Shown here: in pieces, positions 1-64,000 of the stretch | Layout of the letters: every line of letters begins with the position of its first letter | How positions within the stretch are numbered: the stretch's first letter is position 1 | Origin: Methylobacterium sp. SyP6R | GTDB taxonomy: Bacteria > Pseudomonadota > Alphaproteobacteria > Rhizobiales > Beijerinckiaceae | DNA: 64,000 nucleotides | Reading direction: 5' to 3' | Assembly: GCF_019216885.1 (NCBI RefSeq) | Contig: NZ_JAAQRC020000001.1 | Span: 2,294,001-2,358,000, forward strand | Translations under genes and position numbers: made by a program | The notes under the pieces: model-generated | Seen by the model: only the letters and a program-made list of their open reading frames with translations | Database searches by the model: none | Told to the model about the DNA's origin: nothing

Positions 1-440
1 GCCCCGCTCAGGTTGGCGTTCCGGAAATCGCCGATCGGGATCGCCTGGCTGAGATCGGCGCCGCTGAAATTCGCGTCGCGCGCCATGATGCCGAACATCC
101 GCGCGCCCGCGAGCTTGGCGCCGGAGAGATCCGCCTTCAGGAACCAGGATTGCTCGAGGTTGGCACCAGTGAGGTCGGTGCCGCGCAAGCTGGCCTTGTT
201 CAGGCGCGCGGTGCGCAGGTTGGCGCCGTGCAGGTCGAGGCCGGAGAGGTCGAGGCCGGACAGAGCCTTGCCCGAGAGATCGACCGGCCCACCCCTGGCG
301 ATCAGCGCCTCGATGTCGGCCCGGCTCATCTCGGCCTTCGTCATCGCCGGGGAGGCCATGTCGGCGCCGAGCAGCATGTCCTGCTCGGCGGCGGCCGGGC
401 CTGCCATCAGGACGAGGACAGCAAGGGCGAGGCGGCGCAT
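1..440 (-). CDS. Secreted pentapeptide-repeat protein, C-terminus outside the window
   Basis: Translating the minus strand from the ATG at 440 gives an open frame of 146 codons that runs off the left edge. Residues 1-18 (MRRLALAVLVLMAGPAAA) form a Sec signal peptide. From about residue 55 the protein is a series of A(D/N)LxG-type pentapeptides (LSGKALSGLDLSGLDLHGAN and on), the pattern of a right-handed quadrilateral beta-helix. The family is often structural or protein-binding, and no catalytic motif is visible. A periplasmic location is inferred from the signal. The function is unknown. Confidence 0.85.
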   Translation of the reverse strand, partial: MRRLALAVLVLMAGPAAAEQDMLLGADMASPAMTKAEMSRADIEALIARGGPVDLSGKALSGLDLSGLDLHGANLRTARLNKASLRGTDLTGANLEQSWFLKADLSGAKLAGARMFGIMARDANFSGADLSQAIPIGDFRNANLSG

Positions 441-556
441 CGGTTCACTCCCGTCGGTGTACCGCGCCGATCGATCGGGCGCCGGCCTGTTGCCCGCAAT
501 AGAGCATCAAGCCAGTCCCGAAGCGAGGCCGACCAACAGCCAAGGGCGCGGGCCTT

Positions 557-657
557 AGAGCGCTTCACGATCGCGGCGCAATCGCGAAGCTCTCTAAGTC
601 CTTGTTATGCCGCATTTTCTGCGACGAACCGGTTTCCACTTCGTCGGAAAATGCTCT
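557..657. repeat. Dispersed intergenic repeat, family E (copy 1)
   Basis: The segment begins AGAGCGCTTCACGATCG, contains GCGACGAACCGGTTTCCAC and ends TCGGAAAATGCTCT. Two near-identical copies lie at 54109-54208 and 54210-54274. It has internal dyads and no coding capacity. It lies in the gap between the pentapeptide-repeat gene and the RND pump gene. Confidence 0.8.
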
Positions 658-674
658 AGCCCGCGCCCTTCACC

Positions 675-3600
675 TCAATGCCCGTGGGCGTGCTCCCGCG
701 CCGGTTCCGGCGCGTGCACCGCCTCCGGCGCCGCGTCGAGGTTCTCGTCCCGCACGCGCTTCCTCTGGAAGAACCGCATCGCGACGACGAAGAAGACCGG
801 GACCAGGATCACCGCCAGCACGGTGGCGGAGATCATCCCGCCCATCACGCCGGTGCCGATCGCCTGCTGGCTCTTCGAGGCCGCGCCGGTCGCGATGGCG
901 AGCGGCACGACGCCGAAGATGAAGGCGAGCGAGGTCATGACGATCGGCCGGAAGCGCAGGCGCGAGGCCTCGACCGTGGCCGGCACCAGCTTGGTGCCGG
1001 GCTTCCAGAGTTCACGGGCGAACTCGATGATCAGGATCGCGTTCTTGGCCGACAGGCCGATGATCGTGATGAGCCCGATCTTGAAGTACACGTCGTTGGG
1101 CATGTCCCGGATCAGCACGCCAGCGACCGAGCCGATCACGCCGAGGGGGATGACCAGCATCACCGCGAGCGGGATCGACCAGCTCTCGTAGAGCGCGGCG
1201 AGACACAGGAACACGATCAGCACCGACAGCGCCAGCAGCAGGGTCGCCTGCGAACCCGCCTGCTTCTCCTGGAGCGACTGCCCGGTCCAGGTATAGCCGA
1301 ACCCCTTCGGCAACTGGGTCATCAACCGCTCCATCTCGGCGATGGCCTCGCCCGAGGTGAAGCCCGCCGCCGGCTCGCCGGTGATGCGGACCGACTGGTA
1401 GCCGTTGAAGCCGATGATCTGGGCCGGGCCGACGCTCCACTTCAGGCTGGCGAAGGACGACATCGGCACCATCGTCCCCTGCTGGTTCTTGACGCCGTAA
1501 TTCAAGAGGTCGGTGGCGTTGAGGCGCTGGTTGTCCTCGGCCTGGACGATCACCCGCTGCATCTTGCCCCGGTTGGGGAAGTCGTTGGTGTAGACCGAGC
1601 CGAGATTGACTTGGATGGTGTCGTTGATGTCGGAGAAGTTGACGCCGAGGGCCGCCGCCTTCTCGCGGTCGATCACCAGTTCCGCCTGCGGCGCGGGCGG
1701 CAGGCCCTCGACGTAGACGTTCTTGAGGATCGGGCTCTTGCGGGCGATCGCAAGCAACTGCTCCTGCGCCGCCATCAGGGCCGAGTAGCCCTTCTGGGCC
1801 CGGTCCTGGAGGCGGAAACTGAAGCCCGAGGCGTTGCCGAGGTTGTCGATCGGCGGCGGCTCCAGCGCCTGGATCACCGCGTCGCGGTAGCCTGCCATCG
1901 CCTTGTTGGTCCCGGCGACGAGCGCCGCCGCCGACTGGTCCTTGCCGCGCTCCGACCAGGGCTTCAGCGTCACGAAGGCCTGCGAGGTCATCTGGCCCTG
2001 GCCGGAGAACGAGAAGCCGTTGACGATCGTCACGGTCGCCACGCCCGGCTGGGCCAGCAGGTGCTCCTCGGTCTTCTTCACCGCGGCCAGCGTACGGTTG
2101 AACGAGGAGCCCGGGGGGGTCTGGATGTCGACAGTGAAGAAGCCCTGGTCCTCGACCGGCAGGAAGCCTTCGGGCAGGCGCACGAAGGCGTAGGCCACGC
2201 CCGCGACCAGGATCAGGTAGACCACCATCATCCGGCCGGACTTCTTCACCGCCCAGGCGACGCCGCGGCCGTAGCGGGCGGTCTCGCGGTCGACGATCCG
2301 GTTGAACCAGCCGAAGAAACCCTTCTTGGCGTGGCCGTGCCCGGCCTCGACGGGCTTCAGCAGCGTGGCGCAGAGCGCCGGGGTTAGCGAGAGCGCCAGG
2401 AACGCCGAGAAGGCGATCGAGGTCACCATCGCGATCGAGAACTGGCGGTAGATGATGCCGACCGAGCCGGGGAAGAACGCCATCGGGATGAACACCGCGA
2501 CGAGCACCAACGTGATGCCGATGATCGCGCCGGTGATCTGGCGCATCGCCTTGCGGGTCGCCTCCTTGGGCGACAGCCCTTCCTCGGACATGATCCGCTC
2601 GACGTTCTCGACCACCACGATCGCGTCGTCGACCAGGATGCCGATCGCCAGCACCATGCCGAACATGGTCAGCACGTTGATCGAGAACCCGGCGAGCAGC
2701 ATGATCGTGCAGGTGCCGAGAAGCGCGATCGGCACCACGATCGTCGGAATCAGGGTGTAGCGGATGTTCTGGAGGAACAGGAACATCACGATGAACACCA
2801 GCACCACCGCCTCGACGAGGGTGTGGAGCACCTTCTCGATCGAGGCCTCGACGGCGGGGGTGATGTCGTAGGGGATGTCCCACTTCACCGTGTCGGGGAA
2901 GAACTGGGACAGCTCGACCATCTTGGCGCGGATGGCCTTGGCGGTGTCGAGCGCATTCCCATCGGGAGCGAGCGTCACCGAGATGCCGGCGGCAGGCCCG
3001 CCATTGAGGCGGGTGGTGAACTTGTAGTCCTCGCCGCCGAGCTCGATCCGGGCGACGTCGCGCAGGCGCACGGTCGAGCCGTCGGGATTGGCCCGCAAGA
3101 CCACCGCGCCGAATTCCTCGGGCGCCCGCATCTGGCCCTTGACGGTGATGGGATAGTTGACCGCGTTGGTCTCCGGGCTCGGCTGGGCGCCGACGGCGCC
3201 GGACGCGATCTGGACGTTCTGGCGCGTGATCGCCTGGGTCACGTCGGCGGCGTTGAGCGACAGGCCGCGCAGCTTGTCGGGGTCGATCCAGACCCGCAAC
3301 GAGCGCTCGGTCGAGTACAGGGTGGCGCGGCCGACGCCGGGGATGCGGCGGATCTCGTTGATGACGTTGCGGATGAGGAAGTCGCCGAGGGCGACCTCGT
3401 CCATCGACCCGTCCTTGGAGACCAGGGTGATGATGTTCAGCGTCGCGGCCGAGGCCTCCTCGACCAGGATGCCCTGCTGGCGCACTTCCGCGGGCAGCCG
3501 CGCCTCGACGCGCTTCAGGCGGTTCTGCACCTCGACGCCGGCATAGCCCGGATCGGTGCCGGGCTCGAAGTTGGCGGTGATCTCGACGACGCCGAACGAA

Positions 3601-3848
3601 TCGCTCGCCGATTCGAAGCTCTGGATGTTGGCCGCGCCGTTCAGCTCGTCCTCGATGAGCCGCGTCGTGCCGGTATAGAGGTCCTCCACCGAGGCGCCCG
3701 GGAAGGCGGTGGAGAGGGCGATCGAGGGCGGCGCGATAATCGGGTACTGCGCCACCGGCAGCATCGGGATCGTGAGCACGCCGCCCAGACAGATGAACAG
3801 CGCGACGACCCAGGCGAAGATCGGCCGGTCGATGAAGAAGCTCGCCAA
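675..3848 (-). CDS. RND multidrug efflux inner-membrane transporter (AcrB/HAE1 family)
   Basis: This 1057-residue protein is the proton-driven pump of a tripartite efflux system. The length and MASFFIDRPIFAWV start match the AcrB/MexB family. The TM4 proton-relay pair falls exactly at D407 and D408 (GILVDDAIVVVENV), and the partner lysine is present in LSAKNAIL. The N-terminal TM1, the two large periplasmic loops and the second half-repeat are all present. The C-terminus ends in a charged His-containing tail (EHAHGH) that may be a metal-binding or merely variable tail. The adaptor gene lies 13 bases upstream, so the two form an operon. No outer-membrane factor or TetR regulator is in view. 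The substrate cannot be told from sequence. Confidence 0.95.
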   Translation of the reverse strand: MASFFIDRPIFAWVVALFICLGGVLTIPMLPVAQYPIIAPPSIALSTAFPGASVEDLYTGTTRLIEDELNGAANIQSFESASDSFGVVEITANFEPGTDPGYAGVEVQNRLKRVEARLPAEVRQQGILVEEASAATLNIITLVSKDGSMDEVALGDFLIRNVINEIRRIPGVGRATLYSTERSLRVWIDPDKLRGLSLNAADVTQAITRQNVQIASGAVGAQPSPETNAVNYPITVKGQMRAPEEFGAVVLRANPDGSTVRLRDVARIELGGEDYKFTTRLNGGPAAGISVTLAPDGNALDTAKAIRAKMVELSQFFPDTVKWDIPYDITPAVEASIEKVLHTLVEAVVLVFIVMFLFLQNIRYTLIPTIVVPIALLGTCTIMLLAGFSINVLTMFGMVLAIGILVDDAIVVVENVERIMSEEGLSPKEATRKAMRQITGAIIGITLVLVAVFIPMAFFPGSVGIIYRQFSIAMVTSIAFSAFLALSLTPALCATLLKPVEAGHGHAKKGFFGWFNRIVDRETARYGRGVAWAVKKSGRMMVVYLILVAGVAYAFVRLPEGFLPVEDQGFFTVDIQTPPGSSFNRTLAAVKKTEEHLLAQPGVATVTIVNGFSFSGQGQMTSQAFVTLKPWSERGKDQSAAALVAGTNKAMAGYRDAVIQALEPPPIDNLGNASGFSFRLQDRAQKGYSALMAAQEQLLAIARKSPILKNVYVEGLPPAPQAELVIDREKAAALGVNFSDINDTIQVNLGSVYTNDFPNRGKMQRVIVQAEDNQRLNATDLLNYGVKNQQGTMVPMSSFASLKWSVGPAQIIGFNGYQSVRITGEPAAGFTSGEAIAEMERLMTQLPKGFGYTWTGQSLQEKQAGSQATLLLALSVLIVFLCLAALYESWSIPLAVMLVIPLGVIGSVAGVLIRDMPNDVYFKIGLITIIGLSAKNAILIIEFARELWKPGTKLVPATVEASRLRFRPIVMTSLAFIFGVVPLAIATGAASKSQQAIGTGVMGGMISATVLAVILVPVFFVVAMRFFQRKRVRDENLDAAPEAVHAPEPAREHAHGH

Positions 3849-3861
3849 GGGGGTGTCCTCC

Positions 3862-5058
3862 TCAGCGCTGTTCGGTCGAGGCGGGGGCGGGGTGCGAGCC
3901 CGCCGACGCCACCGTAGTGGTCTCGAACGGCACCGCCGCGACCTGGGTGCCGGCGACGATCTTCTGGAAGCCCTCGGCGACGACCCGGTCGCCCTCCTTG
4001 AGCCCGTCGCGGATCACCCACTGGCTCTCGACCACCGGACCGACCTCGACCGGCTGGAGCACCACCTTCTGGTCCGGCCCGACGAGCCAGACCTGGGCGC
4101 GGCCGTCGTTGGAGCGGTGCACCGCCTGCTGCGGCACCGCGATGGCGTCGGAATCGATGCCCTGCTTGATCCGGGCGCGGACATACATGCCGGGAAAAAG
4201 CTCGCCGTGGGGGTTCGGCACCACGGCGCGCAAGGTCACCTGGCCGGTGCTCGGATCGGCGGTCACGTCGGAGAACAGCAGCCGGCCGGGCTCGGGATAG
4301 AGCGAGCCGTCATCCATGATGACCCGCACGCTCGCGACATCGGCGGCGAGGCGGTCGAGCTCGCCGCTGGCGAGATCCCGGCGCAGCTTGTTCAATTCGC
4401 CGACCGACTGGGTGATGTCGACGTAGATCGGGTCGAGCTGCTGGATCGTCGCCAGGTTGCTGGCGCCGCCCTGCTCGACGAGAGCGCCCTCGGTGACCAG
4501 CGCCCGGCCGATGCGGCCGGAGATCGGCGCCCGCACATCCGTGTAGCCGAGGTTGAGCTGGGCCCGGTCGCGGGCGGCCTTGGCGCCGGCGACCTCGGCC
4601 TCGGCCTGCTTCTGGGCCGCGAAGGCGGCGTCGTACTGGGCCTGGCTCGCGGTCTGGCGCGAGAGGAGGGTCTCCAGGCGCTCGGCCTGCTGGCGGGTGA
4701 GCACCAGGGCGGCCTCGGCCTTGGCCAAAGCCGCTTCGGCGCTGGCGAGGTCGGCGCGGAACGGCATCGGGTCGATCTTGTAGAGGATATCGCCCTCCTT
4801 GACCTGGCTGCCCTGCTCGAAGGTGCGCTTGGTGACGAGGCCGGCGACCCGCGCCCGGACCTCGGCGATCCGCGTCGGTGCGGCGCGGCCCGGCAGGTCG
4901 CGCTCGTAGGGAATCGGCTGGTGCTTGACCGTAACGATCGAGACTTCCGGCGGGGCGGCCGGGGCCGCGGGGGCGGCGGCCTGCTGGGCCGGCTTGCAGG
5001 CGGCGAGCCCGAGGACGAGGGCGGTCGCTCCAAGGAGGATGCGGCGGCGTTGGATCAC
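3862..5058 (-). CDS. RND efflux periplasmic adaptor (membrane fusion lipoprotein)
   Basis: This 398-residue AcrA/MexA-type adaptor links the RND pump to an outer-membrane channel. I chose the GTG at 5058 because AGGAAAGACC sits just upstream and the product then opens with a clean lipoprotein signal (ILLGATALVLGLAAC, lipid-modified Cys21). The open frame continues upstream to 5172 but without a better start. The biotinyl-lipoyl-like halves flank an alpha-helical hairpin at about residues 80-150 (repeated AEAALAKAEAAL and QAEAEVAGAKAARDRAQ), followed by beta-barrel and membrane-proximal domains. It is the first gene of the two-gene pump operon. Confidence 0.93.
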   Translation of the reverse strand: MIQRRRILLGATALVLGLAACKPAQQAAAPAAPAAPPEVSIVTVKHQPIPYERDLPGRAAPTRIAEVRARVAGLVTKRTFEQGSQVKEGDILYKIDPMPFRADLASAEAALAKAEAALVLTRQQAERLETLLSRQTASQAQYDAAFAAQKQAEAEVAGAKAARDRAQLNLGYTDVRAPISGRIGRALVTEGALVEQGGASNLATIQQLDPIYVDITQSVGELNKLRRDLASGELDRLAADVASVRVIMDDGSLYPEPGRLLFSDVTADPSTGQVTLRAVVPNPHGELFPGMYVRARIKQGIDSDAIAVPQQAVHRSNDGRAQVWLVGPDQKVVLQPVEVGPVVESQWVIRDGLKEGDRVVAEGFQKIVAGTQVAAVPFETTTVASAGSHPAPASTEQR

Positions 5059-5277
5059 GGGTCGGTCTTTCCTGCGCGATGGGGAAGCGGCCGGGGCGCG
5101 TCGCGCCGCCGGGCGTCCGGGCAAAGGTCGGGGGGCTCGCGGGACTCGGGCGAGCCTTGAGGATGCGCGCATCGGCGCTGCGGCCTTGCGGCGGCGGCGA
5201 GCCGGAAGACTCGCAAGGTTCCGAGGCGGAGATGTGACGAGGGGTCCGCTTCCGCAAGGGAACGGACGGACCAGCCG

Positions 5278-5652
5278 TCAGGCGGCGGCTTTCGGCGGGC
5301 GCTCGGGCAGGGCGGCGCCGGCCTGGACCAGGGCACCGAGGCGGCGCGGGGGCATCGGCGTGGCGGCGCCCGCCGCCGGATCCTCGGCCGGGCAGGCGAG
5401 GTTCGTGCTCGCCGCGCCGCCATCGTCCGGGCGGGGATTGTCGACGCTGGTCGCCGTGAGGGTGCAGGCCGGGCTCTTCACCCAATGGGCATGCAGGCTC
5501 GCCATCGGCGAGGCGCCATGGCCGGCACGCAGCACCGGCTCGGGACGGCCGGAAGCGGCATCCGCCGCCGACATCGCCAGGAGGGCGAAGCCGAGGCCGA
5601 GAAGGGCGGTCGCGCAGAAACGCGCGAGAGATGTCCAGAGACGACCGGTCAC
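5278..5652 (-). CDS. Small secreted protein of unknown function
   Basis: 124 residues. Residues 1-33 form a long Sec signal (LLGLGFALLAMSAADA). The mature part has two cysteines (SPACTLTATS and TNLACPAED) that could form a disulfide. It resembles no family I recognise. It lies upstream of the efflux adaptor on the same strand, with 219 bases between, and is divergent from the thiolase gene. The signal peptide and codon use make it more likely real than a shadow, but it could be a lineage-specific orphan. Confidence 0.55.
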   Translation of the reverse strand: MTGRLWTSLARFCATALLGLGFALLAMSAADAASGRPEPVLRAGHGASPMASLHAHWVKSPACTLTATSVDNPRPDDGGAASTNLACPAEDPAAGAATPMPPRRLGALVQAGAALPERPPKAAA

Positions 5653-5805
5653 GGAGCGGAACAGTGGGGGTTCCGACCGCAGCGCACAAGACGCCGCGAC
5701 ATTCTGTCAGTCGCGCGATGGAGTACGGGCGGACGCCGCCCGGGCTTGATCGGAGACGCGCATCGCCGTACCGGTTTTTCGAAACCACGATCGGGAGAGG
5801 AAGCC

Positions 5806-7020
<1,215 letters not shown>

Positions 7021-7337
7021 GCAGACTCACCGGCAGCGGAGCGGGACACGGCTCCGCTCCGCCGCCAATCGACCCGGCGGGGGATCGCGAAGTCGGGGAC
7101 GAGCGTTCCATCGTGCCGCACTGCACCATGGCGGGGCCGCGTGGCATGGTTTAAGTATGAACCAGTCTCGCCCTTCCCCCGGAACCGCGCGGAGGATGCG
7201 CCCGCCCCCGCGGGACGGATCCCGCGGCGCAAGCGATCCCCATTCCCCATGACCCGCCACGCTTTGTCCACCGGCCCCGCTCTCCTGCCGTCCGATTGGG
7301 GCCGCCCCTTCGCCCTGTCGCCCCGGTGAGGCCCGCC
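7021..7337. other. 317-bp spacer between thiolase and BoxR-like regulator
   Basis: There is no convincing gene. Just after the thiolase stop a GC-rich hairpin (AGCGGAG...CTCCGCT, about 7034-7060) may act as a terminator. The spacer also holds an AT-richer 18-bp dyad at 7147-7164 (annotated separately). A GGTGAGG ribosome site lies at 7325-7331 ahead of the regulator. Confidence 0.5.
7147..7164. promoter_or_regulatory. Inverted repeat, possible regulator operator
   Basis: TGGTTTAAGTATGAACCA has matching half-sites (TGGTTnA and TnAACCA) around a 4-bp centre. It is one of the few AT-rich spots in the spacer, 174 bases ahead of the boxR-like start. It could be an operator for autoregulation. That is an inference from position and symmetry only. 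Confidence 0.35.
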
Positions 7338-8285
7338 ATGCCCAGCAAGACCGGATCGCGCCCGGACGCGGACGACTCTCCCGACACCGACGGCCCGGAG
7401 GCCGGCGACGCCGAAGCCGAGTTCCTGACGATCCTCGGCCAGCGCGTCCGCACCATGCGGGCGGTGCGGGCGATGTCGCGCAAGGTCCTGTCGCAGACCT
7501 CGGGGCTCTCCGAGCGCTACATCGCCCAGCTCGAAGGCGGGCAGGGCAACGTCTCGATCATCCTGCTGCGCCGGGTGGCCCTCGCCATGGGCGTGCGGCT
7601 CGAGGACCTGATCGCCGCGGTCGAGAGCCCGCCCGACTGGCCGGTGGTGCGCGACCTCCTGGAGAAGGCGAATGCGGACCAGATCGCCGAGGCTAAGCGC
7701 GTGCTCTCGGGCGCGGCCGCGCCGGGCGAGGGCCCGACGCAGCGCGTGGCGCTGATCGGCCTGCGCGGCGCCGGCAAGTCGACCCTCGGGCGGATCCTCG
7801 CCGAGCGGATGGGCTGGACCTTCGTCGAGCTCAACCGCGAGATCGAGCGCGAGAACGGCCTGTCGGTGGCGGAGATCTTTGCGATCTACGGCCAGGAGAC
7901 CTATCGCCGCCTGGAGCAGGGGGCGCTCCGGCGCCTCGCCGAGCGGCCGGGCCCGATGGTGCTGGCGACCGGCGGCGGCATCGTCGCCGAGCCGGTCACC
8001 TTCGACCTGCTTCTGTCCGCCTTCTTCACCGTCTGGCTCAAGGCGCGGCCGGAGGAGCACATCCACCGGGTGCGCGAGCAGGCGGCCAAGGGCCTCGCCC
8101 AGGCCCGGCTGCCGGACAGCGACAACGCCCTGCGGGAGATTCGCGCCGTACTGATGAGCCGCGAGCCGCTCTACGCCCGCGCCCGCGCGGTGATCGACAC
8201 CGCCGACCATACGGTCGCCGAGACCGCCGCCGAGCTGACCGGCCTGGTCGAGGGCTATCTCGGCACGACGCGGCGCAGGGCCTGA
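7338..8285 (+). CDS. boxR: BoxR/BzdR-like regulator: HTH plus shikimate-kinase-fold sensor
   Basis: 315 residues from the ATG at 7338, which follows GGTGAGG. Residues about 33-92 form an XRE-type helix-turn-helix (LSQTSGLSERYIAQLEGGQG). After a linker, residues about 135-300 form a shikimate-kinase-like domain with an intact Walker A (GLRGAGKST, 141-149) and a GGGI loop. This two-domain layout is that of BzdR/BoxR regulators, in which the kinase-like domain senses benzoyl-CoA rather than making shikimate phosphate. The adjacent thiolase fits aromatic degradation. No other box genes are in the window, so its targets may lie elsewhere. It should not be annotated as AroK. Confidence 0.85.
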   Translation: MPSKTGSRPDADDSPDTDGPEAGDAEAEFLTILGQRVRTMRAVRAMSRKVLSQTSGLSERYIAQLEGGQGNVSIILLRRVALAMGVRLEDLIAAVESPPDWPVVRDLLEKANADQIAEAKRVLSGAAAPGEGPTQRVALIGLRGAGKSTLGRILAERMGWTFVELNREIERENGLSVAEIFAIYGQETYRRLEQGALRRLAERPGPMVLATGGGIVAEPVTFDLLLSAFFTVWLKARPEEHIHRVREQAAKGLAQARLPDSDNALREIRAVLMSREPLYARARAVIDTADHTVAETAAELTGLVEGYLGTTRRRA

Positions 8286-8416
8286 GGCGCGGGCGCCACA
8301 GCGGCGCCGGAGGCCGTGAAAAATCTCCGGCGCGGCGGGGGACCACCCGTATTCTGGCCGCAAATGAGTCGGCAGGCTCGCCCCTCACACGGGATGCGGC
8401 GGGGTCGAGGAGCACG

Positions 8417-9472
8417 ATGGAGAGTTCGAACCGGGCCGAGAGCTACGCGGCGGCGGAAAGCAGTGCACCTGGAAGCGCGGGAGGCCAGGTGGTCGAGGCG
8501 GCGCATTTCTCCGCCATCCGCAGCGTCCGCACCGAGGCCGAGGCGCTCCTGACGCTGGCCCGTGCCCTCGACCACGAGCTGAAGGCCGGGTTCGGCGCCG
8601 CCGTCGCGGCGATCCACGACATCCCGGGCAGGGTGATCGTGTCGGGCATCGGCAAGAGCGGCCATATCGGGCGCAAGATCGCCTCGACGCTCGCCTCCAC
8701 CGGCACCCCGGCCTCGTTCATCCACCCGAGCGAAGCCAGCCACGGCGACCTCGGCATGATCACCTCCCAGGACATCGTCATCGCGCTGTCCTGGTCGGGC
8801 GAGACCACCGAGCTCGGCGACCTCATCAGCTTCTCGAAGCGCTTCGCCGTGACGCTGATCGGCATGACCTCCAATCCGGCGAGCACGCTCGGCCAGGCCG
8901 CCGACATCCTGCTGCCGCTGCCGCTGGTGAAGGAGGCCTGCCCGCACAACCTCGCGCCGACCTCGTCGAGCGTGATCCAGCTGGCGCTCGGCGACGCGCT
9001 GGCGGTGGCGCTGCTGGAGCGCCGCGGCTTCTCGGCCAGCGACTTCAAGGTCTTCCATCCGGGCGGCAAGCTCGCGGCCCGGCTCAAGACCGTGACCCAG
9101 CTGATGCATGCCGGCGAGGAGATGCCGCTGGTGCCCCGCGGCATCCGGGTCTCTGAGGCCCTGATCGCCGTGATGGGCAAGCGCTTCGGCTGCGCCGGCA
9201 TCGTCGACGAGGCCGGCCGGCTCGTCGGCATGATCACCGACGGCGACGTGCGCCGCCACATGAGCCGGGGCGACGGCCACAGCGACCTCCTCGCCCGCCG
9301 GGTCGAGGAGATCATGACGCCCGCACCGATCACCACCACCCCCGGCACCTTCGCCAGCGCCGCCCTGGAGCTGATGAACCGCAGCCAGATCACCGCCCTG
9401 TTCGCGGTGGAGCGCGGGCGCCCGGTCGGCATCCTGCACATCCACGACATCTTGCGGGCGGGGGTGGTCTGA
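8417..9472 (+). CDS. kdsD: D-arabinose 5-phosphate isomerase (KpsF/GutQ family)
   Basis: 351 residues. An SIS sugar-isomerase domain covers about residues 60-200 (SGIGKSGHIGRKIASTLAS, then ALSWSGETTEL), followed by two CBS domains at about 220-350 (LVGMITDGDVRRH, PVGILHIHDILRAGVV). The family converts D-ribulose 5-phosphate to D-arabinose 5-phosphate, the first step to the KDO of lipopolysaccharide. The N-terminal 35 residues are a variable Ser/Ala-rich extension. The gene stands alone, 131 bases after the BoxR-like gene. Confidence 0.93.
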   Translation: MESSNRAESYAAAESSAPGSAGGQVVEAAHFSAIRSVRTEAEALLTLARALDHELKAGFGAAVAAIHDIPGRVIVSGIGKSGHIGRKIASTLASTGTPASFIHPSEASHGDLGMITSQDIVIALSWSGETTELGDLISFSKRFAVTLIGMTSNPASTLGQAADILLPLPLVKEACPHNLAPTSSSVIQLALGDALAVALLERRGFSASDFKVFHPGGKLAARLKTVTQLMHAGEEMPLVPRGIRVSEALIAVMGKRFGCAGIVDEAGRLVGMITDGDVRRHMSRGDGHSDLLARRVEEIMTPAPITTTPGTFASAALELMNRSQITALFAVERGRPVGILHIHDILRAGVV

Positions 9473-9589
9473 GGGCCGCTCGCCTGCCACGCACCTGGAC
9501 GACGCGCCGGGTCATCCGGGCCTCAACGAGGCCGGGCCCGGCACACGACACAGCAGGTGCGCAGTGCGGGAGCGACGGCCAAGAGCATG

Positions 9590-9765
9590 AACCCTCCCCC
9601 CTCTGCGGGGGAGGGTGGCCTGCGGCGCAGGCCGGGAGAGGGGAACCACGCTTCCGGATGAGGCGGAACCGTTCTGACGGGCGCCCTCTGGATCAGCGTC
9701 GCGCTGCCCCTCTCCCGGCCCCTGCTGACGCAGGGTCCACCCTCCCCCGCAGAGGGGGGAGGGTT
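9590..9765. repeat. Long palindromic intergenic repeat, family A (copy 1)
   Basis: The ends are inverted copies of each other (AACCCTCCCCCCTCTGCGGG and its complement). The centre at 9679-9720 matches 30187-30228 perfectly over 42 bp in the opposite orientation. It fills most of the gap between kdsD and the FMN reductase, two convergent genes. It is a non-autonomous REP/MITE-like element with no ORF. Confidence 0.85.
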
Positions 9766-9788
9766 TTCGCGCGCGGTCGTCGCTCCCC

Positions 9789-10367
9789 TCAATACGGTAC
9801 CCCACCCCGCCGCTTCTCCCGCAGCGCCTCCGCGTACCAGGTCAGCTCGTCGAGGAAGCGGCCGGTCGGACGCTCCAGCCAGGGCTGGAGCGGGCGGCCC
9901 TCCTCGTCCAGCGCCTTGTGCACCTCGGGAATCGGCAGGAGCGAGGGGATGCTCGGCGTGCCGAGCTCGCCCAGCATGGCGCGCAGCTGCATCGCCGCAC
10001 GCACGCCGCCGTAGCGGCCGGCCGAGTAGCAGACGATCGCCGAGGGCCGCCAGAAATACTCCTCCAGGAAGTGGTCGAGGGTGTTGGACAAAGCCGGCGG
10101 GATGCTGTGGTTGTACTCCGCCGAGACCACCACGAAGCCGTCCGCCCGGCGGTACAGGGCGGCGAGCCGCTCCAGCGGCTCGGGCGCCTCGCCCGTCGGG
10201 TATTCCTTGTACATCCGCGTCAGCAACGGCAGGGCAAGCTCGGCCGGATCGACCAGCGGCGCCTCGTGGCCGCGGGATTCGAGGGCCTGGACCAGGTAGC
10301 GGGCGGCGCGCAGGCCGTTGCGCCCCTGGCGCACCGAACCGAGGATGACCGGGAACACGAGCGCCAT
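9789..10367 (-). CDS. NADPH-dependent FMN reductase (flavodoxin-like)
   Basis: 192 residues, with the fold and motifs of the NADPH-dependent FMN reductase/azoreductase family: VILGSVRQGRNGLRAARYLV at the N-terminus (phosphate loop) and SAEYNHSIPPALSNTLDHF (the family PEYNxSxPxxLKNAID motif). It would use NAD(P)H to reduce flavin or quinone-like substrates in the cytoplasm. It lies 58 bases downstream of dctM and may be co-transcribed with the TRAP genes. The physiological substrate is unknown. Confidence 0.88.
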   Translation of the reverse strand: MALVFPVILGSVRQGRNGLRAARYLVQALESRGHEAPLVDPAELALPLLTRMYKEYPTGEAPEPLERLAALYRRADGFVVVSAEYNHSIPPALSNTLDHFLEEYFWRPSAIVCYSAGRYGGVRAAMQLRAMLGELGTPSIPSLLPIPEVHKALDEEGRPLQPWLERPTGRFLDELTWYAEALREKRRGGVPY

Positions 10368-10425
10368 GGCGGAACTCCGGGAAACGAGGATTCTTCCCGG
10401 AGTCTACAGCAAGTCCGCCAGGGTC

Positions 10426-11751
10426 TCACATCATCCCGAGCATCCGCGGCAGCCACAGCGAGATCGCCGGGACGTAGGTCACCACCACCAGGAAGATCAG
10501 CATGGTGAGCAGCCACGGCCAGACCGCGATGGTCAGTTCGGTGATGCCCATCCGGGTGATGCCGGACGCCACGTAGAGGTTGAGGCCGACCGGCGGGTGG
10601 CACATGCCGACCTCCATGTTGACTACGATCAGGATGCCGAAATGCACCGGGTCGATGCCGAGCTTGGCGGCGATCGGGAACAGGATCGGCGCCATGATCA
10701 GCACGATCGAGGACGGCTCCATCACGTTGCCGGCGACCAGCAGCAGGATGTTGACGATCAGCAGGAACACCACCCAGTTCAGGCCGGCCCCGGTGATCCA
10801 GCTCGCCATCGCCTGCGGGATCTGCTCGCTCGTCATCAGGAACGAGAACAGCACCGCGTTGGTGATGATGTAGAGCAGCATCGCGCTCATGTTGGCCGAA
10901 TCGAGCAGCACCCGCGGCACGTCCTTCCAGGTCAGATCCCGGTAGACGAACAGCGCGATGACGAAGGCATAGACGGCGCTGACCGCCGCCGCCTCGGTCG
11001 GCGTGAAGGCGCCGCTGTAGATGCCGCCCAAGACCAGCACGATCAGCAGGAGGCCCCAGACCGACTTGCGGAACGCGACCCAGCGCTCGCGCCAGGTCGC
11101 CTTCGGCATCCGCGGATAGCCGAACTTGCGCGCCCGGTACCAGGTGGTGAAGCCGAGAAGTGCCGCCAGCATCAGGCCCGGGAACACGCCGGCGACGAAC
11201 AGGGTCGAGATCGAGGCCGAGGAGACGCGCTGGCCGTCGGGCCCGGTCACCACCGCGCCGCTGGTCGCCACCGAGTACATCACCATGACGATCGAGGGCG
11301 GGATCAGGATGCCGAGCGCGCCCGAGGTGGTGATGACGCCGGCGCCGAAGCGCTTCGGGAACCCTTGCGCCACCATGGCGGGCAGGATGATCGAGCCGAT
11401 CGCCACCACGGTGGCCGGGCTCGAGCCCGAGATGGCGGCAAACAGCGCGCAGGCCATCACGCCCGCGAGCCCCAAGCCCCCGTGCCAGTGGCCGATCATC
11501 GCGGTGGCGAAGTTGATCATCCGCCGGGCGACGCCGCCATGGGTCAGGAAGTTGCCCGACAGGATGAAGAACGGGATCGCCATGATCTCGAAGTTCTCGA
11601 TTCCCGTGAACAGCTTGAGCGCCACCGCCTCGATCGGCACGGTGGTCATGGTGAACAGGAAGGTGAGCACCGAGAGGCCGAGCGCGATCGAGATCGGCAT
11701 CCCGGTGAGCATCAGGGCGATGAGCAGCCCGAAGATGATGGCGGCGTTCAT
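10426..11751 (-). CDS. dctM: TRAP transporter large permease, DctM type
   Basis: 441 residues and about 12 hydrophobic segments, the expected size for the transport subunit of a tripartite ATP-independent periplasmic transporter. Typical DctM stretches are visible (NAAIIFGLLIALMLTGMPIS at the start, ISGSSPATVVAIGSII, and PPVGLNLYV near the end). The ATG overlaps the dctQ stop by 4 bases. No DctP binding protein gene is adjacent, which is unusual. The substrate is probably an organic acid by family. Confidence 0.93.
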   Translation of the reverse strand: MNAAIIFGLLIALMLTGMPISIALGLSVLTFLFTMTTVPIEAVALKLFTGIENFEIMAIPFFILSGNFLTHGGVARRMINFATAMIGHWHGGLGLAGVMACALFAAISGSSPATVVAIGSIILPAMVAQGFPKRFGAGVITTSGALGILIPPSIVMVMYSVATSGAVVTGPDGQRVSSASISTLFVAGVFPGLMLAALLGFTTWYRARKFGYPRMPKATWRERWVAFRKSVWGLLLIVLVLGGIYSGAFTPTEAAAVSAVYAFVIALFVYRDLTWKDVPRVLLDSANMSAMLLYIITNAVLFSFLMTSEQIPQAMASWITGAGLNWVVFLLIVNILLLVAGNVMEPSSIVLIMAPILFPIAAKLGIDPVHFGILIVVNMEVGMCHPPVGLNLYVASGITRMGITELTIAVWPWLLTMLIFLVVVTYVPAISLWLPRMLGMM

Positions 11752-12359
11752 CGGGCGGTGCCTCCGGTGCGGGCTTCGGCAGCGAGGTCTTTACCCAGGT
11801 CTTCCGCGGCGTGCGGGCTCTCGACCACGCCCTCGACATGGCCCGGATCGTGGTGCGGCAGTTCCCCGGTGCGCCAGAAGCTCCAGGCGACCTGCAGGAA
11901 GCGGAAGCACATCAGCCCGGAGCCGAGCGGAATCGCCAGATAGACGACCCAGCTCGGAATCTCGAGGTCGGGCGTGGTCTGGTCGGTATCGACGAGGCCG
12001 TAGACGAAGCGCGCGCCCATGATGCCGACGATGGCGGTGAAGAGCGCGCCGCAGAACAGGCCGAACAGCACGATCCGGTTGCGCCAGGCGGGGGGCAGCT
12101 GGTTCACCGCCACGTCGACGCCGACATGGATGCCGGTGCGCACGCCGTAGGCCGCGCCGAACTTCGCCATCCAGACGAACATGTAGATGCACAGCTCCTG
12201 GGCCCAGGAGAGGTGGATCGCGGTGGTGATCGAATACAGGGCCGGGATGCCGGAGGCGTAGCGGTGAACGACGGCGACGAAGATCAGCAGCGTCGCGCCC
12301 GCCATCAGGCTCGCGATCAGGATCTCCTCGAGGCGGTCGAGGATGCGCAGGGGGTGCAT
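11748..12359 (-). CDS. dctQ: TRAP transporter small permease, DctQ type
   Basis: 203 residues from the ATG at 12359, preceded by GGGAAGAC. The open frame extends much further upstream (to 12875), but that part overlaps the GST gene and has no domain. Four membrane helices are visible (ILIASLMAGATLLIFVAVVH, ELCIYMFVWMAKFGAAYGV, IVLFGLFCGALFTAIVG, WVVYLAIPLGSGLMCFRFL). The charged C-terminal 40 residues are cytoplasmic. It is translationally coupled to dctM through an ATGA overlap. Confidence 0.9.
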   Translation of the reverse strand: MHPLRILDRLEEILIASLMAGATLLIFVAVVHRYASGIPALYSITTAIHLSWAQELCIYMFVWMAKFGAAYGVRTGIHVGVDVAVNQLPPAWRNRIVLFGLFCGALFTAIVGIMGARFVYGLVDTDQTTPDLEIPSWVVYLAIPLGSGLMCFRFLQVAWSFWRTGELPHHDPGHVEGVVESPHAAEDLGKDLAAEARTGGTAR

Positions 12360-12388
12360 GGAGTCTTCCCGGGAGGGCGGTCGGGGCG

Positions 12389-13216
12389 TCAGATCGTGTC
12401 GGCGTGGGGCCGGATTTCGCCTTCGGGCCGAATCTTGCCTTGGGGCCAAGCGAAGCGGATGGTGCCGTCGCGCAGGCCCGCCAGCACCACCTCGACGCCG
12501 CCGGATTTCACCATCCATTCGAGGCGGTGGTCGCGGTATTCGCGGCGGCGCCCGCCGGTGGTGTAGAGGTCGGCGGCTTCCGCCATCCGGGCCGCCGCGG
12601 CATCGAATTCCCGGAAGGTCTGCGCCACGGAGGGGCGCTCGCGCAGCCTTGCGTGCCAGCGCGCGAGCGGGCTGCCCGCCTCGGGTCCCATCCCGTAATG
12701 CACCGAGCGGTTGACCATCGGCGCCGCCGCCGCGTCGGCCCAGCCGAAGGCCGCGCCGCCGAACCACGCCGCCTCGCCGAGGCGGCCTGTGAGCCAGTCC
12801 TGCAGGGTCTTCGTCTGCGCCGCGGCCTGGCTGCGCAGGTGGTCGGCGAGCGCTCCCGTGGCGCGGCGGAACCACAGGATCTCGCCGAAGCCCCAGTTCA
12901 CCGCCTCGTACTGGGTGTCGCAGACCTCCTCGGTCATGCGGGCCTCGGCGCGGGCGACGGGATCGCGCGGCAGCAGCGGCGGATCGGGCCAGCGTTCCTC
13001 GATGTATTCGAGGATCACGGTCGATTCGAAGAGGCTCGCCCCCCCGTCGACCAGGACCGGCACCTCCTGGCGCGGGTTGGCCTCCGCGAAGGGGCCGTCG
13101 CTCCGGCCGGTGCCGAAGGTCTCCGGCAGTTCGGTGGTGAAGGCCACGCCCTTCTCGCGCAGGGCGATCTTGACCTTCTGCGCATAGGACGAGAGCGGGT
13201 GCTCGTAGAGCAGCAT
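12389..13216 (-). CDS. Glutathione S-transferase family protein
   Basis: 275 residues. The N-terminal thioredoxin-like domain (LLYEHPLSSYAQKVKIALRE, then VPVLVDGG and LFESTVILEYIEE) carries the glutathione-site Ser of the ES motif. The helical C-terminal domain spans about 90-210. About 60 further residues (REYRDHRLEWMVKSGGVEVV to the end) extend past the usual GST length and include an IRPEGEIRP repeat. It lies 29 bases upstream of dctQ on the same strand, so it is probably in the same transcript. The substrate is unknown. Confidence 0.85.
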   Translation of the reverse strand: MLLYEHPLSSYAQKVKIALREKGVAFTTELPETFGTGRSDGPFAEANPRQEVPVLVDGGASLFESTVILEYIEERWPDPPLLPRDPVARAEARMTEEVCDTQYEAVNWGFGEILWFRRATGALADHLRSQAAAQTKTLQDWLTGRLGEAAWFGGAAFGWADAAAAPMVNRSVHYGMGPEAGSPLARWHARLRERPSVAQTFREFDAAAARMAEAADLYTTGGRRREYRDHRLEWMVKSGGVEVVLAGLRDGTIRFAWPQGKIRPEGEIRPHADTI

Positions 13217-13369
13217 GATCGTGGTTCCCCCCGGACCGTCTCGTTTATTGGGGGGCAGTGTCGCACGCGGCGGCGTGCAGCGGGAACCCGACGATGGTTG
13301 GGTTCCCGCCGCCGGGATGAGGATTGCTCGGGGGAGGACGGGACGCGCGATCGTCGATCGCGCCCACCG

Positions 13370-14167
13370 TCACTTCATGTTCGCGGTGAAAATACGGTCG
13401 AACTCGCCCGAGGCCTTCGCCAGGTGCAGCCACTGATCGACATAGGCCTTGAACACCGTGTCGCCGCGCGGCAGCAGGAAGCCCATCTCGCCGTATTGCA
13501 GGGGCTGGTCGGGATTCACCGCGCACAGGCCCGGATGCAGCTTCTCCTGCAGCTTCACCTCGACCGACTCGGCGACCATCACGTCGGCGCGGCCTTGCGC
13601 GATCTCCTGCCAGATGACGCGGTTGTCGGGGAAGAGCTGGATCTGCGCCTTGGCGAGGTTGGCGCGGGCGAACTTCTCGTTGGTGCCGCCGGGATTGACG
13701 ACGACGCGGGTCGAGGGCTGGTTGATGGCGTCCGTCGTCTGGTACTTCGCGACGTCGTCGCAGCGGACGATCGGCGCCTTGCCGTTCACCAGGTACATCG
13801 TGCTGAAGAAGGCTTCGCGCTGGCGCGGCAGCGTCACCGAGATGCCGCTCATGGCGATGTCGCATTTCGCCTTGAAATCGGCCATCAGGTTCGACCACTT
13901 GGTCTGCACGAACACCGCCTCGGCGCCGAGCGATTGCGCGAGCGAGCGGCCGAGATCGATGTCGATGCCGACGAAGTCGTTGGCGCCGTCGGGCCTGTAC
14001 GAGAATGGACGGTAATCCCCCGTCGTGCAGACGTTGAGGACCTTGCGCTCGATGACCTGGTCGAGGCGCGAGGGCTCCTCCGCCGCGAGGGCCTGCGTCG
14101 CCGCGAGCACCAGCATCGCACCCGTCACGATGCGCGACGCCATCGAACACACTGCCATGAACCTCAC
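13370..14167 (-). CDS. pheC: Periplasmic cyclohexadienyl (arogenate/prephenate) dehydratase-like protein
   Basis: 265 residues with a Sec signal ending about residue 29 (ATQALAA). The fold is that of family 3 solute-binding proteins. Several stretches match what I recall of Pseudomonas PheC rather than transporters: TTGDYRPFSYR, NPGGTNEKFARANL, and LHPGLCAVNPDQPL near the C-terminus. PheC converts prephenate or arogenate to phenylpyruvate or phenylalanine in the periplasm. The acidic residue equivalent to the reported catalytic Glu appears retained at Glu203 (AESVEVKLQ). No amino-acid ABC permease or ATPase is adjacent, which argues against transport. An amino-acid binding protein remains the alternative. 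Confidence 0.75.
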   Translation of the reverse strand: MRFMAVCSMASRIVTGAMLVLAATQALAAEEPSRLDQVIERKVLNVCTTGDYRPFSYRPDGANDFVGIDIDLGRSLAQSLGAEAVFVQTKWSNLMADFKAKCDIAMSGISVTLPRQREAFFSTMYLVNGKAPIVRCDDVAKYQTTDAINQPSTRVVVNPGGTNEKFARANLAKAQIQLFPDNRVIWQEIAQGRADVMVAESVEVKLQEKLHPGLCAVNPDQPLQYGEMGFLLPRGDTVFKAYVDQWLHLAKASGEFDRIFTANMK

Positions 14168-14271
14168 TCCCCATCGCCACGCCGGGTGGCGCGGCTCAGG
14201 TTAGGGAGGCGGAGGGAGGGCGTCCAGGTGTCAGGGGCGGAGACGGACAGGCATCCAAAGCCTGCCCACCG

Positions 14272-16059
14272 TCACGCCTCCTCGCTCGCCAGGATCGCGG
14301 CGTCCGCCGGGGCGTCGAGCGCGAAGACCAGCCCGTCCGGCCGGTAGTCGATCTCCGCCGTGCCGCCGAAATAGGCGCTCAGCGTGCGCTCGATGAGGGC
14401 GCTGCCGAAGCCGCGCCGGGCCGGCGCCGTCACCGGCGGGCCGCCCTGCTCGCGCCAGTCGAGCCGGAACCGCGCCTCCGGCCCCGTCCCCTCCTCGTGC
14501 CAGCGGACATCCACGATCCCCGTATCGTTCGACAGCGAGCCGTATTTCGCCGCGTTGGTCGCCAGTTCGTGCAGCGCGAGGGCGAGGGCGACGGCGAGTT
14601 GGGGCTGCAAGGTGAGGGCGGGCCCGGCGAGCCGGATCCGCTTGCCGATCGATCCATGCGGGGACAGGGCGCCCTCGATCAGCTGGCGCAGGTCGGCCGA
14701 GCGCCAGGCGGCGTTGGTGAGTACGTCGGTGGCGGTGCCGAGCGCCACCAGCCGCGCCGACAGGGACTCGCCGGCATTCCGCAGGTCGGTGGCGTTGCGC
14801 AGGGTCTGCCGCGTGACAGACTGCACCACGGCGAGCACGTTCTTGAGCCGGTGGGCGAGCTCGCCGTTGAGGAGCCGCAATTCCTCCTCGGCTGCTTTAT
14901 GGGCGCGGAAGTCGCGGGTCACCGTGCCGGTGCCGACGACACGCCCCTCGCCGTCGGTGATCGGGAAGGCCGAGTACAGGACCGGGATCGCCGCCCCGGT
15001 GCGGAAATGGCGGAAGGTCAGCTCGCCCGACCAGTGGCCGTCGCACTCCACCGCCGCCAGCATCTCCGCCATGACCGTGTCGACCTGCTCCGGGGGGAGG
15101 AAGTCGGTGATGGTCAGATCGGCGAGATCGGCGCGGTCGAGGCCGACCATCCGCCGGGCGGCGTCGTTGAGATAGAAGACCCGGCCGTCGGTCCGCGCCA
15201 TGCCGATGAAGTCGGTACTGTTCTCGGCCAGCCGCACGAAGCGGTCGCGCTCCTCCTCGCTCTCGCGCAGGGCCGTGATGTCGCGCGAGACCGACAGGAT
15301 GCGGTCGAACGTGCCATCGGGGTTGCGGATCGGGCTGAGCGCCACGTGCCACCATTTCGGCGTGCCCCGCATCGTGCAGGCGCGGCCGACGAAGCTCCGC
15401 GCGCGTCCGGCGCGGGCGGCGGCCAGGGCGGCGACGGCCTCCTCATGCCCCTGGCCGGCCCAGAAATCGGGCCAGTGGCAGCCGTGGATCGCGTTGAAGT
15501 CGCTCACCTCCATCACCTGCTGGCCGCCCTCGGACATGAAGGTCAGCCGCCCGTCGAGGTCGAGCACCTTGATGCAGTCGGTCGAGCTGGCGAGGATGCT
15601 CTCCAGGAAGGCCTCGCGCTCCGCCGAGGCCGCCGCGCTCCGCCTCAGCTCGGCCTGCGACGTCTCCGCTTCGACGAGCGCGTGCCGCAGGGCGACTACC
15701 AGCCCGACCACCCCGGCCGTCGTGACGACGAACACCGCCGAGGCGACCGATTGCGTGAGCGACAGGACGCCGACGGGCGGCGCGGCGAGGAGCGCGATGC
15801 CGGTGCAGGCCGCCGACAGGAGAGTGGCCCACAACCCGGCGCCGCCCCCGAGCAGCAGGGCGATGAGGATCACGGCGGGCGTGAACAGGAACCACGGGGC
15901 GAATTCGGAGAAGACCAACGCGTGAAGCAGCGCGATGCCGCCGACGGCGAGGACCGGGACGCCGTACCGCACCGGGCGGGAGGGCCGGCGCGCGACGATC
16001 AGGGCGCGCAGGCGATCGAGAAGGCCGCGCAGGCGAATGTCCAGTCCCGTTCGACCCAT
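14272..16059 (-). CDS. Membrane PAS-PAS HWE-family sensor histidine kinase
   Basis: 595 residues. Residues about 30-125 hold four hydrophobic segments resembling a DUF4118 sensor-kinase membrane domain. Two PAS domains follow (about 150-265 and 275-388), each ending in a PAC-like segment (ILSVSRDITALRE, VVGTGTVTRDFRA). The kinase is of the HWE/HisKA_2 type, with phospho-acceptor His403 (LAHRLKNVLAVVQSV), N box ALHELATNAAKYG and a short C-terminal GFGSALIERTL. HWE kinases commonly serve light, redox or general stress signalling in alphaproteobacteria. No response regulator is adjacent, so the partner is unknown. It is transcribed alone. Confidence 0.9.
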   Translation of the reverse strand: MGRTGLDIRLRGLLDRLRALIVARRPSRPVRYGVPVLAVGGIALLHALVFSEFAPWFLFTPAVILIALLLGGGAGLWATLLSAACTGIALLAAPPVGVLSLTQSVASAVFVVTTAGVVGLVVALRHALVEAETSQAELRRSAAASAEREAFLESILASSTDCIKVLDLDGRLTFMSEGGQQVMEVSDFNAIHGCHWPDFWAGQGHEEAVAALAAARAGRARSFVGRACTMRGTPKWWHVALSPIRNPDGTFDRILSVSRDITALRESEEERDRFVRLAENSTDFIGMARTDGRVFYLNDAARRMVGLDRADLADLTITDFLPPEQVDTVMAEMLAAVECDGHWSGELTFRHFRTGAAIPVLYSAFPITDGEGRVVGTGTVTRDFRAHKAAEEELRLLNGELAHRLKNVLAVVQSVTRQTLRNATDLRNAGESLSARLVALGTATDVLTNAAWRSADLRQLIEGALSPHGSIGKRIRLAGPALTLQPQLAVALALALHELATNAAKYGSLSNDTGIVDVRWHEEGTGPEARFRLDWREQGGPPVTAPARRGFGSALIERTLSAYFGGTAEIDYRPDGLVFALDAPADAAILASEEA

Positions 16060-16209
16060 GAGGCGCGCCGACTCAAGCCCCGCTCTGACGCAAGACCTGC
16101 CTTGACGCAGGTGTCACGGGCATCCCGTCCCGCGATCGGGTGCCTCTAGCACGATTTTACTAGGTGCCTCCAGGGCGGCGGAGCGCCGGAGGATCGGACC
16201 GGTTCCGGT

Positions 16210-17463
16210 TTACCACAGCAAAGGATGCCGGAATACCTCCACCCAGTTCCCCACCTCGACCCCGGTCACCGCCTCCGGCAATTCGGCGAGGCCGTCGCTG
16301 CCGGTGAGCGAAGACAGCAATCCGGCGCCGTCGCGGGGAAACTTCACCGCCTCCACCACCCCATCGGCACCCCGCCGCAGCGAAACGCGGACATATTCCC
16401 GCCGCCCGGCCTTCTTGGCGTAGCGGAAGGCGGCGCGGGCGGGCTGGCTCGGAGGAGGGTCGAGCAGGGCGCCGCCGAGGCGGGCGAGCAGCGGGCGGAC
16501 CACGACGAGCAGGGTGACGTAGACCGCCACGGGATTGCCCGGCAGGCCGACGAAGGCGGCGTCGCCGATCAGCCCCAGGGCGACGGGACGGCCGGGCTTG
16601 ATCGCCAGCCGCCAGAACACCAGCCGGCCCGCGGCCTCCACCGCCGCCTTGACGTGGTCCTCCTCCCCGGTCGAGACGCCGCCCGAGGTGACGATGAGGT
16701 CGTGACCGGCGGCCGCCGCCTTGAGGCGGTCGGGCAGGAGGGCGGGATCGTCGCGCAGGATGCCGAGATCGCTCACCTCCGCCCCGAGGCGGCGCAGCAG
16801 CGCGACGAGGAGGATGCGGTTCGAATCGTGGATCGCCCCCGGCCGCAACGGGGCGCCCGGCTCGGCGAGTTCGTCGCCGGTCGAGAACACCGCGACCCGC
16901 AGGCGGCGGCGCACGGCGAGGCGGGCGTGGCCGGTCGCGGCGGCGAGCGCGAGGTCGGGCGGGGTCAGCCGGCGGCCGGCGGGGATCACGATGCTGCCGC
17001 GCGCGACGTCCTCGCCGGAAAGCCGCCGGTTGGCGCCAGGTTTCAGGCCCGACGGCAGCGCGACCGCCTCGCCCTCGCGCCGCACGTCCTCCTGCATGAA
17101 GACGGTGTCGGCGCCGGGGGGCATCGGCGCACCGGTGAAGATCCGCATGGCCGAGGCACCGACGAGGGCGGCCTCCGGCACGGCACCGGCGGGCAGGCGG
17201 CCGCGCACAGGCAGCACGGTCTCACGGCCCGGGGCGAGATCGGCGAAGCGCACGGCGTAGCCGTCGACGGCGGAATTGTCGAAGGGCGGCAGGTCGAGGC
17301 CGGCGAGAACGTCCGCTGCGGCGATGCGACCGTCGGCATCAGTCAGGGGCACGGTCTCGATCCCGGCGAGCACCGGCAACCGCTCGCCGACGAGGGCGGC
17401 GGCGTCCTCGACCGAGAGCAGCGGGCCGCCGAAGGCGAAGCAGTCGTCAGTCAGCTGCGCCAT
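16210..17463 (-). CDS. moeA: Molybdopterin molybdenumtransferase MoeA
   Basis: 417 residues from the ATG at 17463. This start overlaps the end of mobB by 17 bases and matches the usual length. MoeA inserts molybdate into adenylylated molybdopterin. The canonical blocks are intact: PPFDNSAVDGYAVR, FSTGDELAEPG, SGGVSTGEEDHV and LPGNPVAVYVT. It is the last gene of a four-gene minus-strand run (moeA-like, moeA-PBP fusion, mobB, moeA). It is the most canonical of the three MoeA homologues, so it is the best candidate for the housekeeping enzyme. The cluster serves the nearby molybdenum formate dehydrogenase. Confidence 0.93.
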   Translation of the reverse strand: MAQLTDDCFAFGGPLLSVEDAAALVGERLPVLAGIETVPLTDADGRIAAADVLAGLDLPPFDNSAVDGYAVRFADLAPGRETVLPVRGRLPAGAVPEAALVGASAMRIFTGAPMPPGADTVFMQEDVRREGEAVALPSGLKPGANRRLSGEDVARGSIVIPAGRRLTPPDLALAAATGHARLAVRRRLRVAVFSTGDELAEPGAPLRPGAIHDSNRILLVALLRRLGAEVSDLGILRDDPALLPDRLKAAAAGHDLIVTSGGVSTGEEDHVKAAVEAAGRLVFWRLAIKPGRPVALGLIGDAAFVGLPGNPVAVYVTLLVVVRPLLARLGGALLDPPPSQPARAAFRYAKKAGRREYVRVSLRRGADGVVEAVKFPRDGAGLLSSLTGSDGLAELPEAVTGVEVGNWVEVFRHPLLW

Positions 17464-17977
17464 GGGCAAGCCTCTCCAGGACCGCGGCGAGGGGCTCCGA
17501 CCGCGCCAGCACGATATCGGCGACCGCCTCCACCGCGTCGAGGGGGACGATCGGCCGACCGGCTTCCGGGAAGGGATGGTCGCTCGCCACCGCGACGATG
17601 CGGGGATCATCCGGATGCAGCGGCGGGCGGCCGTTGGCGTGGCGGTAGACCTCGAGCTTCGGATGCGGCTCGCGCTTGAACCCCTCGATCACCGCGAGGT
17701 CGCAACGGGCGAACCGGCGCAGCAGGTCGGGCAGGCGCATCTCCTCCTCGACTTCTTGGATCTGCACGACGCGGCGACGCGACGAGACGATCACCTCGCA
17801 GGCCCCCGCCTCGCGGTGGCGGAAGGAATCCTTGCCCGGCCGGTCGACGTCGAACTCGTGGTGGGCGTGCTTGAGCGTCGCCACGCGCAGGCCCCGGGCG
17901 CGCAGGGCCGGGATCAGCCGGACGAGGAGCGTCGTCTTGCCGGCGCCGGACCAGCCGGCGAGCCCGATCACGCGCAT
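17447..17977 (-). CDS. mobB: Molybdopterin-guanine dinucleotide biosynthesis adaptor MobB
   Basis: 176 residues from the ATG at 17977. The longer open frame upstream is the shadow of the MoeA fusion gene. A Walker A (GWSGAGKTT) occupies residues 8-16, followed by ATLKHAHHEFDVDRPGKDSF, the typical MobB signature, and later IEGFKREPHPKLEV. MobB is a GTP-binding accessory to MobA in making the bis-MGD form of the cofactor. The start lies inside the end of the preceding moeA-PBP gene and the end overlaps moeA, so translation is coupled. Confidence 0.93.
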   Translation of the reverse strand: MRVIGLAGWSGAGKTTLLVRLIPALRARGLRVATLKHAHHEFDVDRPGKDSFRHREAGACEVIVSSRRRVVQIQEVEEEMRLPDLLRRFARCDLAVIEGFKREPHPKLEVYRHANGRPPLHPDDPRIVAVASDHPFPEAGRPIVPLDAVEAVADIVLARSEPLAAVLERLAHGAAD

Positions 17978-19953
17978 GAGGCGTCTCCCGCCCGGGTGAA
18001 GCCGAGATCGGCCAGGTCGGCGGCGAGGCCTCGATCGTCGAGGAGGCCCAGGAAGATTGCGAGCGCGGGCTCGTCGCGGCGCGCCTCGCGGTAGGCGAAG
18101 TCGTAATGCTCCTCGGTGAGCGGCAGGAACCCGAGGCCGTAATCGCGCGCGACCGTGGAGATCGCCACGCCCCAATCCGCCCTCCCCTGCGCCACCGCCG
18201 CCGCGACGGCGTTGTGCGACCGCGGCTGGTTCCAGTAGCCGGCGGGCCGGGCGCCGTTCAGGAGCCCGTCGACGAGCGCCCGGGTGCCGGCGCCGGTGTT
18301 GCGGTTGACCATCACGGCCGCGTCGTCGGCGATGAGCCCGGTCACGGCACCTTGCGCCGACGATCCCTCGAAGCGGGCATCGCCCTTGCGGAACACCACG
18401 CCCTGCAGCCGGCGCCAGCCTGGGGCCAGGGCGAGGCCGGGGGTGAGGTAGGGTTCGTTGTAGCGCCCGGTCTCGGGATCGAGCAGGTGCATGGCGGCGA
18501 GGTCGCATTCGCCGCGGCGGAGTGCGGCGAGGCCTCCGGCGGAGCCGACCCAGAGGGTACGGGCCGAGACGCCCCGCCCCGCGAGGTGCCCGACCAGCCG
18601 GTCGAGGCCGAGGCAGTGGCTGCCGACGATCGTCAGGTCCGGCGGGCGCCCCGCCCGGCCGATCCGGGAGACCCGCACGATCTCGCCGGCCTCGAGCCCC
18701 GCGCGGGTCGCCGGCACCGCGAAGAAGCCGTCCGCCTGCGAGAAGGCCGTGACGGCGCCCGAGCCCTTGGCGAGCGGCAAGGCCACCAGACCATCAGTTC
18801 CGCGGGAGAGCGCCGTCATCACGTATTCGGTGCGGCCGAGCTCGGACCGTAAGCGCTGCGGCAGGCGCGCCTCGATGCTGTCCTCCTCCCGGGGGGCCAA
18901 GCCGGCGAGCGCCCGGATCAGCGGCACCACGAATTCGTGGAAGGTGAACATCGCCGAGGTCGGGAAGCCCGGCAGCACCACCACCGGCACGGCGCCGATC
19001 CTGGCGAGGCAGAGCGGCTTGCCGGGCTTCAGCGCCACGCCGTGGACCAGGATGCCGGGTTCGCCGAGCCGCGACAGGATCCGGTGCGAGACGTCGCCGG
19101 CCCCCTTCGAGGTGCCGCCCGACAGGACGACGAGGTCGGCGCACGCGAGAGCTTTCCTCAAGGCGCCTTCGAGCGCCGCCTCGTCGTCCGGCACGATGCC
19201 GCCCGGGACCGCGACGCCGCCATTCTCGGTCACGCTCGCCGCCACGATGGCGCCGTTCGAATCGTAGAGCCGGGCCGGGCCGAGCGGGGTTCCGGGCGCC
19301 ACCAGCTCGTCGCCGGTGGAGAGCACCGCGACGCGGGGCCGGCGCACCACCGGGACCTCGGCGAGGCCGCAGGCGGCGAGCATCCCGATCTCCCGGGCGG
19401 TGACCAGGGTCGAGCGGCGCAGGACCGTCTCGCCCCGCGCCATGTCGGCGCCGGCATAGCCGACGAACCGGCCCGGGCCGGCCGGCTGGCCCAGGGCGAT
19501 CGCCGGCTCCGGGCCGTCCTCGAACTCGGTCGCCTCGATCATCACCACCGCATCGGCGCCGCGGGGCAGCACGCCGCCGGTGGCGATCGGGGTCGCGGTG
19601 CCGGGGCCGACGGTGAGCCCCGGCGCGACCCCGCAGGCCAGGATCTCGGTGTTGAGGACGAGGCGGCGCGGCTCCGCCTCGCTCGCCCCCTCGGTATCGG
19701 CGCTGCGCACCGCGAACCCGTCCACCAGGGCGCGGTCGAAGGGCGGCACGTCGATCGGCGAGGCGATGTCGGCGGACAGCACCCGCCCCAGGGCCTCGTG
19801 CAGCGGCACGGTCTCGGGCAGCAGGGCCGCGTGCGGCACGGCCTCGCGCCAACGCGCCATCGCCTCGTCCCGGCTCACCACCGCCAGGAACTGCTCCTGG
19901 CGCGAGGCGGCGGCGAGGCGCGCGAGGAAGGGGTCGGCGGGAGGCAGGGTCAC
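17968..19953 (-). CDS. MoeA fused to a C-terminal periplasmic-binding-protein-like domain
   Basis: 661 residues. Residues about 1-410 are a complete MoeA homologue (PPFDRALVDGFAVR, LSTGDELVAPG, SGGTSKGAGDVSH, LPGFPTSAMFTFHEFV). From about 420 a PBP-like/LysR-substrate-type domain begins with LTIVGSHCLGLDRLVGHL and includes VNRNTGAGTRALVDGLL, the signature of the ModE/substrate-binding-like domain seen in some MoeA and HTH proteins. There is no signal peptide, so the binding domain is cytoplasmic and may sense molybdate or tungstate or load the metal. It overlaps the upstream moeA-like gene by 4 bases and mobB by 10. Confidence 0.88.
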   Translation of the reverse strand: MTLPPADPFLARLAAASRQEQFLAVVSRDEAMARWREAVPHAALLPETVPLHEALGRVLSADIASPIDVPPFDRALVDGFAVRSADTEGASEAEPRRLVLNTEILACGVAPGLTVGPGTATPIATGGVLPRGADAVVMIEATEFEDGPEPAIALGQPAGPGRFVGYAGADMARGETVLRRSTLVTAREIGMLAACGLAEVPVVRRPRVAVLSTGDELVAPGTPLGPARLYDSNGAIVAASVTENGGVAVPGGIVPDDEAALEGALRKALACADLVVLSGGTSKGAGDVSHRILSRLGEPGILVHGVALKPGKPLCLARIGAVPVVVLPGFPTSAMFTFHEFVVPLIRALAGLAPREEDSIEARLPQRLRSELGRTEYVMTALSRGTDGLVALPLAKGSGAVTAFSQADGFFAVPATRAGLEAGEIVRVSRIGRAGRPPDLTIVGSHCLGLDRLVGHLAGRGVSARTLWVGSAGGLAALRRGECDLAAMHLLDPETGRYNEPYLTPGLALAPGWRRLQGVVFRKGDARFEGSSAQGAVTGLIADDAAVMVNRNTGAGTRALVDGLLNGARPAGYWNQPRSHNAVAAAVAQGRADWGVAISTVARDYGLGFLPLTEEHYDFAYREARRDEPALAIFLGLLDDRGLAADLADLGFTRAGDASCA

Positions 19954-21134
19954 AGCGGCAGCACCTCGACAGGGGTCCCGGCGGGATATCCCTCATGGGC
20001 CGGCGGCACCAGCAGGACGGCATCGGCCCGGGCGAGCCGGTGCAGCGGAAGTTCGGCCCCGCCGAGGGGTTCGGCGCCCGCCGGTCCGCGGCGCAGGAAC
20101 ACCGCCTCGGCGAGCCCGATGACGGAGGCGACCTTGCGGGTGAGCGGCAGGAGCAAGAGGGCGTCCGGCACGGCGCCGGCAAGAGCGGCCATGAGCGGCC
20201 GGCCCAGCGCGAGCCAGGCGGCGAGCGCCGCGTCCGGCCGGCCCGGCAGCAGCAGCACCGGCCGCCCTGCCGCCTCGCCGAAGCCGGCGCTCTCGCCGGG
20301 CCGCAGGGCGATGCCGTGGGCGTGGAGCCGCCCGGCCCGCGCGAGGGCGGCCGCGCTCGCGTCGCGCCGTCCGGGCCCGGTGCCGCCGATCACCGCGACG
20401 GCATCGGCCCCCGGCACCCGCATGGCCGCCGCGAGGGCGTCGGCCCCCGCCGGCCGCGCCACGATTTCGGCGCTGCCGCCCCGGGCGGCGATCCAGGCGC
20501 GCAGGACCGGCGCCAGGGTGTCGGGCTCGGCGACGAGAAGCCGCCAGTGCGGGCGGCGCACGGCCACCTGACCGAAGCCATCGGCCGCCAGGGCGAAGGC
20601 GTGGAGCACGGTCACCCGCTCGCCCGCGGCGAGGATCCGGGTCCCCGGCGGGAGTTCGGCGCCGGGGGCCCGCGTCCCCTCCCCGGCCACGGCCTCGGCC
20701 TCGATTTCCCGCAGGTCCGCGCTCAGCGCCGCGTTTGCCAGCAAGTCGGCACTCAGCGCCGCGTTTGCCAGCAAGTCGGCACTCAGCGCCGCGTTTGCCA
20801 GCAAGTCGGCACTCAGCGCCTCCGGCGGCAGCAGCGCGTCGGCGCCGGGAGGAAGCGCGTCGCCGGCCTCGACCCAGGCGGGGAGCCGCGCCAGCCGCAC
20901 CGGCGCGTAGGGCGAGGCGCCGGTGGTCTCCGCCGCGCTCACCGCCCAGCCGTCGCGGAGCGCGATCCGCTCCGCCGGCCGGCCGGCCTCGACCACGACG
21001 TCCCGGGCCGCCGCGGCGCCGACGGCCTCGTCCGGGCTCGCGGTCACGGGCGCGACCGGGCGCGCGAGGGCGGCGAGCGCCGCCACCGCCTCCGCGACGG
21101 GCATCAAGGCGGTCGTGGACGCCCGCGGGATCAC
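19950..21134 (-). CDS. Degenerate MoeA-like molybdopterin-binding protein with internal tandem repeat
   Basis: 394 residues, alignable to MoeA over most of its length but eroded at key places. The substrate block reads RIALRDGWAVSAAE in place of DNSAMDGYA, the STGDEL block is replaced by LVAEPDTLAPVL, and GGVSxGxxD is IGGTGPGRRDAS. LPGRPDAALAAWL remains. Residues about 107-139 carry four copies of ALSADLLANA-like decapeptides encoded by a 30-bp tandem repeat. It is the first gene of the moeA-mobB run and overlaps the next gene by ATGA. It may be a regulatory or scaffold paralogue rather than an active enzyme. Confidence 0.75.
   Translation of the reverse strand: MIPRASTTALMPVAEAVAALAALARPVAPVTASPDEAVGAAAARDVVVEAGRPAERIALRDGWAVSAAETTGASPYAPVRLARLPAWVEAGDALPPGADALLPPEALSADLLANAALSADLLANAALSADLLANAALSADLREIEAEAVAGEGTRAPGAELPPGTRILAAGERVTVLHAFALAADGFGQVAVRRPHWRLLVAEPDTLAPVLRAWIAARGGSAEIVARPAGADALAAAMRVPGADAVAVIGGTGPGRRDASAAALARAGRLHAHGIALRPGESAGFGEAAGRPVLLLPGRPDAALAAWLALGRPLMAALAGAVPDALLLLPLTRKVASVIGLAEAVFLRRGPAGAEPLGGAELPLHRLARADAVLLVPPAHEGYPAGTPVEVLPL
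20716..20820. repeat. In-frame 30-bp tandem repeat inside the MoeA-like gene
   Basis: Three identical 30-bp units occupy 20731-20760, 20761-20790 and 20791-20820 and are preceded by a half-matching unit (20716-20730). Each begins GCGTTTGCCAGCAAGTCGG on the plus strand. They encode ALSADLLANA on the minus strand. The perfect identity suggests recent slippage. The unit length keeps the frame. Confidence 0.9.
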
Positions 21135-21347
21135 CGGCGGGTGCCCTGGTGGAGTGAGGCCATGCGGCTGTCCTGGTCCCGGGACGGAGGGCCGAGCCGA
21201 TGGGCCAAGCGCCGGCCGGGATCAAGGTTTCGTCGCCGGGCGGAGGACCAGACGGAGAAAATGTCGCGGAAGGCCGCGTCCCTCCGCAGGATCGTCCCGG
21301 CACACTCGAGAATGCTCCGGCCTCACGAGCGCAACGACCTGCAGCGA

Positions 21348-21626
21348 CTACGAAGGAGCGGCCCGCTCCGCCGCCCCGATATCGGCATCGGTCACCGCCT
21401 CGATCGGCTTGCCGATCTTGAGCGCCCGGGTCGGCTGCCCGACGCACATCAGCAGGATCACCGTCTCGGTGTCCGGGCAGCCGGGATCGGCGCAGGCGAT
21501 CTCGTTGACCGAGAGCGCGTCCTCCTCCGCGAGCGCCAGGATCCGCCGCGCCCGCTCGGCGAGCGCGTGGCGCGCCGAGGCCTGTTCCCGGGCCCGGAGG
21601 CGCAGGGCCTTGAGGCTCTGGAACAA
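21348..21626 (-). CDS. Small conserved-looking Cys-containing protein downstream of the CobW-type GTPase
   Basis: 92 residues. The N-terminal 40 residues are helical and basic (MFQSLKALRLRAREQASARH). The centre, VNEIACADPGCPDTETVILL, holds a CxxxxxC pair and looks like a conserved core. It starts 7 bases after the GTPase stop and is surely co-transcribed with it, under the same candidate Zur box. I do not recognise the family. A role in metal handling or as a GTPase partner is inferred from the operon only. Confidence 0.75.
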   Translation of the reverse strand: MFQSLKALRLRAREQASARHALAERARRILALAEEDALSVNEIACADPGCPDTETVILLMCVGQPTRALKIGKPIEAVTDADIGAAERAAPS

Positions 21627-21633
21627 GGCCGGC

Positions 21634-22911
21634 TCAGGCCGCGCTCGCGCCCCAGGCCGGGAACGGATCCGGCAAGGTGTGGTCCGCTCTCACCGGTCCG
21701 TGCTCCGGGCCGACGAGGCAGGCATCGAGGGCGTGCCGGATCGCCGCCTCGTCGAACCCGGTGCCGATGAAGACGAGTTCCTGGCGCCGGTCGCCCCACG
21801 CGTCGCTCCAGTGCCGCATGAGCATCTCGCGCGATTCCGGGTCGTTGGGCCACCGCGCTTGCGGCACCGCGGCCCACCAGCGGCCGAGCGGCGTCACCCG
21901 CGCGGCGGCGCCGGCGAGCGAGAATTCCCCGACCCAGTCCGGCCGGGTCGCGAACCAGAGATGGCCCTTGGCCCGGATCAGCCCCGGCCAGGTCTCCTTG
22001 GTGAAGGCGTCGAACCGTGCCGGGTGGAACGGCCGGCGCGCCCGGTAGACGAAGGAGTGGATGCCGTATTCCTCGGTTTCGGGCACATGCTCGGCGGCCC
22101 CGTAGAGTTCCTTGAACCAGAGCGGATGGGTCTGCGCCCGCTCCTCGCTGAACAGGCCGGTCTCCAGGACGGTGCCGAGCGGCACCCGGCCGAACCCGGC
22201 CTCGACGATCCGGGCATCGCCGTTGAGGCCGCGCACCACCTTGCGCACGAGGTCGCGCTGCTCCGCCGAGACGTCGCCGGCCTTGTTGATCACCACCACG
22301 TCGGCGAACTCGATCTGCTCGACGAGCAGGTCGACCAAAGTGCGGGTATCCTCCTCGCCGGCCGTCTCGCCGCGGTCGCGCAGGAAATCGTGCGAGCCGT
22401 AATCGCGCAGCAGGTTCACCGCATCGACCACCGTGACCATGGCGTCGAGGCGGGCGACGTCGGACAGGGACGCCCCGTCCTCGGCCCGGAACGAGAAGGT
22501 GCTGGCGACCGGCAGCGGCTCTGAGATGCCGGTGCTCTCGATCAACAGGGCGTCGAAGCGGCCCTCCTCGGCGAGGCGCCGCACCTCCCGCATCAGGTCG
22601 TCGCGCAGGGTGCAGCAGATGCAGCCGTTGGTCAGCTCGACCAGGCGCTCGTCGGTCCGCGACAGGCCGGCCTCACCCGCCCGGACGAGGTCGGCGTCGA
22701 TGTTCACCTCGCTCATGTCGTTCACGATGACCGCGACCCGGCGCCCCTCGCGGTTGGCGAGCACGTGGTTGAGGAGCGTCGTCTTGCCCGCCCCGAGGAA
22801 GCCGGACAGGACGGTGACGGGCAGGCGGGGATCTTGCGAGCGGGGATCTTGCGAGCGGGGATCTTGCGGGCGGGAATCTCGCGGCCGAGCGGCGGTCGAA
22901 TGGTCGAGCAT
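21634..22911 (-). CDS. COG0523 (CobW/YciC-type) metallochaperone GTPase
   Basis: 425 residues from the ATG at 22911, with GGAGGTG 8 bases upstream. It has Walker [12 protein letters not shown], the metal-binding CxCC motif in [11 protein letters not shown] (residues 97-100), ESTGISEP and NKAGD for guanine binding, and the C-terminal CobW domain. The family delivers metals, often zinc, to client proteins. A candidate Zur operator lies 20 bases upstream of the start codon, so this is probably a zinc-starvation GTPase rather than a cobalamin enzyme. The N-terminus carries a QDPRS repeat from a 15-bp tandem duplication. The partner may be the 92-residue protein downstream. Confidence 0.9.
22826..22885. 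repeat. 15-bp tandem repeat in the GTPase N-terminal coding region
   Basis: There are four 15-bp units at 22826-22840, 22841-22855, 22856-22870 and 22871-22885. The first two are identical (CGGGGATCTTGCGAG) and the last two are diverged. They encode repeated SQDPR in a disordered leader ahead of the GTPase core. Confidence 0.85.
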
Positions 22912-22930
22912 GGATGGGCACCTCCAAGTT

Positions 22931-22945
22931 TGTAACAATATAACA
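22931..22945. promoter_or_regulatory. Candidate Zur box upstream of the COG0523 GTPase
   Basis: TGTAACAATATAACA is an AT-rich imperfect dyad (5 of 7 base pairs symmetric) in a very GC-rich region. It resembles the alphaproteobacterial Zur consensus I recall (TGTTATAATATAACA). It lies between the divergent GTPase (start at 22911) and WD40-cytochrome gene (start at 23050), so it could repress one or both when zinc is plentiful. The assignment rests on the motif and on the known zinc control of COG0523 genes. Confidence 0.6.
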
Positions 22946-23049
22946 TCACTCGTTCTGTCAAGCCGGCGGGTGCCGTGGCGTTCGGGCGCCTTCCCGGCCG
23001 GGGATCCGGGCGCGTAGACCCGTCCCGCCCTCTCCGGACCCTCTCCCGC

Positions 23050-24324
23050 ATGTTCCTCCCGCCCCGCCTCGCCCTCGCCGCCCTCGCCTGCCTTCTCGCC
23101 GTCACCGCCCGCGCCGAGGCGCCGATGCGCGGCCATGGCGGGCCGGTGCGGGCGCTGGCCGTGACGGCGGATGGCCGCCAGGCGCTATCGGGCAGCTTCG
23201 ATTCCTCGGCGATCCTGTGGTCGATCGAGGATGGCGCGGCGCTCCGGGTGCTGCGGGCCCATGACGGGGCGGTGAACGCGGTGGCGCTCCTGCCCGATGG
23301 CGGGCTCGTCACCGGGGGCGAGGACGGGCGGATCGCCCTGTGGCGCGAGGGCGACGAACCGGAGCGGATCGTCGCCGCCCATGCCGGCCCGGTCTCCGGC
23401 CTCGCCGTGGCGCCGGACGGGCGGTGGATCGCGTCGTCGTCCTGGGACGGCACCGCCCGGATCACGCCCCTCGACGGTTCTCCCGCCCTGGTGCGGGAGG
23501 GCCACAAGGGCAACGTCAACGGCGTCGCCTTCCTGCCCGACGGGCGCCTCGTCACCGCGGGCTACGACGCCACGGTCCGGATCTGGCCGGAGACCGGAGC
23601 GCCGCTCACGGTCCAGCTCGAATCACCGGTCAGCGCGGTCGTGGCCGCCCCCGACGGCGAGATCGCGGCGGCGGGCGCCGACGGGACGCTGCGCCTGATA
23701 CGGTCCGATGGCGGCATCCGGGCGGGCGTGGAGATCGGCCCCCGGCCTCTGGTGGCCCTGGCGCTCTCGCCCGACGGGCGCCGGCTCGCCGCCGCGACGG
23801 TCGGCGGCGCGGTGGCGATCGTCGACCGGGCGGAGGCGCGGGTGCGCCTCACCCTGGTCGGGCCCGGCCTGCCGGTCTGGTCGCTGGCCTTCCGCGGTCC
23901 GGACGAGCTCGTCACCGGCGGCGGCGACCGGCTGGTGCGCCGCTGGGACCTCCGTACGGGCGAGCCGATCGGCCCGCTCGCCATGGCCCGCCCGGCGGAT
24001 CCGCTGGCGGCCTTCGCGGGCGACCGGGGCGCCGCGGTGTTTCGCGCCTGCGAGGCCTGCCACACCCTGACGCCCGACGGCGGCAACCGCGCCGGACCGA
24101 CCTTGTACGGCGTGTTCGGCCGCCGCATCGCGACGGTGCCGGACTATCCCTATTCCCCGGCCTTCCGGCGGCTCGACATCGTGTGGACGCCCGAGACCGT
24201 CGCCCGCCTGTTCGAGATCGGCCCCGCCCGCTTCACCCCCGGCACCAAGATGCCCGAGCAGACGATCGGCGCGGCGGAGGACCGGGCGGCCCTGGTGCGG
24301 TTCCTGGAGCGGGCGACGCGGTGA
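23050..24324 (+). CDS. Periplasmic WD40 beta-propeller fused to a C-terminal cytochrome c
   Basis: 424 residues with a Sec signal (about 1-22, [15 protein letters not shown]). Residues about 25-320 are seven WD40-like blades ([50 protein letters not shown] and so on). The C-terminal 95 residues form a class I cytochrome c with haem site CEACH (334-338) and a likely Met401 axial ligand (TKMPEQ). It sits between the GTPase and the formate dehydrogenase accessory genes. It could take electrons from a periplasmic dehydrogenase, or act as a c-type cytochrome scaffold. The partner is unknown. Confidence 0.88.
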
Positions 24325-24327
24325 GCC

Positions 24328-26349
24328 TCAGCCCTGCCGCGCCCGGATGTAATCCTCCGAGGTCTTCGGCCGGTTCTCCGCCGCCGCATGCGGGTCGAAG
24401 CCCTCGTCGAGGACGTGCGAGACCCGGCAGGTGTCGCACATCATCAGCGCCTTGATCCGCTCCTCGCCGGCCGGACCGGCGAACATCCAGTGGCGATCAC
24501 GCAGGCGGCCGACTACCCGCTCGACGGTGCTGCGGGTGCCGAACGCCTTGCCGCACGCGATGCAGTCGAACGGCTCCTCCTCCTTGAGGACCCGGCGCGG
24601 CGCCGCCCAGGCGGCGAAGTCGAGCTGCGGCACGAGGCCGATCGCGTCCTCCGGGCAGGTCGCGGCGCACAGGCCGCATTGCACGCAGGCGCTCTCCGCG
24701 AAGGTCAGGCGCGGGCGGTCGGGATCGTCGGCGAGCGCTCCCGTCGGGCAGGCGCCGACGCAGGCGTGGCACAGCGTGCAGGCTTCCGCCTTGAAGGCGA
24801 GGCCGCCGAAGGGCGCGCCGGCATCGAGCGGCACCCGGTCGACGGGACGCGGCGCGGCGTGGTGCAGCTCCGAGACCGCGAAGCGCAGGACGCCCCGCAC
24901 GTCGCCATCCGGCATGAAGCCCGACGGTGCGGGTGCGGGCGTGCCGCGGGCACCAGCGGCCAGGGCCTCCCCCAGCGCGTCCGGGTCGTCGGTCTCGATC
25001 AGCGAGACGACCGTGCCGCCCGCCTCCGCCCCGTAGCCGAGGGCCTGGGCCACCGCGTCGAACCGGGCGGCGTTGCGGACGAGCGCCGCGATGTCGTGCT
25101 TCGGCCTGGCCCGGCCGAGGAACCGCACGGCGCTCGCGCCGTAGGCGAAGGCCGCCGCGATCGTCTCGGGCCCGACCTGGGTCACCTCGTTGACCGGAAA
25201 CGGCAGCACGTCGGCCGGCAGCCCATCGCCGAAGCGGGCGAGCGCGTCGATCAGGGGCGCGCCATGGGCCTCGTCGTGGACCAGCAGCACCGGGGCCGTG
25301 CCGCCGGCCTTGTGGAAGGCGACGAGCAGGGTGCGCAGGCGCCGCATCAGCGCGTCGGCCGGCGGCACGGCATAGGCCGCGGCCCCGGTCGGGCAGACGG
25401 AGGCGCAGGAGCCGCAGCCGGCGCAGACATGCGGGTCGATCGCCACGTGGTCGCCGGCCGGGGCGATGGCGCCGGTCGGGCAGACGTCGAGGCAGCGGGT
25501 GCAGCCGGTGATGCGCGAGCGCGAATGGGCGCAGAGATCGGCGTGGACGTCGACGAAGCGGGTCTTGTCGAACGTACCGACGAGGTGGGAGGCCTCGAAC
25601 AGCGCCCGCTCGACCGCCGCCGCGTCGCGCGGATCGGCGCGCAGGTAGCCGCTGCGCAACTCGTGCGCCGGGAAGAGCGGCGTGCCGCCGGTGAGATCGA
25701 CGACGATGTCGCAGGTCGAGGTCGCCCCGTCCCGGGCCGGCCCGAAGGCGAGTGTCCGCCGCGAGGAGGGCAGCGGCAGGGCGGTGTCGTCGACCCGCAA
25801 CGAGAAGGCACCGAGATGGCCGGTGGCGGCCCGCACGGTGCCCTTCAGGACCGGGATCTCGCCGGAGCGCGGCGGCGCCACCTCGCCGGGCCGGGAGAGC
25901 AGCACCGTCACGTCGAGATGGTCGGAGAGGCGCGCTCCGGCCTCGATCGCGACCTCGTCGCGGCCATAGACCAATGCCACGCCCCGGCTCTCGAAGCTCA
26001 CGCTCGAAGGCGTCGGCATCGGCTCGGCGGCCGCCGCCAGCAGGGCCGCCATCTTGGGGCCCGCCCGGTGCCCGTCCGCCGACCAGCCGGCCGTCTCGCG
26101 GATATTGGCGAAGGCGACGCGGTCCTCGGCGCCCAGTTCCTCCGCCACCTCGCGGAAGAGCGGCGCCTTGAGGGTGCAGGACACGGTGACGGGAGCGCCC
26201 GAGGCCATCGCCGTCCGCACCCGTTCCAGTTCGCGGCCGCAGAGCTGGTCGCCCGTCTCCAGCCGCCCGCCGCAGGCCTTGCCGATCGCCGCCGCATCGA
26301 GGGGCATGCTGCCCTCGCAGGAACAGGCGATCACGATCCGATCCGACAC
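24328..26349 (-). CDS. Multi-cluster 4Fe-4S ferredoxin with C-terminal paired CxxC motif, FDH-associated
   Basis: About 673 residues from a GTG at 26349. A second GTG at 26352 is equally possible, and GGAGA lies just upstream. The N-terminus has IVIACSCEGSM. Two ferredoxin motifs lie at mid-protein (CTRCLDVCP, CAGCGSCASVCP) and two later (CTLCHACVGACP, CVQCGLCAATCP), giving four [4Fe-4S] sites. Near the end CIACGKAFGT and CDTCR make a paired CxxC, zinc-ribbon- or rubredoxin-like as in FdhE. The family sits next to periplasmic FDH clusters in alphaproteobacteria. It has no signal peptide, so it probably acts in cytoplasmic maturation or electron supply. The exact role is unknown. Confidence 0.85.
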   Translation of the reverse strand: MSDRIVIACSCEGSMPLDAAAIGKACGGRLETGDQLCGRELERVRTAMASGAPVTVSCTLKAPLFREVAEELGAEDRVAFANIRETAGWSADGHRAGPKMAALLAAAAEPMPTPSSVSFESRGVALVYGRDEVAIEAGARLSDHLDVTVLLSRPGEVAPPRSGEIPVLKGTVRAATGHLGAFSLRVDDTALPLPSSRRTLAFGPARDGATSTCDIVVDLTGGTPLFPAHELRSGYLRADPRDAAAVERALFEASHLVGTFDKTRFVDVHADLCAHSRSRITGCTRCLDVCPTGAIAPAGDHVAIDPHVCAGCGSCASVCPTGAAAYAVPPADALMRRLRTLLVAFHKAGGTAPVLLVHDEAHGAPLIDALARFGDGLPADVLPFPVNEVTQVGPETIAAAFAYGASAVRFLGRARPKHDIAALVRNAARFDAVAQALGYGAEAGGTVVSLIETDDPDALGEALAAGARGTPAPAPSGFMPDGDVRGVLRFAVSELHHAAPRPVDRVPLDAGAPFGGLAFKAEACTLCHACVGACPTGALADDPDRPRLTFAESACVQCGLCAATCPEDAIGLVPQLDFAAWAAPRRVLKEEEPFDCIACGKAFGTRSTVERVVGRLRDRHWMFAGPAGEERIKALMMCDTCRVSHVLDEGFDPHAAAENRPKTSEDYIRARQG

Positions 26350-26520
26350 CACAGGATTCTCCGACCGGGCACGCGCCCCCAGGCTCCGGGAACCGGGGCC
26401 GATGGGAACCGGACGCTTAGGCCCTGGGGCGTCATGCCCCTTGTTCACCGCTCCAGCGCTATATACGAGCCGTTCAAAAGAACGACCCGACACGTGCGCG
26501 CAGGCAACGCCTTCTCCATC
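26350..26520. promoter_or_regulatory. Divergent promoter region of the FDH accessory genes
   Basis: This 170-base gap separates the minus-strand ferredoxin and the plus-strand ligase-like gene. The right half is AT-richer, with TTGTTC at 26441 and CTATATACG around 26459-26467, a plausible -10 for the rightward operon, though the spacing (13-15) is short. No dyad stands out. Confidence 0.35.
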
Positions 26521-27186
26521 ATGAGTTTCGTCGATTCCCCCGGCCTGATGCTGCCCCCTTCCTTCCGGCCGCTGCGCCTGCCGGCGGCGGCCGGGACGGC
26601 GCATGACCGGGCCTGCGCTCTCGCGGCGGGCGACGACGGGGCCGCCGGCACCCTCGTGCTCGGCGCCCGGCCCGGCACCGTGGCGGTGGCGGTGGTGCTG
26701 GCGCCCGAGGAGCCGCTGGCGGCCGCCCGACGGGTCGGGCTCGTCGGCCTCGTCGCGCTCGCCGAGGCGGTCGGCAGCCACGCCCCGCCCGACAAGCCGG
26801 TGACGCTGGACGCGGCCGGCACCCTGTTCTTCGACCGCGCCCGCCTCGGCGGCGGGCGCCTGGCCTGGTCCCGGGATTGTCCCGACGACGCGGTACCGGA
26901 CTGGCTGGTCTTCTCCTGGATGCTGATCGCCTCGAAGCGCGAGGCGGGCGATCCCGGCCACACGCCCGATTCGACCTCGCTGGAGGAGGAGGGGTTCGAG
27001 GCCGGTCCCGACGCGCTGGTCGAGAGCTTCGCCCGACACCTGCTGCGCGGGCTCTCGCTCTGGGCCGAGGACGGGCCCGACGCCGCGCTCGCGCGGGCGC
27101 GGGACCATCTCGACGCCGATCCCGCGACGCTCCGCCTCGACGGGAGCGGCTGGTTCGATCCCGCCCGGGGGGGCCCGCGCCTGTGA
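26521..27186 (+). CDS. Biotin/lipoate-protein-ligase-family protein of the FDH cluster
   Basis: 221 residues from the ATG at 26521. The long open frame upstream is a shadow of the ferredoxin gene. The core GTLVLGARPGTVAVAVVLAP and ARLGGGRLAWS fits the BPL/LplA fold. The ligase GRGRxG loop and the catalytic lysine (KVGG-type motif) are not visible, so ordinary biotin or lipoate ligation is doubtful. The family recurs beside FDH accessory genes. Its stop overlaps the next start (GTGA), so the two are translationally coupled. It is a cytoplasmic FDH-maturation candidate of unknown chemistry. Confidence 0.78.
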   Translation: MSFVDSPGLMLPPSFRPLRLPAAAGTAHDRACALAAGDDGAAGTLVLGARPGTVAVAVVLAPEEPLAAARRVGLVGLVALAEAVGSHAPPDKPVTLDAAGTLFFDRARLGGGRLAWSRDCPDDAVPDWLVFSWMLIASKREAGDPGHTPDSTSLEEEGFEAGPDALVESFARHLLRGLSLWAEDGPDAALARARDHLDADPATLRLDGSGWFDPARGGPRL

Positions 27187-27755
27187 GCTTCAAGCTTCCC
27201 CGCACCCTGCGGCTCGACCCCTCCGACACCCTGGTCTTTCCCCGTGCCGCGCCGCCCGGCGAATGGGCGGTGACCGGCAGCTTCCTGTTCCTCGACGGGG
27301 ATCCCATCGCCCTCGCCGGCAAGGAGCGGGCGGCGTTCCGGGCCGGCTTCGTCGGCATCGATTCCTTCGGCTTCTCGACCCTGGTGGTGGTGAGCGCAGC
27401 GAGCGCGGCCGAGCGCGACGCCGCGACCGAGGCGCTGGCGACCCAGTTCCAGGCCCGCCTCGGCGCGCCGGACCGGGCGAGCGCGCTCGCGGCGGCCCGG
27501 GAGGAGATCGCGGTGGCCGAATCGCTCTGCGGTCCGCCGGTCGGCACGGTGCTGGCGCTGCACCGGACGCTGGAGGAGGGCGAGATCCGCGAGCGCTTCC
27601 GGGCTTTGCGCCCGCGGGAGGGGGCCGTGCCGGGCTCCGACCGGCGCCACGCCTACGCTCGCGCCTTCGACTTCTACGAGACCGACGACGAGCCGGAGGA
27701 GCGGGTCGATCTGGCGGGATTGCTCGCCGGCAGGCCGGACGGCGATCCGCGATGA
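27183..27755 (+). CDS. DUF6505 family protein
   Basis: 190 residues from the GTG at 27183, which overlaps the previous stop as GTGA. It opens with LPRTLRLDPSDTLVFPRAA, then SFLFLDGDPIALAGKERAAF and ending FDFYETDDEPEERVD. The family name is from memory of this gene order (ligase-like, DUF6505, DUF6352, DUF3305, DUF3306, TorD, fdh). There is no signal, no membrane segment and no metal motif. It is probably cytoplasmic and part of FDH maturation by context. Confidence 0.78.
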   Translation: MSFKLPRTLRLDPSDTLVFPRAAPPGEWAVTGSFLFLDGDPIALAGKERAAFRAGFVGIDSFGFSTLVVVSAASAAERDAATEALATQFQARLGAPDRASALAAAREEIAVAESLCGPPVGTVLALHRTLEEGEIRERFRALRPREGAVPGSDRRHAYARAFDFYETDDEPEERVDLAGLLAGRPDGDPR

Positions 27756-27796
27756 TGGCCGGTTCGGCGCGGGTGAGTGGACGTCATCCCTTCCAC

Positions 27797-27919
27797 GACC
27801 TCATCCTGAGGTGTTAGTCCATCGAAGATGGACTGACCTCGAAGGAGGGCTCCAGAACTCGCTGAGATCCCTGGAGCCCTCCTTCGAGGCTCCCGTTGGT
27901 CGCACCTCAGGATGAGGTC
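27797..27919. repeat. Palindromic intergenic repeat, family B (copy 1)
   Basis: The ends are inverted (GACCTCATCCTGAGGTG and CACCTCAGGATGAGGTC), with an inner second inverted pair (GAAGGAGGGCTCCA against TGGAGCCCTCCTTC). It is 123 bp long. The second copy is at 38130-38250 in the same orientation. It occupies most of the 233-base gap between the DUF6505 and DUF6352 genes and could form a long hairpin in the transcript. Confidence 0.9.
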
Positions 27920-27988
27920 ACGGATGGGATACCCGGTCTCCTAGGTCATCTTTAGAACCCCTCCTCGAACCGGCTCCGAATCCCCACC

Positions 27989-28996
27989 ATGCCTGAATTC
28001 TGGGTCTCGAGCGGCCATCACCTCACCCGGCGCGACGCGGGCGGCGGACTCGTCGTCACCGACGAGTTGCTGCTGGCCTATCTCGCGCGCCCCGAACTGG
28101 TGCCGCCGGACGAGGCCTGCGACGCCGAGCGGGCGCTTCACGCCGCGCTCCTCGGCCATCCCCGCCGCCCGGTCGCGCCGGCCGAGATCGCGGCGATCAC
28201 CGACGCGGATGCGCGGGAAAACTGGGAGGTCATCCTCGCCTTCCGCGACCGCCTGCTCGCCGCCCGCTCCGTCGAGGCGGCCTATCTCGATCTCGTGCGG
28301 CGGGGCGTCTCGGGCACGCCGCCGCTCTTCCTCAACCAGCTCGTCCACCTCATCTTGCGCAACGCGCTCGATGCTTGCGACGATCCCTATACGTTGCGCG
28401 CCGCCGAGCTGTTCTTCCGTCCGCAGCGGGCCTCCGTCACCGACGGCGCGCTGCTGCTCGCCGATGCCGAGCTGATCGACGAGGCGGAGGGCGCGCGCGG
28501 GCAATCCCCCCTCGTGGCGATGCTGGGGCGCGAGCCGGTCTCCGAGCTCGACGTGCTGACGGCCGAGAATGCCTGGACCTACTGGAGCCGGTCCGACGCC
28601 TTCAGCATGGCGCTCAACCTCGGCTCCGATCCGAAGAGCCGCGAGGGGCTGGCCCGGGCGATCGAAGCCTTCGTCCGCCACCTGCTGGCGGTCGAGGTGG
28701 CGGTGGCACCGATCCCGGCGATCGAGGACAAGGACTGGCGCTGGTTCGTCGGGCTCGACCAGGAGGGCACGCGGATCGGCAACGCGCTGTGGCGCGGCGA
28801 GCCCGTCGATGCCGCCGCCGGTGAGCGGGTGATCGCCCTGTTCCGTCTGACGATCCTCGATCCGACCCGGGCCGATCCGCGGGTCGGCGACCGGCCGGTC
28901 TACCTGCTGCTCGCCATGGCGCCGGACCGGACCGTGACGCTGAAGCCGCAGAACCTGATCGCCGGCCTGCCGGTTGTCGTGACGGGAGAGGCCTGA
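27989..28996 (+). CDS. DUF6352 family protein
   Basis: 335 residues, opening MPEFWVSSGHHLTRRDAGGG, which is how I recall this family beginning. It is a soluble alpha-rich protein with no cysteine cluster or nucleotide motif. The centre has FLNQLVHLILRNALDACDDP and a later YWSRSDAFSMALNL stretch. The stop (TGATG) overlaps the DUF3305 start by one base. It is conserved in position within FDH accessory operons and its function is not established. Confidence 0.8.
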   Translation: MPEFWVSSGHHLTRRDAGGGLVVTDELLLAYLARPELVPPDEACDAERALHAALLGHPRRPVAPAEIAAITDADARENWEVILAFRDRLLAARSVEAAYLDLVRRGVSGTPPLFLNQLVHLILRNALDACDDPYTLRAAELFFRPQRASVTDGALLLADAELIDEAEGARGQSPLVAMLGREPVSELDVLTAENAWTYWSRSDAFSMALNLGSDPKSREGLARAIEAFVRHLLAVEVAVAPIPAIEDKDWRWFVGLDQEGTRIGNALWRGEPVDAAAGERVIALFRLTILDPTRADPRVGDRPVYLLLAMAPDRTVTLKPQNLIAGLPVVVTGEA

Positions 28997-29505
28997 TGAG
29001 CACCCAGCTGATCGCCGTCGGGGTCGTCGTCGCCAGGCGCAAGCTGAAGGGGCCGTGGGCGAGCCATGCCTGGTTGCCCGTGGCGGTGCTGCCGGGACAG
29101 CCCGGCACCGCGCCCTGGACCCGCCTCTCGGCCTCGGAGGACGAGGAGACGTTCTATGCCGGTGCCTACGAGGTCGAGCTGCACCCGGCCGAGACGGCGC
29201 ATTACGGCGACAACCTCGCGGCGGCGCAGCCCTCGCTCTGGGTGGCCCTGCGCGAGACCGGCCCCGACACCTACGCCGTCGCCACCGTGACGGCCGATCC
29301 CTACGAGGGCGAATCCCTGGCGGAGGGCATCGGCGAGATCGTCGAGGCGGTGCCGATGCCGCCCGAGATCCAGGCCGAGGTCGGCGCCTTCTACCGGGCG
29401 TTCCACGTCGAGCGGGTCTTCCACAAGCGCAAGCGCGACCGGGCCGACCCGGAGGCGCTCGCCCGCCAGGGAGGCGGCGCGCGGCGCCGGCCGGAGGAGC
29501 CGTGA
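28996..29505 (+). CDS. DUF3305 domain protein
   Basis: 169 residues. The core starts VGVVVARRKLKGPWASHAWL, the usual DUF3305 opening, followed by FYAGAYEVELHPAETAHY and VTADPYEGESL. It ends in a basic tail (HKRKRDRADPE, RRRPEEP). It overlaps the genes on both sides (1 base before, 4 bases after). It is a cytoplasmic protein always found with DUF3306 in FDH clusters, and its biochemical role is unknown. Confidence 0.85.
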   Translation: MSTQLIAVGVVVARRKLKGPWASHAWLPVAVLPGQPGTAPWTRLSASEDEETFYAGAYEVELHPAETAHYGDNLAAAQPSLWVALRETGPDTYAVATVTADPYEGESLAEGIGEIVEAVPMPPEIQAEVGAFYRAFHVERVFHKRKRDRADPEALARQGGGARRRPEEP

Positions 29506-30491
29506 GCGACGGCTTCCTCGCCCGCTGGTCGCGGCGCAAGCGCGACGAGGCGCGCCGGCCCGCGGATATTCCCACCGTCGCGCCGGAAACCGCAATGCCG
29601 GCCGGGGCGCCGGCTGAGGACGAAGCCTCCCTCAGCCCCGAAGAACTGGCGCAACTCCCATCGCTCGACGCGCTCACCGCCGCGACCGACCTGACCCCCT
29701 TCCTGCGCACCGGCGTGCCGCGGGTTCTGCGCAACGCGGCGTTGCGCCGGATGTGGTCGATCGACCCGACGATCCGCGACTTCGTCAGCGAGGCGCGGGA
29801 ATACGCCTATGACTGGAACACCCCCGGCGGCGTGCCGGGCACCGGCGGCGCGATCTCGGCCGAGGACGTGCGGGCGATGGTCGAGAAGGTGTTCGGGGGG
29901 GTGGAAGAGACGCCTCCCTGCGCCGATTCCGGCGAAGCGGGCATTTCCGAAAATGGCGCGCCTCTCCCCTCTCCCCGCGGGCGGGGAGAGGGCTTCACCC
30001 CCCTTGCCGGGGGTGAAGCGAGCAGAGAACCGCAGGTTCGCCGCGAGGGTGAGGGGGTTTCGACGAGTGAGACAGTTCCGGTAATTCCCCCTCCCCCCAC
30101 AGAACTCGGGCTTGCCCGAGTTCTGCATCCGAGCATCCAAGTCGGGCATGCCCGACTTGGATTGGGGGAGGGTGGCCTACGGAGTAGGCCGGGAGAGGGG
30201 CAGCGCGACGCTGATCCAGAGGGCGCCCTTCATCATGGGCGCGACTTTTCCGGAAGCGGCGTCCCCTCTCCCGGCTCGCTCCGCTCGCCACCCTCCCCCG
30301 CAGAGGGGGGAGGGGAAAACCTGCGTCTTTTCCCTTTCCCGGACAGCCCTGTGCCCACGGGGGTTGGGATTGCGCACCAAACTCCACAGTTCTCGTCCGT
30401 GGCAGAGAGTGGCCGCAACCACCCCGAACCACCCCCCGAGCCCCCCTCCCCACCCCGCCTGCGACGCCATGGCGGGGCCCTGCCGATTTGA
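29502..30491 (+). CDS. DUF3306 domain protein, enlarged by in-frame repeat insertion
   Basis: 329 residues from the GTG at 29502 (GTGA overlap). Residues 1-135 are a normal DUF3306 core (FLARWSRRKRDEARRP, LPSLDALTAATDLTPFLR, VPRVLRNAALRRMW). The region after about residue 150 is Pro/Gly/Arg-rich and is encoded by palindromic repeat DNA at about 29960-30320, including a family A element shared with 9590-9765. The last residues, LRRHGGALPI, look like the normal family C-terminus, so the insertions stayed in frame. The extra length is probably disordered. It may tolerate the insert or be impaired. Confidence 0.8.
   Translation: MSDGFLARWSRRKRDEARRPADIPTVAPETAMPAGAPAEDEASLSPEELAQLPSLDALTAATDLTPFLRTGVPRVLRNAALRRMWSIDPTIRDFVSEAREYAYDWNTPGGVPGTGGAISAEDVRAMVEKVFGGVEETPPCADSGEAGISENGAPLPSPRGRGEGFTPLAGGEASREPQVRREGEGVSTSETVPVIPPPPTELGLARVLHPSIQVGHARLGLGEGGLRSRPGEGQRDADPEGALHHGRDFSGSGVPSPGSLRSPPSPAEGGGENLRLFPFPDSPVPTGVGIAHQTPQFSSVAESGRNHPEPPPEPPSPPRLRRHGGALPI
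29961..30163. repeat. Composite palindromes inside the DUF3306 gene
   Basis: Three palindromic blocks follow each other: CCCTCTCCCCGCGGG with its complement from about 29966, GAACTCGGG with CCCGAGTTC at 30102-30123, and CCAAGTCGGG with CCCGACTTGG at 30137-30160. All are read through as codons. They directly abut the family A element. Confidence 0.75.
30164..30315. repeat. Long palindromic repeat, family A (copy 2), within the DUF3306 coding sequence
   Basis: It starts GGGGGAGGGTGGCC and ends CCACCCTCCCCCGCAGAGGG. Positions 30187-30228 are a perfect 42-base match to the complement of 9679-9720. Here the element lies wholly inside an open reading frame and adds about 50 codons. Confidence 0.85.
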
Positions 30492-30508
30492 AGCGTTAGA
30501 AAGTCGAA

Positions 30509-30536
30509 TTGCGCTCGATCGAATCCCCGCTATGGT
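30509..30536 (+). promoter_or_regulatory. Possible promoter for the TorD-FDH structural operon
   Basis: TTGCGC at 30509-30514 and TATGGT at 30531-30536 are separated by 16 bases, in the 144-base gap between DUF3306 and TorD. A small hairpin (GCAAC/GTTGC, 30540-30554) follows in the leader. The elements are weak matches to a sigma-70 promoter and are supported mainly by position. Confidence 0.35.
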
Positions 30537-30635
30537 GCCGGCAACGGGACGTTGCATCCTCCAAACGAAGGAGAGGCTCGAGGGCCGGCAGGCCCCGATG
30601 CAGGTCCCGATCGTGAAGTCGCGTTGCACGAGGTG

Positions 30636-31232
30636 ATGGTGAACCAGGGCCCCGATCCGGTCGACGAGATCGACGCTCTGCGCGCGCAGGAATACGATCT
30701 CCTGGCGGCGGTCCTCGGTCGCGCGCCGGGCCCGGATCTGCTGGCGGCCCTGCAGGGCCTCGACGGCGACGCGACGCCCCTCGGCCAGGCCCACGCCGCC
30801 CTCGGCCGCGCGGCCCGCGAGGCCGCGCCCCGCGAGATCGGCCGCGACTACTTCGCCCTGTTCGTCGGCGTCGGGCGCGGACTGATCATGCCCTACGCCT
30901 CCTATTACCTCACCGGCTTCCTCAACGAGCGGCCGCTCGCCCGGGTCCGGCAGGATTTCGCGGAGCTTGGGCTGGAGCGCGATCCGACGTCGAGCGAGCC
31001 GGAGGACCATGCCGCCACCCTGCTCGAGGTGATGGCCAATCTCGCAGCAAGGCGCCTGCCGGCGGAGCCCGGCGCCGATCATCGCTTCTTCGAGCGGCAT
31101 CTGAAGCCGTGGATCGGGCGTTTCTTCACCGACGTTGCGGCGCAAGCCAGCACCCCGTTCTACCGTGCGGTCGGCGAACTCGGCGAGGTATTCACGACGA
31201 TCGAGGCCGAGGCCTTCGCGATGGAAGCGTGA
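30636..31232 (+). CDS. TorD/DmsD-family chaperone for formate dehydrogenase
   Basis: 198 residues from the ATG at 30636. An in-frame ATG at 30552 exists, but the added 28 residues look unlike the family. All-helical TorD features are visible: RAQEYDLLAAVLGRAPGPDLL, REIGRDYFALFVGVGRGLIMPYAS (the YxxLFxGxGxG-type motif), and EPEDHAATLLEVMANL (family ExxDH). These chaperones bind Tat signal peptides and help load Moco before export. The client here is surely the Tat-bearing alpha subunit encoded just downstream. Confidence 0.88.
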   Translation: MVNQGPDPVDEIDALRAQEYDLLAAVLGRAPGPDLLAALQGLDGDATPLGQAHAALGRAAREAAPREIGRDYFALFVGVGRGLIMPYASYYLTGFLNERPLARVRQDFAELGLERDPTSSEPEDHAATLLEVMANLAARRLPAEPGADHRFFERHLKPWIGRFFTDVAAQASTPFYRAVGELGEVFTTIEAEAFAMEA

Positions 31233-31284
31233 CGTGAGCCAAGACGACGTGAACCGGGACGCGGATACGAAGAGGAGAGCCGCG

Positions 31285-31524
31285 ATGCGGCAAGAGAACG
31301 AGACCCGCAAGGACGGCGAGACCAGCCTCGGGCGGCGGCAATTCTTCCGCGCGCTCGGCGGAGGCACCGCCGCGGCGGCGGCCGCCATCGCCTCCGTGCC
31401 GCTCACGCCCACCGAGGCCCAGGCCTACGACCCCGGCAATGCCGAGACCCGGTCGCGCTACCGCGAGACCGACCACGTCAAGGCCTTCTACCGCACCAAC
31501 GGCTACGAGACGCTCAAGAAGTGA
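31285..31524 (+). CDS. Small Tat-signal protein of the formate dehydrogenase region (TIGR02811 type)
   Basis: 79 residues from the ATG at 31285, with GAGGAGAG upstream. Residues 17-45 hold a twin-arginine motif and hydrophobic core (GRRQFFRALGGG then a long Ala run). The mature part is only about 35 residues and ends VKAFYRTNGYETLKK. Such mini-proteins precede the FDH alpha gene in many bacteria and may be an accessory subunit or an export partner. It overlaps or abuts the start of the alpha gene. Confidence 0.85.
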   Translation: MRQENETRKDGETSLGRRQFFRALGGGTAAAAAAIASVPLTPTEAQAYDPGNAETRSRYRETDHVKAFYRTNGYETLKK

Positions 31525-31532
31525 GACCGGCG

Positions 31533-34475
31533 ATGCTGACCAAGCGCAGGAGCGGCGTTGCGGGCCGCGGCAGCCACCAGGCCCTCGCCGCGGGCCTGAC
31601 CGCCCCCACCCTCGACCGCCGCGGCTTCCTGCGGAAATCGGGACTGGCCGCCGGCGGCCTCGCGGCCCTCGGCTCGTTGCGGCTCGGCGCGGTGCGTCAG
31701 GCTGAGGCCGCCGGCTCGTCCGCCGATCCGGCGCAGGCCGTGATCCGCAAGAACGTCTGCACCCACTGCTCGGTCGGCTGCACCGTGACCGCGGAAGTCG
31801 TCAACGGCGTCTGGGTCGGCCAGGAGCCGTCCTGGGGCAGCCCGATCAACCGCGGGGCGCATTGCGCCAAGGGCGCGGCGATCCGCGAGCTGGTCCACAG
31901 CGACCGCCGCCTGCGCTACCCGATGAAGATCGCGAATGGCGAGTGGCAGCGCATCTCCTGGGACCAAGCGATCACCGAGATCACCGACAAGCTCCAGGCG
32001 ATCCGCAACAAGAACGGTGCGGATTCGGTCTACTGGCTCGGCTCGGCCAAGTTTACCAACGAGGCCTCGTATCTGTTCCGCAAGTTCGCGGCCTATTGGG
32101 GCACCAACAACGTCGATCACCAAGCGCGCATCTGCCACTCGACCACGGTGGCGGGTGTGGCCAACACCTGGGGCTACGGCGCCCAGACGAATTCGTACAA
32201 CGACATCCGCAACGCCAAGACGATGATCATCCTCGGCGGCAACCCCGCCGAGGCGCACCCGATCTCCATGCAGCACGTGCTGTCGGGCAAGGAGATCAAC
32301 CGCGCCAACATGATCGTCATCGATCCGCGCTTCACCCGCACCGCCGCGCACGCGACCGAGTACGTCCGGATCCGCTCCGGCACCGACATCCCGGTGATCT
32401 GGGGCATCCTCTGGCACATCTTCCAGAACGGCTGGGAGGACAAGGCCTTCATCGAGCAGCGCGTCTACGCGATGGACGACGTGCGCAAGGAAGTCGCCAA
32501 GTGGACGCCCGACGAGGTCGAGCGGGTGTCGGGCGTGCCGGGCGAGCAATTGAAGCGCGTCGCCGAGCTCTTCGCCAAGGAGAAGCCCGCGACCCTGATC
32601 TGGTGCATGGGCGCGACCCAGCACACGGTCGGCACCGCCAACGTGCGGGCGCTCTGCATCCTGTGCCTGGCCACCGGCAATGTCGGCAAGCCGGGGACCG
32701 GCGCCAACATCTTCCGCGGCCACACCAACGTCCAGGGCGCCACTGACCTCGGCCTCGATGTGACGACGCTGCCGCTCTATTACGGCCTCGTCGAGGGCGG
32801 CTGGAAGCACTGGGCCCGGGTCTGGGAGGTCGAGTACGACTGGCTGCAATCGCGCTTCGACGAAGTCCCCGCCAGCGCCGGCCGCAAGGCCCGCTCGCGC
32901 AAGGAGAACATGGAGACCCCCGGCCTCACCTCGACCCGGTGGTTCGACGCGGTGAGCCTGCCGGCCGAGCAGGTCGACCAGCGCACGCCCTTGAAGGCCA
33001 TGATGGTGTTCGGCCATGGCGGCAACACCGTGACCCGGATGCCCGAGGCGGTGAAGGGCATGGCGGAACTGGAACTCCTCGTCGTCGCCGACCCGCACCC
33101 GACCACCTTCGCGGCGATGGATGCGCGGCGCGACAACACCTACCTCCTGCCGATCTGCACCTCGCTGGAGATGGACGGGTCGCGCACGGCCTCGAACCGC
33201 TCGCTGCAATGGGGCGAGCAGATCGTGAAGCCGGCCTTCGAATCGAAGACCGACTACGAGGTCATCTACCGGATGGCGAGCAAGCTCGGTTTCGCCGACA
33301 GCCTGTTCAAGAACGTCAAGGTGGTGGACGGCATCCCGGTCGCCGAGGACCTGCTGCGGGAGATCAACCGCGGCGGCTGGTCGACGGGCTATTGCGGCCA
33401 GAGCCCCGAGCGCCTGAAGGCGCACATGAAGAATCAGCACAAGTTCGACCTCGTCACGTTGCGCGCGCCGAAGGACGATCCTGAGGTCGGCGGCGACTAT
33501 TACGGCCTGCCCTGGCCGTGCTGGGGCAAGCCCGAGATCAGGCATCCCGGCACCCACATCCTCTACAACACGTCGCTGCACGTGAAGGAGGGTGGCGGCA
33601 CCTTCCGGGCCCGGTTCGGCACCGAGCGCAACGGCGCGACGCTGCTGGCGGAAGATTCCTTCTCCCAGGGCTCGGACCTCACCGACGGCTACCCGGAATT
33701 CACCTTCGGGGTGTTCCGCAAGCTCGGCTGGGACAAGGACCTGACGGCGGACGAACTCGCCACCATCCAGCGGATCGGCGGCAACAACCCGGACGCGGTC
33801 AGCTGGGCCACCGACCTGTCGGGCGGCATCCAGCGGGTCTGCCTCGATCACGGCGTGATCCCGTTCGGCAACGGCAAGGCCCGGGCCAATGCCTGGAACC
33901 TGCCCGATCCGGTGCCGGTCCACCGCGAGCCGGTCTACTCGCCGCGCCCCGACCTCGTCGCCAAATACCCGACCCGGCCCGACGAGCGGCAGTTCCGGAT
34001 GCCGAATGTCGGCTTCTCGGTGCAGAAGGCGGCGGTCGATCGCGGGATCGCCAAGCAGTTCCCGATCATCCTGTCCTCGGGCCGCCTCGTCGAATACGAG
34101 GGCGGCGGCGAGGAGACCCGCTCGAATCCCTGGCTTGCCGAGCTGCAGCAGGACATGTTCGTCGAGGTCAACACCCAAGACGCCGCCGAGCGCGGCATCA
34201 AGGACGGCCAGTTCGTCTGGGTCTACGGCCCGGAGAATTCCTCCAAGGCCAAGGTGAAGGCACTCGTGACGGATCGCGTTGCCAAGGGCGTGGCCTGGAT
34301 GCCGTTCCACTTCTCGGGCTGGTACCAGGGCAAGGACATGCGCGACTTCTACCCGAAGGGCGCCGACCCCGTGGTGCTGGGCGAGAGCGTCAACACCGTC
34401 ACCACCTACGGCTTCGATCCCGTCACGGGCATGCAGGAGACCAAGGTGACCCTCTGTCAGATCAGCGCGGCGTAA
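31533..34475 (+). CDS. fdhA: Formate dehydrogenase catalytic alpha subunit, periplasmic Mo/W-bisMGD enzyme
   Basis: About 980 residues. I chose the ATG at 31533. A GTG at 31521 overlapping the previous stop is an alternative. A Tat signal (RRGFLRKSG, 29-37) directs export. One [4Fe-4S] site is formed by Cys76, Cys79, Cys83 and Cys111 (CTHCSVGC, then HCAKG). The metal ligand is Cys201 in ARICHSTTVAG, where E. coli FdnG has selenocysteine, followed by the catalytic His. The molybdopterin-binding domains and the C-terminal MopB_CT domain are complete. It oxidises formate to CO2 in the periplasm and passes electrons to the beta subunit. It matches the Methylobacterium FDH3 type. Confidence 0.95.
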   Translation: MLTKRRSGVAGRGSHQALAAGLTAPTLDRRGFLRKSGLAAGGLAALGSLRLGAVRQAEAAGSSADPAQAVIRKNVCTHCSVGCTVTAEVVNGVWVGQEPSWGSPINRGAHCAKGAAIRELVHSDRRLRYPMKIANGEWQRISWDQAITEITDKLQAIRNKNGADSVYWLGSAKFTNEASYLFRKFAAYWGTNNVDHQARICHSTTVAGVANTWGYGAQTNSYNDIRNAKTMIILGGNPAEAHPISMQHVLSGKEINRANMIVIDPRFTRTAAHATEYVRIRSGTDIPVIWGILWHIFQNGWEDKAFIEQRVYAMDDVRKEVAKWTPDEVERVSGVPGEQLKRVAELFAKEKPATLIWCMGATQHTVGTANVRALCILCLATGNVGKPGTGANIFRGHTNVQGATDLGLDVTTLPLYYGLVEGGWKHWARVWEVEYDWLQSRFDEVPASAGRKARSRKENMETPGLTSTRWFDAVSLPAEQVDQRTPLKAMMVFGHGGNTVTRMPEAVKGMAELELLVVADPHPTTFAAMDARRDNTYLLPICTSLEMDGSRTASNRSLQWGEQIVKPAFESKTDYEVIYRMASKLGFADSLFKNVKVVDGIPVAEDLLREINRGGWSTGYCGQSPERLKAHMKNQHKFDLVTLRAPKDDPEVGGDYYGLPWPCWGKPEIRHPGTHILYNTSLHVKEGGGTFRARFGTERNGATLLAEDSFSQGSDLTDGYPEFTFGVFRKLGWDKDLTADELATIQRIGGNNPDAVSWATDLSGGIQRVCLDHGVIPFGNGKARANAWNLPDPVPVHREPVYSPRPDLVAKYPTRPDERQFRMPNVGFSVQKAAVDRGIAKQFPIILSSGRLVEYEGGGEETRSNPWLAELQQDMFVEVNTQDAAERGIKDGQFVWVYGPENSSKAKVKALVTDRVAKGVAWMPFHFSGWYQGKDMRDFYPKGADPVVLGESVNTVTTYGFDPVTGMQETKVTLCQISAA

Positions 34476-34487
34476 GGGGGGATCCTC

Positions 34488-35084
34488 ATGGCCAGAATGA
34501 AGTTCCTCTGCGACGCCGACCGCTGCATCGAGTGCAACGCCTGCGTCACCGCCTGCAAGAACGAGCACGAGGTGCCGTGGGGCATCAACCGTCGCCGGGT
34601 CATCACCCTCAACGACGGCAAGCCCGGCGAGCGCTCGGTGTCGATGGCCTGCATGCACTGCACCGACGCGCCCTGCGCGGCGGTGTGCCCGGTGAACTGC
34701 TTCTACACCACGGCGGATGCCGTGGTGCTGCACTCCAAGGACCTGTGCATCGGCTGCGGCTACTGCTTCTACGCCTGCCCCTTCGGGGCGCCGCAATATC
34801 CCCGCGTCGGGAATTTCGGCTCCCGCGGCAAGATGGACAAGTGCACCTATTGCTCGGGCGGACCGGAACCCGACCTCTCGGTCGCCGAATACGAGAAATA
34901 CGGCTCGAACCGCCTTGCCGAGGGCAAGCTGCCGCTCTGCGCCGAGATGTGCTCGACCAAGTCTCTGCTGGCCGGCGACGGCGAGATGATCGCCCAGATC
35001 TACAAGGAGCGGGTGATCAAGCGCGGCTACGGCTCGGGCGCCTGGGGCTGGAAGACGGCCTACCGCGAGACGATCGCGATCTGA
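34488..35084 (+). CDS. fdhB: Formate dehydrogenase iron-sulfur beta subunit
   Basis: 198 residues. Four ferredoxin-type clusters are indicated by CIECNACVTACK, CMHCTDAPCAAVCP, CIGCGYCFYACP and a split set (CTYC plus CAEMC). It relays electrons from the alpha subunit to the membrane cytochrome. It has no signal of its own and is expected to be exported in complex with the Tat-bearing alpha subunit. It starts 12 bases after fdhA with GGGGGATCC ahead. It lacks the C-terminal membrane anchor found in E. coli FdnH. Confidence 0.94.
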   Translation: MARMKFLCDADRCIECNACVTACKNEHEVPWGINRRRVITLNDGKPGERSVSMACMHCTDAPCAAVCPVNCFYTTADAVVLHSKDLCIGCGYCFYACPFGAPQYPRVGNFGSRGKMDKCTYCSGGPEPDLSVAEYEKYGSNRLAEGKLPLCAEMCSTKSLLAGDGEMIAQIYKERVIKRGYGSGAWGWKTAYRETIAI

Positions 35085-35094
35085 GGGACTTCCG

Positions 35095-36096
35095 ATGCGC
35101 AGGCTGACCTCCCTCCTCCTCCTGGCCGCGACCCTGGCGCTGACGGCCCCGGCCGTCGCCCAGGTGCGCGCGCCCGACGGCGCCCCCAACCCGACCGCCT
35201 CCTCGGTCAACGAGGAGATGCTGTTCAAGCAGGACCCGAAGATCCACGGCCGGATCTCGATCCCGAACCAGACCGCCGCCAACCTGATCCAGCCTCAAGG
35301 CCGGGAATGGCGGGCGTTCCGCGAATCCTGGATGCCGTGGATCGGGGCGCTCGTCGTGCTCGGCATGATCGCCGCGCTCGGCCTGTTCTACTTCACCCGC
35401 GGCCGCATCCGCCTCGAGCACAGCGAGGAGTCGGGACGCAAGATCCTGCGCTTCAACAGCTTCGAGCGCTTCTCGCACTGGATGACGGCGAGCTGCTTCA
35501 TCGTTCTGTCGCTGTCGGGACTGAACTACATCTTCGGTAAGCGCCTGCTGATGCCGCTGATCGGGCCCGAAGCCTTCGCGACCCTGGCCCAGTACGGCAA
35601 GTACGCCCACATCTATCTCGCCTGGCCGTTCATGCTCGGCGTGCTGTTCATGCTGGTGCTCTGGGTGCGTGACAACATTCCGGGCAGGATCGACTGGATC
35701 TGGCTCAAGCAGGGCGGCGGGCTGCTGGGCGACGCGCATCCGAGCGCCGGGCGCTTCAATGCCGGCCAGAAGATGGTGTTCTGGATGGTGGTCGGCTTCG
35801 GCTTCGCCATGGGCGCCACCGGCCTGATGATGATCTTCCCGTTCGCATTCACCGACATCAACGGGATGCAGGTGATGCAGGTGATCCACTCGCTGATCGG
35901 CGTGGTGTTCATCGCCGGCATCCTGGCCCACATCTATATCGGGTCGCTCGGCATGGAGGGCGCCTACGACGCGATGGGCAGCGGCGAGGTGGATCTGGCC
36001 TGGGCCAAGGTCCACCACGATCTCTGGGTGAAGGAACAGCAGGCCAAGACCGCGAGCGGGCCGCAGCTCGGCCGCTCCCAGGTCCCGGCCGAGTAA
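35095..36096 (+). CDS. fdhC: Formate dehydrogenase cytochrome b gamma subunit
   Basis: 333 residues. There is an N-terminal Sec signal (LLLLAATLALTAPAVAQ), then a periplasmic segment and four to five membrane helices, including SHWMTASCFIVLSLSGLNYI, HIYLAWPFMLGVLFMLVLWV, and VIHSLIGVVFIAGILAHIYI. The His residues in these helices (HWM, KYAHIY, VIHS, LAHIY) are the likely haem b ligands of the FdnI-like family. It anchors the enzyme and hands electrons to quinone. It ends in a soluble tail. Confidence 0.93.
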   Translation: MRRLTSLLLLAATLALTAPAVAQVRAPDGAPNPTASSVNEEMLFKQDPKIHGRISIPNQTAANLIQPQGREWRAFRESWMPWIGALVVLGMIAALGLFYFTRGRIRLEHSEESGRKILRFNSFERFSHWMTASCFIVLSLSGLNYIFGKRLLMPLIGPEAFATLAQYGKYAHIYLAWPFMLGVLFMLVLWVRDNIPGRIDWIWLKQGGGLLGDAHPSAGRFNAGQKMVFWMVVGFGFAMGATGLMMIFPFAFTDINGMQVMQVIHSLIGVVFIAGILAHIYIGSLGMEGAYDAMGSGEVDLAWAKVHHDLWVKEQQAKTASGPQLGRSQVPAE

Positions 36097-36110
36097 GGGC
36101 GGAGAGAGCG

Positions 36111-36323
36111 ATGAAAGCCTTCCTGGTCGCCGTCGCGGCGGCCCTGGTGCTCGCCACCGCGGCGAGCTTCCTGCTCGGCGAGAACCAGCGTTTCGCCTAC
36201 CAGGCCTTCGCGACTTCCGGTGCCCGGGTCTCGGATCCGGGCACCAACCTCGTCGGCCCGCGCTGGACCGGCGACATCAAGGAGTCGGCTGCGGCTCGTC
36301 ATACGATGGAGCCGGGCTCGTGA
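36111..36323 (+). CDS. Small secreted protein at the end of the FDH operon
   Basis: 70 residues with an N-terminal hydrophobic segment (FLVAVAAALVLATAASFLLG) that is either a signal peptide or a single anchor. GCGGAGAGAGCG precedes the ATG at 36111. The mature part (VSDPGTNLVGPRWTGDIKES) has no recognisable motif. It overlaps the next gene (GTGATG) and lies 14 bases after fdhC. By position it may be a small accessory subunit of the membrane complex. Confidence 0.7.
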   Translation: MKAFLVAVAAALVLATAASFLLGENQRFAYQAFATSGARVSDPGTNLVGPRWTGDIKESAAARHTMEPGS

Positions 36324-36835
36324 TGCGCAACGTCGTCATCCTCGCCGCCCTCGCCGCCTCCGTGAGCACGGCCCAGGCCGCCGGCCCGCCGGCCAACCTG
36401 TGCCAGGAGCTCGTCGCCTTCGTGCACCCGAAGGCGCCGGACGCCACCCCGAGCGCCCCGCAGCCCGCGACCGCCGCCGTCCAGGCGCCCGATCGCGGCG
36501 CCGCGCAGCAGCCGGGCGCGGGCGCCGGCGAGGTGCAGCAGAAATCGGGCCTGAGCGGTCCGGTGGCCCAGACCGGGCCAGGCGCCTCCGGTCCGCAAGG
36601 ACAGGCCCAGGCCCAGGCCCAGGCCCCGTCCCAGGCCGCTCCCGCCCCGGCCGGGGCACCGGCGCAGAAGAAGCCGACCCTGGAGCAGATCGCGCAGGTC
36701 GATGCGGCGGCGGGCGCCAACGACATCCAGGCCTGCCGCGCCGCTGCGCAGGCGATCCGGCGCGCCGGGGTGGTGATGCCCGCGCCGCTTCTCGCACTCT
36801 CGGCGCTCGATCCGAAGTTTTTTGCGGCGCAGTAG
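36320..36835 (+). CDS. Secreted Ala/Pro/Gln-rich protein, last gene of the FDH operon
   Basis: 171 residues, starting at GTG 36320 or ATG 36323. A signal peptide ends near residue 20 (ASVSTAQA). Cysteines lie in PPANLCQELV and DIQACRAAA, and may pair across a disordered middle that includes GQAQAQAQAQAP. The last 60 residues form a helical domain (AAGANDIQACRAAAQAIRRA). Not a family I recognise. Its position suggests a periplasmic partner of the formate dehydrogenase. Confidence 0.65.
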   Translation: MMRNVVILAALAASVSTAQAAGPPANLCQELVAFVHPKAPDATPSAPQPATAAVQAPDRGAAQQPGAGAGEVQQKSGLSGPVAQTGPGASGPQGQAQAQAQAPSQAAPAPAGAPAQKKPTLEQIAQVDAAAGANDIQACRAAAQAIRRAGVVMPAPLLALSALDPKFFAAQ

Positions 36836-36919
36836 CGCCACCCTGCCCCTCCCGTACGGGCCTGACACCGCACCGCCCGCCGCGCTACGCTACCTCCCGA
36901 CAAGAGTCGGGAGGACACC

Positions 36920-38098
36920 ATGGGCGACGATCTCAAGGGCGCGGCCGACGCGATCCTGCGGCGCGGGGTCGAGGGGAGTCCGGGCCTGCCCGGCCTCGTC
37001 GCGATGGCGACCGACCGGGACCGCACGCTCTATGCCGGCGCCGCCGGGCCGCGGGACGAGACCGCGCCGATGACCCCCGACACGGTCCTGGCGATCTTCT
37101 CCACCACCAAGGCGGTCACCGGGACGGCCGTTCTGCAACTGGCCGAAGAGGGGCGGCTCGACCTCGACGCGCCGGCCTCCGCCTACGTGCCGGCCCTGGG
37201 CGAGATCCAGGTGCTCGAGGGCTTCGGCGACGACGGCGCCCCGCGCCTGCGCCCGCCGGCCCGTCCGGTCACCACCCGGATGCTGCTGCTGCACACGGCC
37301 GGCTTCGGCTACGACATCTTCAACGAATCGTATGCCCGCCTCCTGCGCGAGACCAAGCGGCCGAGCGTGACCAGCGGCACCCGCGCCTCGCTGATGACGC
37401 CGTTGCTGTTCGATCCCGGCGAGTCCTGGGAGTACGGCAGCAACATCGACTGGGCCGGACAGGTGGTCGAGGCGGTGACGGGGCAGCGCCTCGGAGCGGT
37501 GATGCGGGAGCGCGTCTTTGCACCGCTCGGCATGGACTCGACCGGCTTCGTGCTGACGCCGGACATGCGCGCCCGCCTCGCCCGGATGCACCAGCGGAAC
37601 GAGGACGGCGCGCTCAAGGTCCTCGCCGGCTTCGAGCTGCCGCAGGAGCCGGAGGTCGAGATGGGCGGCCACGGGCTCTACTCGACCGCCGAGGATTACC
37701 TGCGCTTCATCCGGATGTGGCTCAACGACGGCGCCTCGCCGAACGGGCCGGTGCTGCGGCCGGAAACGGTCGCCATGGCAGCCACCAATGGCCTCGGGCC
37801 CTCGCTCAAGATCCGTGCGCTCCCGGGGGTGAAGCGCCACCTCTCGCACGATGCCGAGTTCTTCCCCGGCCTGCCGAAATCCTGGGGTCTGAGCTTCATG
37901 ATCAACGACGAGCCGGCCCCGACCGGGCGCTCGGCCGGCTCGCTGGCCTGGGCGGGGCTCGCCAACCTCTATTTCTGGATCGATCGGAATGTGGGGATCG
38001 GCGGGTTCTGGGGCACGCAGCTGTTTCCCTTCGCCGATCCGGCTGCGGTGGAGAATTTTTTGGAGTTCGAGACGGCTGTTTACCGGAGCTTGTCCTGA
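36920..38098 (+). CDS. Serine hydrolase of the beta-lactamase/esterase (class C-like) family
   Basis: 392 residues with no signal peptide, so probably cytoplasmic. The SxxK nucleophile motif is STTK ([10 protein letters not shown]), the Tyr motif is YGSN ([11 protein letters not shown]), and HTAGFGYD precedes it, as in the EstB/beta-lactamase-like esterases. No KTG motif is evident; GGFWGTQ near the end may occupy that place. Such enzymes hydrolyse esters or peptides, and true beta-lactamase activity is unlikely without export. It is preceded by GGGAGGACACC and stands alone. Confidence 0.88.
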
Positions 38099-38129
38099 AC
38101 CTTGCAGGGCCTCCGATCTTCCCATCCGC

Positions 38130-38250
38130 GACCTCATCCTGAGGTGTCAGTCGATCAAAGATCGACTGACCTCGAAGGAGGGCTCCAAATGTCGCTGCGA
38201 TCTCTGGAGCCCTCCTTCGAGGCCGCTACGCGGCACCTCAGGATGAGGTC
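38130..38250. repeat. Palindromic intergenic repeat, family B (copy 2)
   Basis: It has the same ends and the same internal hairpin (GAAGGAGGGCTCCA against TGGAGCCCTCCTTC) as 27797-27919. It lies between the convergent serine hydrolase and nucleoside transporter genes, where it may work as a bidirectional terminator. Confidence 0.9.
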
Positions 38251-38289
38251 AGCGGGTGGGATAGGATGGGTTTTGGAGCAAAGAAGACC

Positions 38290-39540
38290 TCACGCCCCGA
38301 TGAACACCCCGGCGATCGCCGCGCTGGTCAGGTTCGACAGGGTGCCGGCCAGGATCGCCCGGAGCCCGTAGGAGGCGACCTCCGCCCGGCGCTCGGGCAC
38401 CAGGCTGCCGAAGCTCGCGAGCTGGATCGCGATCGACGACAGGTTGGCGAAGCCGCAGAGTGCAAAGCACAGGATGGCGGTGCTGCGGGGGCCGAGCTCG
38501 CCGCTCTTCAGGACCGGCGAGAGGTTGGCGTAGGCCAGGAACTCGTTGAAGGCGAGCTTCTGGCCGATGGCGCCGCCGACCAGGGTCGCCTGGTCCCACG
38601 GCACGCCCAAGAGCCAGGCGAGCGGCGCCAAAGCCGTCCCGAGCAGCCCCTCGATCGAGGCGCCCGGCATCCCGACGAGGCCGCCCGCATAGGCCACGAC
38701 GCCGTTGACGAGCGCGATCAGCCCCACGAAGGCGATCAGCATCGCGCCGACCGCCACCGCGACCGCGAGGCCCTTCTGGGTGCCGTCGGCGGCGGCCTCG
38801 ATCACGTTGACGGCCCGGGTCTCGCCGAAGGTGACCCGCATGGTCTTGACCCGGCTCGGCTCGGTCGAAGGGACCAGGATCTTGGCGTAGAGGAGCCCGC
38901 CGGGGATCGCCATGAACGAGGCGGCCAGCAGATACGGCATCGGCACGCCGAGGCCGGCATAGCCGGCGAGGATCGAGCCGGCGGTGGAGGCCGCCCCGCT
39001 CGTCATCACGGCGAACAATTCGGCCCCGGTGAGGAGCGCCAGGAAGGGGCGGAGCGCCACGGCGATCTCGCTCTGGCCGATGAAGATGGTGATGACCGCC
39101 GAGAAGGTCTCGATCGCCGAGGTGCCGAGCACCCGCTGCAACGCCGCCCCCAGGCCCCGGGCGAGCGCCTGCATCACCCCGAAATGATACAGGACCGCGA
39201 TCAGCGCCGAGACGTAGATGATCGGCGGCAGGACCCGGAGCGCCAGCACGAAGCCGCCGCCGCCGAACAATTCGAACATCTTCGGCTCGACGAGGCCGCC
39301 GAACAGGAACGCCGTGCCCTTGTCGCCGTAGGACAGGACGGCCTGCACCGCGTCGGCAACGGCCCCCAGGACCCCGCGCCCGGAGGGCCAGAACAGCACC
39401 AGGGCGCCGATCCCGATCTGGACGGCGAGCGCCGACAGCACGACTCGCGGTCGGATCGCCCGGCGGTTGGTCGAGAACAGCACGGCGACCGCGAGCAGGA
39501 ACGCGATGCTGGCGCTGGCGTGGATCAGGCGGTCCGGCAT
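38290..39540 (-). CDS. Concentrative nucleoside transporter (NupC/CNT family)
   Basis: 416 residues with about ten hydrophobic segments. CNT hallmarks are present: FLFGGL near residue 80, ALRVLPPIIYVSALIAVLYH, GQSEIAVALRPFL (family GQTEAPLLI/GxxE region), and QKLAFNEFLAYANL (family KxxxNEFVAY). It imports nucleosides with a sodium or proton gradient. It is transcribed alone, divergent from the caspase-like gene. Confidence 0.92.
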   Translation of the reverse strand: MPDRLIHASASIAFLLAVAVLFSTNRRAIRPRVVLSALAVQIGIGALVLFWPSGRGVLGAVADAVQAVLSYGDKGTAFLFGGLVEPKMFELFGGGGFVLALRVLPPIIYVSALIAVLYHFGVMQALARGLGAALQRVLGTSAIETFSAVITIFIGQSEIAVALRPFLALLTGAELFAVMTSGAASTAGSILAGYAGLGVPMPYLLAASFMAIPGGLLYAKILVPSTEPSRVKTMRVTFGETRAVNVIEAAADGTQKGLAVAVAVGAMLIAFVGLIALVNGVVAYAGGLVGMPGASIEGLLGTALAPLAWLLGVPWDQATLVGGAIGQKLAFNEFLAYANLSPVLKSGELGPRSTAILCFALCGFANLSSIAIQLASFGSLVPERRAEVASYGLRAILAGTLSNLTSAAIAGVFIGA

Positions 39541-39725
39541 TCAGCTCTTCCCCATCGTCAGGTCCCAGCAAGCCTGATGCCGCATCGTTCAGTGCCGGTT
39601 CAAGCGCGACGGTTCGAGATGGGGCGGGTCATCGTGCTGCCCAGAAAAGCGACGATGCACCGTGGAAACCAGGGATGCCCACGAATCCGGCATCCCGACC
39701 GCCACCGTCACGGGAGGGCAACGCC

Positions 39726-42224
39726 ATGCCGCCGCTCCGACATCTGCTCCTCGCCCCCGCGGTCCTGGCCCCCGCGGTCCTGGCCCCCGCAGTCCTGGCC
39801 CTCGTCGCCCTGGCGGGCCTCGTCGCCACCGCCCTCCCCTCGTCCGCGGCTCCGGCCGAGCGGCGGATCGCCCTCGTGATCGGCAACGGCGCCTACCCGG
39901 CCGGCCCGATCCCGACCGCCGCCAACGATGCCGGCCTCGTCGCCCAGACCCTGCAGGCGGCGGGGTTCGACGTGGTCGGCGCCCGCGACCTCGACGAGGA
40001 TTCGCTGCGGCGGACCTTGCGCGACTTCACCGACAAGGCCGCGGCGGCGGGGCCCGACGCGGTGGCCTTCGTGTACCTCTCCGGCTACGGCCTGCAGCTC
40101 GAGAACGAGGCCTATTTCGCCCCGGTCGATGCCCGGATCGAGACCGCCTCCGACCTGCCGCTCAGAACCCTGCGGGTGTCGGACTACGTCAAGCGCCTCG
40201 CCGCCCTGCCGCTCAAGGCGCGCTTCGTGGTACTCGACGCCGCGCGGAGCACACCGTTCCGGCTCAAGGGCGATCCGCTGGCGGGCGGCCTGCCCCTGGT
40301 CGAGGCCGAGCCCGGCAGTCTGATCGCGACCAATGCGGCGCCCGGCACCGTCGGCCCGGCCGAGACCGGCGCTTACGGGTCCTATGCGCTCGCCCTCGTC
40401 GAGATGATCCGCGAGGGCGGGCTGGCACCGGCCGCCCTGTTCGAGCGGGTGCGCCTGCGGGTCGCGGAGGCGACCCGCGGCGGAGAGGTGCCGTGGAGCG
40501 CTTCGCGTATCGACGCGCCGTTCATATTCCTGGAGCGGGCGGCCGGAGCGCCCACGCTCGCCGGATTCGAGCCGCCGGCAAAGCCGCTCGGCGAGATCGG
40601 CGCGCGGGAGGCCTACGCCGCCTGCCTCGGCCGCGACACCCTGGCGGGATACGAGGAGTTCGTCGGCGCCTATCCGCGCGACCCGCTCAGCCAGCGCGTC
40701 CGGGCGATCATCGCGGCAAGGCGCGAGGCCATGACCTGGCGCCGCAGCGCGCTCGCCGATACGCCGGAGGCGTACTGGTCCTATCTCGGCCGCTATCCGC
40801 GCGGGCCGCATGCCTGGGACGCCCGGCGGCGCCTCTCGGCGCTGGCCGCCGCCGTCGCGCCGCCGCCGGATTATCGCATGCTCGCCTACGACGTACCGCC
40901 GCCGCCGCCCGAGGAGGTGATCTACGTCGAGCGGCCGGCGCTGTTCCTCGACGATCCGGTCTACGCCCTGCCGCCGCCGCCCATCGCCTTCCTGCCGCCG
41001 CGGCCGACCGTGCTGGTGGAGCTCGCCCCGCCCCCTCCCCCTGGCGAGGCCTACATCCTGCCGGTGCCCGCTTACGTCCCGGTGCCCACCTACGTGGTGG
41101 CACCCCCGGCGGTGGTGCCGCCGCCGAACCCGGTGCTGTTCCAGAACCTCCACGTTCAGACCATCACGGTCGTGAACGAGCACGCCGCCGAGCCGGCGCC
41201 GCATGGGGCATCCCGCCTCGCGCCGGTGGCCGGCGCCATCGCGGGAGCGGCCATTGGAGCCGCCGCGTCCCGGGTCGCCCTGCCGCCGGCCATCGCCCGG
41301 AAGGCGGCGTTGCGGCCGGACCCGCAAGGGGCGCCGGGCCAGATCCCGCGCGCCGGTGGCCCGATCGGAGGACCATCTCCGGGAGCGACCGCCCTGCGGC
41401 CGAGCCTGCCGGGGCAGATCCCGTCTCAGGGCCCGGCCGGACCGCGTCCGAACCCCGCGCAGGCTCTGCCCGGCACGGGCGGAACGCCGCTGCCGGCCAT
41501 CGCCGGCCGGCCCGGTGCGCCTGCCGGCCAGACGCCGGTTGGCCGACCGGTCGGGCTCGGGCAGATTTCAGGCCAAGATCCGCCACACCAAGCCACTTCA
41601 GGGCAGATACAAGGGCAAGTCCCCGGCCAAAACCCGCCAGCCACCGCGCAACCCGGGGCTCCGACCGCGGGCCGGACGGGACCGCCCCCTCTCGCCGCCC
41701 GCCCGCCGCAGGGATCGGCTGCCGCCGCGCCGCCACAGGGCCTCCAGCCCCAGGGCGTGCGGCCTCCGGTCACGCCGCTGCGCGCCGTGCAGCCGATGCG
41801 GCCGGCGCCCGCTCCGGCACCGCGCCAGGCTTTGCGCCCGCTGGCGGCCCCGCCGCCCCGCATGGCTGCCCCCGCCCGCGCAATGCGGCCGGATGACGGG
41901 TTGCAGCGGCTGCGGATGGAGCAGGCCGTACGTCAGCAGGCGATGCAGCGGCAGCAGGCTCTCCAGGCGCAGCAGGCCCAGGGTCAGGCCCAGGCCCGCC
42001 AGCGCTTCGAGGCGCAGCAAATGATGCAGAACCAGCAGCAGCAGATGCAGGACGCGATGCGACGCCAGCAGGCTCAGGCGCTGCGTCAGCCGCAGATGAT
42101 GGCGCCGCGACCACAGCCGATGGCTCCGCCGCAGATGCGCCCGCCGCAGGCCGGTCCGCGCCCGGCGCCCCATGTTCCGCCGGGGCACGGCTGCGGGCAT
42201 CCCGGTGGGCCGCCCTGTCGATAG
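39726..42224 (+). CDS. Secreted caspase-like (C14) protein lacking the catalytic dyad, with low-complexity tail
   Basis: 832 residues from the ATG at 39726, after GGGAGGG. The signal peptide (LLLAPAVLAPAVLAPAVLA) is lengthened by a tandem repeat. Residues about 45-270 are a caspase/metacaspase fold (RRIALVIGNGAYPAG). The catalytic His of SGHG is Tyr121 (YLSGYGLQ) and the Cys of DACR is Ala173 (VLDAARSTPF), so it should be proteolytically dead. The rest, after two SEL1/DUF-like helical blocks, is a Pro- then Gln-rich disordered tail (QRQQALQAQQAQGQ) ending GHGCGHPGGPPCR. A structural or binding role outside the cytoplasm is likely. Confidence 0.85.
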   Translation: MPPLRHLLLAPAVLAPAVLAPAVLALVALAGLVATALPSSAAPAERRIALVIGNGAYPAGPIPTAANDAGLVAQTLQAAGFDVVGARDLDEDSLRRTLRDFTDKAAAAGPDAVAFVYLSGYGLQLENEAYFAPVDARIETASDLPLRTLRVSDYVKRLAALPLKARFVVLDAARSTPFRLKGDPLAGGLPLVEAEPGSLIATNAAPGTVGPAETGAYGSYALALVEMIREGGLAPAALFERVRLRVAEATRGGEVPWSASRIDAPFIFLERAAGAPTLAGFEPPAKPLGEIGAREAYAACLGRDTLAGYEEFVGAYPRDPLSQRVRAIIAARREAMTWRRSALADTPEAYWSYLGRYPRGPHAWDARRRLSALAAAVAPPPDYRMLAYDVPPPPPEEVIYVERPALFLDDPVYALPPPPIAFLPPRPTVLVELAPPPPPGEAYILPVPAYVPVPTYVVAPPAVVPPPNPVLFQNLHVQTITVVNEHAAEPAPHGASRLAPVAGAIAGAAIGAAASRVALPPAIARKAALRPDPQGAPGQIPRAGGPIGGPSPGATALRPSLPGQIPSQGPAGPRPNPAQALPGTGGTPLPAIAGRPGAPAGQTPVGRPVGLGQISGQDPPHQATSGQIQGQVPGQNPPATAQPGAPTAGRTGPPPLAARPPQGSAAAAPPQGLQPQGVRPPVTPLRAVQPMRPAPAPAPRQALRPLAAPPPRMAAPARAMRPDDGLQRLRMEQAVRQQAMQRQQALQAQQAQGQAQARQRFEAQQMMQNQQQQMQDAMRRQQAQALRQPQMMAPRPQPMAPPQMRPPQAGPRPAPHVPPGHGCGHPGGPPCR
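39750..39794. repeat. 15-bp tandem repeat in the caspase-like signal peptide
   Basis: Three 15-bp units (39750-39764, 39765-39779, 39780-39794; CTGGCCCCCGCGGTC with single changes) encode LAPAV three times. They lengthen the hydrophobic core of the signal peptide in frame. Confidence 0.85.
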
Positions 42225-42362
42225 TCAGGCCTACGTCGATCGCACGACGTTACCAATACCCTCCTCGTGTTCCGGGGCCGCGACCCAGAAAGAAGGGGCG
42301 CGGCCCCTCCCCCGGTCCGGAGGAGGCACCGCGCCCCTGTCGTCGTCCGAAGCCCTGAAACC

Positions 42363-43491
42363 TCAGTCGATATCCTCGACCGCGTCGGCCCCGCCATAGA
42401 CCCGGTGGGCCAGCGACGCCTCGATCAGGTCGTCGATGTCGCCGTCGAGGACGTCGTCGGGGCTGGTCGACTGGGCGCCGGTGCGCAGGTCCTTCACCAG
42501 CTGATACGGCTGGAGCACGTAGGAGCGGATCTGGTGGCCCCAGCCGATATCGGTCTTCGAGGCCGCCTCGGCATTGGCCTTCTCCTCGCGCTTCTTCAGC
42601 TCGAGCTCGTAGAGGCGGGCGCGCAGCATGTTCCAGGCGGTGGCCCGGTTCTTGTGCTGCGAGCGCTCCTGCTGGCACGCCACCACGATCCCGGTCGGGT
42701 TGTGGGTGATGCGCACCGCCGAGTCGGTGGTGTTGACGTGCTGGCCGCCGGCCCCGGACGAGCGGTAGGTGTCGATCCGGCAGTCGGATTCCTTGATCTC
42801 GATCGTGATCCGGTCGTCGATGACCGGATAGACCCAGACGCTGGCAAAGCTCGTGTGCCGCCGGGCGTTGGAATCGTAGGGCGAGATCCGCACCAGGCGG
42901 TGGACGCCCGATTCGGTCTTCAGCCAGCCATAGGCGTTGTGGCCCTTGATCAGGAGCGTCGCCCCCTTGATCCCGGCCTCCTCGCCGTCCGACCACTCGA
43001 CGATCTCGACCTTGTACTTCCGGCGCTCGGCCCAGCGGGAATACATGCGCTGGAGCATGTTGGCCCAGTCCTGGCTCTCGGTGCCGCCGGCGCCGGCATG
43101 GACCTCGACGTAGGTGTCGTTGCCGTCCGCCTCGCCCGAGAGCAGGGTCTCGATCTGGCGGCGCGCGGCATCGACCTGCACGGCGCGGATCTGCTCCTCG
43201 CCCTCGCGGATGCTGGCGGCGTCGCCCTCCATCTCGCCGAGTTCGATCAGCGTCGCGCCGTCCTCCAGCCCCTGCTCCAGGCGGCGGATCGCCGTGGCCG
43301 CGTCGTCGAGCTGCGTACGCTCGCGCATGACCTTCTGGGCCTCCTCCGGATCGTTCCAGAGCGAGGGGTCCTCCGAGCGGGCGTTCAGCTCCGCGAGGCG
43401 CTTGTCAACGGTATCCCAGTCAAAGATGCCTCCTCAGCAGTCCGATCGACTGCTTGGCGGCATCCGAGAGTTGCTCGATCTCGGCGCGCAT
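42363..43491 (-). CDS. prfB: Peptide chain release factor 2, with programmed +1 frameshift
   Basis: Translation starts at the ATG at 43491, reads 23 codons ([20 protein letters not shown] then RHL), meets an in-frame TGA at 43422-43420 and continues in the +1 frame to 42363, giving about 375 residues. RF2 recognises UGA and UAA. The GGQ motif that hydrolyses the peptidyl-tRNA is present (GAGGQHVN), and the stop-reading motif is SPYDSN. The interrupted frame is the well-known autoregulatory shift, not a mutation. It shares the block amiC-mrcA-prfB but is now separated from mrcA by a toxin-antitoxin pair. Confidence 0.95.
43419..43434 (-). promoter_or_regulatory. prfB programmed frameshift site
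   Basis: On the coding strand the sequence reads AGGAGGCATCTTTGAC. A Shine-Dalgarno-like AGGAGG (43434-43429) lies three bases before the slippery CTT (43425-43423) and the TGA stop, followed by C. This is the canonical RF2 arrangement: low RF2 slows termination and favours the +1 shift. It controls RF2 level by feedback. Confidence 0.95.
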
Positions 43492-43620
43492 CTGGTGTGG
43501 GTTCACTCACGTGAGGTGGGGTGCAGGGTGATAGCGCCGGGGGGCGCGGGTGTAAACGGATTGCAGCGACGCCGATGCATCAGCACCCTGTGGCGATCGA
43601 AGCCGGCTCCCGGCCGGCCA

Positions 43621-43902
43621 TCACGATGCGGGGCGCACGGGCATGGGCGAGAAGCCGACCCCGAGGGCCTTCATCACGGCCAACAGAGTCGCGAGGGTAG
43701 GATTGCCCAGATCGTACTCCGCCTCCGGCATTCCCGCCGTCGACGCGATCCGTGCCTCGCCCTTGGCGCGAACGGCGATCTCGAGGGCCGTCGCGATATG
43801 GCTCGCATCGCCCGTCTCGAAGGCGTCCGAGAGGAAAACCGCGATGGCCTCGTCGGTTTGGAGCGCGGCCGCGAAATCGTAGTCGGTGATCTCTTCAGCC
43901 AT
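43621..43902 (-). CDS. HigA-type antitoxin (HI1420 family)
   Basis: 93 residues. The family pattern is visible: DYDFAAALQTDEAIAVFLSDA at the start, then SHIATALEIAVRAKGEARIAS and a short helix-turn-helix-like end (GNPTLATLLAVMKALGVGF). It would bind and neutralise the toxin encoded 2 bases upstream and repress the pair. The gene order toxin then antitoxin is normal for this HigBA-like group. Base composition is lower in GC than the neighbours, which suggests acquisition. Confidence 0.9.
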   Translation of the reverse strand: MAEEITDYDFAAALQTDEAIAVFLSDAFETGDASHIATALEIAVRAKGEARIASTAGMPEAEYDLGNPTLATLLAVMKALGVGFSPMPVRPAS

Positions 43903-43904
43903 GG

Positions 43905-44198
43905 TCAGGCCTCGTCGGCAGCGAGTCGCAACGCCTTCTGGATGTCGCGACTCTGGCTGCCTTTGTCACCCCCGCAGAGCAGAAGCACGATATCGTCCCC
44001 TCGCCGTTGAAAATAAATGCGGTAACCGGGGCCATAGTGGATGCGAAGTTCACTGACGCCACCACCCACGGGAGCCGCGTCTCCGATGAGACCGTTCGCG
44101 AGCCGCAGCAGACGAGCCGCGATGGCGGCTCGCGCCCGCTGATCCTTGAGCTGCTGTTCCCAGCGACGATAGGTCTTCGTCTGCCTGATCCGTAACAT
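43905..44198 (-). CDS. RelE/ParE-superfamily toxin (HI1419/HigB-like)
   Basis: 97 residues. TKTYRRWEQQLKDQRARAAI at the start, then GVSELRIHYGPGYRIYF and the C-terminal LLLCGGDKGSQSRDIQKALRLA, which is the family signature (GGDKxxQxxDI). HigB-like toxins cut mRNA on the ribosome. The adjacent antitoxin gene starts 2 bases downstream. The pair lies between prfB and mrcA, two genes that are usually close neighbours. Confidence 0.92.
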   Translation of the reverse strand: MLRIRQTKTYRRWEQQLKDQRARAAIAARLLRLANGLIGDAAPVGGGVSELRIHYGPGYRIYFQRRGDDIVLLLCGGDKGSQSRDIQKALRLAADEA

Positions 44199-44306
44199 CG
44201 CGTTCGATCCTGCGGGACGGGGCAGCCCGATACGGACCTTGGACTGTCATGGATCACATGCGCGAAGGGCGAGGCACCTACCGGCGCCCCGCCCTTCCTC
44301 TCACCA

Positions 44307-46736
44307 TCAGTACAACCCGCCCGCCTGGGCCGCCCTGTCCGCGTCCGGCGGCACCGCCGCAGGCGCCGCCGGCTGGGCGCTGGCCGGAGCCGAGTAGCTG
44401 TCCGGCGGGGCGGTGCCGGGCTTGAAGGCCTCGAGCAGCCCGCCCTCCGAGCCGCCGGCGCGGGTGCCGCTGGCCGCGTTGATGCGGATCAGCTTGATGC
44501 CCGGGGGCACGCGGAACGGCGTCGGCGGCTTGTCCTTCAGGGCGGCCTTCAGGAAGTCGCGGGCGATCGGGGCGGCGAGCCCGCCGCCGGTGGCGCTGTC
44601 GCCCAGCGAGCGGGGCTTGTCGTAGCCGATATAGATGCCGACCGCGAGGTCCGGCGAGAAGCCGACGAACCAGGCGTCCTTGGAGTCGTTGGTGGTACCG
44701 GTCTTGCCGGCGAGCGGCTTGCCGATCTCCTTGAGGATCGTGGCGGTGCCGCGCTGGACCACGCCCTCCATGATCGAGACGATCTGGTAGGCGGTGAGCG
44801 GGTCGAGGACCTGCTCGGAATCGTCGACCAGCTTCGGCTCGTCCTGGCCCGACCACTTCTCGGCGTCGCAGCCGATGCACTTGCGGGTGTCGTGGCGGTA
44901 GATGGTCTCGCCGTTGCGGTCCTGGATCCGGTCGATCAGCGTCGGGCGGATGCGCCGGCCGCCATTGTCGAGCATGGAGTAGGCGGTGACCATCCGCATC
45001 ACGGTGGTCTCGCCGGCTCCGAGCGACATCGGCAGCACCGGCAGCATGTCGTCGTAGACGCCGAAGCGGCGGGCATACTCGGCGATCAGCGGCATACCGA
45101 CATCCTTGGCCAGCCGCACCGTCATCAGGTTCTTCGAGTGCTCGATGCCGTAGCGCAGGGTGTGGGGGCCGCCGCCGGCCTTGCCGCCGTAGTTCGTCGG
45201 GGTCCAGGCCTCCTGGCCCGGGCCCGCCTCGATGGTGATCGGCGTGTCGAGGACCATCGAGGCCGGGGTGTAGCCGTTGTCGAGCGCCGCCGAGTACACG
45301 ATCGGCTTGAACGACGAGCCGGGCTGGCGCATCGCCTGGGTGGCGCGGTTGAACTCGCTCTCGTCATAGGAGAAGCCGCCGACCATCGCGTGGACGCGAC
45401 CGGTATAGGGATCCATGGCAACGATGGCGCCGGACACCTCCGGGATCTGGCGCAGGCGGTAGGCGTTGCCGGGACCGTCCATGCGCTCGACATAGACGAC
45501 GTCGCCGGTGTTCAGCGCCGCCGCGACGCTGCGGCCGGTCCAGCGCACGCCCTCGGCCGAGATGATCCCGGTCTCGCGGTCCTTCGAGACCTGCCCCGAG
45601 CTCTCGCGCTTCGGCTGCAGGCCGATCGTGGCGCGGCCGCCGGAGGTGTCGAGCACCACCGCCAGGCGCCAGGGCTGCACGTCGCCGAGCGCCGGCACCT
45701 CGGCCACCGCCATGCCCCAGTCGCGGCCGGCGAGCTCGACCCGGCTCTTCGGCCCGCGCCAGCCGCGCGCCTGGTCGTAGCGCACCAGGCCGTCGACGAG
45801 GGACTTGCGGGCCATCGCCTGCATCTTCGGGTCGAGGGTGGTGCGCACCGACAGGCCGCCCTCGTAGAGCTTCTTCTCGCCGTAGCGCTCGGAGATCTCG
45901 CGGCGGACCTCCTCGGCGAAGTAGTTCGCGTTGGCGGTGTTGGGCGAGATGGTGCGCGGGTTGACGCCGAGCGGCAACTTGCGCTCCGATTCGGCCTCCT
46001 CCTTGGTGATGTACCCGTTCTGGGCCATCAACCCGATGATCTCGTTGCGGCGCGCCAGCGCCTGCTGGGTGCGGCGATAGGGATGGTAGTTGTTCGGGCC
46101 CTTGGGCAGAGCCGCGAGATAGGCCGCCTCGTGGATCGTCAGCTCGTGGACCGACTTGCCGAAATAGTCGAGGGCGGCGGCCGCGATGCCGTGCAGGTTG
46201 CGGCCCGGCACGATCGTGCCGAGGAAGATCTCGTTGAGGTAGAGCTCGAGGATCTTGTCCTTCGAGTAGGTCGACTCGATGCGCAGCGCGATCAGCGCCT
46301 CGCGGATCTTGCGGTCGAAGGTCTGCTCGGACGAGAGCAGGAAGTTCTTGGCGACCTGCTGGGTGATGGTCGAGGCGCCCTGCTTCTTGCCGCTCGAGGC
46401 ATTGGTCAGGATCGCACGGACGATGCCCTCCGGATCGATGCCGCCGTGCTTGTAGAAGTTCTTGTCCTCGGCCGACAGGAAGGCCGCGATGACGATCTTC
46501 GGCATCGCCTGGATCGGCAGGTAGAGCCGGCGCTCGCGGGCATATTCCGCGAGCAGGCTGCCGTCGGCGGCGTGGACGCGGGTCATCACCGGCGGCTCGT
46601 AATTGGCGAGCGCCGCGTGGTCCGGCAGGTCGCGCGAGTACTTCCAGAAGAAGTAGCCGCCCGCCGCGGCGCCGACGACGACCGCCATCGCGCCGATGCT
46701 GAACAGGAAGCCGAAGAAGCGGAGGATGAAGCGCAT
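44307..46736 (-). CDS. mrcA: Penicillin-binding protein 1A, bifunctional peptidoglycan synthase
   Basis: 809 residues from the ATG at 46736, which gives the N-terminal anchor (FILRFFGFLFSIGAMAVVVG). The glycosyltransferase domain has its catalytic Glu in AEDKNFYKHGG and GASTITQQVAKN. The transpeptidase domain has SSFK (RQPGSSFKPIVY), SKN (EHSKNLMTVRLA) and KTGTTN. A CIGC insert (RKCIGCDAEKW) and a disordered Ala/Pro tail are usual for the alphaproteobacterial form. It polymerises and cross-links peptidoglycan in the periplasm. It is downstream of amiC. Confidence 0.95.
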   Translation of the reverse strand: MRFILRFFGFLFSIGAMAVVVGAAAGGYFFWKYSRDLPDHAALANYEPPVMTRVHAADGSLLAEYARERRLYLPIQAMPKIVIAAFLSAEDKNFYKHGGIDPEGIVRAILTNASSGKKQGASTITQQVAKNFLLSSEQTFDRKIREALIALRIESTYSKDKILELYLNEIFLGTIVPGRNLHGIAAAALDYFGKSVHELTIHEAAYLAALPKGPNNYHPYRRTQQALARRNEIIGLMAQNGYITKEEAESERKLPLGVNPRTISPNTANANYFAEEVRREISERYGEKKLYEGGLSVRTTLDPKMQAMARKSLVDGLVRYDQARGWRGPKSRVELAGRDWGMAVAEVPALGDVQPWRLAVVLDTSGGRATIGLQPKRESSGQVSKDRETGIISAEGVRWTGRSVAAALNTGDVVYVERMDGPGNAYRLRQIPEVSGAIVAMDPYTGRVHAMVGGFSYDESEFNRATQAMRQPGSSFKPIVYSAALDNGYTPASMVLDTPITIEAGPGQEAWTPTNYGGKAGGGPHTLRYGIEHSKNLMTVRLAKDVGMPLIAEYARRFGVYDDMLPVLPMSLGAGETTVMRMVTAYSMLDNGGRRIRPTLIDRIQDRNGETIYRHDTRKCIGCDAEKWSGQDEPKLVDDSEQVLDPLTAYQIVSIMEGVVQRGTATILKEIGKPLAGKTGTTNDSKDAWFVGFSPDLAVGIYIGYDKPRSLGDSATGGGLAAPIARDFLKAALKDKPPTPFRVPPGIKLIRINAASGTRAGGSEGGLLEAFKPGTAPPDSYSAPASAQPAAPAAVPPDADRAAQAGGLY

Positions 46737-46941
46737 CGAAACCCGATCCGTCGATGATGCCGCGCGGCCCGAGAGGGCCTTGACCATGAGCCCGGAGCGG
46801 CGGCTGAAGCCACGCCCGGGCACGGCTCCTCACGGAAACGCGACAGCCGTGGCGGCGCGCGACACCGCTCCCGCGCTTAGCGGAAGCGGCTCGCGAAAGC
46901 CAGGACAGCGAGGGGCCGACGGGTCCCTATCGACACGTTAT

Positions 46942-48267
46942 CTATGGTGAAACTGGGGCGGGTGCGATCTGGGCGGCCTTGCCGAGCCGCGGCGCCTCGG
47001 TCCCGCGGGCGAGGGCCGGCGGCAGGCGGGCGGCGAAGAACGCCTCGATCGCCTCGGCCATCTGGCCGGTGACGGTGGCCCGCCATTCGTCGGAGAGCAG
47101 GAGGTCGAGGTCGCGCTTGCTCGACAGGTAGCCGAGCTCGACCAGCACCGAGGGCACGTCGGGGGAACGCAGCACCCGGAACCCGGCCTCGCGGTGGGGC
47201 TTGGCGCTCATCTCCATCACGCCGGACAGGCGGGTGAACAATCCCTTGGCGAAGCGGGCGGAGAAGCCGCGGGTCTCGCGCAGGGTGAGTTCCTGCAGGA
47301 TGTCGGCGACGTCGCCCGGGCCCTCGCCCTGGTCGGCGCCGGCCGCCGCGTCGGCCTTGTTCTCGCGGTCGGCGAGCCGCGCCGATTCGGCGTCGGTGGC
47401 CTTCTCCGAGCCGGTATAGATGGTGGCGCCGCGCACCTGCGGGGCGGCCGAGATCGAATCGGCGTGGATCGACACGAACAGGTCGGCGCGGGCGTCGCGG
47501 GCGATGCGCACCCGCTCGTTCAGCGGCACGAACACGTCGCGGTCGCGGGTCATCTGCACCCGGATCCGGCCGCCGGCCTCCAGGCGCTGGACCAGCCCTT
47601 GGGCCACCCCGAACACGATGTCCTTCTCGTAGACCCCGTTGCCCGCGATGGCGCCCGGATCGATCCCGCCATGGCCGGCATCGATGATGACGAGGGGACG
47701 CGAATCGACGCCCTCGCGGGCGGGCGGGCCCGCCGCGCGGGGCGGCTCGGGGGGTTGCGCGGCGCGGCGGAAGGCCTCGCGGTCGCTGCGGGCGAGATCG
47801 ATGGTCAGCAGGGTCGCCCCGTCCCGCGGGCGGGTCGTGGTCGCGACCCGCGCCACGGTGGCGGTCTGCGCCAGGTCGATGACGATGCGCGAGCGCCCGG
47901 GGGCGAACAGGCCGTAGCGATAGGAGGCGACGAGGCCCTCGCGCTTGCGGCCGGCCTCGGGGGGCAGCTGGAAATTGACCTCGGGCAGGTCGACGATCGC
48001 CCGGTCCGGCCGCTCCATCACGAAGGCCCGGGCCTCGACCGGCCGCGACAGCACCACGGTCAGGCGGGTGCCGCCTTCAGGGATAACCACCGTCTCGGCG
48101 GCGATCGCCACCGCGGGACGGTCCGCGGCGGATCGCTCGGCGGCAGGCCGCTCCGCCGCGCGGTCGGGCGCCGGCGGGGTGGCGCCAGCGGCGGCCGGCA
48201 CGAGAAGGCCCGCGGCCACCAGGGCGGCGCGGACGAGCAGGCGGATCGGACGTGCGCGTGTCGACAT
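46942..48267 (-). CDS. amiC: N-acetylmuramoyl-L-alanine amidase
   Basis: 441 residues. A Sec signal (LLVRAALVAAGLLVPAAAGA) leads to an AMIN domain at about 55-160 and a zinc Amidase_3 domain from about 190. Zinc ligands and the catalytic Glu fit IDAGHGGIDPG, YEKDIVF, FVSIHADS and LVELGYLSSKRD. It cleaves the amide bond between MurNAc and the peptide during daughter-cell separation. It lies upstream of mrcA and is divergent from rne, the usual arrangement in Hyphomicrobiales. An acidic insert (DAAAGADQGEGPGD) precedes the helix that usually regulates the active site. Confidence 0.95.
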   Translation of the reverse strand: MSTRARPIRLLVRAALVAAGLLVPAAAGATPPAPDRAAERPAAERSAADRPAVAIAAETVVIPEGGTRLTVVLSRPVEARAFVMERPDRAIVDLPEVNFQLPPEAGRKREGLVASYRYGLFAPGRSRIVIDLAQTATVARVATTTRPRDGATLLTIDLARSDREAFRRAAQPPEPPRAAGPPAREGVDSRPLVIIDAGHGGIDPGAIAGNGVYEKDIVFGVAQGLVQRLEAGGRIRVQMTRDRDVFVPLNERVRIARDARADLFVSIHADSISAAPQVRGATIYTGSEKATDAESARLADRENKADAAAGADQGEGPGDVADILQELTLRETRGFSARFAKGLFTRLSGVMEMSAKPHREAGFRVLRSPDVPSVLVELGYLSSKRDLDLLLSDEWRATVTGQMAEAIEAFFAARLPPALARGTEAPRLGKAAQIAPAPVSP

Positions 48268-49061
48268 GGTCTCGCGGCGACCTCAGGCGGCATCCCGGTT
48301 ACGCGATAACCGCGCCATGGTTAACGCATCGCAAAGGCCTTCGGATCGCCGGCGAGCGGCTGTGGCCGCGGGGGTACACAGGGCGGGACGCGGTCGTCGC
48401 CGCGTGGGTCACAGGGAATGACGGGCCATCGGGCCCGAGCCCCGTGATGATGCTTGCAAATTCCGCCGGACACTCTGTAATGATGGTGACCCCTGCCCGT
48501 TGCCGCCGGCTTTTCGCCGCGGACCACGGGCTCGCCCGGACGCTCCTGAAGCGGCTTCGGCGCTGGCCGGCCGCCGGCGGATCGTCCGACGATCTCGCGA
48601 GCCGGGCAGGTGTCTTTCGATCCGCGACGGCGTTCGTGAACGTCGTCGCCCTGTTTTACCGGCGGCCGGACCCTCGCGTCCCGGCGCCTCGATTCGAAAG
48701 GTCGGTGGGAGAATGCGTGGACGCACAGCCTCGGATCTCGAAGCTGCCGTCCCCGGCGCACGCGTCCGGCGTCGCGCCCGTCCGCGCCCCCTGCCCCCGG
48801 CCATCGTCAACCCCTCGCGCGCGTGGATGCGCGCAGCGGCGATTGACGGCACGATCCGCACGACATCATCCGCCGCGCCCGACCGGGCACGGCACGGGAG
48901 AGCCCTCCCGGCGCAGGTTTCCGCGCCCGGGGCGGCACCGGATTACGGAGGCTCGTCCTCCCGCATCCGGCCAGGATCCCCGAGGGTTTCCGCCTCGCGA
49001 TCCGTTCCCGGATGCCCCCGTCCAGCGGCGCTGCCGTCGGTCGCCATGCCGAAAGTTCGTC
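48268..49061. other. Long leader region of rne
   Basis: This 794-base interval between amiC and rne carries no credible gene. It shows short AT-richer stretches near 48447-48490 and 48640-48660, and the rest is GC-rich. The region most likely holds the promoter and the long 5-prime untranslated leader of rne, which in other bacteria mediates RNase E autoregulation. It contains open frames on both strands, but these are not conserved-looking. Confidence 0.6.
48454..48481 (+). promoter_or_regulatory. Candidate sigma-70 promoter for rne
   Basis: TTGCAA at 48454-48459 and TGTAAT at 48476-48481 are separated by 16 bases, in the AT-richest spot of the leader region. Transcription from here would give a leader of about 570 bases before the rne ATG. 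Confidence 0.4.
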
Positions 49062-52000
49062 ATGGCCAACAAGATGCTCATCGATGCCGCCCACCCGGAA
49101 GAGACCCGGGTGGTGACGGTCAAGGGTTCGAAGGTCGAGGAATTCGACTTCGAATCCGCTAGCCGCCGCCAGCTGCGCGGCAACATCTATCTCGCCAAGG
49201 TCACGCGGGTCGAGCCGTCGCTGCAGGCCGCCTTCGTCGAGTACGGGGGCAACCGCCACGGCTTCCTCGCCTTCAGCGAGATCCACCCCGACTATTACCA
49301 GATCCCGATCGCCGACCGGATGGCGCTCCTCGAGGAGGAGGCGCGGGCCGAGCGCGAGCACGAGGAGCGTCCCGAGCGCCAGGAGCGCCAAGAGCGCAGC
49401 GAGCGTCCGGAGCGCGGAGACCGCTCGGAGCGCAGCGACCAGCCGCGCCGCCGGCGCCGCCGCGGCCGCCGGGCGGAGGCCTCGTCGCGCCCGGCCGACG
49501 CCGTGGTGAGCGCTCCCGCCCAGGACTCGCAGGAGGCTGCCGGGCAGGACGGCGCCGCGCCGGAGACCCGCGCCGAGACGACCGACTGGCAGGACGCCCA
49601 TCCCCGGGAGACGCTGGCGCAGGAGACCTTCGCCCAGGAGACGGTCGCCCAAGTGACGGTCGCCCAGGACGCTCCGGCGCAGGAGATTTCGGCGCAGGAG
49701 AACCCGGCTCCGGACGCCCCGCACCAGGAGGATGTCCGGCCCGAGGGTCGCGAGCATCCGGCGCAGGACACCGCCCCGGCCGGCGAACCCGAGTCGCACG
49801 TGTCGTCCGTCGAGGTCCAGGGCCACGCCCAGGCCGGCGATGCGGTCGCGCAGGACAACTCGGCTCACGCCAACCTGGCCGAAGACGGTGCAGCCTCGCA
49901 GGCGCCCGCCGCCGAGGACCACGCGGTCGAGGCTGCCGCCGACGAGGCCGCCCCGATGCAGGGCGAGGCCGGATCCGAGATCCCGGCGGCGATCGTCGCC
50001 GCCGTGTCGGCGGAGCCCGCCCCCGTCGCGGAGACCGCGGCCGCACCCGCCGCGACCGAGACCGCCGAGGCCGCTTCGCCCGTCGACGACGCCGTCCTGC
50101 CCCAGCCCGTCGCCGCCTCGCAGCCGGTCGACGCCGCCGAGGCGGAGGTCGAGGCCGACGAGGATGCGGACGAAGACGACGATTCGGACGAGGACCACGA
50201 GGACGAGTCCGACGACGAGGATGACGAGGACGAGGACGAGGACGGGGAAGACGAGGACGACGACGAGGACGAGGACCACGAGGAAGCGGTCGTCGAGCAG
50301 GTCGGCGGCCGCGGCGACGCGCTGGCCGAAATCCCCGAGCGCCCCCGCACCCCGCGCCGGCACTACAAGATCCAGGAGGTGATCAAGCGCCGGCAGGTCA
50401 TCCTGGTCCAGGTCGTCAAGGAAGAGCGCGGCACCAAGGGCGCGGCGCTCACCACCTACCTGTCGCTGGCCGGCCGCTACTCGGTGCTGATGCCCAATAC
50501 CGGCCGGGGCGGCGGCATCTCGCGCAAGATCACGAGCGCGGCCGACCGCAAGCGCCTGAAGGAGATCGCCACCGACCTCGAAGTGCCCGAGGGGATGGGC
50601 GTCATCCTGCGCACGGCGGGCGCCTCGCGCACCAAGCCGGAGATCAAGCGCGACTTCGAGTACCTGATGCGGCTGTGGGAGAGCGTGCGCGAGCTCACCC
50701 TGTCGTCGGCCGCGCCGGCGCTCGTCTACGAGGAGGGCTCGCTGATCAAGCGCGCCATCCGCGACCTCTACAACAAGGACATCGACGAGGTTCTGGTCGC
50801 GGGCGAGGACGCCTACCGCGAGGCCAAGGACTTCATGCGGATGCTGATGCCGACGCAGTCGAAGGTGGTGAAGCCCTACCGCGACCCGACGCCGGTCTTC
50901 GCCCGCTTCGGGGTCGAGCAGCAGCTCGACGCGATGTTCTCCAGCCACGTCTCCCTGCGCTCGGGCGGCTACCTCGTCATCAACCCGACCGAGGCCCTGG
51001 TCTCGATCGACGTGAACTCCGGGAGAGCCACCCGCGAGCACGACATCGAGGACACCGCGTTCAAGACGAACCTGGAGGCTGCCGAGGAGGTGGCGCGCCA
51101 GCTGCGCCTGCGCGACCTCGCCGGCCTCATCGTCATCGACTTCATCGACATGGAGGAGAAGCGGAACAACCGCGCCGTCGAGAAGAAGCTGAACGAGTGC
51201 CTGAAGAACGACCGCGCCCGCATCCAGGTCGGCCGGATCTCGCCCTTCGGCCTGCTCGAGATGTCGCGCCAGCGCATCCGCACCGGCGTGCTCGAATCGT
51301 CGTCGGTGCCCTGCCCGCATTGCGGCGGCTCTGGCTTCGTGCGGGCGACCGCCTCGGTGGCCCTCTTGATCCTGCGGGCGATCGAGGAAGCGCTGATCAA
51401 GTCGAGCAGCCACAACCTGATCCTGCGCACCCGGACCGAGGTGGCGCTCTACATCCTCAACCAGAAGCGGGCCCACCTGCACGAGCTCGAGGCGCGGTTC
51501 GGCGTCGCGATCATCATCGCGGCCGACGAGCGGCTGGCCGCGACCTCGGCCTTCCACCTCGAGCGCGGCGACATCGCCCAGCGGGTCGAGCCGCGCCCCG
51601 TCACCAGCATCCGGGCCGAGGCTGTGCTGCCGCCGCCGCTGGAGGAGGACGACGAGGACGAGGACGAGATCGTCGAGGAGGCCGAGGCCGAGGCCGAGGG
51701 TGAGGCCGACGTGGACGCCGAGGCCGAGGGCGAGGCCGAGGCCGAGGCGGAGACCGCCGAGGGCGCGGCCGGCGAGGACGAGGGCGGGGGCAAGCGTCGC
51801 CGTCGCCGCCGCCGTCGGCGCGGCCGGGGCGAGCGCGGCGAGGCCGAGGGTCACGAGGCGGACGAGGCCGGCGACGAGCCGGTCCGGGCTTCGGCCGAGC
51901 CGGATTCCGAGCAAGGGTCCCAGGCCGTGTCGATCCCGATCACCGAGGACGGCGCGGCCCCCGAGCGCGAGAGCCGCGAGGAGGCCCTGAGCCGCCGCCG

Positions 52001-52439
52001 CCGGCGCGGACGCCGGGGTGGGCGCGGGCGCGACCGCGCCGAGGAGAGCGTCGGCACGATCGGCGACGAGGTCGTGGCCGGGGCCGAGCCGGGTGAGACC
52101 GGCGCCAGCCTGGTGCAGGATTCGCTGGCCGAGGAGATCGTCGCCCTCGACGAGATCGCCGGGCCGACGCCCGAGGCGGTCGGCAGCCCGGTCGCGGCGC
52201 CCGATCTCCCGGCAGTCGAGCGCGAGGCCCTGACCGCCGAGGCGATCGAGGCCCCCGCCCCGGCCGGTGAGTCCGTTCACGGCTCCGGAACCGCGCCGGC
52301 GCCCGAGCCCGAGGTGCCGGCTCCCGCGTCGGAGCCCGAACCCGAGCCTGTGGCGGTCGTGCTCACCCCGCCCGATCCGGACCGCCCGAAGCGGGCCGGC
52401 TGGTGGTCCCGCACCAAGGCGGCGATCGGCGGCGAGTAA
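49062..52439 (+). CDS. rne: Ribonuclease E
   Basis: 1125 residues from the ATG at 49062; upstream extension is not credible. The S1 RNA-binding domain is split: it starts at about 37 (LRGNIYLAKVTRVEPSLQAA), is interrupted by an insertion from about 86 to 430, and resumes with YKIQEVIKRRQVILVQVVKE. The insertion is Arg/Glu-rich, then acidic. The DNase I-like core keeps the metal-binding aspartates (SIDVNSGR, IVIDFIDM). The Zn-link is Cys751 and Cys754 (CPHCGGSG). The C-terminal half is acidic with an arginine block (KRRRRRRRRRGRG) and ends in a GWW motif (KRAGWWSR), as in Caulobacter RNase E, where it binds PNPase. It initiates mRNA decay and rRNA processing. Confidence 0.95.
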   Translation: MANKMLIDAAHPEETRVVTVKGSKVEEFDFESASRRQLRGNIYLAKVTRVEPSLQAAFVEYGGNRHGFLAFSEIHPDYYQIPIADRMALLEEEARAEREHEERPERQERQERSERPERGDRSERSDQPRRRRRRGRRAEASSRPADAVVSAPAQDSQEAAGQDGAAPETRAETTDWQDAHPRETLAQETFAQETVAQVTVAQDAPAQEISAQENPAPDAPHQEDVRPEGREHPAQDTAPAGEPESHVSSVEVQGHAQAGDAVAQDNSAHANLAEDGAASQAPAAEDHAVEAAADEAAPMQGEAGSEIPAAIVAAVSAEPAPVAETAAAPAATETAEAASPVDDAVLPQPVAASQPVDAAEAEVEADEDADEDDDSDEDHEDESDDEDDEDEDEDGEDEDDDEDEDHEEAVVEQVGGRGDALAEIPERPRTPRRHYKIQEVIKRRQVILVQVVKEERGTKGAALTTYLSLAGRYSVLMPNTGRGGGISRKITSAADRKRLKEIATDLEVPEGMGVILRTAGASRTKPEIKRDFEYLMRLWESVRELTLSSAAPALVYEEGSLIKRAIRDLYNKDIDEVLVAGEDAYREAKDFMRMLMPTQSKVVKPYRDPTPVFARFGVEQQLDAMFSSHVSLRSGGYLVINPTEALVSIDVNSGRATREHDIEDTAFKTNLEAAEEVARQLRLRDLAGLIVIDFIDMEEKRNNRAVEKKLNECLKNDRARIQVGRISPFGLLEMSRQRIRTGVLESSSVPCPHCGGSGFVRATASVALLILRAIEEALIKSSSHNLILRTRTEVALYILNQKRAHLHELEARFGVAIIIAADERLAATSAFHLERGDIAQRVEPRPVTSIRAEAVLPPPLEEDDEDEDEIVEEAEAEAEGEADVDAEAEGEAEAEAETAEGAAGEDEGGGKRRRRRRRRRGRGERGEAEGHEADEAGDEPVRASAEPDSEQGSQAVSIPITEDGAAPERESREEALSRRRRRGRRGGRGRDRAEESVGTIGDEVVAGAEPGETGASLVQDSLAEEIVALDEIAGPTPEAVGSPVAAPDLPAVEREALTAEAIEAPAPAGESVHGSGTAPAPEPEVPAPASEPEPEPVAVVLTPPDPDRPKRAGWWSRTKAAIGGE

Positions 52440-52482
52440 CCGATCCCGGGACGGGCATGAGGCCCGTCCCCACCATTTGCCA

Positions 52483-52532
52483 ACGAACGACGCGGGCCGC
52501 GCTCCAGAAGGAGCGCGGCCCGCGTCGTTCGT
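52483..52532 (+). terminator. Strong hairpin downstream of rne
   Basis: A perfect 23-bp stem (ACGAACGACGCGGGCCGCGC and its complement) with a 4-base AGAA loop starts 44 bases after the rne stop. A smaller GACGGGC/GCCCGTC hairpin precedes it at about 52450-52468. There is no U-run afterwards, so this may be a processing or stability structure as well as a terminator. Confidence 0.7.
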
Positions 52533-52539
52533 CGGGGCA

Positions 52540-52781
52540 TCGAATCTACGGCGAATGGCCTGGGGCAACCGACCGGTGAATGCGGCACTTTATGCAATGC
52601 GGCGTCGCGAGACCTCACAACCATCGCATGCAAACACAATACCAGCGGGTATATGGATACCACGACAGCGCATCCAAAAATGGAGGACTGAAGGTCAACT
52701 AACATGCTACTTCATGACCTGATGTGGGCGTTAACGAAAACGATACGGAGATCGGCGAGAGATCGTGTCGTGCTCCCCTGG
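52540..52781. other. AT-rich promoter region ahead of the chemoreceptor-like gene
   Basis: Base composition falls sharply compared with the neighbours between about 52580 and 52770. The segment includes GGAGG at 52683, followed by an ATG at 52704, and CGAGAG near 52756. It probably holds the promoter of the following gene. No gene of its own is credible. Confidence 0.45.
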
Positions 52782-54110
52782 ATGTCTGCCATGTTCCGCT
52801 CCCGTAAGGCCGCCACGCCCGCCCCCGTCGAGACGCCCGAGATGATCGAGGATCGACTCGCCGGCATGGTCGACCGGGCCGGTACGGCCGGCACCGAGCT
52901 GGGGAACGGGCGGCTCGCGACCGCGCTGGCGCGCCTCGTCGACCAGACGCGCGAGGCCGCCGCGGCCGATCTCGGCAGCACCGCCCGCGTGGCCGCGGAG
53001 GCCTCGGAGGCCGCCACGGTACTGGGCTGGATGACGCACGACGCCAGCGAGATCGCCGGGCAGACCCGCGCCATGGCGGCGGCCGTCGAGGAGGTGGCGG
53101 CCTCGACCCGGGAACTCGCCGGCCGCTCGCAGGCCAGCGCCGACGTCGCCGAGCAGGCGACGGGCGGGATCGCGGCCTGCGCGGCGGACATGCGCGAGGC
53201 GAGCCGCACCATGGCGGCGATCGAGACCCATGCCGGGCAGATCGAGCAGCGCCTGACCGGCTTCGAGGGCGCCGCCCTCCAGATCCAGGAGATGGCCGGC
53301 ACGATCGAGGCGATCTCGAGCCAGACCAACCTTCTCGCCCTCAACGCGACGATCGAGGCGGCCCGGGCCGGCGAGGCCGGCCGCGGCTTCGCCGTGGTGG
53401 CGGCCGAGGTCAAGCAGCTCTCCGGCCAGACCGCCCGGGCCACCGAGCAGATCCGCGGCCGCCTGGCGGTGCTGCTCCAGGAACTCGCGGCGATCCAGGC
53501 CGCCGTGGCCGAGAGCCGGCAGGCCGTGGCGGGCGGCACGGCCGCGGTCGCCCGGGTCGAGGCGCGGGTGGCGCAGGAAGGCCAGGCCGTGGCCCGCTCG
53601 GCGGAAGGCATCCGGGCGCTCGCCGAGGTGCTGGGCCAGCAGGAGGCGGCGACCGCCGAGATCTCCTCCAGCGTGCAGCAGGTCGCCGGCAAGGCGCAGA
53701 AGACCAGCACCGAGATCACCGGGCTGATGACGATCCTGGTGCGGGCCGAGACCGCGGCGCAGGAAGCCCTCAAGACCGGCGCCGCCCGCGGCCTACCGGC
53801 CTACGCCCTGGTGCGCCTGCCGGCCGATATGGCGATGTGGAAGCGCCGCCTCGCGGCGGCCCTGGTCGGGCTCGGACAGGTCTCCGCGGCCGTGCCGCCC
53901 TTCCGCGATGCCGCGGCGGATCTCGGGCTCGACCCTGCCGATCCCGCCGCCGCGCGGCTCGTCGCGGCCGGCGCCGAGGCGCATCGTCATGCCGCCGCCA
54001 TGGCCGAGGCCCTGGGACGTGGCGACTGGGGCACCGCCATACCGGCCTTCCAGGCCTTCGAGACCGCCGCCAAGGGGATGGTGGACGCCGCCGAGGGCGC
54101 CCGGCGCTAG
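52782..54110 (+). CDS. Soluble methyl-accepting chemotaxis-like signalling protein
   Basis: About 442 residues. The start is uncertain: ATGs at 52704, 52782 and 52791 are in frame, and codons before 52782 are AT-rich and unlike coding sequence, so I chose 52782. No transmembrane helix or HAMP domain is seen, so it is cytoplasmic. Residues about 80-330 form the coiled-coil signalling domain with the conserved tip ([19 protein letters not shown]). A 100-residue C-terminal helical region follows that is not a known ligand domain. It would interact with CheW/CheA elsewhere in the genome. Its stop codon lies within a repeat (family E). Confidence 0.88.
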
Positions 54111-54274
54111 AGCAATTCGCGATCGCGCTGCAATCGCGAATTGCTCCAAGTCTTCGTCTTGCCGCATCTTCTTCGGCGAACCGGCATCGACGTCGTCAGA
54201 AAATCCTCTAGAGCACTTCACGATCGCATTATTTTCTGCGACGAACCGGCATCCACTTCGTCGGAAAATGCTCT
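54109..54274. repeat. Dispersed intergenic repeat, family E (copies 2 and 3)
   Basis: Copy 2 covers about 54109-54208 and copy 3 54210-54274, head to tail. Both share [18 protein letters not shown] ends and the GACGAACCGGCATC block with 557-657. Copy 2 begins inside the stop codon of the preceding gene (TAGAGC). The region 54111-54365 otherwise holds only the candidate promoter of the next gene. Confidence 0.85.
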
Positions 54275-54315
54275 GGTCCGGGCCAGTTCGCAGATCGGGA
54301 ATTCTGAGCGATCCT

Positions 54316-54342
54316 TGTCGGATCCGGGCCGCGTCATGCGTC
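54316..54342 (+). promoter_or_regulatory. Possible ECF42-type promoter
   Basis: TGTCGG (54316-54321) is followed after 17 bases by CGTC (54339-54342). This resembles the TGTCGA/CGTC-type promoter I recall for ECF42 sigma factors. It lies 24 bases ahead of the DGPF gene start, whose operon encodes such a sigma factor. The motif is short and the assignment is an inference. Confidence 0.4.
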
Positions 54343-54365
54343 CTTGAGACGAGGGAGGACCGACC

Positions 54366-54773
54366 ATGCTCTACGCCATCCTGTGCTACAAGGACGAGGA
54401 CGTCGTTGCCGCCTGGAGCGCCGCGGAGGACGAGGCGGTGATGGAGCGGCTCGGCCGGGTGCACGAGACGCTGGAGCGCCGGGGCAAGCTCGGCCCGTCC
54501 TTGCGGCTCCTGCCGACCACTGCCGCCACGACCTTGCGCAAGGCGAGCGAGCCGCCGCTCGTGATCGACGGTCCCTTCGCCGAGACCAAGGAGCAGTTGC
54601 TCGGCTTCTACGTCGTCGACGTCGCCGACCTCGATGAGGCGTTGGAAGTCGCCCGCGACCTCGCGAGCGCCAATCCGGGCGGCGCCTACGAATTGCGCCC
54701 GGTCCTGCTCTACAACCCCGATCCACGCCCGAGTGCCGCATCCTCGCCCGATCCGCGGCGGGCGGAACGTTGA
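54366..54773 (+). CDS. DGPF/YCII-related protein, partner of ECF42 sigma
   Basis: 135 residues. The YCII-like fold shows MLYAILCYKDEDVVAAWS at the start and the DGPF motif (VIDGPFAETKEQLLGFYVVD) that names the group. It is encoded directly upstream of an ECF sigma gene, and the TTG start of that gene overlaps this stop (TTGA). In known ECF42 loci the DGPF proteins are targets or modulators of the sigma factor. The biochemical function is unknown. The tail from about residue 118 is variable. Confidence 0.9.
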   Translation: MLYAILCYKDEDVVAAWSAAEDEAVMERLGRVHETLERRGKLGPSLRLLPTTAATTLRKASEPPLVIDGPFAETKEQLLGFYVVDVADLDEALEVARDLASANPGGAYELRPVLLYNPDPRPSAASSPDPRRAER

Positions 54774-56041
54774 GCGAGGCGTCGCCCGACCCCGCGTGGC
54801 TGGCTTGCGCCCTCGCGGCGGCGCGGCCGCGGGTGGTCTCGGCCCTGCTGCGGGTGTTTCGCGATCTCGACATTGCCGAGGAGGCCTTCCAGGAAGCGAG
54901 CCTGCGGGCCCTGCGCACCTGGCCCCGCACCGGCCCGCCGCGGGACGTGGCGGCCTGGTTGATCCTGGTCGGGCGCAACTGCGCCCTCGACGGCACGCGC
55001 CGCCGCGCCCGCCAGGCGCCGCTGCCGGCGGAGGAAGCCGTGACCGATCTCGACGACGCCGAGACGCCGCTCGCCGAGGCGATCGACGCGCAGGCCTACC
55101 GGGACGACATCCTGCGGCTCCTGTTCATCTGCTGCCATCCGGACCTGCCGGCGACGCAGCAGGTCGCGCTGGCGCTCCGCATCGTCTCGGGGCTTCCCGT
55201 CGCACGCATCGCCCGCGCCTTCCTGGTCTCGGAGGCGGCGATGGAGCAGCGCCTCACCCGCGCCAAGGCCCGCATCGCCAGGAGCCCGGTGCCGTATGGG
55301 GCGCCGGGACCGGCCGAGCGGGCGGAGCGGCTCGCGGCCGTCGCGGCGATGCTCTATCTCGTCTTCAATGCCGGCTACTCGGCGGCGACCGGCTCGGAGC
55401 GGGCCGTCCTCTGCGACGAGGCGATCCGCCTCGGCCGCCTGCTCCTGCGGCTGTTTTCCACCGACCCGGAGGTGATGGGGCTGCTTGCCCTGATGCTGCT
55501 CCAGCACGCCCGCTCGCCGGCCCGCTTCGATGCCGACGGCGAGATCATCCTGCTGGAGGAGCAGGATCGTGGGCTCTGGCGCAAGCCCATGATCGCCGAG
55601 GGACTGGCCCTCGTCGACAAGGCGATGCGCCACCGCGGCCCCGGCCCCTACCAGGTCCAGGCGGCGATCGCCGCCCTGCATGCCCGCGCCGCGCAGCCGC
55701 AGGCGACCGACTGGGCCGGGATCGACGCGCTCTATGCGGCGCTGGAGCGGATGCAGCCCTCGCCGGTCGTGACGCTCAACCGCGCGGTGGCGACCACCAA
55801 GGTCGCCGGCCCGGCGGCCGGGCTCGCCCTCGTCGAGCCCCTGGCCGGGCCGCTCCAGGGCTATTTCCACTTCCACGGCCTGCGCGGCGCCCTGCTGATG
55901 CAGCTCGGCCGCAACGACGAGGCGCGGGAGGCGATGGGCCGGGCGATCGCGCTCGCCGGCACTCCGGCCGAGGCCGCGCATATCCGCCGCCAGCTCGACC
56001 GGCTGGCCGGGGACGAATCCGCGGCCCCCGAAAAAATCTGA
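54770..56041 (+). CDS. ECF42-type RNA polymerase sigma factor with C-terminal extension
   Basis: 423 residues from a TTG at 54770 that overlaps the DGPF stop. Residues about 10-180 contain sigma region 2 (FRDLDIAEEAFQEASLRALR, with VAAWLILVGRNCALD) and region 4 (LPVARIARAFLVSEAAMEQ). The remaining 240 residues form a DUF6596/TPR-like extension with DWAGIDALYAALERMQPSP and LNRAVATTKV, the signature that marks ECF42. There is no anti-sigma gene nearby, as expected because the extension regulates activity. Its regulon probably includes the genes from 54366 to 57634. Confidence 0.92.
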   Translation: MSEASPDPAWLACALAAARPRVVSALLRVFRDLDIAEEAFQEASLRALRTWPRTGPPRDVAAWLILVGRNCALDGTRRRARQAPLPAEEAVTDLDDAETPLAEAIDAQAYRDDILRLLFICCHPDLPATQQVALALRIVSGLPVARIARAFLVSEAAMEQRLTRAKARIARSPVPYGAPGPAERAERLAAVAAMLYLVFNAGYSAATGSERAVLCDEAIRLGRLLLRLFSTDPEVMGLLALMLLQHARSPARFDADGEIILLEEQDRGLWRKPMIAEGLALVDKAMRHRGPGPYQVQAAIAALHARAAQPQATDWAGIDALYAALERMQPSPVVTLNRAVATTKVAGPAAGLALVEPLAGPLQGYFHFHGLRGALLMQLGRNDEAREAMGRAIALAGTPAEAAHIRRQLDRLAGDESAAPEKI

Positions 56042-56150
56042 AGCCGGGCTGTCGGGACGCGGCCCTGCCGCCCGTCCTTGCAGCGAGGCCGCCAAGCGAG
56101 GCCGCCAAGCGAGGCAGCATCGACGACCGGCCCCACCGAGGAGAGGACCC

Positions 56151-56573
56151 ATGAGCGACGCAACCCCCAAAGAAACCCCCAAGATGGCCCCGGTGAAGGG
56201 CGGCCTCGTCACCTACCTGATGCTGGACGGCGCTCGGAGGGCGGCTGAGTTCTACGTCCGCGCCTTCGGAGCCGAGATCGTGGCGGCGATGCCGGCCGAT
56301 CCGCAGGGGCGGACGCCGCACGTGCACCTTCACGTCAACGGCTCGTCGCTGATGCTGAGCGACGCCTTTCCGGAACAGGGCTGCGCCCTGGCAGCGCCGC
56401 AGGCCTTCACCCTGACATTGATGGTGGAGGATATCGACGCCCGCTACGCCCACGCGGTCGAGGCCGGCGCCACCGCGCTGATGCCGCCGGCCGAGATGTT
56501 CTGGGGCGACCGCTACGGCCAGCTGCGCGATCCCTTCGGGGTGGTCTGGGCGATGAACCAGCAGAAACGCTGA
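56151..56573 (+). CDS. VOC (glyoxalase/PhnB-like) family protein
   Basis: 140 residues from the ATG at 56151 after GGAGAGGAC. VOC-type half-motifs: GGLVTYLMLDGARRAAEFYV, then RTPHVHLHVNGSSLMLSD, and the C-terminal FWGDRYGQLRDPFGVVWAM. The FWGDRYG motif is typical of PhnB-like proteins. The His and Glu residues that would bind metal in active glyoxalases are not clearly paired, so the activity is uncertain. It lies in the ECF42 locus and may be part of its regulon. Confidence 0.88.
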   Translation: MSDATPKETPKMAPVKGGLVTYLMLDGARRAAEFYVRAFGAEIVAAMPADPQGRTPHVHLHVNGSSLMLSDAFPEQGCALAAPQAFTLTLMVEDIDARYAHAVEAGATALMPPAEMFWGDRYGQLRDPFGVVWAMNQQKR

Positions 56574-56627
56574 TGCCTCGCCGGGACCGGGCCCCCGGTC
56601 CCCCCTCCCCGACTGCCGAGCACGCCC

Positions 56628-57092
56628 ATGACCGATCCGACCGGACGCGACCTCGTCCTCACCCGCCTGATCCCGGCCCCGGCGGCCGCGCTCTACCGCG
56701 CCTGGACCGAGCCGGACCTGATCAGGCAGTGGTTCGCCCCCAAGCCCTTCACGGTCGCCGCGGCCGAGACGGAGCTTCGTCCCGGCGGCGCGACCCGCAT
56801 CGTCATGCGGGGCCCGGACGGCAGCGAGTTCGCGAGCAGCGGCGTCTATCTCGAGCTGGTCGAGAATGCCCGCATCGTCTTCACCGACGCCTATACCCGC
56901 GCCTGGGAGCCGGCGGAAAAGCCGTTCTTCACCGGCATCATCACCTTCGCGCCCGAGGGCGGGGCCACCCGCTACACCGCGCTCGCCCGCCACTGGAATG
57001 CGGAGGATCGCGCCGCCCACGAGGCGATGGGTTTTCACGATGGCTGGGGCCGATGCGCCAACCAGCTTGCCGCCCTCACCGCGCGGCTCTGA
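56628..57092 (+). CDS. SRPBCC/AHSA1-domain protein
   Basis: 154 residues. The AHSA1-like lipid- or ligand-binding fold has [20 protein letters not shown], then [12 protein letters not shown] and the C-terminal [19 protein letters not shown]-like proteins of this kind are commonly linked to ECF sigma and VOC genes. No catalytic residue is known. It is 55 bases after the VOC gene. Confidence 0.88.
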
Positions 57093-57140
57093 GCGAAGCC
57101 GCGTTCCGCATCGCGAAGCGATCAATCGGAAAGCGTATGA
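57092..57140. repeat. Intergenic repeat, family C (copy 1)
   Basis: GCATCGCGAAGCGATCAATC is the central part. The same sequence recurs at 57746-57795. This copy runs into the candidate upstream ATG at 57137 of the VOC gene, which therefore looks like repeat rather than gene. It separates the AHSA1 and VOC genes. Confidence 0.8.
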
Positions 57141-57154
57141 CGGGAGACACGACC

Positions 57155-57634
57155 ATGGCCGCTGTCAGCACCTGCTTGTGGTTCGCGCGCGACGCCGAGG
57201 AGGCGGTGCGCACCTACGTCGCCCTCGTCCCGGGTTCGCAGCTCGGGCCGATCCTGCGTGCCCCGGGTCCCTGGCCCGGGGGCGAGCCCGGCGCCGCGAT
57301 CCTGGTGAGCTTCACCCTCGGCGGGCAGAGCTTCCAAGCCCTGAACGGCGGCATGAAGGCCGAGTACGGCACCGCCGCCTCGATCGCCGTCGCCTGCCCG
57401 GATCAGGAGGCGGTCGACAGCCTGTGGGACGGGCTGCTGAGTGGCGGCGGCAGCGAGATTCAGTGCGGCTGGCTGCGCGACCGCTGGGGCGTGCCCTGGC
57501 AGATTTTTCCCGAGATCCTGCCGCGGCTGCTCGCCGACCCGGACCCCGCCGTCGCCGCCCGGGTGTTCGCCGCGATGCAGGGCATGGTCCGGATCGACGT
57601 GGCGGCGTTGGAGCGGGCGGCGGCCGGGGAGTGA
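57155..57634 (+). CDS. VOC-family (3-demethylubiquinone methyltransferase-like PhnB) protein
   Basis: 159 residues from the ATG at 57155, chosen over one at 57137 because GGGAGA lies just upstream of it and 57137 falls in a repeat. The motifs STCLWFARDAEEAVRTYVAL, VSFTLGGQSFQALNGG and CGWLRDRWGVPWQIFPEIL are typical of the PhnB-like group with the DRxGVxWQ ending. No enzyme activity is proven for this group. Part of the ECF42 locus by position and strand. Confidence 0.9.
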   Translation: MAAVSTCLWFARDAEEAVRTYVALVPGSQLGPILRAPGPWPGGEPGAAILVSFTLGGQSFQALNGGMKAEYGTAASIAVACPDQEAVDSLWDGLLSGGGSEIQCGWLRDRWGVPWQIFPEILPRLLADPDPAVAARVFAAMQGMVRIDVAALERAAAGE

Positions 57635-57745
57635 CGTTCGCCTCTCCTGGGAAATCGTTGATTGTCCAGCCCAGTCGATCTGGCAGAGCCGCCGATACGG
57701 CTTCCGAAAGATTCGGACACCGTATCACCAGCCCGCGCGGCGCCT

Positions 57746-57795
57746 GAGCGAAGCCGGTTTCCGCATCGCGAAGCGATCAATCGGAAACCGTATGA
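57746..57795. repeat. Intergenic repeat, family C (copy 2)
   Basis: It matches 57092-57140 across GCGAAGC...GCGAAGCGATCAATCGG and ends CCGTATGAC. Same orientation as copy 1, 650 bases apart, flanking the second VOC gene. Confidence 0.85.
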
Positions 57796-57806
57796 CACCT
57801 TTCCGC

Positions 57807-57946
57807 GTCATCCCAGGGCTCGACGAAGTCGAGAACCCGGGATCCATAAATACTGACGATGCCGGACAAGGCGTTTAGCGTTCCGCCTCATCCTGCACTG
57901 TCAGCGATTATGGATCCCGGGTTCCGCCGCGCGGCCCGGGGATGAC
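57807..57946. repeat. Palindromic intergenic repeat, family D
   Basis: One arm at 57807-57852 carries GTCATCCCAGGGCTCGAC and GAACCCGGGATCCATAA. The other at 57911-57946 carries TTATGGATCCCGGGTTC and GGGGATGAC, its inverse. The two arms pair over most of their length. It lies between convergent genes, downstream of the VOC gene and the methyltransferase gene. Confidence 0.85.
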
Positions 57947-57987
57947 GATGGAGGGTTTGAACCCGATCGTCCCGATCAAATAAAATC

Positions 57988-58758
57988 TCAGCAAACCCGC
58001 TCGCACCAATAGACGAACGTCCGGTACGGAAACGTCACCGCGTCACGACCGGCCAGTTCCGGCGTCCGGGCGATGAGGTCGCGCACGCTCTGCGCCACCT
58101 TTGCCCGCTCCGCCTCCGGCAACGCCGCAATGAAGCTCACCGACAGGGTACGGTCGAGGATCACCTGCTCGGGCGTGCCGGTATGGCCGTGCGGAAACGA
58201 CGCCTCGTGCAGGGGCCCGAAGCCCTCGGCCGGAAACAGCCCCCGCCAGACCCCCGTGTGGTAGCGCGGCGCGTCGCCCTCGTGGGCGTTCATGATCGTG
58301 GTCAGCTCCGCCACCCAGGGTGTGCCGTCGTCGCGGACGTTCCAGACCAGGCCGAAGCGGCCCCCGACCTTGAGAACCCGGCGGATCTCGGCGAGCGCCG
58401 CCTTCGTCGAGAACCAGTGGAAGGCCTGGGCGCAGACGAGCGCGTCGAGGCTGGCATCTGCCAGCGGCATCGCCTCGGCGGAGCCGGGACGCGCCGTCAC
58501 GCCGGGAAGCGAGGCGGCGAGCTGCGCCCGCATCGCGTCGACCGGCTCGATCGCCGTCACGTCGGCGCCGGTCGTCGCCAGCAGGCGGGTGAACTTGCCG
58601 GTACCGGCGCCGAGATCCGCGACGCTCCGGCCGGGCTCGAGACGCAGGGTCTCGCGCAGCCAGGCGCTCAGGGCGGCCGGATAGTCCGGCCGGCCGCGGG
58701 CATAGGTCTCGGCACCGGCGGAAAACCCGCCTGCGGCCGCCGGGTGCAGATCACTCAT
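57988..58758 (-). CDS. Class I SAM-dependent methyltransferase
   Basis: 256 residues. Motif I is VADLGAGTGKFTRLLA, followed by VTAIEPVDAMRAQL and SLDALVCAQAFHWF, typical of UbiE/Methyltransf_11-type enzymes. The N-terminal AAGGFSAGAETYARGRPDYP is the usual family opening. No cofactor other than SAM is indicated and the substrate is unknown. It lies 18 bases downstream of the aminotransferase gene on the same strand, so the two probably form an operon. Confidence 0.92.
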   Translation of the reverse strand: MSDLHPAAAGGFSAGAETYARGRPDYPAALSAWLRETLRLEPGRSVADLGAGTGKFTRLLATTGADVTAIEPVDAMRAQLAASLPGVTARPGSAEAMPLADASLDALVCAQAFHWFSTKAALAEIRRVLKVGGRFGLVWNVRDDGTPWVAELTTIMNAHEGDAPRYHTGVWRGLFPAEGFGPLHEASFPHGHTGTPEQVILDRTLSVSFIAALPEAERAKVAQSVRDLIARTPELAGRDAVTFPYRTFVYWCERVC

Positions 58759-58776
58759 GCTCGGGTCCTCCTCCGA

Positions 58777-59943
58777 TCAACGAAGCCAGCCCCTGAGCCG
58801 CCGCACCGCCTCCTGCGCCTCGGCCTCGCCGCCGGCAAACGACAGGCGCAGGTGGTGGGCGCCGGCCTCCGGGTCGAAATCGAGGCCGGGCGTCGCCGCG
58901 ACGCCGGCCTCGTCGAGCATGCGGCGGCAGAAGCCGATCGAGTCGTTGGTGAGCCGGGCGACGTCGGCATAGAGATAGAAGGCCCCGTCCGCCGGATGCA
59001 CGTCGCCGAGGCCGATCGACGGCAACTCGTTGAGGAGCAGCGACCGCGCGCGGGCGTAGTCGGTCTTGACCAGTTCCAGTTCCTCGGTGGCCTCGAAGGC
59101 GGCGAGAGCGGCCACCTGCGACAGGTAGGGCGCCGAGATGTAGAGATTCTGCGCCAGCCGCTCGATCGGCCGCACCAGGGCGTCCGGCACCACCATCCAG
59201 CCGATGCGCCAGCCGGTCATGCAATAGTATTTCGAGAACGAGTTGATCACGATGGCCTCGGGATCGACGGCGAGCGCCGTCGCGGCCGGCACGCCGTAGG
59301 TCAGGCCGTGATAGATCTCGTCGGAGATGAAGCGCAGGTTCATCGCGCGGCAGGCCTCGGCCAGGGACCGAAGACCCGCCTCGTCGATCATCGTGCCCGA
59401 GGGGTTGGCCGGGCTCATCACCAGCAACCCCGAGAGCGGCGCAGCGGCATGGGCGGCCCGTAACGAGGCAGCGGTCGGCACGAAGCCGTCCTCGGCACGC
59501 AAGGTGAGCCCCACCGGTTCGAGGTCGACGGCCTGGAGCACCGAACGATAGGCCGGGTATCCGGGCGCCGCGATGGCGACGCGCCCGCCGGCATCGAACA
59601 GGCTCAGGAAAGCCAGCACGAAGCCCGCCGAGGAGCCGGTGGTGACGACGACCCGCTCGGGCGCCACCGAGACCCCGTAGGCCTCGGCGTAGTGGCGGGC
59701 GATGCGCTCGCGCAAGGGGGCGAGGCCGAGCGCCTCGGTATAGGGGATGCGGCCCGAAGCCAGCGCGGCTTGCGCCGCCGCGATGGCGGATTTCGGCGCC
59801 GGGGCCGAGGGCTGTCCCACCTCCATATGCACCACGCTGTCGCCCTGCCGCTCGCGCCGCGCCGCGGCGGCGAGCACGTCCATCGCCAGGAAGGGCGCGA
59901 CGCGGGCGGCGCGGCGGGACACGAGAGCGGCGGGATCGGACAT
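58777..59943 (-). CDS. PLP-dependent class I/II aminotransferase
   Basis: 388 residues from the ATG at 59943. The longer open frame upstream is a shadow of the DsbA-like gene. Fold type I motifs: EVGQPSAPAP near residue 42, TTGSSAGFVLAFLSLF, PANPSGTMID, SDEIYHGLTYG and the PLP lysine in NSFSKYYCMTGWRIGW. It resembles aspartate/aromatic aminotransferases of the AspC/AlaA branch. It is the first gene of an operon with the methyltransferase, but the pathway is unknown. It is divergent from the DsbA-like gene. Confidence 0.92.
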   Translation of the reverse strand: MSDPAALVSRRAARVAPFLAMDVLAAAARRERQGDSVVHMEVGQPSAPAPKSAIAAAQAALASGRIPYTEALGLAPLRERIARHYAEAYGVSVAPERVVVTTGSSAGFVLAFLSLFDAGGRVAIAAPGYPAYRSVLQAVDLEPVGLTLRAEDGFVPTAASLRAAHAAAPLSGLLVMSPANPSGTMIDEAGLRSLAEACRAMNLRFISDEIYHGLTYGVPAATALAVDPEAIVINSFSKYYCMTGWRIGWMVVPDALVRPIERLAQNLYISAPYLSQVAALAAFEATEELELVKTDYARARSLLLNELPSIGLGDVHPADGAFYLYADVARLTNDSIGFCRRMLDEAGVAATPGLDFDPEAGAHHLRLSFAGGEAEAQEAVRRLRGWLR

Positions 59944-60081
59944 GACGGGCCTTGGGTACGGCAACGGGTGCGCCCCCGCACATAGCGGGATTTGCCGGAG
60001 ATTGCGCCCCGCCACCAGCGCCAAGCGTGATTTGACAAGGCCGCCGCGAAACCGCCTAACCGAGGGGTCAAGGAGCGTGCC

Positions 60082-60948
60082 ATGTTCGCGCGCCACCGAC
60101 GGTGGACGACCCCGATGAGGACGACGATGCTGCCCCTGCCCCGCCTTCTGCCCGCCCTCGCCCTCGCGGGCCTCGTCGCCGCGGTTGCCCCGACGCAGGC
60201 GCAATCGCCGACCACCACCCCGGCGGCACCGGCGGCCCAAGCTCCGGCGGCGTCGAGCCCGATGAGCGACGCCCAGCGCCAGGCGATCGAGGGCGTGGTG
60301 CGCGACTACCTGATGAAGAACCCGGAGATCCTCCAGGAGGCGATGGCCGAGCTGGAGAAGCGCCAGCAGGAGGCCCAGAAGGTCGCCCAGGCCAGCGCCC
60401 TGAAGGAAACCCGCGATACCCTGCACAACTCGCCGCACGGCTTCGTCGCCGGCAACCCGAACGGCGACGTCACCCTGGTCGAGTTCTTCGATTACAATTG
60501 CGGCTACTGCAAGCGGGCGCTCAACGACCTCCAGACCCTGATCAAGGGCGACCCGAAGCTGAAGGTGGTCCTGCGCGACTTCCCCGTGCTCGGACCCGAT
60601 TCGCTCGAGGCCAGCAAGGTCGCGCTCGCGGCGAAGCAGCAGCTCAAGGGCGACAAGCTGTTCGACTACCATACCCGCCTGCTGGAGAGCCGCGGCCGGG
60701 TGAACGGCGAGCGGGCGATCGCGGTGGCCAAGGAGATGGGCCTCGACATCGCCAAGCTGCAGAAGGACATGCAGGCCCCCGACATCCAGGCGGCCCTGCA
60801 GGAGAATGTGGGGCTGGGCGACAAGCTCGGCCTGTCGGGCACCCCGGCCTTCATCATCGGCGACGAGATCATCCCGGGCGCCGTCGGCGTCGAGCCGATC
60901 CGCAAGACGGTGGCCGGCGTGCGCCAGTGCGGCCACGCCACCTGCTGA
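60082..60948 (+). CDS. Periplasmic DsbA-family thiol oxidoreductase with N-terminal helical extension
   Basis: 288 residues from the ATG at 60082, favoured by the strong AAGGAG six bases upstream. A signal peptide ends near residue 40 ([11 protein letters not shown]). Residues about 60-110 are helical and charged ([20 protein letters not shown]), like the oligomerising extension of ScsC-type proteins. The thioredoxin active site is CGYC (140-143) and the cis-Pro loop is SGTPAFII. A second cysteine pair closes the protein (RQCGHATC, Cys283 and Cys288). It probably forms or rearranges disulfides in the periplasm. Confidence 0.9.
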
Positions 60949-61111
60949 GGTTCCCGCTTGCCCGTCGCGCCGGCGCCACTATCGCGCGCCGGCCGCATGG
61001 TCTATGAGGCCCGCCGATCGCCCGCCGGACAGGAAGACGCCCCCGCGTCGTCCGCGCGTCGCCCCGGCGGGCCCGCCCCCGCCCCCTTTCACGATTGCCG
61101 AAGACCCGCCC

Positions 61112-61597
61112 GTGCCCTCCAACAACAAGCATGACCCCTTCGACCCCGAGCTCGTCCGCGAACTCGCGACCCTGATCGCCGAGACCGATCTCAGCGAGAT
61201 CGAGGTCGAGAAGGGCGACCTGCGCATCCGCGTCGCCCGCGAGCGCGCCGTGCAGCAGGTGCAGGTCCCGGTGGCGGCCGCCGCCCCGCCCCTGCCCGCC
61301 GCCGCGATCCCCGCCGCCCCGGTCCTCACCGCCGAGTCCGACCCGAAGGCGCTCGCCGCCCATCCGGGCGCGGTGCTGTCGCCGATGGTCGGCACCGCCT
61401 ACCGCAAGCCCTCGCCGGAGGCCAAGACCTTCGTCGAGGTCGGCTCGCGGGTCGAGAGCGGCGCCCGGGTGCTGCTCGTCGAGGCGATGAAGACCTTCAA
61501 CGACATCGTGGCGCCGCGCGCCGGCACCGTGACGGCGATCTTCATCGAGGACGGTCAGCCGGTCGAGTTCGGCGAGCCCCTCCTGCTGATCGAATAA
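61112..61597 (+). CDS. accB: Biotin carboxyl carrier protein of acetyl-CoA carboxylase
   Basis: 161 residues from the GTG at 61112. This gives the usual short N-terminus ([20 protein letters not shown]). The first 60 residues include a Pro/Ala linker. The biotinyl domain has the modified Lys in [13 protein letters not shown], with Thr-Phe in place of the common Met-Met, and ends FGEPLLLIE. It carries carboxybiotin between AccC and the carboxyltransferase for malonyl-CoA synthesis. accC starts 13 bases downstream. Confidence 0.93.
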
Positions 61598-61610
61598 GTT
61601 TAAGGCCCCC

Positions 61611-62966
61611 ATGTTCGACAAGATCCTGATCGCGAACCGGGGCGAGATCGCGCTCCGGATCCTGCGGGCCGCCAAGGAGCTCGGCATCGCGACGGTGGCG
61701 GTGCATTCCACCGCCGATGCCGACGCCATGCACGTGCGGCTCGCCGACGAGAGCGTGTGCATCGGGCCGCCGCCGGCCCGCGACAGCTACCTCAACATCC
61801 CGTCGATCATCGCCGCCTGCGAGATCACCGGCGCCGACGCGGTGCATCCGGGCTACGGCTTCCTGTCGGAGAATGCGCGCTTTGCCGAGGTGCTGAACCA
61901 CCACGGCATCGGCTTCATCGGCCCGAAGGCCGAGCACATCCGGATCATGGGCGATAAGATCGAGGCCAAGCGCACCGCCAAGCGCCTCGGCATCCCGTGC
62001 GTGCCGGGCTCCGAGGGTGGCGTCACCGACACTGACGAGGCCAAGCGCATCGCCGCCGACATCGGCTATCCGGTGCTGATCAAGGCGGCCTCCGGCGGCG
62101 GCGGCCGCGGCATGAAGGTCGCCCGCAGCGAGGCCGACATCGAGAACGCGCTGATGACCGCCCGCACCGAGGCGAAGGCCGCCTTCGGCGACGACGCGGT
62201 CTACATCGAGAAGTATCTCGAGAAGCCGCGCCACATCGAGGTGCAGGTGCTCGGCGACGGCCGCGGCAACGCCATCCACCTCGCCGAGCGCGATTGCTCG
62301 CTCCAGCGCCGGCACCAGAAGGTGTGGGAGGAAGGCCCCTCCCCGGCGCTGAACGCCGAGATGCGCGAGCAGATCGGCGGCACGGTCGCCCGGGCGATGC
62401 AGGAGCTGGGCTATCTCGGCGCCGGCACGATCGAGTTCCTCTACGAGGACGGGCAGTTCTACTTCATCGAGATGAACACTCGTATTCAGGTGGAGCACCC
62501 TGTCACCGAGATGATCACCGGGATCGACCTCGTCAACGAGCAGATCCGGGTGGCGGCGGGCGCGCCCCTGTCGGTGCGCCAGGAGGACGTGCGGGTCGAG
62601 GGTCACGCCATCGAGTGCCGGATCAATGCCGAGCACCCGGCGACCTTCCGGCCTTCGCCCGGCACGATCACCTATTTCCATCCGCCGGGGGGACTGGGCG
62701 TGCGGGTCGATTCGGCGGCCTTCCAGGGCTACCGCATCCCGCCGCACTACGATTCGCTGATGGGCAAGCTCATCGTGCACGGCCGCACCCGCAACGAGTG
62801 CCTGATGCGCCTGCGCCGGGCGCTCGACGAGTTCGTGGTCGCGGGCGTCGACACGACGCTGCCGCTGTTCCGCACGCTCGTGCGCAATTCCGACATCCAG
62901 AACGGCCTCTACGACATCCACTGGCTCGAGGAATTCCTCAAGACCGGCGGGCTCGAGATCGCCTGA
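61611..62966 (+). CDS. accC: Acetyl-CoA carboxylase biotin carboxylase subunit
   Basis: 451 residues, the full length of AccC. The ATP-grasp motifs are [32 protein letters not shown] and [10 protein letters not shown], and the N-terminal [17 protein letters not shown] is typical. It uses ATP and bicarbonate to carboxylate the biotin on AccB, the first step of fatty acid synthesis. It forms an operon with accB. A hairpin terminator follows at 62999-63016. Confidence 0.96.
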
Positions 62967-62998
62967 GGACCGTCTCGATCGGATCCCTCGTTCCGAAG

Positions 62999-63027
62999 GG
63001 GCGCCGCGAGGCGCCCTTTCGTGTTTT
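62999..63027 (+). terminator. Rho-independent terminator of accBC
   Basis: GGGCGCC (62999-63005) pairs with GGCGCCC (63010-63016) across a 4-base loop (GCGA), followed by a T-rich run to 63027 (TTTCGTGTTTT). It lies 33 bases after the accC stop. Confidence 0.8.
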
Positions 63028-63056
63028 CGGATGCGGCATTGCAACAATCGTTGGTG

Positions 63057-63071
63057 CGCAAAATTTTTGCG
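63057..63071. promoter_or_regulatory. Perfect AT-centred palindrome between accC and the small secreted gene
   Basis: CGCAAAATTTTTGCG is a perfect 7-bp inverted repeat around a central T. A second dyad, CATGATC...GATCATG, lies at about 63133-63161 near the following start codon. Both are unusually symmetric for this GC-rich region and might be an operator or part of the promoter. No binding protein can be assigned. Confidence 0.4.
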
Positions 63072-63209
63072 GCGCCGCGGAACGGCCAGGCGCCTCGCCA
63101 GTTCTACTGGCGACAGCGGCCAGAACAGACCTCATGATCTCTTGGTTATCCAGCGATCATGAACAATCAAGGCCGCACCGGAACAAATCTTATCCGAAAG
63201 AGATTGACG

Positions 63210-63485
63210 ATGCGCGTGATCAAGCTCGCCGCCGTGGCCGTCCTGTTGGCCACCCCCGCCCTCGCCCAGGTGACCCAGGCCCCGCTGGCGCCGAACCCGG
63301 CCGCCCCGGTGGTCGGCCCCCTCACCACCGGCAGCGTGGTGAACCCTGAGCGCCCGGCACCCGTCGGCGGCGTCGGCCGCAATACCGTCGAGACCGTGGT
63401 CGACTCGGCCAAGGGTGGCAATGCCGCGATGCCGAGCCGCATGAACCCGAACCTCGGCAACACGGCGGGCGGCCCGTCGAACTGA
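63210..63485 (+). CDS. Small secreted protein with Sec signal
   Basis: 91 residues from the ATG at 63210 (AAAGAG upstream). The signal peptide is clear (VIKLAAVAVLLATPALAQ, cleavage about residue 20). The mature part (TTGSVVNPERPAPVGGVGRN) is Pro/Gly/Asn-rich and lacks cysteine. It resembles the small exported proteins of unknown function common in Methylobacterium. It is flanked by its own regulatory palindromes and is not part of accBC. Confidence 0.75.
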   Translation: MRVIKLAAVAVLLATPALAQVTQAPLAPNPAAPVVGPLTTGSVVNPERPAPVGGVGRNTVETVVDSAKGGNAAMPSRMNPNLGNTAGGPSN

Positions 63486-63625
63486 ACCAGACCGTCACGG
63501 TCGGGGACGGCCCGTGGCCCAGAGCCGCGGGCCGCGCCTCGTCGCGTGAGGCCCGATGCCCTATCTTTGCCGGAGCCTGAACCGGGTGGAGAGTGGCCGC
63601 CCGTCCGCGCCCGGAACCCTCGTCG

Positions 63626-64000
63626 ATGCACGGCAGCCTGAACGTCGAGATCACCGCCGAGATCCTGCTCAAGGCCTACGCGGCCGGCATCTTCCCGATG
63701 GCGGAGGATGCGGACGATCCGACCCTGTACTGGGTCGAGCCGAAGGAGCGGGGCATCCTGCCCCTCGACCGCTTCCATCTTGGGAGCCGCCTCGCCCGCA
63801 CGGTGCGCAACGGCGGCTTCGAAGTGGTGACCGACCACGACTTCGACGCGGTGATCGAGGGCTGCGCCGCGCCGCGCCGCGACAGCGACCGCACTTGGAT
63901 CAACGCCCGCATCCGCGCCCTCTACGGCGAGCTGTTCGATCTCGGCCATTGCCACACCGTCGAGGTCTATGCCGGCGAGCCCCGGACCCTGGTCGGCGGG
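63626..64000 (+). CDS. aat: Leucyl/phenylalanyl-tRNA-protein transferase, C-terminus outside the window
   Basis: From the ATG at 63626 a 125-residue open frame runs off the right edge. The opening fits Aat: [20 protein letters not shown], then [40 protein letters not shown], and [13 protein letters not shown]. Aat transfers Leu or Phe from charged tRNA to N-terminal Arg or Lys of proteins, marking them for ClpAP degradation (the N-end rule). It is downstream of accBC, as usual in alphaproteobacteria. Confidence 0.92.

Follow-up and report, generated by a model that had tools for sequence, protein, structure and literature searches.

FdhE (PF04216) of E. coli is an accessory to periplasmic, Tat-exported formate dehydrogenase (FDH) that works beside FdhD and carries metal-binding paired CX2C motifs; the passages on FdhE in the review PMC10609526 describe fdhE as systematically associated with periplasmic FDH operons and the role of its iron as still to be determined. 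HydN and YsaA of E. coli are ferredoxin-like proteins that, according to the portions of PMC6004506 that deal with them, raise the activity of FDH-H and interact with it. Electron relays associated with FDHs include HycF of formate hydrogenlyase (7z0s/7z0t), where the HycF-type Cys quartet faces the FDH (PMC9474812), and HdrA of methanogens (7bkb, 8rvy, 5odc). On the cofactor side, a MoeA1-MobB-MobA-FdhD tungsten branch makes and delivers W-bisMGD for MeFDH1 in Methylorubrum extorquens; FDH3 and FdhE are not mentioned in that work (PMC13197769). Finally, Bay et al. 2015 (PMC4464133) noted genes for DUF3305, DUF3306 and a fer4 protein beside TorD/DmsD-FDH operons, putative membrane proteins to which the relevant passages assign no function.

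The locus considered here, from Methylobacterium sp. SyP6R, is of the same operon type in carrying DUF3305, DUF3306 and a fer4 gene, and the passages of Bay et al. on such operons do not cover the architecture of the FeS protein, the ligase-like protein, DUF6505 or DUF6352 (PMC4464133). An earlier sequence-only reading of the window (the whole 64,000-nucleotide stretch that was analysed) had proposed an undescribed system, a description that thus applies in part. All the families it had named are present as judged by profile matches, and the locus is laid out as follows, with core and optional layers as delimited further below.

16210-17610, (-) strand: MoeA
17447-18508, (-) strand: MobB
17968-19953, (-) strand: MoeA with PBP_like domain
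19950-21134, (-) strand: MoeA-like
22975-24324, (+) strand: WD40 beta-propeller plus cytochrome c, with an apparent signal peptide as judged by eye
24328-26349, (-) strand: FeS protein, 673 aa; core
26521-27186, (+) strand: biotin/lipoate-ligase-like protein (PF16917), alternative start 26548; optional layer
27183-27755, (+) strand: DUF6505 (PF20115); optional layer
27786-27930, no strand: palindromic repeat inside the DUF6505-DUF6352 gap
27989-28996, (+) strand: DUF6352 (PF19879); optional layer
28996-29505, (+) strand: DUF3305 (PF11749); core
29502-30491, (+) strand: DUF3306 (PF11748), 329 aa; core
30636-31232, (+) strand: TorD-family chaperone
31285-31524, (+) strand: small Tat-signal protein, "formate dehydrogenase region TAT target" (TIGR02811)
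31533-34475, (+) strand: FdhA, Cys-type with Tat motif; the enzyme that the module is proposed to serve
34488-35084, (+) strand: FdhB, the FDH3 beta subunit (NF038355)
35095-36096, (+) strand: FdhC, cytochrome b gamma subunit (TIGR01583, PF01292)

Overlaps of 1-4 bases, previously attributed to the whole set, are found at three junctions only (ligase/DUF6505, 4 bp; DUF6352/DUF3305, 1 bp; DUF3305/DUF3306, 4 bp). The FeS gene overlaps none of the others, lying on the opposite strand and divergent from the ligase-like gene across a 171-bp gap, and 233 bp containing the palindromic repeat separate DUF6505 from DUF6352. In one relative (G035) all four junctions, including DUF6505/DUF6352, overlap by 4 bp when boundaries are taken from the longest ORFs. 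Such overlaps suggest translational coupling; they do not imply that the products are made in fixed ratio, and what emerges is a core with optional layers instead of one uniform six. The bounds first given to the module, 24328-36835, also prove too narrow, as the WD40-cytochrome c gene, MobB and three MoeA-family genes belong to the neighbourhood.

To which enzyme does this set of genes belong? The FdhB of the window scores 338 bits on the FDH3_beta model NF038355 (cut-off 240 bits), and its FdhA has the Tat motif DRRGFL and the motif ARICHS, with a Cys at the catalytic position that is presumably a metal ligand. Across a survey sample of 180 Pseudomonadota genomes, in which FDH3_beta was called at that cut-off, the FeS protein at E<=1e-20 and the ligase-like protein at >160 bits, FDH3_beta is found in 21 genomes, and ARICHS is present in the FdhA of all 21. 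These 21 are precisely the genomes that carry DUF3305, DUF3306 and the FeS protein (hypergeometric p about 7e-28 for identity of the sets, ignoring kinship of the genomes); rather than being as common without FDH, the three families are found in 0 of the 159 non-FDH3 genomes. The optional families nest within this set: DUF6505 in 15/180 genomes and DUF6352 in 9/180, every one with FDH3, and the ligase-like protein in 14/180, all among the 15 with DUF6505. All 21 module genomes have TorD in the regions that were fetched, a count that covers those 21 only, and 20/21 have the TIGR02811 protein there. The module therefore consists of a core (FeS protein, DUF3305 and DUF3306, with TorD in 21/21) and optional layers of DUF6505, ligase-like protein and DUF6352. 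Genomic restriction to the client enzyme, a criterion for an FDH-dedicated redox enzyme maturation system, is what this sample displays, and the idea of a module dedicated to a Cys-type, Tat-exported FDH is upheld.

Every one of the 21 module genomes already has the known sulfurtransferase, FdhD, and for that reason the sulfurating role once suggested for the orphan set is not supported. FdhE (PF04216), on the other hand, occurs in 0/21; neither the genome under study nor the FeS protein gave a match to PF04216. Exclusion between FdhE and the module holds within five families and is significant when stratified (p = 0.007; unstratified p = 0.06), and a second sample of 177 genomes, which has little power, likewise contained no overlap of the two. 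In these samples, FDH3 genomes are an exception to the association of fdhE with periplasmic FDH.

What might the FeS protein do? It comprises a shortened HdrA (residues 1-346), a middle domain (about 350-480) and a HycF-like end (506-649), with motifs for four [4Fe-4S] clusters, an N-terminal Cys4 and a C-terminal CX2C-x38-CX2C; the succession of two [4Fe-4S] motifs and CX2C ... CX2C is invariant in an alignment of all 21 proteins. The HycF-like end is matched by PRK12387 (residues 518-647, E 8.7e-15; its 55 bits fall short of the model's cut-off, 204) and, in the predicted model, by structure comparison. The model also contains the overall HdrA fold (N-terminal domain, Rossmann half and C-terminal ferredoxin), with a low whole-chain TM-score of 0.19-0.26. 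Unlike HdrA, the protein is about 300 residues shorter and has no full-length flavin domain, 130 of its residues aligning to HdrA chain 143-588; the GxGxxG flavin motif is kept by no row of the 21-sequence alignment, the window having G129RDEVA. The FeS protein of locus L154 retains GxGxxA. Judging from model and motifs, this is apparently an electron carrier assembled from parts of known formate and methane enzymes. It resembles FdhE in its paired CX2C motifs and differs in its additional cluster chain and HdrA-like portion, and here the HycF-like part is fused to an HdrA-like half and accompanies a Tat-exported FDH. HydN and YsaA, in contrast, are HycB-like and serve a cytoplasmic FDH; to our knowledge they are without HdrA and Cys-quartet parts.

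A rival reading is that the FeS protein is not a maturation factor at all and instead links FDH3 formate electrons to or from the cytoplasmic pool as a physiological redox partner. Methanogen HdrA is indeed found complexed with FDH (7bkb), and HydN/YsaA, as the cited portions of PMC6004506 relate, are ferredoxin-like, affect FDH-H activity and interact with FDH-H. However, mature FDH3 should be periplasmic, given the Tat motif of FdhA and the cytochrome b gamma subunit that accompanies it; the FeS protein shows no membrane-like segment by hydropathy, and its flavin motif is degenerate. We consider this explanation quite unlikely. The absence of signal peptides claimed for the set was examined by hydropathy; values fit soluble proteins, with 19-residue maxima of 0.65-1.63 for the FeS, ligase-like, DUF6505, DUF6352, DUF3305 and DUF3306 proteins of the window (FdhC, 2.23) and up to 1.80 in relatives. 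Alternatively, the FeS protein and an ApbC/Mrp-type carrier might insert or repair the [4Fe-4S] clusters of FdhA/FdhB with no electron transfer. An ApbC-type NTPase (333 bits on PF10609 and 317 on NF008669, whose cut-off is 348) does lie between the FeS and ligase genes in 7/21 genomes, and 8 of the 53 long named loci have ApbC-like genes. Yet ApbC has no match within the 64-kb window and none in the other 45 loci, and the motifs of the FeS protein, being those of ferredoxin clusters arranged as in the HdrA and HycF electron relays, count against cluster delivery. We regard it as unlikely.

The ligase-like protein has the ligase family fold by profile (PF16917, E 2.3e-49), so that the name holds as regards fold, but it is missing both functional hallmarks: the GRGRxGR nucleotide loop is absent in 14/14 module proteins, and the Lys that is catalytic in biotin/lipoate protein ligases is found in 0/14, while all 10 ligases used for comparison (G016 and nine from the 15 weak-hit loci that were fetched) have it. 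By these residues the protein is a pseudo-ligase. DUF3305 is similar to the latter half of NF011058, a MobA-DUF3305 model; its predicted structure is confident, and no solved relative was found. An in-frame insertion rich in palindromes (about 29960-30320), which separates the core of DUF3306 from its conserved C-terminus, brings this protein to 329 aa here.

Some neighbours point to cofactor supply. MoeA and MobB genes, which by family are cofactor insertion genes, lie about 6-8 kb from the FeS gene, and MobA, FdhD, Tup-like and ApbC-like genes lie near the module in relatives. The module thus shares MoeA/MobB family genes nearby, and FdhD in 21/21, with the tungsten branch of M. extorquens, whose moeA1, mobB, moeA3 and moeA5 loci are comparable to the window by family, not by proven orthology (PMC13197769). 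One could therefore read the module as a tungsten-specific kit that selects or protects W-bisMGD for FDH3, the FdhE pattern being a by-product: the M. extorquens homologues of MoeA and MobB, MoeA1-MobB, form the W branch for MeFDH1 (PMC13197769), Tup-like transporter genes are in the fetched regions of 9/21 genomes (TupA-like in 8/21; a match to the TupA model has E 1e-58 and 199 bits, where the cut-off is 400), and on S. meliloti plasmid pB Tup-like genes adjoin the module. We nevertheless judge this very unlikely on the sequence evidence, as Tup or MobB is unlinked in most long loci (TupA linked in 7/53, MobB in 16/53) and Tup has no match in the window. MeFDH1 itself is cytoplasmic.

Weighing these comparisons, we think it reasonably likely that the module is dedicated to FDH3, the Cys-containing, Tat-exported and cytochrome-b-linked enzyme, and that it carries out maturation and redox checking in the cytoplasm independently of FdhE. 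MoeA, MobB and MobA would make W- or Mo-bisMGD and FdhD would sulfurate it, while apo-FdhA would be held by TorD with DUF3305 and DUF3306, which would receive the cofactor (DUF3305 being next to MobA). The FeS protein might then dock on pre-export FdhA via its HycF-like end, so that electrons could pass from its chain of clusters to FdhA's metal and cluster centres or back, thereby reducing or testing these centres before release to Tat, the point at which E. coli would employ iron-binding FdhE; pseudo-ligase, DUF6505 and DUF6352 may form an optional sub-complex. A more specific version, which we offer as speculative and somewhat doubtful, would have the module as an independently evolved second answer to the task of FdhE. 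In it, an HdrA/HycF hybrid without flavin would dock on pre-export FdhA in the way HycF docks on FdhF and serve as a removable "test circuit", checking electron flow through the loaded cofactor before Tat, with DUF3305/DUF3306 taking bisMGD from MobA and the dead lipoate/biotin ligase fold providing a binding platform with DUF6505/DUF6352. FDH3 genomes carry a possible replacement set for FdhE, and with it a genetic system for probing the function of the FdhE step; the orphan DUF3305, DUF3306, DUF6505, DUF6352 and pseudo-ligase gain a testable role, and the module offers candidate parts for producing exported FDHs in active form in other hosts.

Of the regions fetched for the 21 module genomes, 11 contain the WD40-cytochrome c gene, as do 36/53 long named loci. 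Four relatives have it no more than 7 bp from FdhC, with boundaries taken from the longest ORFs, and its product is a possible periplasmic electron partner. Module genes are usually in one island. The DUF3305 gene was found on 88 plasmid records, among them a conjugative S. meliloti plasmid that carries the whole island.

All of the families that the sequence-only reading had named around the formate dehydrogenase are present in the window with strong profile scores, and because the beta subunit matches the FDH3_beta model NF038355 (338 bits) we assign the enzyme to FDH3, the Cys-type, Tat-exported form. Its FdhA carries both the Tat and the ARICHS motif; pattern searches recover ARICHS in all 21 FdhA proteins from genomes with the module and the Tat pattern in 20, the exception (G083) being a longest ORF whose start is uncertain. 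The FeS gene is divergently oriented, three module junctions overlap by 1-4 bp, and the gap between DUF6505 and DUF6352 contains a palindromic repeat. The host genome measures 7.5 Mb; the window's FeS protein and its Methylobacterium tarhaniae counterpart share 93% identity.

How closely do these families follow the enzyme? Searching each in the same 180 Pseudomonadota genomes (FeS protein counted at E<=1e-20, FDH3_beta above the model cut-off, ligase-like protein above 160 bits), we find FeS, DUF3305, DUF3306 and FDH3_beta in 21 genomes each, and the four sets are identical: in the sampled genomes, the first three are strictly associated with FDH3. These module genomes span 14 genera and 9 families. 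For two sets of 21 to coincide exactly, the hypergeometric p is ~7e-28, a figure that ignores relatedness of the genomes. DUF6505 (15 genomes) and DUF6352 (9) fall entirely within the 21, DUF6505 also being present in all 14 genomes with the ligase-like protein, and a profile search finds the four DUF families in none of 14 control genomes. TorD and the small Tat protein, counted in fetched regions of the module genomes, occur in 21 and 20 of the 21. Linkage alone is insufficient to explain this co-occurrence, since unlinked members are still present: in one module genome (G016) the FeS gene lies ~31 kb, and DUF6505 and DUF6352 lie 0.3-0.4 Mb, from DUF3305, and in another (G019) DUF6352 lies 2.8 Mb along the contig from it.

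Neighbourhoods were compared at 80 loci picked by FeS similarity, the best 80 of at least 590 confirmed and, judged by title, nearly all from Alphaproteobacteria. Among the 53 of these longer than 21 kb, our own profiles and thresholds detect FdhA, DUF3305, DUF3306 and TorD in 51 each, the small Tat protein in 50, DUF6352 in 49, the ligase-like protein in 48, DUF6505 in 46, a WD40-cytochrome c in 36, MobB in 16, MoeA in 9, FdhD, MobA and an ApbC-like protein in 8 each, and a TupA-like protein in 7. At a shorter locus, L240, FeS alone is detected. At L252 and L253 (the latter Azospirillum) FeS adjoins MobA-FdhD and a profile search finds no DUF3305 within 10 kb; on an Azospirillum brasilense plasmid the ligase-like, DUF3305, DUF3306, TorD and FdhABC genes lie together with no FeS in the 20-kb stretch. 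The module seems to be split in these cases (L252, L253 and L255). By annotation, a conjugative Sinorhizobium meliloti plasmid holds, in one stretch from MoeA-type genes through FdhD, FeS, ligase-like, DUF6505, DUF6352, DUF3305, DUF3306, TorD, FdhA, fdh3B, FdhC and MobA genes, and an ABC transporter matched by our Tup profiles.

Sulfuration of the cofactor, one role initially suggested for the module, falls because FdhD is already there: it occurs in 70 of the 180 genomes, including all 21 with the module. FdhE, found in 21 of the 180, occurs in no module genome. Unstratified, across all 180 genomes, this exclusion gives p = 0.06; restricted to the 70 genomes that have FdhD (20 with FdhE, 21 with the module, 29 with neither) it gives p = 1.7e-4. 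Five families hold both FdhE genomes and module genomes, never in one genome, and permutation within them gives p = 0.007. The window's own genus has FdhE in G167, the module in G000, G028 and G151, and neither in G143. In a second sample of 177 Alphaproteobacteria, DUF3305 (27 genomes) and FdhE (5, 4 of them above cut-off) do not overlap, a comparison of little power (p = 0.43). According to a review, fdhE is systematically associated with the operons of periplasmic FDHs (PMC10609526); in these samples FDH3 is an exception. Counting against the exclusion, PMC4464133 has species with TorD-fdh operons carrying fdhE in trans.

The maturation role first proposed for the module stands as the probable one. 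Our computations show the strict FDH3 association, FdhD always and FdhE never present in these samples, the FeS architecture and the loss of ligase residues. The module proteins would act on the enzyme before export: the FeS protein would dock through its HycF-like end, electrons would pass to loaded centres, or loaded centres would be tested, and MobA-DUF3305 would hand over the cofactor. DUF3305, DUF3306 and a fer4 gene were linked to such operons already in 2015 (PMC4464133); a literature search largely confined to papers outside subscription found neither the FDH3 co-occurrence test and FdhE exclusion nor the FeS architecture and pseudo-ligase in print.

The ligase-like protein has lost its ligase residues: the catalytic lysine is found in 0 of 14 module proteins versus 10 of 10 comparison ligases, and the GRGRxGR loop is absent. 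DUF3305 has a confident predicted model (pLDDT 91.9), for which our searches found no solved relative. It matches positions 220-369, and MobA positions 10-198, of the NCBIfam model 'MobA, DUF3305 domain-containing', both below the full-length cut-off; no MobA-DUF3305 fusion was seen in the 80 loci (best 80 of at least 590). In the FeS protein of G019 (L151, 13853-16129, minus strand), an insertion at about residues 190-210, window numbering, adds a further Cys stretch of ferredoxin-like type. DUF3306 combines a conserved core with a variable tail, and carries an insert in the window:

29502-30491: DUF3306, insert at about 29960-30320

This insertion, which is rich in palindromes and keeps the reading frame, spans very roughly 120 codons; it lies between the core and the conserved C-terminus RRHGGALP and is absent from 20 of 20 aligned relatives, the nearest Methylobacterium species standing outside that set.

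Other neighbours in the window are:

16210-21134: MobB and three MoeA-family genes (family matches)
21634-22911: CobW-family GTPase (PF02492 and PF07683), with the MoeA genes on one side and the cytochrome on the other
22975-24324: WD40 propeller-cytochrome c fusion, apparent signal peptide
36111-36835: two small genes 3' of FdhC, hydrophobic N-termini

In family and order, the MobB and MoeA genes resemble the moeA1, mobB, moeA3 and moeA5 loci of M. extorquens, a species whose tungsten enzyme MeFDH1 requires MoeA1, MobB and FdhD (PMC13197769). One MoeA-family gene has a C-terminal PBP_like domain (PF12727) and one is divergent. Near the module, G159 carries a close relative of the GTPase and G050 carries a cobW gene. 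The two small genes have no Pfam match; among the 20-kb regions compared, those of G028 and G151, which belong to the same genus, are the only ones in which relatives were seen. The WD40-cytochrome c fusion is a candidate periplasmic electron partner. Of the 21 module genomes, 11 have it in their FDH3 region, and in four it lies at most 7 bp from FdhC.
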